Source of the DNA: Stratiformator vulcanicus
Lineage (GTDB): Bacteria > Planctomycetota > Planctomycetia > Planctomycetales > Planctomycetaceae
Length of the DNA: 39,041 nt
Direction: 5' to 3'
Assembly: GCF_007744515.1 (NCBI RefSeq)
Contig: NZ_CP036268.1
Location: 464,091-503,131 of the forward strand
Shown: in pieces, positions 1-39,041 of the stretch
Layout of the letters: every line of letters starts with the position of its first letter
How positions within the stretch are numbered: the first letter of the stretch is position 1
The notes under the pieces: model-generated
Databases searched by the model: none
What the model was told of the DNA's origin: nothing
Seen by the model: the letters and a program-made list of their open reading frames with translations, nothing else
Translations under genes and position numbers: made by a program

Positions 1-1
1 C

Positions 2-211
2 CACGGGGTTTATTGCCTGTCGGTTCTTCCGGACGGTCGTGTGGTCAGCGCGTCATGGGACAAGACCGTGAAAGTCTGGAATCCCGACACCGATGGATTG
101 ATAACTATTAGTAGCACGACAGTACATGGAGTGTTTCCGAAAGCTTATCACTTCTACACATTAAAACCGGTCAGCATTCTCGCGATGGAGCCCGATGCGA
201 CGAGAAATTGA
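2..211 (+). CDS. C-terminal end of a WD40-repeat protein (partial, runs off the left edge)
   Basis: The frame is open from base 2 to a TGA at 209-211. The visible 69 residues begin with a clear WD40 repeat: a hydrophobic strand, then PDGRVVSASWDKTVKVWN, which has the DG turn, the S-x-S/D-K-T stretch and the terminal VW. The last 35 or so residues do not look like WD40. In planctomycetes such tails usually end large NTPase or kinase proteins with a beta-propeller, but the catalytic part lies outside the window. The stop lies only 15 bases before the left inverted repeat of an IS remnant, so the tail may have been altered by that insertion. The large WD40 protein on the minus strand at 10.2-14.3 kb is a possible relative. 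Confidence 0.7.
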   Translation, partial: HGVYCLSVLPDGRVVSASWDKTVKVWNPDTDGLITISSTTVHGVFPKAYHFYTLKPVSILAMEPDATRN

Positions 212-225
212 ATGGACCGGCACCG

Positions 226-1223
226 GAGTCCCGGACTAGAAGCAGTTTCAAAACCGCATGAGTAAGGTGTACGCGCAGGCGAGTTGGACGAAGCCGTAAT
301 AGAGGTGAGCGTGATATTCCCAGCGGGTGACGAGCCGACGGAAGTTAGGCAGCCAAGCGAAGCTTCGTTCGACCGTCCAGCGTCTTTAATATCTTGCCAG
401 CGTCCATTTTCTCTTGCAGCGGCGGCTTCACCCGGCCGCGACGATGCGGCGCGATCAGGTCGATTCCCTTCGAGCGCAGCCGGAGTCTTAATGCGTCGCA
501 ATCGGCCGCGCGGTCGTAGATCAGCCGTTCTGCTTTTTAATATGTAAGAACTGTCTTATCGAGCAGCGGTTCGATCAGTTTGACATCGTTTCGGCCGGCC
601 GATTCTGTGTCGATCGCCAATGGCGGACCGTGACCGTCGACCCAAAACATGATCTTAGTGCCATTGGCGCGGCGGAATGGGCCGACTTCCAGGCCCCCTC
701 TGTTTTCAACGAAAACATGCTCAAGGCTGCTGCCGATGCGAAGGTCGCGTCGGCGAAGCGCTCTCGCCAGATCACGATCAGGCGTCGATCAGCTTTCGCG
801 AGCAATCTTCGACAGGCTTCTTCGAAGACGCTGGCTTTGGGCCACTCTTTGTGGCGTCGCCAGCACGTTGCAGAACTGGGATATCGCGGTGGCCGACTTC
901 TCGACAAACGGGCTTTCCATCGCGCGCCACTTCTTAAGATTCACAGGATGCCTTCAAGGCAGCCCCGCGGATCGACTCTCGGGCGTCCGTCGAGTTCGGA
1001 CGGTGGCGAGTCTTCGAACAGGTCGCGGATCAATTCCCATTGGAAATCATTGAGGAGTGGCTGCGGAGCCGTCCTGGACCCTGTCGTGTTCGGTCGACGG
1101 CGCGAGGGCCACGAAGACAGGGTGATGAGCAAAAAGCCTCCTCTCGGAGGCCAAAGTATGCAGCTTGCTTGCCAAACCGTTCAATTCAATTCGGGTTTTG
1201 AAACTACTTTTAACCCACACCTC
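226..1223 (-). mobile_element. Decayed IS5-family insertion sequence
   Basis: The ends are 30-base imperfect inverted repeats at 226-255 and 1194-1223. Both begin with GAG and share the inner block AGTTTCAAAACC. Between them lies a broken transposase on the minus strand whose stop codon sits inside the left repeat, a common layout in this group. Length is about 1.0 kb. No convincing target-site duplication is visible next to the repeats, so the insertion is old or the outermost bases have changed. It lies between a WD40 gene end and a gene fragment. Confidence 0.75.
248..1132 (-). pseudogene. IS5-family DDE transposase, broken by frameshifts and stops
   Basis: Read on the minus strand in several frames, the segment gives pieces typical of an IS5-type transposase. 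They are FQWELIRDLFEDSPPSEL near the N-terminus (about 1057-1005), then RYPSSATCWRRHKEW, VFEEACRRLLAKADRR, ANGTKIMFWVDG, LAIDTESAGRNDVKLIEPLL, ERLIYDRAADCDALR and IDLIAPHRRGR, and finally YTLLMRF before the TGA at 248-250. Frame changes and in-frame stops separate the pieces, for example after the GCLEGIL piece and before the KAERLIYD piece. No functional enzyme can be made. The complementary open frames here, including a 327-residue one on the plus strand, are antisense by-products. Confidence 0.8.
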
Positions 1224-1762
1224 AAAGTACAGGCCAACGCCCCCGCGCCGTATTTTTTACCTGATTTTCGGGTGCAACACTTAGGCGATTCAGAGCTCAC
1301 ATGCTTTTTCCGAGCCTCTAGCAAAGCGGTGTTGAAAATGCCTGAACTGCCCGACTATTCCTGGTCCATGCGGAATGCGAGTCTTCATAAATTCACTCTT
1401 TTGGAGAGGGGCAAGGCACGATGGATTGGAAGGGTTTATCGACAGACGGGTCATTTTTACTCTGCGTCAGAGTTCAATCGCCTTGCGGGGTTCAGGAATC
1501 GCAGAGGGCTGATAGAGCCGCAAGCTTACCAATCTCAATTCCCTCAAATACTTCGGCCGGTGGTCACCAATTATCTTGGTCAAATCTCTGCTCAATATAG
1601 ACATCGCAATTAATTGTGATGTCTCTCAAGTCCCGTCTGCGTCACCACTCATTCCGGGTGACATCATCGTTATCGAGAACAATCCGAGAGATTTCTGGGA
1701 TGGAATTCTCTTTTTCGTAATGATGTTTTCTGTTCTGGCATAAGCGTTACAGGTCAAGAATC
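1224..1762. other. Gene-free stretch beside the IS remnant
   Basis: About 540 bases without a recognisable gene. The plus frame stays open from the IS into this segment until a TAA at about 1611-1613, and encodes roughly 130 residues that I cannot assign to any family. It lacks its own well-placed start and ribosome binding site. I see no tRNA, strong hairpin or repeat here. It is probably decayed sequence. Confidence 0.4.
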
Positions 1763-1976
1763 AAGGTTAATAAGAAACCCTGATTGCGACGATCAGGTCG
1801 GACACCATGCAGTCTGGGATTCAACGGAATGATGACGAGCGAATTCGAGTGCAACCTGCTGGGCTCGTGTTCGAAGTTCCCCCCGCTGCACTTCGTCTTT
1901 GGAATCGTATGCCGCGATCCAAGTTGCTAGGATTTCGTCCATGTCATCGCGATAGTCGGCGGCAGGTACCGTTGAA
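1763..1976 (-). repeat. 214-bp inverted copy of 18287-18500 (gene 3' end plus terminator hairpin)
   Basis: Compared with the reverse complement of 18287-18500, I count 8 differences in 214 positions (about 96% identity) and no gaps. The copy holds the last 58 codons of the gene at 17889-18461, its stop region and the downstream hairpin built on CCTGAT/ATCAGG. Here it is on the minus strand with no upstream part of the gene, so it is a truncated pseudogene fragment. Most differences cluster around the former stop codon. Homology ends abruptly on both sides. Confidence 0.9.
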
Positions 1977-2059
1977 ATCCAGCCCGCAGGGAATATTAAC
2001 CGCTATTCCGGGTTGATAAGGATTGCCGGCTACGCTAGCCGAGATCCATTAAGTCGTCG

Positions 2060-2103
2060 AATAAGAAAAACCGGCTGCCCCCGACGGCGAGTCAGGGGCA
2101 GCC
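2060..2103 (-). terminator. Rho-independent terminator of the CxxCH protein gene
   Basis: On the minus strand GGCTGCCCC (2103-2095) pairs perfectly with GGGGCAGCC (2081-2073) across a 13-base loop. A T-rich tract (2070-2060, GGTTTTTCTTA in the transcript sense) follows. It begins 8 bases after the gene's stop. Confidence 0.85.
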
Positions 2104-2110
2104 TCGGCGC

Positions 2111-2773
2111 TCACTTTTCAGCAACCTCAATAACCGGTTTCAGGCTTCCTAGGAAGTTTATGAGATCGCTTTTCTGACGATCGTCCAAGTCGTCCAGCGT
2201 CCCCTCCGGCATCGCCGACCGAGAAGGCTGGAAGTCCTCCACGTCTTTGGCCAAGAAGGTTTTGCTGACGCCCGGTTCGACCTCGACGCGGTAAACGCCG
2301 TCAGCGACCGTGACTTTACCGTTGAGAACGCGACCGCTGACCAGCAGCAGAGTCGCATTTTCAAAGCCTTTAGCGATTTTTGCATTCGGCTTCTCGATCG
2401 CTTCCAAGATTTCGTTCCGCTTCATACGGCCTCCGAGGCCGAATAGACTCGGCCCGACGTCGATGACGCCTTTACAAGTCGAGTGGCAATACGCGCAGGC
2501 TTCTTCGAAATGCAATTGGCCTCGCAGTACCGCATTTCGCTTTACGACAGCATTTGCGTTCGGCGGAGCCGCGTTCACCACAGCAGGTTGCAACATCAGC
2601 GATGCCAATGTTCCGGCGATAGACAACGAAACGATAACCACTGGTTTCCGCTTTACGCGGAAGGCAGCGCGAATCGCGCCCTTAAAGTTCAATGACTCCC
2701 GCGTGAGTTTCGCTGAAACTGTTGCCGTTTCGGCGATTGCCGTTACACCGACCGGCAAGATCTTCTTCAACAT
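2111..2773 (-). CDS. Membrane-anchored CxxCH heme-binding-type protein
   Basis: The start at 2773 is preferred because AGAGGTG lies 6 bases upstream. The longer frame to 2836, and the ATG at 2779 which touches the Shine-Dalgarno, fit less well. The 220-residue product has a long basic N-terminal region, then a hydrophobic segment (about residues 46-68, ending VVNAAPP) that could be an internal signal or membrane anchor. A c-type heme motif, CAYCH, follows. The rest, with GPSLFGLGGRM, a G-R-V-L-N-G turn and MPEGTLDDL before a closing helix, matches the heme-binding domain family abundant in planctomycetes and verrucomicrobia (TIGR02603-like). Such proteins act outside the cytoplasm in electron transfer or as parts of larger oxidoreductases; this short single-domain form has no known partner. 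A frameshifted paralogue lies at 17300-17853. Confidence 0.75.
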   Translation of the reverse strand: MLKKILPVGVTAIAETATVSAKLTRESLNFKGAIRAAFRVKRKPVVIVSLSIAGTLASLMLQPAVVNAAPPNANAVVKRNAVLRGQLHFEEACAYCHSTCKGVIDVGPSLFGLGGRMKRNEILEAIEKPNAKIAKGFENATLLLVSGRVLNGKVTVADGVYRVEVEPGVSKTFLAKDVEDFQPSRSAMPEGTLDDLDDRQKSDLINFLGSLKPVIEVAEK

Positions 2774-3004
2774 TTTCATCACCTCTGGCTTTCTCGAGGT
2801 TCCCGGCGACTGGCTCGGTCGCCAAGCGGGCTTCACAGGTGAGTAAGCAAGAGGGCTTCAAATTTTCTGCCAAGTCGGATTGAAAAATCTGAAATCGATC
2901 AAGAAAGAGCTTGGACGCAGGTTTCAGACGACGGGACGTGGAGATGAGGGACGGGGAAACGATCAGCTTGCTTCTGATCATGTCCGAGACAAAGTTCCGC
3001 CGTG

Positions 3005-4402
3005 TCAATCATCTGATTCACCCAGCTGACAAGGCAGCTGCGTATCAAAGGGGTCAGGCATCATGATCAGCTCATCCGAATGCGAGGTTCTCACGCGATC
3101 CCACCCGAGCGTTACGTCGTCGCAATGCCACAAATCGGCAATGATTTTCGCTCTCGCGTCAGCGCGGGTGTGCAAGCGTCGAGAAATGCTCGAAAATCCT
3201 AGGGGAGGCGAAGGCACTGCCTCCGGGGCAACAAGGCCGCCTTCGCACTGCTCTTGGAAAATCTTGAGTGGCCCAACGAATTCGTGGTACCCCTGATTCA
3301 CGACTGCCAGCCGCGAGCCGAGACTCAAATCAGTCGCCGCCTCGTCCCAGGTTGCTCCCAGTTCATCGATAAACTCGGTCAGGAAGCGGTACTTGATCCA
3401 CGGGTCAAGTCTCTCAGCCAGCCATGGCTGATCGTCAGACGTAATGGCGCCGAGTGTGCTCTCCCACATCTCGAAGATGACCTCGGTCCAGTCAGGTAAT
3501 GAAACACATCGATCGGCATATCGCCGAGTTGCGTCGAGAAAAAGCCGCTGCACTCGCAGGGACCAAGCGTCGACCCGTAGCGGCTGGCCGAGCGAAGCGA
3601 AATGATTGAATCTCTCCACCGCTCGCATCCAGAAAGACCGGCGTCTTAAATCTGGCGCAATCCACTGTTTCAGCGGAACGAATGCGTCGGGTGATTCGAC
3701 GGCGGCAGCAAGGACCAAGGCGGTTGCCCCCAATCGCAAGCAGCGCGAAAACTTGGAGCGGTTCGAGTCGCCGGCAGTGCAGTGGTAGCGGAAGTACCCG
3801 AGATCGGAGCCGGCATAGTTGTCTCTCAGGCCGCGAGCCGCCAGAGCACGGCCGTTGTTGTATCCGGGGAAAATATCCCTCTCGAGAAATCGGAGACGCG
3901 GCGAGCCGACGAAGGCATCTTGTTGGAAGTCCATTCCACCGGCACCGAGAAAGCATCTGGTTGCGAAGAAAGGGACTACAGCCGTCGCGATATCGGCGGG
4001 ATTTCGGGTAACGAGATAATTTTCGTGACATCCCCACGCCGGCGAACCGGCTGCGAGAATCCCTCCATAACCGACGTCTGCAATGACCATACTTTCATTG
4101 CAGACGTCATCGCGACAACAGGCGTGCCGGGCCAAGTGTTCTTGGCTGACCCGCATCAGTTCCACGTCGAACGGCGACCGGCATTCGGCCGTCGCCAACT
4201 CTAGATGACCAGAGTCGAAATAATGACGCCCGAACATTGAAAATACGCCCGCCGACGCGGAAATCGTCGGCGTCAGCTTCGAGGTGGCGTCGAAAAATTG
4301 CGATTCGAACTCGCCCGAATCGCGCCGAGACGGGTCGCGAAGAGCCGTGAGGTACTCGACCTCTTCGCCCATACAGAACTTGGGTGCGATGATCCGGCGC
4401 AT
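3005..4402 (-). CDS. Pup ligase / depupylase family protein (PafA/Dop-like), divergent
   Basis: A 465-residue protein of the carboxylate-amine ligase fold that holds PafA, which joins the small protein Pup to lysines, and Dop, which deamidates or removes Pup. Matching landmarks in order: GEEVEY at residues 12-17 (the acidic metal/ATP-binding strand), YFDSGHLELATAEC at 61-74 with the catalytic-type Asp at 63, GCHENYLVTR at 124-133, PFFATRCFLGAGG, then YHCTAGDSN followed by LRLGATALVLA, and LDPWIKYRFL. The length is typical. The first loop is short, and ATAEC and GCHENYL resemble PafA more than Dop. The EPHAD-type motif normally just before the YRRLH region is not recognisable, so activity may differ. 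No Pup with a C-terminal Gly-Gly-Glu/Gln and no proteasome subunit is in the window. The gene is divergent from the small membrane protein at 4783. Confidence 0.75.
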   Translation of the reverse strand: MRRIIAPKFCMGEEVEYLTALRDPSRRDSGEFESQFFDATSKLTPTISASAGVFSMFGRHYFDSGHLELATAECRSPFDVELMRVSQEHLARHACCRDDVCNESMVIADVGYGGILAAGSPAWGCHENYLVTRNPADIATAVVPFFATRCFLGAGGMDFQQDAFVGSPRLRFLERDIFPGYNNGRALAARGLRDNYAGSDLGYFRYHCTAGDSNRSKFSRCLRLGATALVLAAAVESPDAFVPLKQWIAPDLRRRSFWMRAVERFNHFASLGQPLRVDAWSLRVQRLFLDATRRYADRCVSLPDWTEVIFEMWESTLGAITSDDQPWLAERLDPWIKYRFLTEFIDELGATWDEAATDLSLGSRLAVVNQGYHEFVGPLKIFQEQCEGGLVAPEAVPSPPLGFSSISRRLHTRADARAKIIADLWHCDDVTLGWDRVRTSHSDELIMMPDPFDTQLPCQLGESDD

Positions 4403-4782
4403 CGACGCTTTGCTCGATTCGAAGATTGAAGATGCACAGTCGGCTTACCCGTGTCGGCCGCGACAAGATAAGGAAGCGAGATGGAGGCGGCTTTTCGGGT
4501 GCCTTCTGTGACGTTTGCCATTCCAATCTGCCGTCAAACGGCACTCGGATCGTCGAGCGTTACTCCGGCAGTCTCTCGTCGTCCCCGGCCATCGGCGACA
4601 GGCCAGACGCTGTAGGCCATTTGTCGGAAACAGGTTAGGGCTGCGACTTCCCGACTCTTGCTGCTTTCTACCGCAAGCCGAATTTCGGATGACGAATTTC
4701 CGGAAAATTTTGCCAGCAGGTGCTTCCTCTACAAGGGCAACAGCACAGTTCCCCGCGAAATACTCACCCACGAGGCACCGCA
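4403..4782. promoter_or_regulatory. Divergent intergenic region between the PafA/Dop-like gene and the 73-residue gene
   Basis: About 380 bases hold no convincing gene. The short open frames on either strand have no ribosome binding site or family resemblance. Because the flanking genes point away from each other, the promoters of both must lie here. I could not pick reliable -35/-10 boxes or an operator by eye. Confidence 0.45.
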
Positions 4783-5004
4783 ATGAACACCAAAACCACA
4801 AGCAAACTCGTGCACCTTTCCGGCCAAGACTATCTACGCGAAGAACTTCCGACCGAGGGCGAAGCCGTCGCACAGCAAGTCCGCTACTCGATCTTGCAGG
4901 GCGAGGGTGAAGGGACGGCTTCCCGGTCTGGTCGATTCGCCAAGCATCTCATTTGGCTGCTTCCAACGCTCGCCGCTATGGCGATCGGAAGCGGATTGGC
5001 GTGA
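4783..5004 (+). CDS. Small protein with a C-terminal membrane segment (73 aa), unknown function
   Basis: The ATG at 4783 is chosen over an upstream in-frame one at 4720 because GAGG lies 7 bases before it. The N-terminal 50 residues are hydrophilic and acid-rich (for example SGQDYLREELPTEGEA). The C-terminus is a single hydrophobic stretch, HLIWLLPTLAAMAIGSGLA, running to the last residue, as in tail-anchored proteins. It is not recognised. Its position opposite the Pup-ligase-like gene invites the idea of a Pup-like substrate, but the C-terminus lacks the Gly-Gly-Glu/Gln end and is hydrophobic. It lies 86 bases upstream of the 520-residue gene on the same strand and may share its transcript. 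Confidence 0.5.
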   Translation: MNTKTTSKLVHLSGQDYLREELPTEGEAVAQQVRYSILQGEGEGTASRSGRFAKHLIWLLPTLAAMAIGSGLA

Positions 5005-5090
5005 TTTCTCGCCAAAAAAGCGTTTACAGTCGACATTCGAAACGACAATCTGAACAACTGCAATTCTGAATTCACTCACAGAAAGAATCG

Positions 5091-6653
5091 ATGCCCGAGC
5101 TCTTCCCCTATCCGCCAGTTGACCCCGAAGTCGAAGTCGAAGACGTCGACGGAGGCAAGTCGTTACAAGAAAGGCTGTTCGAATTGGTGCAAGCGTCAAC
5201 CGTGGTCACATACCTGACTCACCCTCAGACGGGACTCCACAGTAACGCAAAGTGGTCAGCTGCTGACTCTACAGCTGAGTTCGTTTTGACGGCCTATTCG
5301 CGAAAGTTTCTTAGAGACGGGAGATTTGACTACAACAGCCTCGACGAGCTCAGGCAGATGCTGGTAGTGGAAACATTCAAACGTCTTGGTCAACAGCGAT
5401 TCTTCCCCTCCGAACGCTCTTTCCTATATTTTCTCGCCCTTGGCCAGAAACAGCGAGAACAGCGCGGCCGGGACGCAGTCACGTTCTGTCTACTTTTTCT
5501 CGCCTCCTTGGACGACGACCGCACCAATTGGAGATTCCTTGCCGAGAACTTTGGGGATTCCGAGCTCTCTTCGGAGGTGGGTGATGTTGAATTGCCCCGC
5601 TCGGAACACCTCACGCTAGAACAACAATCTGGACTTGTAGAGAGACGCGATGAATTGAGAGAGCTGGCGAATCCCACTGACCGCGAAAAGCGGGCACGCT
5701 CTGTGATTCGCGACTACTTAGACAGCAAACGGCATCCGCGCAGTGGATTTCGAGTAGCTGCCTCGGCTCCTTTCATCGAGGTAGATGACAGCGACGAACG
5801 TTTGTTAAAATCGCTCGGGAGATTGCTGTGGACTGGCGAGCCGGATCATCAACTCTCAAATTCTGAAGAACTCTTTGATTTGAACAAAAAGTTCCAGCTT
5901 CTGTTCCCCAGGTCGGTTGGGTTTTCGCTATCGCCGAACGACGCAGGGAACCCAGTGATTTTTCTGACCGCACAATTTATTAATCTTCTTGGCGAGGTGG
6001 GTGAAGCAATTGCCGTCGACTGCGCGATTTTAAACGAGTGTCGAGAAGGGGAGGCTTTACGGCTTTCAGGAGAACGCCTCGAAAAGGCTTCTTGGGTTCA
6101 CAAATTGATGGCACAGGCTCGCGAACGACTAGTGCATAGAGTGAGTGAAGAGAAGCATAGGGAAGTCTTGCGCGATTATCTTTATGGAATGAAGAACAGC
6201 GAAGTCGCCACAAGGCAAAATATCGCAGCTCCAACTGCATCGAATCGGTACAGGAGAGCAAAAGCTGAGTTGGCCAGCCAGCTTAGAGTGCTCGGTGTAG
6301 CCCCGGAAAAGGCTAGTGATGAACACACTGCGGAGTATGCGCTAGCGGTCGTTGACTGCTACGTCAACGGTCTCCGCGATTTCTTCCGCACAAAGAGTCA
6401 GCCACCCGCGGAGCGCAATTACGACGCGCGGACCGATCAAGACATTCGCAACCTAGCGAAGTCGAAATACCCAAATGAACACGTGATGAAAAGCGAAATA
6501 GATCACGTTGGGAACGCCGCCAATCACGGTCTGCAATTTCCCACTTATCAGAGTAAGCCGCTCGGAAAAATATTTTCTACTCCGTGGGCTCGATTTAACT
6601 CCGACTTCAGCGAATTGGTAGAGCCATTAAAAGAGACTATTCATCATCCTTGA
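5091..6653 (+). CDS. Large protein with sigma-region-4-like helix-turn-helix (520 aa)
   Basis: The function is not known. Residues about 353-395 contain HREVLRDYLYGMKNSEVATR followed by PTASNRYRRAKAEL. This has the spacing and pattern of the DNA-binding helix-turn-helix in sigma-70 region 4. Near the N-terminus, the stretch around SLDELRQMLVVETFKRL (residues 84-100) resembles the helical region 2 of planctomycete ECF sigma factors, where a fixed 'EELW..L..iT..K' pattern is common. A highly charged middle part of more than 200 residues separates the two and has no assigned domain, and about 120 residues follow the HTH. The protein is far longer than an ordinary ECF sigma factor. It may be a degenerate or fused sigma-like regulator. 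The ribosome binding site is weak (AGAAAGAA). It precedes the coupled pair at 6795-9133. Confidence 0.6.
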   Translation: MPELFPYPPVDPEVEVEDVDGGKSLQERLFELVQASTVVTYLTHPQTGLHSNAKWSAADSTAEFVLTAYSRKFLRDGRFDYNSLDELRQMLVVETFKRLGQQRFFPSERSFLYFLALGQKQREQRGRDAVTFCLLFLASLDDDRTNWRFLAENFGDSELSSEVGDVELPRSEHLTLEQQSGLVERRDELRELANPTDREKRARSVIRDYLDSKRHPRSGFRVAASAPFIEVDDSDERLLKSLGRLLWTGEPDHQLSNSEELFDLNKKFQLLFPRSVGFSLSPNDAGNPVIFLTAQFINLLGEVGEAIAVDCAILNECREGEALRLSGERLEKASWVHKLMAQARERLVHRVSEEKHREVLRDYLYGMKNSEVATRQNIAAPTASNRYRRAKAELASQLRVLGVAPEKASDEHTAEYALAVVDCYVNGLRDFFRTKSQPPAERNYDARTDQDIRNLAKSKYPNEHVMKSEIDHVGNAANHGLQFPTYQSKPLGKIFSTPWARFNSDFSELVEPLKETIHHP

Positions 6654-6794
6654 GGAAGCAAGGATTGGGGGGGGACCACTGAAGCGAGACCGGAAACGTA
6701 GTCGAAACTAACACTTTCCGGTACTTCTCATAGTGAATTGTGTCGCCGAAGATTCAGCTCAAAAGCGACGAAAAATATTATTAAGGAAATTGTC

Positions 6795-7442
6795 ATGAGC
6801 ATTCAAACTGACACGATAATCGAACCCGCTTTTTTCGCATCGGACAGCGTCTTTGGCGTCATCCGTCGCGGGTATCCGGAAGAGTATGTTCTGGCGAAAT
6901 GGCTTTCGGCGAGCAGCGATTCGGCTCCAGGCCACATCGTCTCGCTCCCTGATGCCGTGAATCTCACTGAAGCCGGTTCCGCTGCTCGGTACCAGATCGC
7001 CGCTGCTTCGGAGTCACCGAATCTAGCATTCACTGTATCAGGGGAATTAGCGGCATTTCAGGACGAATTTGAGGAAGACCAAGTCGAGTGGGACATCGTG
7101 GAGGAACGGAGCAAAGTGAGCTTCAACATTGGTCCGTTAGAGTTCGTTGACGATAGTCAGGAGGCGGCGCTCATTATTGGCGACGACGATTCGGTCGGGA
7201 AAGTTGACGAGTATGACTGGCCCAAGTTGCTGTCCGATGCGACACTCGATAACGATGTCGAGAGATCGGATTGGCTTGCGCGCCAAGCGCCTTTATATGG
7301 CCTGTGCCAGGGAAAGCATCTAAGGATCGGGCCGATTCAATTGCCCGCTGACACATCGTTTGATGCCGTGCGACAGCGACTTGCTAGTTCCATTTTTGTC
7401 GTCGTCGTTAATCTTACGAGTGCCGAAGGTGACGAAGGATGA
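6795..7442 (+). CDS. Unknown protein (215 aa), translationally coupled to the next gene
   Basis: The ATG at 6795 has AAGGAA five bases upstream and is preferred to the longer frame from 6738. The product is acidic, with clusters such as DEFEEDQVEWD and GDDDSVGKVDEYDW. It has no signal peptide, membrane helix or motif I recognise. Its stop overlaps the ATG of the next gene by four bases (ATGA), so the two products are probably made together and may form a complex. It lies 141 bases after the sigma-like protein gene, on the same strand. A cytoplasmic adaptor or partner protein would fit, but that is inference from gene order only. Confidence 0.6.
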   Translation: MSIQTDTIIEPAFFASDSVFGVIRRGYPEEYVLAKWLSASSDSAPGHIVSLPDAVNLTEAGSAARYQIAAASESPNLAFTVSGELAAFQDEFEEDQVEWDIVEERSKVSFNIGPLEFVDDSQEAALIIGDDDSVGKVDEYDWPKLLSDATLDNDVERSDWLARQAPLYGLCQGKHLRIGPIQLPADTSFDAVRQRLASSIFVVVVNLTSAEGDEG

Positions 7443-9133
7443 ACTATTTCAAATCGTTTTCGCAAAGTAGCGACGCACGGCAAGCTGTTGCGAGGGTTGC
7501 GCAAGACGAAGGTCACTCCGCCGCAATCGAATTTTTTCTCGATAAGGCTGCTTACGGTGTCACGGACTCGTTCAGCTTGCAGGACAAGATTCGCTCCTTT
7601 GAATCAGGGGTCGCGACTGCAGCGTTCAAAATGCTGATCTCCGAGTGCCGGCTGCCGGGTGATCCTTGTCGCGGCCTATCGAGTGAAATTTGGATTCGAT
7701 TCGCCAACAGTAACGAAGATTCAATAAGAGCGTTCTACTCGTCGCTCTGGCGTGCACTTCCCGAATCTTGGCGCGAGGATCAGCTTCCATACCTAAGCTC
7801 GCATGACGGCTCATTAGATGACCTCGCCGGACTCGTGGAACGCTTCGACCATGAACCGCATGTGATGCAAGCGGTTTGGTTCCCGACTGCGGAAATCGAC
7901 GAAGGCAACCCTACTGAAACAGTATTTCTTTTCCGAGTCGTCGTTTCTTTCCGTGAGAACACGTCGGTTGCGGGGCAAGACAAGAGGGATGAGGTACTCC
8001 CTCGAATCATTCAAAGGCCGAGATCTCGCTATTGCGTCGAAGCGATGACGCTGGCCACGGTCGAAAAAGGTCTCGCGACTATGCTGCAGAACTCCGATCT
8101 CAAGCTTCCGGATGGCAGTCTAATCGAGATCGACCTTCAGCACCGACCTCTCCAGAACGAGGGAGAGGCGTCGCCAGCTCCGAAGACCAATCAAATCACC
8201 GGGCGTTCCCTGACACTTGCGGTATGCATCGCGACTTGGGCGTCGTTAGTCCAGCGTGAGTTGCAACCCATTTTAGCGTCGGCCTCTATGGTGGGGCCCA
8301 GACTTCGAGGCGTTGAATACATACTCCAGAAGTCGAAAGCGCTCAACGATACCTACTTCAAGTATTTCCTTGTCGAAGAGGCGAACTATTCGGAAGTCGT
8401 CGGTCCAGCTTGGAAAGAGCGATGCATTCCGGTCAAAGGGATTCCGGATCAAAGGTTCTGGAACAATTATGGCTCAACGATTTTGACAGACGGCTTCGAT
8501 TTATGGAGGACCTTGCTGCTTGACTCCACCACAAGCTCCCACGGCGATGACTCTACCGGTTTGGCAACAAGCAATCCGAGCGAGCCGATCAGCGCGATCA
8601 TCAAGTCTGCGTTGGAAACGATCGCGGATGCTTGCGATAGTGAGACTACCGACGATGATGATAAATCCGTGAATTGGCCAGCGGATGAGCACACCACCAT
8701 GATCGCCGTTCCTTTCGGCGATGATCCGTCGAAGATTGCTTGCAAGTTGACAATTCAGTTGACCCGATTGCTACAACAGTTTCCGGCTGAGCAAGGATTA
8801 CCTCGAACTGCGGTGCCCTTGTATCTCGGCAGCGTCCCATCTTCGGACGCGGCTTCGAAACTGACTTCCTGTATCGTCGAAGGGGCGAACACCGTCCGGC
8901 AATTTTTGAACCATTCGCTTGACGCCCAGCCGCCATTCACAGAATTCGTGCTTCAAAACCGCCTACGTCAACAAACGTGGCTAGACACAATTTTCGTCTG
9001 CTTTGAGCCGGACGTTTTCAAAGCGGAACCTGGCAGTCAATCTGCAATTTGGTTACAGATGATTCGCGATCTCAATGCGGCTCATCTGGTCTTAATATCC
9101 AACAGCATCCATTCCGCAGCCTGCCTTAAGTAA
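7439..9133 (+). CDS. Unknown protein (564 aa), second gene of a coupled pair
   Basis: It starts inside the stop of the preceding gene (ATGA overlap), with a purine-rich GGTGACGAAGG just upstream. I do not recognise the family. The protein is soluble-looking and rich in Trp and acidic residues. It has an acidic low-complexity stretch near residues 400-412 (ETTDDDDKSVNW) that looks like a linker between an N-terminal region of about 390 residues and a C-terminal region of about 150. The C-terminal region runs ... WLDTIFVCFEPDVF ... AHLVLISNSIHSAACL, an alternating strand/helix pattern that could be a Rossmann-like or effector-associated fold, but no catalytic motif stands out. No terminator is seen downstream. 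Confidence 0.6.
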   Translation: MNYFKSFSQSSDARQAVARVAQDEGHSAAIEFFLDKAAYGVTDSFSLQDKIRSFESGVATAAFKMLISECRLPGDPCRGLSSEIWIRFANSNEDSIRAFYSSLWRALPESWREDQLPYLSSHDGSLDDLAGLVERFDHEPHVMQAVWFPTAEIDEGNPTETVFLFRVVVSFRENTSVAGQDKRDEVLPRIIQRPRSRYCVEAMTLATVEKGLATMLQNSDLKLPDGSLIEIDLQHRPLQNEGEASPAPKTNQITGRSLTLAVCIATWASLVQRELQPILASASMVGPRLRGVEYILQKSKALNDTYFKYFLVEEANYSEVVGPAWKERCIPVKGIPDQRFWNNYGSTILTDGFDLWRTLLLDSTTSSHGDDSTGLATSNPSEPISAIIKSALETIADACDSETTDDDDKSVNWPADEHTTMIAVPFGDDPSKIACKLTIQLTRLLQQFPAEQGLPRTAVPLYLGSVPSSDAASKLTSCIVEGANTVRQFLNHSLDAQPPFTEFVLQNRLRQQTWLDTIFVCFEPDVFKAEPGSQSAIWLQMIRDLNAAHLVLISNSIHSAACLK

Positions 9134-9325
9134 TGTCGCATCAGTGCAGCGTGTGTGCATAAAACGGTCGATTGAGGCGGGTACTTCGACTAGATATGGA
9201 CCGCCCCCATTCTGAGTCATAGCTCGCACTTCGCTCAAACCGAGGCGGTCAAGTCGTTTTCCGCCTTAAAATTGGGAGCGACGGAGCCGCCTTCGAGGTC
9301 GAAAAACAGGGGCGCTGTAATAAAG

Positions 9326-9889
9326 ATGTCCAAATTGTGTGAAAGGACACTTTATTTCGATATTGACGGAGTGAAACTCTGGAAAGACGATGAAGTTAAG
9401 CCCGCCCTCACAGGCGAAATTCTCCACCGTGAACTTGACCGCAAGAGGTTTACTCGCCTCGAATGCGTGAGTGGCCACTCGGGCCAACTGTTTCTCAATT
9501 CATTGCAGCGTCCCGGCAAATTTGATTTAGACATTGTCAAAACAAAACTCGCCGACTTACTTGAACCCGCTTTTCCCGACCGGGACGGGTTTATCAAACG
9601 ACTTGTCCCGTAGTCCAATACAGACAACCACGTGCGGGAAATCGATTTTTCGGCAGATTGGTTCTACGCAGACGACTTCGCCGAACAATTCTGGCTCAGG
9701 GAATATCCGATCGAGACGCTGCAAGAGTCTTTACACCCGACAACTTTTGCAGAGTCCGATCTGAAGTCGCAGCTTGGACTTTTGCCGAAAAATCTGCCGA
9801 AGCCAGCCGACGATGATCGTCGCGTCTTTCTTACCGATCCGAATGATGACGGGAGGGAATTACTCAGATGTATTCGGTCGCTCGGATGA
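9326..9889 (+). pseudogene. HAD-like hydrolase gene interrupted by one in-frame stop
   Basis: From an ATG at 9326 the frame encodes LYFDIDGVKL near the N-terminus, the hydrophobic-DxDG motif I of HAD-superfamily hydrolases. It reaches a TAG at 9611-9613 after 95 residues. In the same frame it continues directly with SADWFYADDFAEQFW, containing an ADD that suits HAD motif IV, and ends with DPNDDGRELLRCIRSLG at 9889. Read-through would give about 187 residues, a plausible size for a small HAD protein. The clean continuation in one frame points to a single nonsense mutation rather than two genes. Function or substrate cannot be told. An upstream in-frame start at 9272 is less likely. Confidence 0.55.
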
Positions 9890-10177
9890 CTTGAGCGTTT
9901 GGCATCAACCAGGTTAGCGCCGGCAATTAACTATGAACTGCTCCCTCACCTTTGAACTTGCGTAGCGACCTATGGAGTCCATTTTTTTATGACGGCCGAC
10001 ATAACGCGCGACTGAGAAGGTTTCACCGGCGTCCTATGCAAGTATCTCCTCACACCGTCGCATCATGCCATACACGCTGACGACTGAGTCACAACATCAC
10101 GCAATCATCGTATCACCCAAGACTTAGAACGACTGAATCTGTACCAAGAGTAATCACGGTCGTGTTAACAAGATATA

Positions 10178-13100
10178 TCACAAACACCAGTTTGACCGTA
10201 CGCCTTCGGCTCTTAAAACAACAATCCCCCCTCCCGAGGTCTCTACCGCGAACCACCCGGATGTAGAAAACGCGACACCTCTAGGATGTTCAGGAACAAA
10301 TACTTCGTCGATTACAACAGCGGAATGATTGCAGATCGTCAATCGTCCACTTTCCTTCAACACTCCGAATAGACAGTCTCCCACTTTGGCGATATCAACA
10401 ACTCGGTCTTCATCCTCCGCGAGTATTACTTCGCCCGTCCCCGTTGATTGGATCAAGTGTGCTTGTCCAGTCTTGTCGCGAGCTATAATGACCTTCGTTG
10501 ATCGCAGCACCACAAACTTTTCAAATGCGGGCTGCCCGTGCGAAAGCTTCACTGTACAATCGGACACAATATTCCACTTATAGACAGATCCCCGCGAGGT
10601 CCCGATGACAAGGGTCGACGAATCAAACACCGCGACTGATGTAGGATACTCATCTGATAATTTTAGGCTCGCTCGCTCGCCCCAATCGTATTGTTTCCAG
10701 GCCCGCGGGCGATCTCGCCATCCCCGAATTGCGGGCCGTGGGTCCCACACCTCAATCTTTCCGTCTTGCCCGGCGCTAGCCCATCTTCCGTCTATCAGCG
10801 GCACGATTGAAGAGACGCGGTCATTGTGGGGGCGGAAAGCTGGCCCGGGCGGCATGGCATTACGCTCAAACCTCTTCGATCTAGCAAGGATTGCATCTCC
10901 GGACGTGTCGCTGAACCCCGCGTTCATATCGCGGTGCATCGCTTCGAACTCGTCAATTACAGCAATTTCTCCATACAAATTAGAAGTGATAACAGCGTAC
11001 GGTCCTCCTTCGACAGCATAATCCGCCCCAATCCGGTGCGTTGCATGTTTTTTTACATTTGTAAATATTTCCCATCTTATGAAAATATTTCTCTCACCGT
11101 CGTGCAATATCAATTGCGTTGGGCCGGCAAAGCCGATCATGGTTAAATCTTCACAACTGTAGTCGCCATCTGCGTTGCAGTAATCCCGCTCTAGTTGTAT
11201 TCCTTCATTCGTCGTCCATAGCGACAGCGTTTTGTCTTCACCTGCCGACACCAGCGAACCGTCGCTATTGCATGCCAAGCAAGTGACCCCGCCCCTGTGC
11301 GCTTTAATTCTCTTTGGCGGTCCGTATAGATCGGTGAATTGAAGAAGGTTCCCTTTGTCGTCGCCAACGAACAGACCAACATGCGTCAACAACATGCAGT
11401 TTAAAGTGTGTTTTGTCTCAAACACTTTCCTGACTTCCGATATGCCAATATCCCACGCGAGAAGAGTGCTATAGGGTCCTAAAATCATTACCGCTTCTGC
11501 CGGATTGTCAATATCCGGGAAGAAAACGTGAGATGCCAAAAGTAAAATTGCATTCTCGCCAAGGCATTGCAACTCTTTAAATATCCATTTGTGGCCCTCA
11601 AATTGTTGGCCTCCGTAGTTCAATGACTTTTCTATATAAATCCCTGCCTTTGGGTTCCATTCGATAATGTTGCCTGACTGCATCATCAAGAGAACCCAAC
11701 CGCTATCCGCAAGAAAGAGGTTTATAGAATCCTTAAAGTTAGAGAAATCATCAGCCTCCTCTTCGATCGTTATGCAATCAATCATAACTCGTTCCTCAAA
11801 ATTGTAGGCGACGACCTGCCTGTCGGTAGTAAGCGCGCAGATATATGGGAAATGCACTTTGAGGGTCTCTACTGGTGAGCAGCAAGAGAAGAGCGACTCT
11901 GGTCGAGATGCAGGCAACTCCACATAGAGAACTTCTTCTCCGGTGCATATGGCGAGACCATCTTCGATTCGAGCTGCAGCGGTTATAGTCTTTTCTGTTT
12001 GATATAAGATGCGTATTTCGTTTTCTCGCAGATCCCAGTGAACAATCTGCGTACATGTTATTGCGAATACTTCTTCATCTTGTGTAATAAAGAAAACATC
12101 TTGGAATCTGAGAGAATATTGATTGCATTTGATCAGTGTCCCGTCCAGTACATTCCAAGAAATGAGTTGGGAGCGTGAGTCCAGAGCGATTACCCTATTT
12201 GAACTCGAAAGACGTATTGATTTGCAAGTGGTGCCGGAAAGCGAAATTGTGTAGGGGATGCCACTACGCATCGTGTTTATTTCAGCAAGCCAAGGCCATT
12301 GCGCGTCACCATGGAGGGCCGAGAAGATGCGTTTGACACGGTCCACGGCTTCGGACAGCGAATCAAGCTCATTCTTTTTTAGCGTAAAGAAGTTATAGAC
12401 CTCCTGTATCAGTGTGGCCGGGTGCATATACACAAAAGGTCCGTGCCAGCGGATGGCTTGTAACATTGCCGTGAGGACTTCGTGCTGGGATCCCGATCCC
12501 TCAAGCAAGCGCATTACAAGACGGGGGAGCCCGTCTTTCGGCGGTGAAGCCACCAGCCGTTCCGCGAGATCGATGAGAATTTCGTCCGCTAGCGTTCCGC
12601 CGAGGAACTCGGCCGGAAGCATCCACTGTCGCGGTGTGGTTCGGATTCGCCGCACGACCTGCTCGGCCCACTCTTTTGGAAGTTCTGGCAATGCACCACG
12701 CCCCGGTCGGCGGGAATAACGCAGTGTGAGCGCGGCGAAGTAGTACAATAGCGAGTCGTGCAGGAAGCCGACGCCGTTCCCGTCCTTGCGGAGCAGTGAG
12801 AACTCCAAGAGCGTGTCCTGCTCGGACTCACTGAACTCTTCAGTGAAGTACGACCCCTGATGCCAACATTCGTCCTCCGGCCACCAGCGGGTGCGCAGGT
12901 GTAGTGGATCCTCAAGCAGGCAGATCGCCGTTTCGAGACTGTCGAGTCGCGTGCTTTCCTCGTTCGGCAGAATTGCCAGTGCCAGCCGGCACAGCGCGGT
13001 TCGCACCAGCGCTGGAGCACGACGTCCCGCCAACCTCGTCGGCAGTTGTCTGCCGTATGTATTAATGTCGCGTATAATGTGCTGATCGACGACGGCGTCA

Positions 13101-14281
13101 TAGAGATCGAACAACGAGTCGATCTGCTCCAGACGCTCTCCCTCCAATGACGCCACGAAGTGAGTCAAAAGCGGGGTCGAGATCAGGCTCTCCTGCTTGG
13201 CGTGTCGCCGGATGAACTCTCCCAGTTTTCGGCACTCGGACTCCACGTCGTCTTGTAAGACCGGCAAGCCAAGTTTCTTTCGCAGATACTGCTCATAGCC
13301 GCGAAAGTTTCGCAGGTAGTCCTCCGCGTTCTGCGGGTGGATCGGTTCGAGATCGAAGGCGACAAATTGCTCATCATCCCAGAGTTCTGTCATCACCGCG
13401 TCGCCGGAGGCGGTCGAGCGATAGGTGACCACCACGCGATGGCCGTACTCCCCGAAGTCCCGCTGGAATAGCCTGATTACTTTTGCGAGTAGCTGGCGTC
13501 TCGTGCTGTCGGCCGAGTTAAGATCGACGAACAAGAGCAATTTTGGCCCGCCGGCCGTCGTCAGCCATCGCTTCAGTCGCCAGCGGATCAGTTCCTTCTG
13601 CTCCGTGCTCCAACCGGACGTTTGATCCTTGCCCCGGCCAGAGGTTTGGGCGATCAACTCCAGAATCCAGTCACCGTTGTTAATCCTTTCCAGCGTGTCG
13701 TCGATGACGTTGTGCCATTTTCGGTCGCCGCCCGAGTTGCAGCTTTCGACTAATTGGTCGAGACGAGACAGCTTAGCTCCGACTTCGGCCCAGCAGGGTA
13801 GGTAGCCGGCCAACTCGGGCAGTTGGCCGACGCGCTCGCTGCGGACACCGAGCTGTTCGGGTATCGGGAAGCAGTCGAAGAACGCCCGCCGACACGCAAC
13901 CGTCTTACCTGCTCCCGAGCGAGACAGTAGTAAGACTCCATGCGTGTCGCCCGTCTCACCCAGGTGCCGCAGCATCGCCGAGAGCGTGGGATTGACGCGT
14001 TCGGCATGCGGCTTCGCGTCTTTCAGAAGCTGCTCCGCGCCGGCGTCGCTCCTCTCAGCCCGAAGCGGCAGCGGCAGATAGAGCTGCTCGCCGGGAAGGT
14101 CATTGTAGAAATACGCCCATGGCGAGAGCAGGCGTCGACCCTCGGCGGAATCGGCTTCCGGCCCCAACCTTCTTCTTAGTTCCGCCAGACCCAACAGGTC
14201 ATCCGTCTTCGACAGCACCTTGGGTACGTGATGCCTCAGAAAGGTCAGTTGACTCGCTATCGGCGCACTTGGCTCTGGCAA
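10178..14281 (-). CDS. Giant STAND-type NTPase with C-terminal WD40 repeats (1367 aa)
   Basis: Residues 116-127 (VLLLSRSGAGKT) form a Walker A loop and LLLFVDLNSAD near residue 245 a Walker B strand, giving a NACHT/STAND-like ATPase. A helical region follows (about 330-690). From about residue 700 the protein is beta-propeller-like. The clearest WD repeats are CLACNSDGSLVSAGEDKTLS near 1000 and DGRWASAGQDGKIEVWD near 1160. STAND proteins are ATP-driven switches that assemble on ligand binding; in bacteria many act in antiviral or stress responses, with the repeat region as sensor. The N-terminal 110 residues, where an effector would sit, match nothing I know. The start is a TTG at 14281 because a TGA lies in frame just upstream and the first ATG (residue 103) would cut into the domain; GAGG lies 10 bases before it. 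No terminator is obvious. Confidence 0.8.
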   Translation of the reverse strand: MPEPSAPIASQLTFLRHHVPKVLSKTDDLLGLAELRRRLGPEADSAEGRRLLSPWAYFYNDLPGEQLYLPLPLRAERSDAGAEQLLKDAKPHAERVNPTLSAMLRHLGETGDTHGVLLLSRSGAGKTVACRRAFFDCFPIPEQLGVRSERVGQLPELAGYLPCWAEVGAKLSRLDQLVESCNSGGDRKWHNVIDDTLERINNGDWILELIAQTSGRGKDQTSGWSTEQKELIRWRLKRWLTTAGGPKLLLFVDLNSADSTRRQLLAKVIRLFQRDFGEYGHRVVVTYRSTASGDAVMTELWDDEQFVAFDLEPIHPQNAEDYLRNFRGYEQYLRKKLGLPVLQDDVESECRKLGEFIRRHAKQESLISTPLLTHFVASLEGERLEQIDSLFDLYDAVVDQHIIRDINTYGRQLPTRLAGRRAPALVRTALCRLALAILPNEESTRLDSLETAICLLEDPLHLRTRWWPEDECWHQGSYFTEEFSESEQDTLLEFSLLRKDGNGVGFLHDSLLYYFAALTLRYSRRPGRGALPELPKEWAEQVVRRIRTTPRQWMLPAEFLGGTLADEILIDLAERLVASPPKDGLPRLVMRLLEGSGSQHEVLTAMLQAIRWHGPFVYMHPATLIQEVYNFFTLKKNELDSLSEAVDRVKRIFSALHGDAQWPWLAEINTMRSGIPYTISLSGTTCKSIRLSSSNRVIALDSRSQLISWNVLDGTLIKCNQYSLRFQDVFFITQDEEVFAITCTQIVHWDLRENEIRILYQTEKTITAAARIEDGLAICTGEEVLYVELPASRPESLFSCCSPVETLKVHFPYICALTTDRQVVAYNFEERVMIDCITIEEEADDFSNFKDSINLFLADSGWVLLMMQSGNIIEWNPKAGIYIEKSLNYGGQQFEGHKWIFKELQCLGENAILLLASHVFFPDIDNPAEAVMILGPYSTLLAWDIGISEVRKVFETKHTLNCMLLTHVGLFVGDDKGNLLQFTDLYGPPKRIKAHRGGVTCLACNSDGSLVSAGEDKTLSLWTTNEGIQLERDYCNADGDYSCEDLTMIGFAGPTQLILHDGERNIFIRWEIFTNVKKHATHRIGADYAVEGGPYAVITSNLYGEIAVIDEFEAMHRDMNAGFSDTSGDAILARSKRFERNAMPPGPAFRPHNDRVSSIVPLIDGRWASAGQDGKIEVWDPRPAIRGWRDRPRAWKQYDWGERASLKLSDEYPTSVAVFDSSTLVIGTSRGSVYKWNIVSDCTVKLSHGQPAFEKFVVLRSTKVIIARDKTGQAHLIQSTGTGEVILAEDEDRVVDIAKVGDCLFGVLKESGRLTICNHSAVVIDEVFVPEHPRGVAFSTSGWFAVETSGGGIVVLRAEGVRSNWCL

Positions 14282-14530
14282 CGATCCGCGTCCTCGAAAA
14301 AAACGTCTGACTCACCCAGCGTCAGGATAACCGCTTCAGCAACCCGAAGCAGCAACGACGTTGGGGATCCAGCCCGTGTGGAAAAACTCTGAGTCCGTGC
14401 AATCGGAACAGTCAATTTTCCGTGTTTCTGTAAATAACACAGATCGCCGGCGGAAAAAATTCATTGAGCCGCTTTCTGTTGTCGGAGGGGCATGCCGAGT
14501 GTCGGCCGCCCTCAACGAATACCCGATGAA
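14282..14530. promoter_or_regulatory. Divergent promoter region between the STAND gene and the secreted-protein cluster
   Basis: Two genes diverge from this 249-base segment, so promoters for both are expected. A run of seven T residues on the minus strand lies just upstream of the STAND ribosome binding site. I could not identify specific sigma-factor boxes. Confidence 0.4.
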
Positions 14531-15061
14531 ATGAGCGAATTGATGCAAGCTAGTCGACTCTTCTTTTTGTCCGCGAGCCTGCTCTGGGGGACCTTCGCAT
14601 CCGCACCGGTCCTCGCCGGCCCTGTCCCGTACGGTCTCCCCGCGCCGGTCCGGCCGCAAAAGCCGCATCCGCTCGATAATCCAAACGTAGAAACTGCCGC
14701 ACCCAGCAAGCCTGCACGACCATTGCGGTTCTTCCTTATCGCCGAAGACGGTGAGCGCGTCATGCAGATGGAAGCCGAATTCCTGCCGGAAGGTGTGCGG
14801 GGACGCATGGTCGCAGAAGATCAACGGCTCAATGCCCAACTACAGCAGCAGGCCGCGGCCTCTCCGAGAAATTCCGACGGTGAGATGCTTTATGCAGAAG
14901 AAGCTCCGGCTCCGCCAGTACAGCGCCGATCGACCCTCCGCCCGGTCGACGGCTATTGGGACGAACGTCCGGTCTACTGCAGGCACGGCCGGCTGCTCGG
15001 TTACGAGAAGGTGTGGATGGAATTCTGCCCGAAATGCGGCAAGTACCACCCGCAGAATTAA
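14531..15061 (+). CDS. Secreted protein with C-terminal cysteine pair (176 aa)
   Basis: The start at 14531 gives a short polar N-terminus followed by LFFLSASLLWGTFASAPVLA, a typical signal peptide with cleavage expected near ALA/G. An ATG four codons further (14543) is equally possible, and the longer frame from 14492 would push the signal inward. The mature protein is proline-rich first (PVPYGLPAPVRPQKPHP), then has a Gln-rich helix. It ends with YCRHGRLLGYEKVWMEFCPKCGKYHP, where a lone Cys-x-x-His and a Cys-x-x-Cys could bind zinc. No family was recognised. It heads a row of small exported proteins on the plus strand. Confidence 0.6.
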   Translation: MSELMQASRLFFLSASLLWGTFASAPVLAGPVPYGLPAPVRPQKPHPLDNPNVETAAPSKPARPLRFFLIAEDGERVMQMEAEFLPEGVRGRMVAEDQRLNAQLQQQAAASPRNSDGEMLYAEEAPAPPVQRRSTLRPVDGYWDERPVYCRHGRLLGYEKVWMEFCPKCGKYHPQN

Positions 15062-15183
15062 GACCAAAATTTCCACGCGTCAAGCTTATTCCTCAAACAC
15101 TGCAGGGCATGTTGCACTGCCAATGGGCTCAAGCGGACGGCCGCGACTTGAGTCTCAATAAAAATGGCCGCGGAGAATTTTTT

Positions 15184-15882
15184 ATGTTTATCTCACCGAA
15201 GATGCTGACCCACGCCATTGCCGCTCCCGTGTTAATGTGGTGCGCCGGAGCCGCTGATGCCGGAAGCAGCTACACCGAGGCCTACGCCGGCCCGGGCAGC
15301 AATGTGATGGTGGCGAATCGCTCTTACGGCAACGCCGATTCCCGGATGTATGCGTCGGCGTCGAACGGCGGAATCGCCAGAGGACAACAGATCGCCATCG
15401 GCCATGGAAATGGACGTGCCAAAGCCTCGATGAACCTGCAGTCGATCGGCGGCCAATCGACCGGCGACAGCTTCGTTGAGGCGGGGCACGGATCCTTCGC
15501 GACGGGTGACACGCGTGTCGGGAGCTTCTACGGCGCCGCCGAAGGATACACTCGCTCCTCCTCGAATTTCGGTGGCCACAGTGCGGTCCGCACTCGGTCC
15601 TACTCGAGGTTCGGCCACACGGACGTTACGGGCTGCGGCAAAGCAATCGGAAACGCCCGCACGACCGTTAATTCGTTTGGGCAAAGTTTCAGTCCACTGA
15701 CGTATTCGTTCGCCAAGGGTACTTCTATTGGCCTCGACGGTGGTTCCGCATTCTGCGAGTCGACGACCCGCTCAATCGGCTTTGGTCATCCAGCGTGGTC
15801 CCAGTCGGTGGGAATCTCCCGGGCCCGCGGCTGGGGAAGTCGGTCGTCCGTCCATTCGACGGATTTCTCGATCGGCTACTAA
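15184..15882 (+). CDS. Secreted Gly/Ser-rich protein (232 aa)
   Basis: The ATG at 15184 has GGAG upstream and a signal peptide starts at once (MFISPKMLTHAIAAPVLMW, cleavage expected after AADA). The mature protein is rich in Gly, Ser, Ala and aromatic residues with repeated short units such as SYGNADSR, GHGNGRAKAS, GHGSFATGD and SIGFGHPAW. This suggests a repetitive beta-sheet or surface-coat protein rather than an enzyme. Two Cys are present in the C-terminal half (GCGKAIG and FCEST). The gene is followed by a strong terminator. I know no family for it. Confidence 0.6.
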   Translation: MFISPKMLTHAIAAPVLMWCAGAADAGSSYTEAYAGPGSNVMVANRSYGNADSRMYASASNGGIARGQQIAIGHGNGRAKASMNLQSIGGQSTGDSFVEAGHGSFATGDTRVGSFYGAAEGYTRSSSNFGGHSAVRTRSYSRFGHTDVTGCGKAIGNARTTVNSFGQSFSPLTYSFAKGTSIGLDGGSAFCESTTRSIGFGHPAWSQSVGISRARGWGSRSSVHSTDFSIGY

Positions 15883-15892
15883 AAACTGAACC

Positions 15893-15932
15893 GAGCGGGT
15901 GGCAGCAGCTGCCACCCGCTCTCTTTCCTTTC
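15893..15932 (+). terminator. Rho-independent terminator
   Basis: GAGCGGGTGGCAG (15893-15905) pairs perfectly with CTGCCACCCGCTC (15909-15921) around a 3-base loop, followed by TCTTTCCTTTC. It ends the transcript of the Gly/Ser-rich protein just before the next gene's ribosome binding site (GGAG). Confidence 0.85.
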
Positions 15933-15948
15933 AACCCGGAGTAAAGTT

Positions 15949-16410
15949 ATGAGCAAGAATTTTGGCTTATTGCTCGGTTGCGTGTTGGCGGTCGTAGCAA
16001 CGACCGGATCAGCGAATGCCCAAGATTTTCGGTCCGCACTCAAAATCGATTCGCGAGGAACTGGTTTTCAGCAGTGGGCGAGCGGCTACGAGGAAATGGA
16101 ACACAAGGTCGAGATGAGTGATCGTAGCGCGGACGCACTCTTCACTGGACGGTCGCCCGGTCGTCATGCCATGAGTGATTCCACCGCTTTTCGCCTGCCT
16201 GATGGGTCGATGTTCATATCGCGATTCGACATGGAAATCGGCCATGAACGGTCGTATTGCGGAGCGGGCTACGTTGCCGGGGCTGACGAGGCGATGGTTG
16301 AAGGCGGCTTTATTCCGACCGGTGGATTCATGAAATTGCAGGGCCGCACCTATTGCCCGGCAATGCCTCGCAATGTGGTCACCCATTCGCGTCTTGACGA
16401 CGTCCGTTAA
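15949..16410 (+). CDS. Secreted protein of unknown function (153 aa)
   Basis: The ATG is preceded by CCGGAGTAAAGTT, a good ribosome binding site. Residues 1-24 (MSKNFGLLLGCVLAVVATTG then SANA/QD) are a signal peptide. The mature part of about 129 residues has two Cys (SYCGAGY and TYCPAM) that could form a disulfide in the periplasm or outside. The sequence MFISRFDMEIGHERSYCGAG has a strand-like pattern, but I cannot name a family. It lies between a terminator and the PDZ protein gene, in the same direction. Confidence 0.6.
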   Translation: MSKNFGLLLGCVLAVVATTGSANAQDFRSALKIDSRGTGFQQWASGYEEMEHKVEMSDRSADALFTGRSPGRHAMSDSTAFRLPDGSMFISRFDMEIGHERSYCGAGYVAGADEAMVEGGFIPTGGFMKLQGRTYCPAMPRNVVTHSRLDDVR

Positions 16411-16467
16411 GGTAGGCCGAGTTCGGTCCACTCTCAATTCACTATACAATGAACAATGGAAATACCC

Positions 16468-17106
16468 ATGAAACCGATCCTGAAAACTGCAAGCATTCTT
16501 TGTGTGTCGACTCTCGCCGCTGCCGTCACACTTGGGGGAGATCGAGGGCCGGCGCGGCAGCAAGACCCCGCGGTCACCGAAGCCCCCCATCTTAGCCCAA
16601 TCGAGCACGCCCTCGGGGCGATGCTGCGAGAAGTCCCGCCTTTGCTCGAGCACCATATGCCGGTGTTAAAGTCCGGGGCCCTTGTGACGGAAATCGCTAC
16701 CGATTCGCTGTTGCGGGAAGAAGGCGTCTGCCGGGGCGATGTCATCATCGCGGCGGATGGTCGGCTGCTCGAAAGTTGTTCCGAGTTCCTGCGGCAGTTC
16801 GAGCAACAGCCCCCGCAAAAGTTGCTCATCGCGCGCGGGACCCGCATCAAGCAAGTCGATCTGGCAATTGGGGCTGGGCCCACAAACCCCCGGACCGTCC
16901 AAGAAGTCGTCGCTATCAACGTGAATATCTCGGAAGGTTCCGTGTCCATCACTGGTACCAACGGCCTTTACCACATCGTCGCGACCTACTCCGGCGAAAA
17001 CGGCCAGTTAATTCGCATCGACGAGCACGGCCCGCATGCCAAGATTCAGGGTCTCGTCAACGCACTCCCGGAGCCGCTTCGTCGCGCTGTTCGCGAACGC
17101 ATGTGA
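16468..17106 (+). CDS. Exported PDZ-domain protein (212 aa)
   Basis: The start at 16468 (MKPILKTASILCVSTLAAAV) has GGAA upstream and gives a clean signal peptide; an ATG four codons earlier is possible. Residues about 70-130 form a PDZ domain: SGALVTEIATDSLLREEGV, then CRGDVIIAADGRLLES, then a helix and KLLIARGTRIKQVDL. This is the 'GALV..v...spA...Gl..GDvIv..nG' pattern seen in HtrA-like proteins. No protease domain is attached, so it is a stand-alone PDZ protein that would bind C-termini or unfolded segments outside the cytoplasm. The last 80 residues are unassigned. A terminator follows directly. Confidence 0.75.
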   Translation: MKPILKTASILCVSTLAAAVTLGGDRGPARQQDPAVTEAPHLSPIEHALGAMLREVPPLLEHHMPVLKSGALVTEIATDSLLREEGVCRGDVIIAADGRLLESCSEFLRQFEQQPPQKLLIARGTRIKQVDLAIGAGPTNPRTVQEVVAINVNISEGSVSITGTNGLYHIVATYSGENGQLIRIDEHGPHAKIQGLVNALPEPLRRAVRERM

Positions 17107-17130
17107 CGGATGGCATCGGCCCAATCGATC

Positions 17131-17162
17131 AGGCTCCCGGTTCTCCGGGAGCCTCTTTTTTT
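17131..17162 (+). terminator. Rho-independent terminator
   Basis: A perfect 10-bp stem, AGGCTCCCGG (17131-17140) with CCGGGAGCCT (17145-17154), has loop TTCT and is followed by CTTTTTTT. It ends the PDZ protein transcript. Confidence 0.92.
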
Positions 17163-17299
17163 GAATCGTCAACGACGAATACAACAGGTTTCGTCAGAAA
17201 AACGATGCCCATCTCGCTTACTGCTTGTAAGAGTCGGCGGTAGTCGCGGTGACTGCCGCCGAATCTCGCGGAGAATTCCAACTTAGCGAGGTGAGGAAC

Positions 17300-17853
17300 A
17301 TGGCGATGAAAAAGGTTCGGTACTTCGGATTGGCTGTTGTGGCATGTGCTTTATTGTACCTCGCGGGGGCAGCCGCCGCGCGGCAGATGCCGACGGACGC
17401 AGTCGAAAGCAGTCCGCCTTTCACTCAGCAAGAGCTGGCTGTCGACTTAGAGTCGATCGAGCGCGCCGCGTGCATTTCGATACGCGCTGCAGCGATTGCC
17501 ACGCCTTGGAAAAGGACGTCGTGTTCGCCGGCCCGAGTCTCTTCGGGCTCCGTGCTCGGATGAGCCTGGCCGAAATCAAAACCGCGATTTCGCGGCCGAA
17601 TGAGACAATCGCGACGGGATTTGAGGATGGGACATTGGTGCTCGTCGACGGCCGATTAATCTCCGGCAACATTACAGTCGAGGAAGACCACTACTTATAC
17701 AGTTCGGCCGACAAAAATGAGTCCTTCACCAAGGTGGAAGTCGAGGTCTACTCGCCAGCGATTTCCGGAATGCCTGAGGGGCTGCTCGAAGACCTCGGGA
17801 AACACGAGATCGACGACCTGCATTATTTTCTGGTGAACCTGAAGGGCGAGTAA
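17300..17853 (+). pseudogene. CxxCH heme-binding-type protein, frameshifted paralogue
   Basis: Translation starts at 17300 behind GAGGTGAGG and gives a signal peptide or anchor (MAMKKVRYFGLAVVACALLY) in one frame up to about ESIERA. The rest of the protein is in another frame from about 17465: RVHFDTRCSDCHALEKD with the CSDCH heme motif, GPSLFGLRARM, GTLVLVDGRLISGNI and MPEGLLEDLG. The change of frame lies between about 17460 and 17475, in a GC-rich run. The downstream part matches the intact minus-strand paralogue at 2111-2773 in order and motif. Either the gene is dead or the frame is corrected by slippage or a sequencing error. The next gene starts 35 bases later. Confidence 0.75.
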
Positions 17854-17888
17854 CCCTGAGAAATTTTGCGTCCCCTTAGAACTGCAAA

Positions 17889-18461
17889 ATGTCGATGACC
17901 AGCGGCTCGATCTACGACGCCTTCGACGAACAGGCGATGAACGTCATGCGGGTCGCCGTACAGCTCGCTATGCCTCCGACCGTCAAGGTCACCGACTGGT
18001 TAATGGCCGTTGCCCGTTGCGGGATCGTCGTTCTAGACGAGATTCCTTCTGCCGAACCGGCAGGTCGAAGAATCAACGGCCATCGACCAGCGGCGGTGAC
18101 TTCGCTGGAGCCCGATCTTGAGCGACTCTTCGCAAGGGCCGCGTCGCCTGAGGGAACCGGTCCGATTTCGGTGGTGCAGGTTCTCTCCATCATTGGCAAC
18201 GATAGGGAAAGAAACTCGGCCGCAAAAAGGGAGACGGGTTGCCCCCGAGTTCCGAACCCGCGTGGAGACGGCGCGCTCAAGGTCGATTCAACGGTACCTG
18301 CCGCCGACTATCGCGATGACATGGACGAAATCCTAGCAACTTGGATCGCGGCATACGATTCCAAAGACGAAGTGCAGCTGGGGGAACTTCGAACACGAGC
18401 CCAGCAGCTTGCACTCGAATTCGCTCGTCATCATTCCGTTGAATCCCAGCCTGCATCATGA
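17889..18461 (+). CDS. Protein with possible Clp-N-like N-terminal repeat (190 aa)
   Basis: The N-terminal 45 residues (FDEQAMNVMRVAVQLAMPPT, then VKVTDWLMAVARCG) resemble the helical Clp N-domain repeat that begins 'ft..a..vl..A...A'. Later, LERLFARAASPEGTGPISVV could be a second, weaker unit. These domains bind substrates or adaptors of ClpA/ClpC. A stand-alone protein of this size could be an adaptor, but the match is by pattern only. The C-terminal 58 residues are acidic helices (DYRDDMDEILATWIAAYDSK), and this segment exists a second time, inverted, at 1763-1976. A second ATG lies two codons in; neither start has a strong ribosome binding site. Confidence 0.55.
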   Translation: MSMTSGSIYDAFDEQAMNVMRVAVQLAMPPTVKVTDWLMAVARCGIVVLDEIPSAEPAGRRINGHRPAAVTSLEPDLERLFARAASPEGTGPISVVQVLSIIGNDRERNSAAKRETGCPRVPNPRGDGALKVDSTVPAADYRDDMDEILATWIAAYDSKDEVQLGELRTRAQQLALEFARHHSVESQPAS

Positions 18462-18500
18462 ACGACCTGATCGTCGCAATCAGGCTTTCTTATTAACCTT
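18287..18500 (+). repeat. 214-bp inverted repeat partner of 1763-1976
   Basis: This covers the last 58 codons of the 190-residue gene, its stop codon and the following hairpin. It differs from the reverse complement of 1763-1976 at 8 positions. It is probably the source copy because it is joined to an intact gene. Confidence 0.9.
18466..18492 (+). terminator. Probable terminator hairpin
   Basis: CCTGAT (18466-18471) pairs with ATCAGG (18479-18484) around a 7-base loop, followed by CTTTCTTA. The stem is short, and it is also carried in the inverted repeat copy. Confidence 0.55.
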
Positions 18501-18905
18501 TATTCGCGGCCTGCAAACCTGAGGCTTTCTTACTCCCTGCTCGCAATGGTTGCAGCCTCAAGCTGCGTAAGACTGCAAGTCTAATCGCGATTGGGTAGAA
18601 CGGCACCAGCTCGCAGCCCTGAAAGCATCGCCAGAACTCAATAGCCACGATTTTTTTCCGAGTAAGCATCTTCGTTTAGAAATTTCGCGAGCTGCCGCTT
18701 ATTCCTTCTGAACCGGATCGTTTTCCTTTCAGCAGCAGGACGCTTTCGACCGCGCGATCGACCATTTGCTGCCAAACCTAACTTGCGAAGTTTGGCAGCC
18801 GTGGATTCTTACCTACGGTTGCATGCTATCGCTTTCAAGAGACAGCTCGGCGTTACCTGTCGCCAGTATCGATCCCAAATGCCGGGCGACCGAATCCAGC
18901 AAACT
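18501..18905. other. Gene-free stretch
   Basis: About 400 bases with no supported gene. The open frame from 18783 continues into the decayed gene that follows, but its first 41 codons match nothing. No tRNA, repeat or strong hairpin is seen here. Confidence 0.4.
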
Positions 18906-19588
18906 ATGTTCGACTTAAAATCAGATTGGAGAAATCCAACGGATCCTTTTCTTTCACGAGTCACATTGACCGGGGCTTATGAAAACGTGTTAATCGACGA
19001 GGTCATTCAACTGTTGGACAAATTCCATTTTGACGAGTTCGGAATCTTAATGTTTACCGCCCGATGTCATCGCTGCAAGCGGATCGATTGGTTGTCAAGA
19101 ATTACTCACCATCGGAACCTGACCGAGACACTGCGATAGCCCACGACTTTCGGACAGGGGGGCCGGGATGGGACATCATCGGTCGCGTGCAGTTCAACAT
19201 TTGTCGTCACATTTCTAAAATAGACCGGGAGCACTTTGCGAACTCGGCAAAAAAAGATGCAAGACCGCGAGTCTTTCTGCAGCTTGACAGCTTCAACCGC
19301 GAGTTTTCATCGCAGATGCTTAACGCGGACGTGAATTCGTCAACGCTTTTCGACTTGAGCGGAGGCAAAGGTCAGCTTCCCCGCAATGGCTGGCCGGCGG
19401 CCACGAACGGTAAATGTGGATACGCCGGCGGGCTCACTCCCTCAAACTTGACCGAGCAGCTCTGGTCAATTTCGCGGGACGCGCATACGGCAAAATCAGT
19501 CTTGGTCGACGCGAAACCCCCTTTTCGACCCTGGTACTTTCTTAATGCCCACCAATACTTTGCGAAAGCAGACCCCTGGGTGCGATAG
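18906..19588 (+). pseudogene. Decayed TIM-barrel gene, phosphoribosylanthranilate-isomerase-like
   Basis: Two overlapping frames together give one protein-like order. The first holds SRVTLTGAYENVLIDEV and FDEFGILMFTARC, a strand-helix-strand unit; it ends at 19139. The second takes over around 19064-19180 with GRVQFNICRH, RPRVFLQLDS, FDLSGGKGQLPRNGWP, CGYAGGLTPSNLTEQL and a final AKSVLVDAKPPFR. A D-x-S-G-G-x-G loop followed by a YAGGLTPSN loop is what the phosphate-binding end of TrpF-type (beta/alpha)8 barrels looks like. The frame change and the ragged N-terminus make this a pseudogene. The assignment to TrpF-like barrels is by motif only. Confidence 0.45.
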
Positions 19589-19654
19589 AAGCGTTTATAT
19601 CCTGAATGTTTGCGGCATCTCTCGAACCCTGTTCTGCGGGAATTGATCGCAATA

Positions 19655-19677
19655 GCGAACGTCGATTTGACGTTCGC
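19655..19677. terminator. Perfect hairpin downstream of the defence operon
   Basis: GCGAACGTC (19655-19663) pairs with GACGTTCGC (19669-19677) around GATTT. It lies 130 bases after the end of the DUF499 gene and 67 bases after the decayed barrel gene, so it separates two convergent units. No T-run follows on either strand, so it may act through Rho or as a stabilising 3' structure. Confidence 0.45.
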
Positions 19678-19808
19678 AGGTAACCTGCCACCCGAGATGG
19701 CGCCAGCCTTGTGGGCAAGTCATCAATGTTGGGTTAGTGCCCCAGCGAGTGCATTCTGCCCTTCTTCGTATTCATTTCTCGGTCTCCTTACCTCCCTCGC
19801 TGTGACCT

Positions 19809-22760
19809 TCAACCCAACACCACGTCGTCATTTAATCCTAGTTCCTTCAGGCCCGATCTCGCCTCTTCCGCCTTAGATTGGCCTTGTTCCCCATCACAAG
19901 GGACCTCAAACGATACCTTTAGTTTCAAGCCATCAATGGAAGCGAAGCGACTCAGCACCTTCGTGTAGAAGTTCATCCATTTCTGCGGTGGCACGGTTCC
20001 AGTCCAGCGAACCGCTTTATTTCTTGACCGCTCATTATCTAAACGATTTCCTTCGCCATCGCCTTCATGAGTCGTCATGACGCGGACCTCAGCGACGGTT
20101 TCAAGCCCTTCGGCCGTGGCTTTGACGGTGAAAAGACCGCCAGTGGTATCGCTGCCCGAATTGTAGAGTCCCTCATCAGTGACTTCCCCACTGGAGGCTA
20201 ACCACTCGACCGCATTGATCGAAAACGGCTCGCCGTACTGATCCACTCCCGAGCAAGAAAATGATACCTGCTCACCGGGCTGAAGCGTGACTTCGGCCGG
20301 GCGTATCGCAATGTGGTCCAACCGAGGTGGTTCGCGGAGCTTCTGGGCATCCTCCGCTTTAAGAATGAAAACATCGTCCGCTAATTCGATATCGCCTTCA
20401 ACGAGACTTTCATTGAAATGCAATAGTTTAAATTGTCCACTGCTCTGCTTGACTGCGTACCCAAACGTCCCTTGACTGACTCCATCGGCGATCGTCCGCT
20501 TGATCGTGTCGGCATTAAGCAGCCGTGGAAGCTGTGGAGATGAGAAAAACGCATCGCGAACTCCCTTCGTAGACCATTCCGTCAATGCCGGCGGCCAATA
20601 TTTGAGAAGCTTATTTGGCCCTACCCCAGAAGTTATCTCGTCAGTCCGGCTCAGTTCATTGACATACAACTCGATAAGACCTCCAGCCATGCTCGACGTG
20701 ATCTGGCCCAAGTCGATCTGACGCAGCTTATTGTCTTTACCGAGCAAGTACAGATAGCGGTATGTTCGCCAGATAGCCTCTTTCAAATCAGACTTTGCCC
20801 GACCAAGATTGCGTTTCAGCAGGCGACCTTGCCCCTCGTCCAACTGTTTTCGGGTATCGGTGTCGTCTTCAATCGCTTCCCAGGCAAGCACGTCTCGGGC
20901 GGCATCATGGATCGCATCGGCTGAATCTGGAACGGCGAACATGAGCGCGGACTTGTAAGTCCGCCCGGACGTACCACACTCTCGGACGATCGTTTCAAGT
21001 AGTTTTTCAGTAGATCGTTCGCCAATGGGGAAATCCAGTCCCATCACCGCCAGCGTCAGTACCGGACGGTTCGGCACGTCATTGCTGCGTTCAGGAAAGA
21101 ATCGACGATCGAGAGCTTTCGTCCCCTTATTAAACAGTTCCTGAGTATCCCGTTTGATCCGCTCGTTGATCTCTTTAGCCTGTACGGCCCCGCGGCGGGT
21201 CACAAGAATCTGGTTCAGGTTCGGAGTCAGCCCGAAACGGTAGTGATTCTTGTCCCAATTTAGGTAGTAGCAATTACCCACCAAGCCTTCCAAAACATTT
21301 TCAATGTCGACCATATTAAGGTCGGGTGTGCCAACCGCTGCCCGGATTTCAGGAAGTGTCGCGACTGCCTTCGATTGGCTCATGCCGCCGTTCGACTCAA
21401 AGAAGATCGCGGATGCGACCTTCCGGTGCAGATTGGACTTCTTGATAACATCAGACGCTTCACGATCCAGACGGACCGCATGGGCGTCTTTCTTGCCGGC
21501 AATGTCTGTGGTCAGCGGCACTTCCAACTCGTTTGAGCCGAGTTGCTCGAACATTGCCGAACGAAAAATCATCTCTTCCAGTGGTGCGGAGCCGAGTGTA
21601 ATCAGCGGTTCGCGCATCGCCTTACGATGTTCATCCTGATAAGCATGAGCGACCCACAACGCGAGCAAACGCAGGATTCCCCGAGTCCGCTGAAAACGCG
21701 GGAGGCTCTGCCATTTCCGCTCAAAGACCGACAGCACTGAGGGATGAAAAGGATAGCAGGTCTTAAATAATTCGTGCGCCGATTCGGGATTAATTCCACT
21801 CAACTCTTGCGCATGATCAACTGCCCAGTCGGCGTACGCCGTCGCGACCTTCTTCGCTTCCGCATCAACGAGGTCCCACTCGAACAGCCTGCGGCGAATG
21901 ATCTCGGCGATCTCTGAATCGGCCGACATCATAATCGCCTTGCCCAGTCGATCGAGCAGCTTCTTAAGCGACTGGTAATCCCGCACGTCCTCCGGTGACA
22001 TCTCGAGGTCTTCGGACGCCGGGATCGACACACAAACAACGACGTTGTTGTGAGCGCGGGCTTCTTCACACAGGCTTTGCAGGAAGACGAAGAATTGGTC
22101 CCGCATCTCCAGCTTACGCGCCCGGCTGATGTAGTTCATCAACTCGTCGATTAGGATGAGTGCTGGCTCATGACCCAGTATTTGTTGCAGCACATCTCCG
22201 CCGGGGGCAATCCCTTTCGCATCGTGTTCTGCGACCAGATCAAACCCTGCCTGACCCCGCAGTTGCCAAGCGATCTCGCCCCACGGAGTTTTGCGAACCG
22301 GTTCACCATCACCCCCTCGCCCCTGAATGGCGTCGAACTCCGTGCCCACAAAGACCGCCACCCGGGCCTGCGGCACATGCGGAATCTGTGCCCTGGCTAG
22401 AATCCGATCCACGCCCTTATAAGATTTTGCTTTCTCTCCACAGGTCGCCAGATGCCAAAGCGTCGTCAGCGAGTGGGTTTTCCCACCGCCGAACTGGGTG
22501 GCCATGTTGAACACAGCCGATGTTTCAACTTGAACACCGGATAATCGACGCACAACCTGCGAAGCCAAGTCCAGCAGGCTGCCGGTCAAAAACGTCCGTT
22601 CAAAGAACCGGGCGGGATCAAGGTAGTCTGGCGAGACATTGTCCCGCTGCTGCCGAATATGATCCAGATGCACTGCAAATTCAGAGGCGTCCATCGGCCG
22701 ATTCTCCCGCAAATCTTCGCGGGGAGTGACCACTTGATACCAAGGTTTTAGTTTTGTCAT
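19809..22760 (-). CDS. DUF499-family ATPase of a helicase-methylase-ATPase defence operon (983 aa)
   Basis: A large AAA+/STAND-like ATPase of the DUF499 family. The N-terminal KPWYQVVTPREDL opens the family pattern. Residues 86-97 (NMATQFGGGKTH) are the Walker A loop with the GGGKTH signature, and LILIDELMNYI (201-211) is Walker B. Further helical segments continue to about 820. Residues about 827-900 then form an immunoglobulin-like, bacterial Big-type beta domain (PAEVTLQPGEQVSFSCSGVD ... YNSGSDTTGGLFTVKATAEG), unusual for a cytoplasmic ATPase. DUF499 proteins occur with DUF1156 methylases and SNF2 helicases in phage-defence loci, where the ATPase is thought to power assembly or DNA handling. 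It is the last gene of the operon, 10 bases after the ART-like gene. The start is ATG. Confidence 0.85.
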   Translation of the reverse strand: MTKLKPWYQVVTPREDLRENRPMDASEFAVHLDHIRQQRDNVSPDYLDPARFFERTFLTGSLLDLASQVVRRLSGVQVETSAVFNMATQFGGGKTHSLTTLWHLATCGEKAKSYKGVDRILARAQIPHVPQARVAVFVGTEFDAIQGRGGDGEPVRKTPWGEIAWQLRGQAGFDLVAEHDAKGIAPGGDVLQQILGHEPALILIDELMNYISRARKLEMRDQFFVFLQSLCEEARAHNNVVVCVSIPASEDLEMSPEDVRDYQSLKKLLDRLGKAIMMSADSEIAEIIRRRLFEWDLVDAEAKKVATAYADWAVDHAQELSGINPESAHELFKTCYPFHPSVLSVFERKWQSLPRFQRTRGILRLLALWVAHAYQDEHRKAMREPLITLGSAPLEEMIFRSAMFEQLGSNELEVPLTTDIAGKKDAHAVRLDREASDVIKKSNLHRKVASAIFFESNGGMSQSKAVATLPEIRAAVGTPDLNMVDIENVLEGLVGNCYYLNWDKNHYRFGLTPNLNQILVTRRGAVQAKEINERIKRDTQELFNKGTKALDRRFFPERSNDVPNRPVLTLAVMGLDFPIGERSTEKLLETIVRECGTSGRTYKSALMFAVPDSADAIHDAARDVLAWEAIEDDTDTRKQLDEGQGRLLKRNLGRAKSDLKEAIWRTYRYLYLLGKDNKLRQIDLGQITSSMAGGLIELYVNELSRTDEITSGVGPNKLLKYWPPALTEWSTKGVRDAFFSSPQLPRLLNADTIKRTIADGVSQGTFGYAVKQSSGQFKLLHFNESLVEGDIELADDVFILKAEDAQKLREPPRLDHIAIRPAEVTLQPGEQVSFSCSGVDQYGEPFSINAVEWLASSGEVTDEGLYNSGSDTTGGLFTVKATAEGLETVAEVRVMTTHEGDGEGNRLDNERSRNKAVRWTGTVPPQKWMNFYTKVLSRFASIDGLKLKVSFEVPCDGEQGQSKAEEARSGLKELGLNDDVVLG

Positions 22761-22770
22761 CGATATGCTT

Positions 22771-23769
22771 TTACCTTCTTGGATGCTGTCGCACGTATTC
22801 GGCTAAACCTGGCGTACCGCTTTCACGTGCGATCTCTTCTGATTCATCAACACCGCACGTCAGATCGAGCATCTTGGGACTTCGATGAGCAATAGCTCTC
22901 TGAGGTGCGGATAGCGGATAGGCCTGTCCCTTTGCTTCGGCCTCAGCCAAGACCGAAAGCAATCCGTTCGGATCTTCCTCACGCCAACGATTCTTCTGAA
23001 TGAGTTCGGTATCGTTCCCAGAATGGAGACTCTCTCCTTCAGCGATGACACGAACTTTCCCGACGATCTTGTTGCGTGCTAAAGGTGAATAACAGCGAAG
23101 TCCCATTGCACTAGAGAGCCGAAGAAAAGGGATGTCTTCTTGCGAAAACCTGACTGCGTAAACGACTCCGTACTCATGCTGTTGTGCAAGTGCATCGCAC
23201 CGCTCGCGCAACGGTCTCAATCGGTCGACTTGTTTTTGCAACCACCTCAGATTTACACGAACGACTCGATTGGGAACTGCAACAGAGGCCACAAGGGAGA
23301 TAGCTTCACGCCGTTGTGATTGATAGTGGTCCTCTCGAACCATCTCCTCTTTCAGGTACCGTTCGAGATCGCGAGTTGCATAACGGATCGCGCGGGCTGA
23401 TTCGCCACCCGCGAAGTCGCGCTGTGCATAAATCAGTGAGCGAAGGCTGTACTCGCGGAAATACATAGGCTTGAAGTCTTCGCCTTGGAAATCGCCTGAA
23501 AGTGAGAATGAATCAAGGACGACGTATCCACTAGAATGAACGCCGCACCAGTTCATCGAACGGAACACGGAGACAACGTCGACGATGTCTTCTACGGAAA
23601 AGAGATTTGGCGACCAACGGAGGCCTTCCGCGTCGATTTTGGCTTCATTCGATGACGATGTCGCGTGGTACTGAACCCATGAGTCTTGATCAATCTCAGC
23701 GGGAAACAGCGCATCACTTTCCCGGAGCTCGTCACCACTCAACGTCCGGATGTCTGCGAATCCAGTCAC
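22771..23769 (-). CDS. Operon protein with possible ADP-ribosyltransferase-like fold (332 aa)
   Basis: It starts with GTG at 23769, overlapping the methylase stop by four bases (GTGA), and ends 10 bases before the ATPase gene, so it is an integral part of the operon. Near the N-terminus WVQYHATSSSNEAKIDAEGL (residues 32-51) resembles the 'YHgTs..na..I..eGl' opening of ADP-ribosyltransferase-like proteins. Later, YVVLDSFSLSGDF and YGVVYAVRFSQEDIPFLRL followed by MGLRCYSPLARNKIVGKVRV look like the core strands and a closing IvGkV segment. The helical middle (residues 110-200) is charged. A catalytic Glu cannot be assigned with confidence. It could be a toxin-like effector modifying DNA, RNA or protein, or only a structural relative. 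I know of no standard defence component that matches it. Confidence 0.55.
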   Translation of the reverse strand: MTGFADIRTLSGDELRESDALFPAEIDQDSWVQYHATSSSNEAKIDAEGLRWSPNLFSVEDIVDVVSVFRSMNWCGVHSSGYVVLDSFSLSGDFQGEDFKPMYFREYSLRSLIYAQRDFAGGESARAIRYATRDLERYLKEEMVREDHYQSQRREAISLVASVAVPNRVVRVNLRWLQKQVDRLRPLRERCDALAQQHEYGVVYAVRFSQEDIPFLRLSSAMGLRCYSPLARNKIVGKVRVIAEGESLHSGNDTELIQKNRWREEDPNGLLSVLAEAEAKGQAYPLSAPQRAIAHRSPKMLDLTCGVDESEEIARESGTPGLAEYVRQHPRR

Positions 23770-26700
23770 AGCCCCAACCCCTTCTTCCGTGCCAGTACCC
23801 CATCCACCCAGCGTTTTTCGTCCGTTTCTTTCGGGTACAGGGCGGAGAGGGATTGGGCGAGTTTCCAGAAGCGGGCTTCGTTGCCGGCGCCGTCGTCGAC
23901 TAAGAATCGTTTCAAAGCTTCGCCGCGGCCGGAGGCGAACAGGATCATCGATTGATGCACGCGGTCGAGGACGGTTTCGCCGGCCTGCGGCTTCAACTCC
24001 CCGGCGATCGTCTCTTCCGCCTCGCTTTCAATTTCGTCGAGCGTTTTAAACAGGTCGAGTTGTTTCGCCTTTGCCTTCTTTCTGCCGCGGGTCGTAGCGG
24101 TCGCTTCGTCTTTGCCGAACAGGTGGCGGGTGCGTTCGCTGACGGGGAGCAGGCGGGCCTTATCGCCCTTAACCTCCACGATCGACTCGTTCTTTTCGAG
24201 GTGGATGCCCAAGCCCTGAGCAATCTTACGGGCGGCATCGAATTCCAGCGAGTACCCGGTACTCGCGACTGTTTTTTCCGCAGGCACCGGGTCGCCGTCG
24301 GTATCTTCGTCGGCAAGCCCGGGGACGATGGTGGCGCTCTCTCCGGCGGCCTTGCCCGTCCCGCCGCCCAGCGTCCACAGCCACATCGCGGTCAGGCGGG
24401 CGTCAGGTTCCAGGCCGGCTGCGTCGGCGTCTTTAAAGATCATCGACAGCGCTTCGGTCGAAACGGTCGCCCAGACCTGCTCCAGATATTCCCGCAACGG
24501 CACCGCTTCACCGCTCGCCTTTTCGACCCTACTGTAGCGACTGAAGATTTCCAGCGCCGGCCCCAGGCAGGCGAAGATCGCATCGGCTCCGACAACCCCT
24601 TCGGCGGCAAGGCGTGGCATCCACTCGTGAATGCGTTTGGGAAGTTCGGAAAGAACGTCCCGCCATTCGCCGGTTTCGTTGCGAAGGGTTCCGTCTTGAT
24701 CTTCGCGAGGGCGGATGATGAGGTGGACGGACGAAGCGAGCACTGAGCGTCCCTGGGCAATTACTCGGCTCGCCATCTCCGTATCAATTGGCCAAGAGCC
24801 AGTGATCGTCCAACCCGCCTCCACCATTGCCTGGAGTTGTGATTCCCAACCAGCAGTCGAGGTGTGAGCAAAAACGACAACACCGATCCCGGCAGGTTGT
24901 ACAATTCGTCGCGAGTCCGACATGGCCCGAGTCATCATTTCCTCGTAGAAGGCATTGTTTTTGCCTTCTGTGGCAAACTCATGACCCGGTGACTGCACGA
25001 TGATTTCGTCATCTTTGTCGATTAAAGGAGTTTTAAACAGGTCTGGGTGCGAGGCTGACAATATGCGTTTAAACCAAACGTAAAAGAAGTCAGCCAAGTC
25101 CGCATACTGAACCGAATAGTAATACGGGGGATCGGTCACCAAAGCATTGACACTATCGCTCGGCAATGGATGCGAGACTGCAGAAGCAAGCTGAACGGTC
25201 CCCGCGGCCCAATCGTGCCCAATTGACTCTAGCACGTGGTCCGTTCGCGACACCTGAATACTCCACGCCCCGCTGGAGTCTCCAATCGGAATACCCTCTG
25301 CAAAATCCCAAACCATCCCGATCGCTTGCTTACCAAAGAGATGACGCGGACATTGGGCAATTGGTTCCCACGCGCAAAGGCTGTTGGTTAAGTCAGCCTG
25401 TTTGCCGAATGCCAATGTGAGGCAAGACGCAACGGCTGAAGCTAACGTCACGTCAGACTTTAATTCAGTCGACGTTTCGCCGACCCTGCGGATGGAACGA
25501 GCAAGCAAAGCGAGCGCGACGGATTGGCGTGGAGTGAAGTAGTGCCTCCATTTGGTCATCCCGTAAATTGGTCCGCGATTCACAAATGAGTGATAGTTCG
25601 TCGTCGATTCAGTCGGCACTTCCTCTGGCTCAATTTGCAATTCTAGATATTTTTTCGCTTTGTCGATTGCATCAATATCGTGTGAATCTGGCATACGATA
25701 TTGACGGCCAGTCGTGCCCTCACGTTTGACGACAACGCACAACAGACGCGCGTCATCGCCACCGCCGAATCGTGACTTGAGCTGTTGCTTCACACTATTC
25801 AGCGGAGTTGTGAAACCAGTCACAGGACATGTTGCAGATCCCCTTGCGACAATACCATCCCGGACCTCAGATGCCTTGCTAGGTTCGAAGATTTCCAATC
25901 GGGGCCGTCGGACTATCAGGTGTTTTCCGTCGGAGGTGTCTACGTTAACAACGTCGGTGATGACATTACCTTGTTTGTTGGTCGCGAATCGCATTGCAAC
26001 TTTGCGATTTGCCTTCTTGCACAACCACATCGACCGGATCAACGGAACTTCAACCGGCTCGTCAACTTGTCCAGGCGCTTCCGACAAAATCGTTCGAGCC
26101 CATAGGTACGCGATCGGCGTCGCCCCATCGGGGTCCTTCGGATAAAACTCAGCGAGTTCCTTCTCCGCTTCTGCCTTCACCCACTGACCCCACTTGCGGA
26201 CTTCGTCCGCGAGTTTTTGGCCGTACTTGGGGATGTATTCCAGCACGACTTTATTGAGCAGCACGGCCACAGGGTTGAGGTCGCTGGCAAACGCATCGGC
26301 TCCGACCCGCAAAGCCTCCAGTGGGATCGAACCGCCTCCGGCAAACGGATCAACCACGAGCGGTCGCGTGCCCGGCACGCCTCCCAAGGCTTCGTGAGCG
26401 GCCTGCGTAAGGGCCCGGCTCGTCTCCAGATAGGCCGGGACGGTGCTGTTGTCCCAGTTGGCGAAGTCGGCAATGAAATCGAGCAGCGCCCCGCGGAGCA
26501 CCTGCTGGTGAGCCGGGTCGTTCGAATCGAGCGGCAGCCCGTTCTTCTCCGATTGAATTAAACCCTCCCAGCGCCCACGACTCTCCGGCGAGGACGTCTT
26601 ATTTAATTGATGTCCTTCTTCATTAATTCCTGCGGGAAACATGCGATGCGCAAATGCCATCAACTGCGTGGCCGCCGCTTCCCGAAACGCGGGGGGACAA

Positions 26701-26900
26701 AGTTCATCCGCCGGATCAGGCCACAGCGACGCACAGATGACGGCCCGACAAGCCGCCAAGGGCCGCCGCGCCCACCAGATATGCAACGTCGAAATATGCC
26801 CATGCCGAATCGACTTCTCCCGCCGCGCATGGGCGGAGATACGAGCGATAGGGAGATCGACTTCGATGAGGCGTTTCGGGTATTTGATCGCTGAAATCAT
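23766..26900 (-). CDS. DUF1156 adenine-specific DNA methyltransferase (1044 aa)
   Basis: The N-terminus has the DUF1156 pattern KYPKRLIEVDLPIARISAHA, then HGHISTLHIWWARRPLA. VVDPFAGGGSIPLEALR (residues 182-198) is the AdoMet-binding motif I, and TDPPYYYSVQYADLADFFY near residue 590 carries the DPPY catalytic motif IV, here spelled DPPYYYS. The order, motif I before motif IV with a long insert between, fits the very large N6-adenine methylases of this family (COG1743). The role would be to mark host DNA so that the operon's nuclease and helicase spare it. The start ATG overlaps the stop of the nuclease gene (ATGA), and the stop overlaps the next GTG. Confidence 0.88.
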   Translation of the reverse strand: MISAIKYPKRLIEVDLPIARISAHARREKSIRHGHISTLHIWWARRPLAACRAVICASLWPDPADELCPPAFREAAATQLMAFAHRMFPAGINEEGHQLNKTSSPESRGRWEGLIQSEKNGLPLDSNDPAHQQVLRGALLDFIADFANWDNSTVPAYLETSRALTQAAHEALGGVPGTRPLVVDPFAGGGSIPLEALRVGADAFASDLNPVAVLLNKVVLEYIPKYGQKLADEVRKWGQWVKAEAEKELAEFYPKDPDGATPIAYLWARTILSEAPGQVDEPVEVPLIRSMWLCKKANRKVAMRFATNKQGNVITDVVNVDTSDGKHLIVRRPRLEIFEPSKASEVRDGIVARGSATCPVTGFTTPLNSVKQQLKSRFGGGDDARLLCVVVKREGTTGRQYRMPDSHDIDAIDKAKKYLELQIEPEEVPTESTTNYHSFVNRGPIYGMTKWRHYFTPRQSVALALLARSIRRVGETSTELKSDVTLASAVASCLTLAFGKQADLTNSLCAWEPIAQCPRHLFGKQAIGMVWDFAEGIPIGDSSGAWSIQVSRTDHVLESIGHDWAAGTVQLASAVSHPLPSDSVNALVTDPPYYYSVQYADLADFFYVWFKRILSASHPDLFKTPLIDKDDEIIVQSPGHEFATEGKNNAFYEEMMTRAMSDSRRIVQPAGIGVVVFAHTSTAGWESQLQAMVEAGWTITGSWPIDTEMASRVIAQGRSVLASSVHLIIRPREDQDGTLRNETGEWRDVLSELPKRIHEWMPRLAAEGVVGADAIFACLGPALEIFSRYSRVEKASGEAVPLREYLEQVWATVSTEALSMIFKDADAAGLEPDARLTAMWLWTLGGGTGKAAGESATIVPGLADEDTDGDPVPAEKTVASTGYSLEFDAARKIAQGLGIHLEKNESIVEVKGDKARLLPVSERTRHLFGKDEATATTRGRKKAKAKQLDLFKTLDEIESEAEETIAGELKPQAGETVLDRVHQSMILFASGRGEALKRFLVDDGAGNEARFWKLAQSLSALYPKETDEKRWVDGVLARKKGLGL

Positions 26901-28606
26901 GCCACTTCCGGATTGACGATTCGGTCTGCGATCTTGAATATTTCCTTCAGTCGCCGGTCGCGAAAGTCGCTATAAGTAGCCAGATCAAACGTCATTTTCG
27001 TCGGGTCGGACACATAGTCCTTGACTAACAAATGCGGACCGATGTCGACACCGCCATCCAATAGTCTCTTGAAGTACGATCCGGGCAATTCCGCCCGCTT
27101 GCGGATATTGTCCGTCGCGCCGACGAAACGGTAGTTACCAATATGGTTAATCTCAGATGTCGAGAGATTCAATTTGCTTTTCAACGAACTTTGCGGATAG
27201 ATGTGATCAATGTGCGGTGTATTGCCTTTAAAGCTCACGTCAAATGGGCTGATGCCAAATCGCTGGACGTAGATCATGTTCAAAACAATAAACCGAAGCC
27301 GCATGTTCAATAAATCTTCGAAGGTTAGCATTACACCTGAGCCTCGCGATCTGCTGAAATAATCTTTCACATCGTTCAGCGGAAACTTTCCTCCGAGCGG
27401 CTTGCCAAGGCGAGTATGGAGGGCATTCACCACGTTGTCGGTCTGCGCTCCATACCAGTTAAACAGTTGCGATTTGTAGTAGTAACCTCGCATCAACACT
27501 CGGTTGGACTCGTCCGGCTTGGGGTTGTGATAGAGAAAGTCGAAAAGCGGTACGAAGCTTCCATAGCTTCGGACGACTTTATCACCGTAAAGGTTTAAAT
27601 AATGCTTGATGAAATCACGTAACTCTTGAAATGCGTGTTCTGCGCGATCCCATTCGCCCTGAATGCTCCTTAATAGCGCTTCACCGGCGGCAGACGTGAA
27701 CTTCTCGGGCGACAATTCAGCACCCTTGCCGTGAGCAACAACCAAGCATTTCAAACAAAACGTTTTATCGAATGACAGTCCATTGCCATTCAGCATGTCG
27801 GCGACATCCTCCACGTTCTGTTCAACTTCAGTCCATCCCTCCTTCATTGCTGCAAACATTAAATCGGATGCATCTAACTTAGTGCCACCTGAATTCACGC
27901 GGACAAATATGTCTAGGATTCTTTTGTAAGGAAAGTCGTTTGCGACACCATCAAGTTCTTCCACCCAGAAGTGTTTCTCTTCCCGAAGCAAAGACACTAA
28001 CTGGCCGCAATTAAATCGTACTTGCCTCTGCCGATCACGACGAGACTTCTGACCTTCTTGAAGGAAATTGTCCAGCTCGTCGTTAAGATCGTCACCAAGT
28101 GTCGACGCATTCTTTTGAGCGTCCTTTCCGAGCAAATTACGAATGCGATAAAATGGCAGACCTGGTACGCTCGCGCTGAAGAGCAGTTTATAAAGTAAGT
28201 CTCCGTCCTGAACGTCATTGCCGCTCGTAATATCTACATATGCATCTAGATTGTTACTGTTTTCTGTATCCTTCAGCGATCCGTTGAAGAGCGCAAACAG
28301 AGACTGAAGTCGTTGCTGTCCGTCCAATACAAAGACTTTTTGCACGCCATCTTCACTTTTGGCGTTGTCATAGTAATCATGCAGATCAGCGTCCCACTCG
28401 ACCGTCTGCATGAACTTCCTCGCTTTGATCGGGTCTTTCGTGCGCCAGAACAGCAATGTCTGAATGGGATAATTGCGCATGAGACTGTCGAAAAGCCGGC
28501 AGATTTGCTCTTCATCCCAAACGAATGGGCGCTGGATGTGGGGCAGAAAAAGAGAGCTGTTAATCTCTTCGATTAATCGAAAGAGGGTGCGTGGCTTATA
28601 GCTCAT
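26897..28606 (-). CDS. DUF262 / HNH (GmrSD-like) restriction-type nuclease (569 aa)
   Basis: The N-terminal DUF262 domain shows LPHIQRPFVWDEEQICRLFD (residues 21-40) and VFVLDGQQRLQSL (91-103), the DGQQR motif linked to nucleotide handling in ParB-like folds. The C-terminus has a His-Asp-His zinc/HNH-type nuclease core, PHIDHIYPQSSLKSK near residue 455 and INHIGNYRFVGATDNIRKRA about 20 residues later, matching DUF1524. This two-domain layout is that of GmrSD-type enzymes, which cut modified DNA using NTP. Inside a methylase operon it is the likely DNA-cutting effector. It is 21 bases downstream of the helicase stop and overlaps the methylase start by four bases. Confidence 0.85.
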   Translation of the reverse strand: MSYKPRTLFRLIEEINSSLFLPHIQRPFVWDEEQICRLFDSLMRNYPIQTLLFWRTKDPIKARKFMQTVEWDADLHDYYDNAKSEDGVQKVFVLDGQQRLQSLFALFNGSLKDTENSNNLDAYVDITSGNDVQDGDLLYKLLFSASVPGLPFYRIRNLLGKDAQKNASTLGDDLNDELDNFLQEGQKSRRDRQRQVRFNCGQLVSLLREEKHFWVEELDGVANDFPYKRILDIFVRVNSGGTKLDASDLMFAAMKEGWTEVEQNVEDVADMLNGNGLSFDKTFCLKCLVVAHGKGAELSPEKFTSAAGEALLRSIQGEWDRAEHAFQELRDFIKHYLNLYGDKVVRSYGSFVPLFDFLYHNPKPDESNRVLMRGYYYKSQLFNWYGAQTDNVVNALHTRLGKPLGGKFPLNDVKDYFSRSRGSGVMLTFEDLLNMRLRFIVLNMIYVQRFGISPFDVSFKGNTPHIDHIYPQSSLKSKLNLSTSEINHIGNYRFVGATDNIRKRAELPGSYFKRLLDGGVDIGPHLLVKDYVSDPTKMTFDLATYSDFRDRRLKEIFKIADRIVNPEVA

Positions 28607-28627
28607 TTGCGTATACGCTTTCTGATA

Positions 28628-31600
28628 TCAAGTTACTTGAGCGACCGAGATCGCGTCTGGACCAATCCGATAATGCTCCACAGCCATCACAGGCTGCCAG
28701 CCCAGCCGAGCGGGGTCTTGTACGATGTGAAGTTCCGGCGTTCCCGCGCAGTTGAAGACGGCGTACAGCCAGTAGTCTTTTTTCATCCGCTCGGCGGTCC
28801 GGTATTCGTTCTCGCTGAGGGCGACGATGCCGACTCCGGCTCGGCCTTTGACTTCGATGAAGCGGACTTCAACGAACGTCTGCGGGTCGTCCGGGTGGGG
28901 TCGCCGGGAGATCAAATCGAATCCGCGGTTCTCGGCTTCCACGCTTTCGACAACCCAGCCCCGTCCTTGTTCATGGCGGGTGGCGATGTCGACCGCGATG
29001 CGTTCGATTTCTTCGTCGCGCACCATCGGTGCAAAGTCGGGATTGCTGCGATCGGGATGAGGCGTGATCCATGCCCGGCCGAGGTGGTGAATGTCCGAGA
29101 TGGAGCTATGACGTTCGAGTTCCAGTTCCTGCCGCCGGGTTTCGAGCCGATTATTGAGGGTGTCGAGATGCTGCTCGGCCTGGGCGATCAATCCGTCGAG
29201 CCCGGGAATTGTCTGCCCTTCAATCTGGCGATTGAGGTACTCACCCAGTGTGTGCTGGCTCCGATCGATCAGGGCATTGAGGCTGATTTCGACGTGACGT
29301 TCGATTCGTTGGATTTCTCCCAGACGATCGGCTGCGACCTCTTCGCCCCACGGCTCCAGTGCGCGCTCATATAAAAATTGTTCAACCGACTGCCGACCGG
29401 GCAGTGTGACGGCATCGCCCGGACCAGCCGCCCCGGCCGGAGCGGGGGCAACATCGAGCAGGATTGTCGGTTCGTGGAGCGTCATTTCACCGCCGAGGGC
29501 TGTTTCCACCGCGAACAAGCGGCGATGTAGAGTGCGGCCACGGCCATCTTTGACGGAAGCAGCAAAGACGTCGATCAACGACGGGTCGTCTCGATGCAGG
29601 TCATAGAACACCGCTCCTCGATGAAGATGATCTTCCGTCCGCTGCAGGATGTCATGGCGTACAACCTCAAATAGAGGATGTCCGGGAGTGACCCATTCCA
29701 GCGTTGGATCATCGCGCAGCCGTTCTTTATCGAACACGACCTGTTTGTATTCCCGGCCGAGCCGCCCGAAGCGATCTTCCTGCGCATCCCCGATCGGAAG
29801 GAGATTGCGAGGCGTTTTCCCAACGCGGTAGATATGACTCTGCTTGCCAGTTTGTTTCGCCCGCATTCCGCATTCGGGCGCGGCGTCGACGAAGAATTGC
29901 TCGATGACTTCAGGAACCAGGCGCCGCTCCCTGGCTTCGGCACTCTTGCCGACCATTGCGGAGAGATTGAGTTCCTTCTTGGCCAGCCCCTCGAGCGTTG
30001 ATTCGGTGATAACGCGGAACTTCTCCGGGCTGACGTCGCGGACGATGCGATCTTCAATCTTATGGACGTCCGTTTGCCGGGCATACATGTCGCGGAGCAG
30101 CCGTTCGAGCTGGTTGGCGGGGAAGACTTCGCCGACGACATCAAAGACTTGATCGGACCCCAGGTCGTTGCGGATTTCCTCCAGTCGATCCAGCAGCTTG
30201 CGAAGGACTCGTCCCTCGCGTGTATTCAGGGCAACGAAATTAAAGACCAGACAGTCTTTCTCTTGGCCGTAGCGGTGAATACGACCCACGCGCTGCTCAA
30301 GCCGGACCGGGTTCCAAGGAATGTCGAAGTTGATCATTAACCAGCAGAACTGCAAATTGATCCCTTCGCCAGCCGCCTCGGTCGCCACGAGCACCTGACA
30401 GCTCTCTTTAAACTCTCGTTCGGAATAAATTCGGGTACCGGGGGTGTCTCGATCCCCGATCTTCATCCCCCCGTGAATTTGGGTGACCGTCAATCCCCAC
30501 TCGATGAGTTTGCCGAGTGGCCGACCGTCTTTGCCGTCACCAACGAGGAAATCGAGCGTATCCTTGTGTTCGGTAAAGATCAGCAGCTTCATCTGCGGAT
30601 CGTCGAAAATGCCCTCTTGATTGAGGACAGCCTGCAGCTTCGTCAGCTTGGTTTGATCGTCGCGATCTTCGAGCTCGAGTGCTTGAGTGACCAAGTTTCC
30701 AAGGCTGGCGATCTCTTCCCGCAGGACAACGGGATCGACGGACAACACTTCGTTTTCGAGTTGGTCAACAATGTGCTGCTGTTCTTCGGCATCCAGGTCG
30801 TCGAAGTCTTCGGGCATACGACGCTGAATCTGTTCCTTCCGGTAGGCTTCCGGATCAGAAAGAATTTTCTCGCGACGAGCTTTCATGCGCTCGAGACTGC
30901 GACGAACGGCATAGATGGAAGACGCCATGCGCCGCTGAAGCATGGCCATCGTAAATCCAACAGCGCGTCCGCGGGCGGACTGATCCTGTGCCGCAGCAAA
31001 AGACTGATCCTCCACATACCGTGTCAGGTTGTCATAGAACTCCAGTTCGTCCCCATTGAGTTCAAACGCCGCACTGCGAACCTCCCGCTTAGTAAACAGC
31101 TTGTGAACCTCCCCCGTGTGCGGGTCAGGAAACGAGACCAATGCTTCTTTAGTCCGACGTAAATAGAAAGGGGCCTCCTGCTCCCGCATCGCCTGTTCGA
31201 GGCTTTGAATGCTGCCGTAGACGTCCGCGTCGAGGAGAGCGAGGAACCGCCGAAAGTGATCGGGATCACCTTTGTGGGGCGTGGCGGTCATCAATAAATA
31301 GTGGTCGGTCATTTTCGAGAGCGACTCACCAAGTCGATAGGCGTACGTCGAATGGTCTTCACTACGAGCGCTCATTTTGTGCGCTTCATCGACGATGACT
31401 AAATCCCAGCGAGATCGAAGCAAGCTTTCTCGAGCATCTTCCACGATAGATACCCAAGAAACGGACGTTACCGCCTGATCGTGGTCCTGCCACGGATTCT
31501 GCCCGTAGTTTTCGCGGAGGACGGTGCCACGAATTACCTTAAAATTCTCACGGAACTTGTCTGCCATTTCACGCTGCCACTGAAAGGTCAGGTTGGCAGG

Positions 31601-32071
31601 GCAAACAATGAGAACGCGGCGGACGAGACCGCGAGCCTTAAGCTCTTTAAGCAGGAGACCGGCCATAATCGTCTTACCGGCTCCTGGATCGTCAGCGAGC
31701 AAGAAACGGATCCGGGGCAGTCTGAGAAAATAGCTGTAGACCGCTTCGAGCTGGTGCGGCAGCGGGTCGACTCTCGCGATAGAAAGTGAGAAGAACGGGT
31801 CGTATTCGTAAGCCAACCCAAGCCGATGGGCTTCGACACCAAGTCGAAACATACGGGCATCGCCATCGAACGGTTCGCGCTCGGCAGATACTCGTAATTG
31901 ACCAAGCTGCGCCGCTGTCAAAACCGGATCGTGCGTCATTCCGCTATTGCGGCCGCGTCCAATGACCTTGAGTGACGTGCCCATTGGCACGGTGGCCAGA
32001 ACCTCGATTGGCTCAGGCAATGTCGGGCCGGTGACGATGCTACCGATCCTGATCTGATTTGCGACGGTCAT
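28628..32071 (-). CDS. SNF2-family helicase with C-terminal DUF3883-like domain (1147 aa)
   Basis: The start at 32071 is preferred to a frame beginning at 32104 because GGAG lies six bases before it. The helicase core shows FLLADDPGAGKTIMAGLLLK near residue 130 (motif I), LVIVDEAHKMS (motif II DEAH), LLMTATPHKGD (motif III) and, in the second RecA lobe, ATEAAGEGINLQF followed by EQRVGRIHRYGQ (motif VI). The C-terminal 100 residues contain FVEVRFIEVKGRAGVGIVAL and a Tyr/Trp-rich end, the pattern of DUF3883, which has a restriction-endonuclease-like E-x-K core. It is probably a dsDNA translocase and the first gene of the defence operon. The long leader upstream may carry the promoter and operator. 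Confidence 0.88.
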   Translation of the reverse strand: MTVANQIRIGSIVTGPTLPEPIEVLATVPMGTSLKVIGRGRNSGMTHDPVLTAAQLGQLRVSAEREPFDGDARMFRLGVEAHRLGLAYEYDPFFSLSIARVDPLPHQLEAVYSYFLRLPRIRFLLADDPGAGKTIMAGLLLKELKARGLVRRVLIVCPANLTFQWQREMADKFRENFKVIRGTVLRENYGQNPWQDHDQAVTSVSWVSIVEDARESLLRSRWDLVIVDEAHKMSARSEDHSTYAYRLGESLSKMTDHYLLMTATPHKGDPDHFRRFLALLDADVYGSIQSLEQAMREQEAPFYLRRTKEALVSFPDPHTGEVHKLFTKREVRSAAFELNGDELEFYDNLTRYVEDQSFAAAQDQSARGRAVGFTMAMLQRRMASSIYAVRRSLERMKARREKILSDPEAYRKEQIQRRMPEDFDDLDAEEQQHIVDQLENEVLSVDPVVLREEIASLGNLVTQALELEDRDDQTKLTKLQAVLNQEGIFDDPQMKLLIFTEHKDTLDFLVGDGKDGRPLGKLIEWGLTVTQIHGGMKIGDRDTPGTRIYSEREFKESCQVLVATEAAGEGINLQFCWLMINFDIPWNPVRLEQRVGRIHRYGQEKDCLVFNFVALNTREGRVLRKLLDRLEEIRNDLGSDQVFDVVGEVFPANQLERLLRDMYARQTDVHKIEDRIVRDVSPEKFRVITESTLEGLAKKELNLSAMVGKSAEARERRLVPEVIEQFFVDAAPECGMRAKQTGKQSHIYRVGKTPRNLLPIGDAQEDRFGRLGREYKQVVFDKERLRDDPTLEWVTPGHPLFEVVRHDILQRTEDHLHRGAVFYDLHRDDPSLIDVFAASVKDGRGRTLHRRLFAVETALGGEMTLHEPTILLDVAPAPAGAAGPGDAVTLPGRQSVEQFLYERALEPWGEEVAADRLGEIQRIERHVEISLNALIDRSQHTLGEYLNRQIEGQTIPGLDGLIAQAEQHLDTLNNRLETRRQELELERHSSISDIHHLGRAWITPHPDRSNPDFAPMVRDEEIERIAVDIATRHEQGRGWVVESVEAENRGFDLISRRPHPDDPQTFVEVRFIEVKGRAGVGIVALSENEYRTAERMKKDYWLYAVFNCAGTPELHIVQDPARLGWQPVMAVEHYRIGPDAISVAQVT

Positions 32072-32137
32072 ACTCGTCTCCACCTGCACGACAGGCGGCC
32101 CCACGTGCGCAATTCGAAAATCGCTCCCAATAAGGCA

Positions 32138-32165
32138 GCGGGCATTCCCAAAAAGGAATGGCCCC
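32138..32165 (-). promoter_or_regulatory. Leader hairpin upstream of the helicase gene
   Basis: On the minus strand GGGCCATTCC and GGAATGCCC face each other across a T-rich loop, with one bulged base, about 70 bases before the helicase start. It could be an attenuator or mRNA structure in the 5' leader of the operon. No function is shown. Confidence 0.3.
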
Positions 32166-32658
32166 TACATTGCCCGAAGACCCGGTCCACGCCGGCGTTC
32201 CAAAAGTGTCGCGATAGTGTACGTTTTTGGTCTACGAGTTTCACCGCAGTCTATTGCAACGGAATTAGATTGCGCATCTGCAACTGTGTTCGTACCGTTG
32301 GTGCAACACGTTGACGGGCGGCGGTTCACCATCAAGCACGGAATAACGGTTTTCGGTCCCCTTCGACCTGATCTCCAACCACAACGTCGGGAGCTGCAAA
32401 ATGGTGATTGTTGCGAGAATTCGCAGAGAGCAATCCAGTCCGAATTGACCCGCCGACGCGACATTCGACAGCAGAAGCAACGAATCGAGCAATGCGATTT
32501 TTCCCGGGAATGGCCGAATATTTCACAAACTCTTCTCGGATCGTATCCGGTACATGACCATGTACTGATCACGTACCGGGAATCGTTGACCCAACGCTTT
32601 CGTTCCGCAAGCCCTTTCCCGTCAGCGGTTTACATCATCCCTCTGTCTGCAATAGCTA
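32166..32658. other. Long intergenic region upstream of the defence operon
   Basis: About 500 bases between the recombinase terminator and the helicase leader. The open frames on both strands have no family resemblance or ribosome binding site. It must hold the operon promoter. The clearest structure is the set of palindromes described separately at 32547-32579. Confidence 0.45.
32547..32579. promoter_or_regulatory. Candidate operator: nested palindromes with three GTAC boxes
   Basis: CCGGTACATGA (32547-32557) and TCACGTACCGG (32569-32579) form an inverted repeat with 10 of 11 pairs. Inside it GTACATG-AC-CATGTAC (32550-32565) is a perfect 7-bp palindrome. The GTAC core occurs three times, at 32550, 32562 and 32573, about one helical turn apart. 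It lies about 480 bases upstream of the helicase start and just past the recombinase terminator. It may be a repressor site for the operon or a recombinase-associated site. Confidence 0.4.
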
Positions 32659-32682
32659 AGAAAAAATCCGGCGTGAGCCGGC
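32659..32682 (-). terminator. Rho-independent terminator of the serine recombinase gene
   Basis: On the minus strand CCGGC and GCCGG enclose a TCAC loop (32681-32668), followed by ATTTTTTC. It lies 26 bases after the recombinase stop. Confidence 0.8.
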
Positions 32683-32707
32683 TCTGAGAAGAAATCTCCC
32701 TCCGACG

Positions 32708-34930
32708 TCACGCCGCTCCCGAAGAAGAGTCGCGGCGTCGCTGCTCGGCAATCCGACGAGCCTTTCGGATGGTCGGCTCCGATCTGCCAAACTCGGCCTC
32801 GGCAGATTTCATCGTGTTCCCTTGCTGCAGGAAATGGAACACGGCTTCAGCGTTCTGCTTCGCCCAGTTCGGCTTGCGAAGTGCCTTCACGGCAGCGTCC
32901 GTGCCATCGAACCCATGCTCGTCGCGGGCGATCTCCAAAGCCTTCCGCAGGGTCGGGTACGACACTCCGAAATGCTCGGCCGTCTGCTTAACGGACCGAC
33001 GAGTCGAAATCCGATACTTGGCGACTTCGACCGCATGTGCCTCGGGCCAGGTTTGCTTCTCGGGGAGCGTGAGCTCGATGGTCTTGAAGAACTCCCCGCC
33101 CAAATGCCCGAAGCGATCGTGACCGGTCGCGAAGTCCATCGTCGAGTCGAAAGGGTCGGTATCCAGATCAAAGTCGGCTTCGGTCTGGCGATGATGGAGT
33201 TTTCGTCGTCGTGGTCCGAAGGCGGGCTCGTCCCGATCGCACGATGTGTCGTCTCTTTCGATCTGCTCTGCCTGGCTACCGGCGAGACACAGTCGCAATT
33301 CGATCCTTCCATCGGAGTGCACGAAGACCCCGTCGACGAAGGAATTAAGCCCCACGTTTACCGCTGACGCGGATTCTGATTGCAAGTGCCGAACGACTTC
33401 TCGGATCGACGCGAGAATTTCATCCTGATCGACGGCTCGAGATTTCTTCTTCAGGTCCGCGTCTAAGTCGGAGAGTTGCCGGTCGATTTCCGTTAGCCGA
33501 TCGTCAATCTCGCGATAATCTTTCCGCAAATCCGCGCGGAGCGGGCTATCCGACGGTTCGTCAAGCAGGGCTTGTCGAATCTGCTTTTTCCGCTCTTCGC
33601 ATTTCAGACGCTCAGTGGAGAAAGATTCTCGCCTCTTAGGAAGGTCGGTTTCGTCATTATTAAGATCCTGTTCGACCGCGTTTATTAATTTCGTAACCCA
33701 CGGACACTCGGAAAGCTCCTCATCCGAGAGGCGCTGAAGTTGCGAAAGGTTTGCAAGCCCGAAGAATTCAGCCGCGATTTTTTCGAAAACGGCCGCGTTC
33801 AAATCGGCAACCGAAACTGAGCATCGGTTGCAACAGACCCCGCTGAAAGTGTCGCCGCAGCGATAGCGATCGTACCGACGGACCTCTCCGTTCTTCTTGC
33901 TCGTGTACTCCGGACCCGAAATTGTCGCAAGCACTTTCCTGCACTCGGCGCAGCGAACCAATCCTGCGAGCGGGTTCTTAATTGCAACGCCGGGAAAGCG
34001 GCCCGTCGATGAGTTCGGCTTGCGCGAGCGTCTGCGACGTTGTCGCTGTACTCGGTCGAATACCGCCTGTTCGACGATGGGTTCGCAGAAGTTGTCGTTA
34101 ACCTCCCACTCGTCTACGGGCTTCGCGACGAGTGTTTTCCGGTCATTACGCATCTCGGCTCGCGTCTTTCCGAGCGCGTAGCGACCGACATAAATTGCAT
34201 TGCGGAGCCACTCGCGAATGGACGATTCCTTCACTTTCGCTCGTAACTCGGGATCGAGCGACTCGTCGTCGTGAATTGCTCGGACGATTCTGGTCGGCCC
34301 GAAGGCTTCTCGATCTGCCAACTCGAAGACTCGACGTACGATTGCAGCTTCTCGCTGGTTCGGAACGAGCCGATGATTAGGCCGCCCGTTGGCCCCCGTG
34401 CCGGCCGATTCAAGGTCGTATCCGAACGGCACCGGCCCTCCACGCCACCGCCCTTGCCGGACTGCATCGCGTTGTCCCCGTCTTGTTCGGGCTCCCTTTT
34501 CACGATTCTCGTGTTCCGCAAAGAGAGCCTGTGCTCCGTACGTGAACCAGCCATTACCGCTGTCGGGATCCGCGAAGTCGTTGCTCGCCGAAAAGAGCTT
34601 CACGCCAAGGTTCCGCAAGGTTCGAACGAGAAGCGTGTAGTTCTCTCGATCTCTCGAAAGGCGGTCAACGGAGTCCACGACGACTGCCTTGATACGGCCG
34701 TTGAGGCCCTTGATCCGATTGAGCATCTCCAGGACAGCGGTTCGCCGGAGTATTGCTCCTTTAACCGCTTCGTCGTCGAATCGATCGACGACACGAAACG
34801 GCAACTGCAATCGCTTGATTGCCTTCTCGATCTCAATTGCTTGCTGATCACAGCTTCGCTCATTCTGCGCGTCGCTTGAATATCGGGTGAGGATCACGAC
34901 TTCGACTTGGGATTGCTCAGTGTTCTTCAT
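32708..34930 (-). CDS. Large serine recombinase with extra C-terminal helix-turn-helix units (740 aa)
   Basis: The catalytic domain is at the N-terminus: ILTRYSSDAQNERSCDQQAI with the nucleophile at Ser18, and VVVDSVDRLSRDRENY near residue 90 carrying the conserved S-R-x-R-x. The 'Recombinase' domain follows (GGPVPFGYDLES near 165 to about 300), then a zinc ribbon (CAECRKVL near 326 with CCNRC near 365) and a coiled coil rich in Glu/Arg (about 420-510). The last 150 residues carry two similar units, SVKQTAEHFGVSYPTLRKAL and TMKSAEAEFGRSEPTIRKAR, each a likely helix-turn-helix. This is an unusual tail for the family. Such enzymes integrate, excise or invert DNA between att sites without homology. 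GGAG lies 7 bases before the ATG. Its start overlaps a small upstream ORF. Confidence 0.9.
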   Translation of the reverse strand: MKNTEQSQVEVVILTRYSSDAQNERSCDQQAIEIEKAIKRLQLPFRVVDRFDDEAVKGAILRRTAVLEMLNRIKGLNGRIKAVVVDSVDRLSRDRENYTLLVRTLRNLGVKLFSASNDFADPDSGNGWFTYGAQALFAEHENREKGARTRRGQRDAVRQGRWRGGPVPFGYDLESAGTGANGRPNHRLVPNQREAAIVRRVFELADREAFGPTRIVRAIHDDESLDPELRAKVKESSIREWLRNAIYVGRYALGKTRAEMRNDRKTLVAKPVDEWEVNDNFCEPIVEQAVFDRVQRQRRRRSRKPNSSTGRFPGVAIKNPLAGLVRCAECRKVLATISGPEYTSKKNGEVRRYDRYRCGDTFSGVCCNRCSVSVADLNAAVFEKIAAEFFGLANLSQLQRLSDEELSECPWVTKLINAVEQDLNNDETDLPKRRESFSTERLKCEERKKQIRQALLDEPSDSPLRADLRKDYREIDDRLTEIDRQLSDLDADLKKKSRAVDQDEILASIREVVRHLQSESASAVNVGLNSFVDGVFVHSDGRIELRLCLAGSQAEQIERDDTSCDRDEPAFGPRRRKLHHRQTEADFDLDTDPFDSTMDFATGHDRFGHLGGEFFKTIELTLPEKQTWPEAHAVEVAKYRISTRRSVKQTAEHFGVSYPTLRKALEIARDEHGFDGTDAAVKALRKPNWAKQNAEAVFHFLQQGNTMKSAEAEFGRSEPTIRKARRIAEQRRRDSSSGAA

Positions 34931-35096
34931 CGTTAATCTCCGTGAGTTTTTGACGCCGACGGCGGATGCCGTCGGCGATGGCTTTTGCGAACAGTCGAAG
35001 AGCGTCTTGACGCCATCGGCCGGTCAGTTCCGCGTCAGAGTTGATCTGAGGTTTCGCTTCTGTTTCTGTTCGTTGACCGGGTACAGATTGATTCAC
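34917..35096 (-). CDS. Small basic protein overlapping the recombinase start (59 aa)
   Basis: A GTG at 35096 sits 4 bases behind a perfect AAGGAGG, and the frame runs 59 codons to a TGA inside the recombinase gene, overlapping its ATG by 14 bases. The product is basic and helical in its second half (LTGRWRQDALRLFAKAIADG then IRRRRQKLTEI). The strong ribosome binding site and coupling argue for a real gene. A recombination directionality factor or other recombinase accessory protein would fit the position and size, but there is no family match to support it. Confidence 0.6.
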   Translation of the reverse strand: MNQSVPGQRTETEAKPQINSDAELTGRWRQDALRLFAKAIADGIRRRRQKLTEINDEEH

Positions 35097-35182
35097 GTTG
35101 CCTCCTTGGCATCGCTGCGTGTAAGAATTGCTGGGATTGGTTCACAAGTGGTTCACAGGTTCAATCGAACTCGGTGAGCGCA

Positions 35183-35212
35183 TAAAAGAAGCCGACTCCA
35201 AGAGCCGGCTCG
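35183..35212 (-). terminator. Probable terminator after the 452-residue gene
   Basis: In the minus-strand sense GAGCCGGCTC, a spacer and GTCGGCT form a hairpin (AGCC pairing) followed by TCTTTTATG. It lies about 35 bases after the gene stop and just before the small GTG-started gene, separating the two units. Confidence 0.6.
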
Positions 35213-35245
35213 AAAAGATTTTGAAACGTCTTGTCGACTGAGGCG

Positions 35246-36604
35246 CTATACGACGCGGACTTCCTCCGGATCAACTTTCAGCTGGCATTGCTGCGTTCTC
35301 GACTCAAGCAATGCACCAATCAGCGGGAACTTCTCCCGAAGGCGTTTGCAGCGGGTCGGTAACGTGCTCGCGCTTACGGGAATAGCTCCGTAAAGTTTTC
35401 GGGCTAATACTTCAGAGCCGCCCGATGCACTTGTGATGAGCTCTTTTAAGAGTTGTTCTTCACCCTGCGTAAAGGGAATTCGTCCAGTGCTCTCCGATTC
35501 GATTAAGGTTCTTAATGACTTGCCGTCGACCCAGGCATCAAACGGATTCCTGCGGAGCACGACTCGGTACCGCCCGATCAAATCGTCGAGATTCTCGGCG
35601 TCCTTATTCTCATCGGCATAGAGCCGCTGGGTACGCTTAACCGCCTGTTTGAGATGATCGAGAACGCTGTTTCTGTTACTGCGGACGTGTGTGCGAAGTA
35701 ATCCGCCAGTCGCTAAGACTGACTCGTCTAACGGCAGCCACGAAAGATCGGGGTTCGGAGACAAGGCCGCATAGGCCTGCGTCAACACGCAGCAGGCGTC
35801 TCGGAGCGGAAACTCCTCGTGTAGAAGGACGTCTGCTCGGATCGCATCAATCAATTGATTCAGACTCGAAACGTCTTCGTAAGCTTGCATAACCAAGACG
35901 TCGGCCCGAAGTTCCACCGAGAGCTGATTCATCCGCGATGAGAACCAGCGCAGATCGCCCCTGATCGCAAGAAGCCTCGCGTCGAACTCACGCGCGACCA
36001 AGTCGCCAACATATCGGGTGCGGCCGGGGAAAATCGGGTGAAAGCTGCCGTCCTGAAGTCTTACAGTACTCCCATTCTCATCCTTCGCGTCGATGAATTG
36101 CGTTTGATGAGCAAAGTAGCCCCGGGTATCGACGAGAGGGGTCTTCTGCCAGTCGGCGAGTGCCGCCAAACATTCCGAAACCGGATCAATCGGGATCGCC
36201 GGCGAGGCCTGCTGCCTGAGCGCACGTGTGCCCTCCGCCGAAAAGGTGAATTTCTCCACGACTTGAGAGCGGAGTACCGGCTTGATCAACAGCGGTCCCC
36301 GAATTCGCTCTTCGGTAAAAGCGGCCCTGAGTGATTCGACCGTTCGCTCCACGCGACCGGGCAGCTTGTCGATCAGTTTACGGACCTCACTGCCCGAATC
36401 CGGCGCGAGTGTTCGGAGTGAGTGCGTCGCGAGCGACCGCACTTTCGGCCGTTTCACCAGATCAGCGGCGTATGGCCGAAGGTCGGTTTCCAGCCACGCG
36501 GTCAGGTCACCGTCCCCCCTTTTGAATTCACGGTGCAACGCGTGAGGGTCCACGTGAAAGCCGAGTGCTTCGTAGCTTCGACTAATAACTGCAGCGTCTT
36601 CCAT
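35246..36604 (-). CDS. Unknown protein between the two recombinases (452 aa)
   Basis: An ATG start with a full-length open frame. I do not recognise the family. The protein is soluble and helix-rich with many Arg/Leu heptads. The middle has a more globular stretch, TPLVDTRGYFAHQTQFIDAK then GSFHPIFPGRTRYVGDLVAR, and the C-terminal 90 residues (GEEQLLKELITSASGGSEVL then STLPTRCKRLREKFPLIGAL) could be a winged helix by pattern. Divergence from the tyrosine recombinase and closeness to the serine recombinase suggest a mobile-element regulator or cargo gene. No catalytic motif is evident. Confidence 0.6.
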   Translation of the reverse strand: MEDAAVISRSYEALGFHVDPHALHREFKRGDGDLTAWLETDLRPYAADLVKRPKVRSLATHSLRTLAPDSGSEVRKLIDKLPGRVERTVESLRAAFTEERIRGPLLIKPVLRSQVVEKFTFSAEGTRALRQQASPAIPIDPVSECLAALADWQKTPLVDTRGYFAHQTQFIDAKDENGSTVRLQDGSFHPIFPGRTRYVGDLVAREFDARLLAIRGDLRWFSSRMNQLSVELRADVLVMQAYEDVSSLNQLIDAIRADVLLHEEFPLRDACCVLTQAYAALSPNPDLSWLPLDESVLATGGLLRTHVRSNRNSVLDHLKQAVKRTQRLYADENKDAENLDDLIGRYRVVLRRNPFDAWVDGKSLRTLIESESTGRIPFTQGEEQLLKELITSASGGSEVLARKLYGAIPVSASTLPTRCKRLREKFPLIGALLESRTQQCQLKVDPEEVRVV

Positions 36605-36747
36605 CTGGCTTCCGTCCTAAAATTTATTGTCGTTCACAAACATTCGCGCCTTCCGTGAACCGCCTGTGATCGGCTTTCCGTGACCATTCCCCTTCCTCGG
36701 ATAGAGCAGCCCGAGGTCAGAAAAATTTCGCGTCACGGATTCTGCCG
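36605..36747. promoter_or_regulatory. Divergent promoter region of the tyrosine recombinase
   Basis: A 143-base space between divergent genes; promoters for both are expected. It contains two copies of a TTCCGTGA-type word (around 36653 and 36676) about 23 bases apart that could be a binding site; this is weak evidence. Confidence 0.35.
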
Positions 36748-38172
36748 ATGTCTTTTCAAACTCCCGCCGACAGTGCCAACGCGTCGGTCGACTGGACCAG
36801 CCGCTATGGCGAGCGACACCGCTGGCGACGTATTAATGATTTTCCTGACGGGATTCGGCGTCCGGAGAAAGTCCGAATCTACAGGCGAACCTCGCATTAT
36901 ATCCTGCAGTGGTGGTCGAAGTCGCTCGGAAAGAACGTCTCCGCACGCGTTGATGGCGACTTGCTCGACGCTTTGAGCCGAGCCCGTGAAATCGAATCGG
37001 CCATGGCGACAACGGGAGAGTCGGAGTCGGGACGAGGCCGCATTAAGATTTTGGATTTGACCCGGCGGTATCTCGAAGATGCTTCGAAGCGGGCAGACGC
37101 GGGCGAAATTTCCCCGGCGACTTGCCGGCGATATCGCTCAGCGGTAGCGCACCTCGAAGAATTTGCCGGCAGTGCGGAGGTGCAGCGGAAATACCGCTGG
37201 GCCAGCGAGGTCGATCGTGAATTTGCCTCCGAATTCGCAGCGTTTTTGCGGAAAAAGGCGGTTTCCGCGAACGGTCGGGGCGACGGGGGGCGGCCGATGA
37301 AATCAGCCGACTACGTGCTCGCCACCTGCCGGGCCTGCTTCGCTTGGGGCATCGATCCGGACAGGGGCGGATTGCTTCGATCGAATTTCCGGAACCCGTT
37401 CCGGGACGCGGCGAAATCTCGTCGGCATGCCACCGATCTATACACGCCGCTTCCGATCACAATCGAAATGGCGGTCGAGTTCATTAAAGACTGCTCTGCC
37501 GAAGAACTTCAGATGTTTGTTCCGATCATCCTGTTCGGCCTGCGGCCTTCTGAGGTCTGTTTTTTATTCCGAGAGGACTGCCGGTCCGACAGTTGGTCTG
37601 TGAGATGCCATCCGGAGTTGGAATATTACACGAAGGGCCGACGCGATAAGCGGTTTCCCGTCACGAATGAGTTAAGTTCGATTCTTGAGACTCTGCGTGG
37701 AAAAGACGATCTCGGATTGTATCTGCGCGTCTCCGGGTCCGCGGCTCGCCGGAGCCCGAGCCGCCGAGGCCTAATCCAGACATTTTCGTCGGCCGCCTCG
37801 AGGCCTACGGCAATGTCATCCGAGAGCCGCCTGAAACTGCGTGACCGAATCCTGCGCGAGTCGGGCGCGTTTGACTATGACCGTCTCGAAAAGCGATTCC
37901 GCAAAATCAAAAAACGGCTCGGGTGGCCGGATACAGCGACTCTGAAAGGTTTTCGGCACCTGTTCGCCTCCGCGATGGAGGACGCGGGCGTCTCCGAGTC
38001 GTACCGCCGATATTTCATGGGGCAGGCTCCCGGCAAAGCCCCGATCAACGCCTACACACACCTGACGAAGCTACACGAGCAGTTCGGTCGGCTGATTCAA
38101 CGTGAGTACCTGCCAATCGTCGAAGCTCTCAGAATGCGGCTGGGAGCGGACGAAAAAGCCAACGCCGCCTGA
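36748..38172 (+). CDS. Tyrosine recombinase (phage-integrase family) with altered catalytic boxes (474 aa)
   Basis: The N-terminal half has the SAM-like arm-binding pattern (RRYLEDASKRADAGEISPAT, then CRRYRSAVAHLEEFA). The catalytic half shows box I IILFGLRPSEVCFLF with its Arg, the beta-hairpin Lys in YYTKGRRDKRFPV, box II LKGFRHLFASAMEDAG and the Tyr in NAYTH near the C-terminus. Two usual histidines are replaced. Box II reads KGFRH where HxLRH is expected, and box III reads MGQAPGKAPINAYTH, with Gln in place of the common Gly-His. The enzyme would still have both Arg, the Lys, one His and the Tyr. The ribosome binding site is weak. It faces away from the 452-residue gene and converges with the small minus-strand genes. 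Confidence 0.85.
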   Translation: MSFQTPADSANASVDWTSRYGERHRWRRINDFPDGIRRPEKVRIYRRTSHYILQWWSKSLGKNVSARVDGDLLDALSRAREIESAMATTGESESGRGRIKILDLTRRYLEDASKRADAGEISPATCRRYRSAVAHLEEFAGSAEVQRKYRWASEVDREFASEFAAFLRKKAVSANGRGDGGRPMKSADYVLATCRACFAWGIDPDRGGLLRSNFRNPFRDAAKSRRHATDLYTPLPITIEMAVEFIKDCSAEELQMFVPIILFGLRPSEVCFLFREDCRSDSWSVRCHPELEYYTKGRRDKRFPVTNELSSILETLRGKDDLGLYLRVSGSAARRSPSRRGLIQTFSSAASRPTAMSSESRLKLRDRILRESGAFDYDRLEKRFRKIKKRLGWPDTATLKGFRHLFASAMEDAGVSESYRRYFMGQAPGKAPINAYTHLTKLHEQFGRLIQREYLPIVEALRMRLGADEKANAA

Positions 38173-38183
38173 GATGGCGGCGT
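38153..38183 (-). terminator. Terminator between convergent genes
   Basis: ACGCCGCC (38162-38169) and GGCGGCGT (38176-38183) form a perfect 8-bp stem that includes the recombinase stop codon in its loop. In the minus sense it is followed by TGGCTTTTTCG, so it mainly terminates the small minus-strand gene ending at 38199. Confidence 0.75.
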
Positions 38184-38198
38184 CGACTTGGATCAAGA

Positions 38199-38333
38199 TT
38201 AATCTTGCCGTTTTCTGCGCCGCCCATGCCGGCGCACGACGTTATAGCCTTTCCGGCTGCCGGTCCGTTTCCCTGCGCGGTACAGCCAGTAGCCGATACC
38301 GCCGATTAAGGCGATGTAGAACAGTTCTTCCAT
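38199..38333 (-). CDS. Very small membrane protein with basic tail (44 aa)
   Basis: The ATG at 38333 has CGGAG six bases upstream. Residues 4-18 (LFYIALIGGIGYWLY) form one membrane helix, and the last 24 residues are strongly basic (RRHGRRRKRQD). The topology is likely N-out with a cytoplasmic basic tail. The function is unknown. It is the last gene of the minus-strand tail cluster and ends just before a terminator. Confidence 0.6.
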   Translation of the reverse strand: MEELFYIALIGGIGYWLYRAGKRTGSRKGYNVVRRHGRRRKRQD

Positions 38334-38379
38334 AGATTCTCCGTTTGGTTTCGTGTGGACCTTCCGCGCGATCACGGAA

Positions 38380-38565
38380 TTAAGGGTTTCGATTGACGCT
38401 CGGCTGCGAGAACAGCGACGTGTTCCGCCGGAGGTCGACGGCGTCCCAGTCGATGTAGGGGCCGCTTTCGTCCCCTTCATCCGGTCCGAAGCCGCGGTGC
38501 TTGATTGTGCGGACGGTCTCACCGGTGGCGCGGGCGACGGCCCGGTTCAGGTCATTCGTGGTCAT
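38380..38565 (-). CDS. Small unknown protein (61 aa) of integrase-linked type
   Basis: The ATG at 38565 (MTTNDLNRAVARATGETVRT) has AAAGGC upstream and is preferred to the in-frame ATG at 38604, which sits in the preceding terminator. The N-terminal helix with RAVARATGE followed by HRGF is a pattern I associate with short conserved planctomycete proteins, possibly a small DNA-binding helix-turn-helix. The acidic second half (GPDEGDESGPYIDWD) is flexible. It lies between the 47- and 44-residue genes on the same strand. Confidence 0.55.
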   Translation of the reverse strand: MTTNDLNRAVARATGETVRTIKHRGFGPDEGDESGPYIDWDAVDLRRNTSLFSQPSVNRNP

Positions 38566-38583
38566 GGCTGAAAGCCTTTCAGG

Positions 38584-38619
38584 AATTAAAGAAGGCCGCC
38601 CCATTCGCGAGCGGCCTTC
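38584..38619 (-). terminator. Rho-independent terminator
   Basis: In the minus sense GAAGGCCGC (38619-38611) pairs with GCGGCCTTC (38599-38591), an 11-base loop lies between, and TTTAATT follows. It ends the E1-like / 47-residue gene transcript and separates it from the next small genes. Confidence 0.85.
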
Positions 38620-38655
38620 GGTATCGGTCAGGATTAATCGGCTAAGCCACGCGGC

Positions 38656-38799
38656 TCAGCCGAACATGTTCTTAAGCACCCAGTAGGCCAGCACAAGGGC
38701 GAGCATCGCGAGCACGAACTCGATCACCTCTCCCATGTCGCGAAAGCCCAGAATGCCGACTTGAACCAGCACGTTCACCGCGAGGGCGAACAGCAGCAT
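38656..38799 (-). CDS. Small two-helix membrane protein (about 47 aa)
   Basis: From the ATG at 38799 the product has two hydrophobic helices (MLLFALAVNVLVQVGILGF and FVLAMLALVLAYWVL) joined by an acidic turn. The best ribosome binding site, AAAAGGAG, lies 20 bases before this ATG. The true start may therefore be the in-frame ATC at 38811, a rare start codon that would add four residues (IFER). The gene directly follows the E1-like gene and is probably co-transcribed. A holin-like or membrane partner role is possible but unsupported. Confidence 0.55.
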   Translation of the reverse strand: MLLFALAVNVLVQVGILGFRDMGEVIEFVLAMLALVLAYWVLKNMFG

Positions 38800-38828
38800 C
38801 CGCTCGAAGATCTGGTTATCTCCTTTTG

Positions 38829-39041
38829 TTAATTTGAGGGGTGGCCGACGGTGAGTTCCGCGGCCGTTAAGTTCAGCGTCTGCTCCGGCTCCGTCGGGAT
38901 GCCGCGCAGCCAGCGGACGTACTGGTGCAGCATTAAGCCCGCGGCGATGTGGGCGGTGTAGATCACCCCGCGGGACGTGCAGCTGCCGGCTTGAGCCTCG
39001 TCTTGGGTGAATAGCGTCGCTTCGTACCGCGGGTGATCGTT
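38829..39041 (-). CDS. C-terminal end of an E1/ThiF-like adenylyltransferase-type protein (partial)
   Basis: The minus frame is open from the right edge to a TAA at 38831-38829 and encodes 70 residues. The segment [20 protein letters not shown] followed by [20 protein letters not shown] matches the end of bacterial ThiF/E1-like proteins. There, a Cys-rich patch precedes a helix that packs on the adenylation domain, with the 'QfvRwLRG.p.d...lnl' tail. The adenylation domain and its GxGxxG motif lie beyond the window. Such proteins activate ubiquitin-like or thiocarboxyl carriers and occur in bacterial conflict systems. A small membrane protein gene is directly downstream. Confidence 0.5.

Follow-up and report, generated by a model that had tools for sequence, protein, structure and literature searches.

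Pupylation is known chiefly as a tag that targets proteins to the proteasome in Actinobacteria. The window analysed here, a stretch of 39,041 nucleotides from Stratiformator vulcanicus, contains a gene for a Pup-ligase-like enzyme of 465 aa with PafA/Dop fold (3005..4402, minus strand), and the question arises which modifier such an enzyme would handle and what would control it. The initial annotation had proposed either a ligation system with a different, membrane-bound carrier or an orphan modifying enzyme.

The enzyme gene is an unbroken frame with a codon score of 0.128, which is inside the range of the other genes in the window. The Pup-ligase motifs that had been claimed for the protein (GEEVEY, YFDSGHLELATAEC and GCHENYL) are present. 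The superfamily profile Pup_ligase (PF03136) matches with an E-value of 2.6e-34 and 119.4 bits against a cut-off of 25; the equivalog models for PafA (TIGR03686, 78.9 bits, cut-off 551.3) and Dop (TIGR03688, 71.6 bits, cut-off 492.3) stay far under their cut-offs, with PafA slightly ahead of Dop here and in all four clade relatives tested. Structure prediction, like the profile search, leads to a PafA/Dop fold over the full length. The AlphaFold model (pLDDT 86.9, pTM 0.90) is matched by Foldseek to 4b0r at 8.6e-23, and VIA-align gives Z values of 39.6 and 39.1 for Dop and 36.5 for PafA, whereas a YbdK-type protein reaches 21.6 and glutamine synthetases about 13. The protein thus has a glutamine-synthetase-type fold that is nearest to Dop and PafA, to which it is 21-24% identical in the structure alignments. 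A search of genome contigs with the enzyme returned a single match, distant and actinobacterial, and PADLOC gave none. A phage origin was discarded (no relative on viral contigs; one search fitted no stretch, another fitted a pattern in 13 stretches, none of them a relative), as was a plasmid origin (among plasmids, the only match was an actinobacterial Dop whose record bears the label plasmid).

Residues were compared in an alignment of 19 PafA/Dop-type proteins, 11 rows of which come from the clade described below. Columns that are invariant in the 19 proteins are all kept in the window enzyme, e.g. E16, E68, E73, H126, R169, R185, R205, H207, D212, R413 and R417; D63 and H66, from nearly invariant columns, are kept too. 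The catalytic aspartate and the metal and nucleotide residues are in place (E14, E16, R59, Y61, D63, H126, R185, R205, H207, D212). An "EPHAD-type motif" had been reported as lacking; to our knowledge no such motif defines Pup ligases, and with all invariant columns occupied we could not confirm its loss. Residues of the R59/Y61/D63 type were matched by alignment position to Dop R90, Y92 and D94, the roles of which are taken from sections of PMC8599861. The Dop-loop, an insertion before strand 2 (as defined in parts of PMC8599861 and PMC7947786), is absent from all 11 clade rows. In the Pup-contacting loop, the clade relatives have Thr-Thr, like Dop. Position 181 is Thr in 18 of the 19 rows and Tyr in the window enzyme alone; position 182 is Thr in 17 rows and Asn in the window enzyme, so that its Tyr181-Asn182 pair is unique in the alignment.

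In the tree, the window enzyme is one of the 11 members of a clade with support 100/100, and its branch is the longest there. At the loci of five members there is a second Pup_ligase paralogue, in three of these five together with E1- or JAB-type genes; loci of this kind are mentioned in the sections of Kaur et al. 2020 (PMC7159879) considered here. As the HEN motif is missing also from the canonical paralogues L043 and L045, we do not call the second paralogue degenerate. The remaining clade members go with a family of NTPase-WD40 receptors, and the window holds a locus of this receptor type. Its 5.23-Mb genome has a single Pup_ligase gene. A second one was found neither in genomes G000 and G030 nor beside the enzyme in loci L034, L035 and L105.

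The modifier becomes apparent in the relatives. In all ten other full-length clade members, the enzyme gene adjoins an ORF for a Pup-like protein of 57-67 aa that ends in R-x-x-x-[S/P]-G-[E/Q]. Such endings were found 14 times in 454,549 bases, where about 0.4 would be expected; one of the 14 frames (L104:6576-6947) is taken as chance, as is the one 24-residue match (L179) from a further scan of five more regions. The motif was fixed after 11 proteins, so that L133 and L134 are out-of-sample: their ORFs, found once the pattern was set, have a pN of 0.034 and a pS of 0.139 (11 codon differences). In seven measured loci, the Pup-like ORF is on the same strand, 28-101 bp upstream of the ligase (69 bp in L034), and in L104 it is located downstream in convergent orientation. 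The modifiers of the receptor branch end in Glu in seven of seven cases, and thus a deamidase is not needed; in loci with the second paralogue, four of six end in Gln. The Pfam Pup model recovers none of 13 Pup-like proteins of the relatives. Based on the ten adjoining ORFs and the excess of endings, we conclude that the carrier in this clade is Pup-like and not tail-anchored. The proposed ligation system with a different carrier therefore comes near the truth for the clade (a Pup-like protein with a different C-terminus), except that a membrane-bound carrier is not supported.

For the window itself, no small Pup-type protein with a C-terminal G[E/Q] was found beside the ligase, and no Pup-like protein in the window or in 46 kb of flanks. 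Pup (PF05639) is not found in the entire 5.23-Mb genome, which extends what had been noted for the window. An HMM of the Pup-like proteins found none in the genome (150 of 166 candidates scored, without a positive-control genome), but this model can overlook true members, as in leave-one-out runs L034 was not recovered and L106 and L035 had E-values of 4.2 and 0.18. The genome-wide ending pattern, which was limited to CGN Arg and TCN/CCN codons and is thus not exhaustive, gave 28 sites against 12 for a reversed control, none of them convincing; 22 of the sites have a true stop, and no frame there exceeds 44 codons. In most relatives the Pup-like ORF is just upstream of the ligase, and we read the three minus frames of the 380 bp gap between the divergent genes (4403..4782), where no frame has a Pup-like ending. 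A 142-codon gap frame was rejected as it ends in RGRHG and has a non-coding score (-0.025). An 82-codon frame starting with MANVTEG overlaps the ligase start, where it reads KRRCAGSS without a stop; we do not regard it as a modifier, the score of its first 40 codons being ambiguous (0.098 vs 0.108 on the other strand). A modifier of this genome may have diverged past recognition, may be encoded elsewhere and have been missed, or may have been lost. A 20S proteasome is not encoded in the genome, where HslV is the sole proteasome-fold gene, so that the reported absence of proteasome genes holds beyond the window. With one Pup_ligase gene, no Pup and only HslV, there is no canonical Pup-proteasome locus elsewhere that would make the enzyme a plain paralogue.

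Two receptor genes flank the enzyme. One codes for a receptor-like protein of 1367 aa (10178..14281, minus strand), which has a P-loop NTPase core and WD40 repeats; the other begins before the window, at genome C1:461704-464301, and only its 3' end (1..211, plus strand) falls inside. The 1367-aa protein matches WD40 at 5.9e-12, in its C-terminal part, and AAA_16 at 7e-4, under the cut-off of that model, and it contains GAGKT. Models for NACHT, NB-ARC and nSTAND do not match it at E-values up to 0.1; its architecture suggests a STAND-like NTPase. Over residues 1-500 the two copies are 86-98% identical per block (98, 98 and 97 of 100 in blocks 1-100, 301-400 and 401-500), whereas the sensors are unlike (23 of 96 at 601-700). 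Homologues of the 1367-aa receptor stand beside PafA-like genes. The family occurs in four of 170 genomes of the order and in six of 397 class genomes, all six being among the nine that have a clade enzyme (hypergeometric 1.6e-11, ancestry ignored; the enzyme and receptor samples, 397 genomes each, were drawn alike and are assumed to be the same set). In the class search, the receptor was not found in G088, G068 and G637, genomes on the side of the second-paralogue loci. Physical linkage is restricted to the window, L034, L035 and L105. There are also observations that count against a receptor-linked enzyme: in G638 and G748 receptor and enzyme are on separate contigs, and within the window a trio of genes lies on the other strand from the enzyme, while the large receptor gene comes no closer to it than 5.8 kb.

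The first gene of this trio (520 aa, 5091..6653, plus strand), which has weak similarity to sigma-70 region 4, and the second (216 aa, 6792..7442, plus strand) take the places of the relatives' variable first and second trio genes, with no detectable sequence relation. The third (564 aa, 7439..9133, plus strand), weakly similar to the Lon/ChlI fold, is related to the third gene in L034, L105, L106 and L135 (hhalign against the relatives' profile: probability 96, E 4.7e-9); in two relatives ChlI matches at 0.0015, under its cut-off. An order-wide search with this protein found itself alone. Its low-confidence fold match to Lon domains is a lead only, since the structure model is poor (pLDDT 45.3). 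A protein of 190 aa (17889..18461, plus strand) is related to the gene after the ligase in L035 (L035_185; hhalign probability 77, E 2e-5; blastp 2.7e-5). That L035 gene itself has relatives in L105, L133 and L134, none of which is matched directly by the 190-aa protein. A CRISPR array lies about 7 kb beyond the window end.

The context in the relatives hints at a proteasome-free tagging system that is wired to sensors. We favour, with a probability of about 0.57, a receptor-linked branch in which one PafA-like enzyme acts with a Pup-like modifier and STAND-like NTPase-WD40 receptors, including the following mechanism. The branch would combine the single enzyme with a modifier of 57-64 aa ending in Ser-Gly-Glu, the receptors and accessory proteins. 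The enzyme would hold Mg-ATP through conserved Glu, His and Arg residues, phosphorylate the modifier at its C-terminal Glu and transfer it to a lysine, with Asp63 acting as base, and would thus be a ligase and not a hydrolase. The WD40 receptors, with differing sensor parts and a kept NTPase core, would sense a trigger and then activate or aim the enzyme, and the 20S proteasome would play no part. It is a more tentative proposal, less likely than not, that this represents an NLR-like immune or conflict system with pupylation as its output (multicopy STAND-WD40 receptors with exchangeable sensors, one ligase, an SGE modifier, no proteasome), and that the modifier in the window's genome has been replaced or has co-diverged with the Pup-contacting loop of the enzyme. 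A role in conflict or defence may be the function of such a system.

Other readings have to be weighed against this receptor-linked branch. The initial annotation had turned to the divergent neighbour of the enzyme, a small protein of 73 aa (4783..5004, plus strand), which would be tail-anchored and conjugated at the membrane, perhaps once cleaved in its internal Gly-Glu run (QGEGEG). The gene is plausible, its codon score of 0.150 being equal to the in-frame mean (0.150) and above the off-frame 95th percentile (0.05), though it falls within the spread of antisense frames (mean 0.107, 95th percentile 0.228). The C-terminal segment is weakly hydrophobic (best Kyte-Doolittle-19 1.53 at residues 55-73, reached by 6.8% of 103 window ORFs of 60-95 aa), and thus the membrane helix is marginal. 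It was correctly noted that the protein does not end in Gly-Gly-Glu/Gln; it ends in Ala. Among 99 genomes searched, it has no match below E 0.04 beyond its own genome, and a Pfam arterivirus match under the cut-off is taken as chance. The relatives' loci were scanned for tail anchors with a hydropathy threshold of 1.5, low enough to catch the window ORF, and up to 1.2 kb from the ligase this gave a similar short ORF at one of 11 other loci (L105). Three more passing frames (L036, L105, L034) were rejected, being antisense to a Pup-like ORF or within a long ORF. The gene is thus not kept beside homologues of the enzyme, which have a different, Pup-like protein next to it; we reject it as a conserved partner, and that it serves as a membrane-bound carrier is very improbable.

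It is also conceivable, if unlikely, that a receptor-linked module formerly existed here and lost its modifier, leaving an enzyme that drifts or has acquired a new small substrate. This would agree with the missing Pup-like ORF in window and genome, the longest branch of the clade and the unique Tyr-Asn pair, but the intact frame, the kept active-site residues, the confident structure model and the normal codon usage argue for a gene that is not decaying. The label of an orphan modifying enzyme could fit this genome alone, as the clade relatives carry the Pup-like gene beside the enzyme. Finally, a Dop-like hydrolase or deamidase would remove or mature the modifier and not attach it. The nearest solved structures are Dop, phmmer also places Dop ahead of PafA (73 vs 38 bits), which counts against a ligase, the relatives share the TT loop with Dop, and Gln-ending modifiers are found in second-paralogue loci. 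We nevertheless regard this as improbable, given the missing Dop-loop, the consistent Glu ending in the receptor branch, the slight preference for the PafA model and the lack of another Pup_ligase that could perform the ligation in the genomes and loci listed above.

If the receptor-linked reading is true, a clade with a Pup-like modifier, one ligase and NTPase-WD40 receptors with exchangeable sensors ties pupylation to receptor-triggered responses. In eukaryotes, ubiquitin-type conjugation is linked to immunity. A corresponding link exists in CBASS (PMC10097602). The relatives supply small enzyme-modifier pairs that are overlooked by the Pfam Pup model, and the window is a natural case of an enzyme that persists without a recognisable modifier.

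With PafA and Dop of Actinobacteria, the window enzyme shares the fold over nearly its full length and the metal, ATP and catalytic Asp residues, and its relatives encode an adjoining small modifier ending in Gly-Glu/Gln. It differs by its low identity and the missing Dop-loop, and its genome by the single Pup_ligase and the missing 20S proteasome. The relatives' modifiers also differ from canonical Pup, which ends in GG[E/Q] (ORFs at canonical loci end in RQEGGQ, RQDGGQ, RQAGGE and QKGGE). Among the loci in the clade, L036, L037 and L103 appear to resemble those in the sections of Kaur et al. 2020 (PMC7159879), as perhaps do L109 and L110, judged by their second paralogue. These carry that paralogue, accompanied where seen by E1, JAB or AAA genes, and the window branch shows the reverse. 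The same sections cover STAND NTPase beta-propeller conflict systems, which resemble the receptors in having NTPase and WD40 parts, several copies and a modular sensor, and do not describe a Pup-type enzyme with a STAND-WD40 receptor; nor was such a pairing found in open-access titles and abstract openings, a set mostly without subscription papers and preprints. The membrane-anchored Pup ligases of Rhodopirellula and Plesiocystis, one of them a planctomycete, are likewise unlinked to proteasome genes but have four TM segments inserted (sections of Iyer et al. 2008, PMC2588565), whereas the window enzyme has no segment over a Kyte-Doolittle-19 value of 1.43. In Corynebacterium glutamicum, which differs in having ARC/Mpa, canonical Pup, PafA and Dop, pupylation occurs without 20S core subunits (sections of PMC12288473), as would tagging in the system proposed here.

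At 3005-4402 (-) the window encodes a Pup-ligase-like enzyme of 465 codons (Pfam Pup_ligase, residues 51-437, 2.6e-34). This frame and the divergent frame of 73 codons at 4783-5004 (+), both listed in the initial annotation, are present in the sequence. The enzyme scores far under the cut-offs of both the PafA and the Dop equivalog models and thus does not count as a standard form of either. Among PDB chains, phmmer matched Dop with 73 bits and PafA with 38 bits. An AlphaFold model (pLDDT 86.9, pTM 0.90) was obtained from an 18-row alignment of the window protein and 17 relatives. Its top Foldseek match is Dop (4b0r, 8.6e-23, TM 0.74), and VIA-align Z values are 39.6 and 39.1 for Dop and 36.5 for PafA; a YbdK-type protein reaches 21.6, and glutamine synthetases reach about 13. 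The enzyme keeps the invariant columns of a 19-row alignment and also has D63, H66, R59 and Y61.

The genome is a single contig of 5.23 Mb (98.7% complete), in which a second Pup_ligase gene was not found. Pup and proteasome genes had been noted as missing from the window, and the genome-wide searches agree: the Pfam Pup model finds nothing in the 5.23 Mb, and HslV is the sole proteasome-fold gene. Matches to the enzyme occur in 9 of 170 genomes of the order survey and, with a profile built from five relatives, in 28 of 397 genomes of the class survey; of the 392 genomes sampled from the phylum, 38 have a member of the Pup_ligase family. In a tree of 44 proteins, selected from the matches rather than representing the full set, the window enzyme belongs to a clade of 11 full-length proteins (100/100 support), while tandem Pup-system paralogues and other Planctomycete enzymes fall outside. 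The fragmentary clade members at loci L107 and L108 were excluded.

In all ten of the other full-length clade members, the enzyme gene is adjoined by an ORF for a small Pup-like protein, the candidate modifier. It lies 28-101 bp upstream on the same strand in the seven loci measured; locus L104 is an exception, with the ORF downstream and convergent. The loci were first scanned, with a composition filter, for short frames with a Gly-Glu/Gln terminus, which yielded seven such ORFs; a looser filter gave the rest. The pattern R-x3-[S/P]-G-[E/Q]-stop was then fixed and applied to 28 loci (454,549 bases, six frames), which gave 14 matches: 13 Pup-like ORFs and one taken as chance. Reversed sequence gave 1 match and order-2 simulated sequence a mean of 0.4 (20 runs). 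The ORFs of L133 and L134, both from genome G030, were detected by the fixed pattern only and differ from each other with pN 0.034 and pS 0.139 (64 codons, 11 codon differences). The Pup-like proteins are short and show scarcely any conservation except for the last eight residues, and the Pfam Pup model found none of the 13. All seven modifiers of the receptor branch, whose genomes carry the receptors described below, are Glu-terminal, and four of the six from the other branch are Gln-terminal. In the same phylum, ORFs from canonical loci have the endings RQEGGQ, RQDGGQ or RQAGGE.

The 73-aa protein had been described as tail-anchored; a hydrophobic tail does exist but is marginal. Conservation beside homologues did not hold, as a search of 99 genomes gives no match below E 0.04 outside its own genome. 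With antisense and embedded frames set aside, only L105 among 11 other loci has a short tail-anchored ORF no more than 1.2 kb from the enzyme. On these grounds the protein was ruled out as a conserved partner of the enzyme. In codon score it matches the in-frame mean but is not separable from antisense frames, so that we regard it as a plausible gene and no more. In the receptor-linked locus L105, frames with a terminal hydrophobic segment were seen at 8822-9088 (88 codons) and 16375-17397 (340 codons, weak PfkB similarity).

The window has a gene for a receptor-like P-loop NTPase-WD40 protein at 10178-14281 and the end of a second copy, which stops at 211. Loci L034, L035 and L105 likewise have receptor genes of this family in the same stretch as the enzyme; they are on other contigs in genomes G047, G638 and G748. 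A WD40 fragment borders the enzyme fragment in G047. Six of the 397 genomes in the class sample carry the receptor NTPase family, and each of the six is among the nine with a clade enzyme (G047 with a fragment only); the genomes with an enzyme and no receptor NTPase (G088, G068, G637) all belong to the second-paralogue branch. In the order sample the family occurs in 4 of 170 genomes. The hypergeometric values for co-occurrence (1.6e-11, 4.5e-7) are not corrected for common ancestry. In G030 a single enzyme is surrounded by about six receptor places and three Pup-like genes, and the window's genome has two receptor copies, one on each side of the enzyme. These share 98/100, 79/92, 83/92, 98/100 and 97/100 identical residues in the successive blocks from 1-100 to 401-500, diverge further on (68/100 in 501-600, 23/96 in 601-700), and align little or not at all in their WD40 parts. 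Judged from these sequences, the copies look like a kept engine with exchanged sensors.

A second Pup_ligase-type paralogue adjoins the clade enzyme in five loci (L036:10684-12405, L037:2320-3900, L103:5686-8928, L109 and L110), and these five partners form their own clade (100/100 support). L103, L036 and L037, the counterpart of L036 by blastp, also have AAA, E1 (ThiF) or JAB-type genes; coupling of a Ubl system with Pup conjugation in such lineages is mentioned in one sentence of Kaur et al. 2020 (PMC7159879). The GCHENY-type motif reads GTHLSA in the L036 paralogue. The second paralogues may or may not be pseudoenzymes, as HEN is also missing from the canonical paralogues L043 and L045. 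The clade enzymes at L103:9083-11563, L109:3-2108 and L110:7347-9839 continue for a long C-terminal stretch past the matched part, which ends at about residue 483-505; their open frames measure 826, 702 and 830 aa.

In L034, L105, L106 and L135 there is a trio of genes, the third of which is a relative of the window's 564-aa protein (7439-9133; hhalign probability 96, E 4.7e-9); no sequence relation was found between the first two trio genes and those of the window. Two relatives show weak ChlI matches (0.0015, under the cut-off), and a poor structure model matches Lon-type domains. A gene adjoining the enzyme in L035 is a relative of the one for the 190-aa protein (17889-18461); a Clp N-domain, suggested by eye, is backed by no Pfam model. 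Directly 3' of the ligase-like gene, 2111-2836 encodes a putative c-type heme-binding domain protein (TIGR02603, 9.4e-21), and none was noticed next to relatives' enzymes. At 19809-32104, DUF499, DUF1156, GmrSD N-terminal and SNF2-type helicase genes form an apparent defence locus. The DUF499 gene matches an NCBIfam anti-phage-associated model (6.9e-38, under the cut-off), and by blastp homologues of three of the genes adjoin a PafA-like gene fragment in L107. About 7 kb beyond the window end, a CRISPR-like array (L132:7501-9760, about 510.5-512.8 kb of the contig) has at least 31 copies with 71-74-bp spacing and an adjoining Cas2 gene (1.7e-15).

The best-supported reading, with a probability of about 0.57, is a receptor-linked, proteasome-free variant of pupylation. 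The enzyme would use ATP to activate the C-terminal Glu of the Pup-like modifier and would pass the activated modifier to lysines, and the receptors would control the enzyme. We favour ligation over the hydrolysis expected of a Dop-like enzyme. The Thr-Thr loop of relatives counts against ligation, and Dop ranks above PafA in both the structure and the phmmer searches. However, none of the 11 clade rows, that of the window enzyme included, has the Dop-loop, receptor-branch modifiers end in Glu, and genomes G000 and G030 have a single Pup_ligase gene, so that a hydrolase appears improbable.

A serious rival for this genome is that its modifier has been lost. The fixed pattern has no match in the window or its flanks, of which 46 kb were scanned (L131, L132, L182). 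Throughout the genome, a Pup-like HMM had no match up to E 10, with scores for 150 of the 166 candidates and no positive-control genome, and a DNA-pattern search gave 28 sites without a convincing small ORF. All of these searches can miss a diverged modifier. A frame of 82 codons at 4273-4521 (-), overlapping the enzyme start in another phase, reads KRRCAGSS there, which loosely resembles the relatives' RRxxSGE ending but lacks the stop.

For the pupylation variant, we infer receptor control of the enzyme and a role in defence from the association, the unlike sensors and the surroundings (DUF499, DUF1156, GmrSD-type and helicase genes; CRISPR array with Cas2). Each component has known relatives. 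The combination of NTPase-WD40 receptors with a single PafA-like enzyme and a Pup-like modifier specific to its clade was not evident in the papers that searches of open-access literature brought up. In L034 (4519-8034, genome G030), the Pup-like and ligase-like genes are preceded by an AAA gene (AAA_5, with a weak match to bpMoxR) and by a gene weakly matching VWA, an arrangement that resembles the described MoxR-vWA ternary conflict systems.
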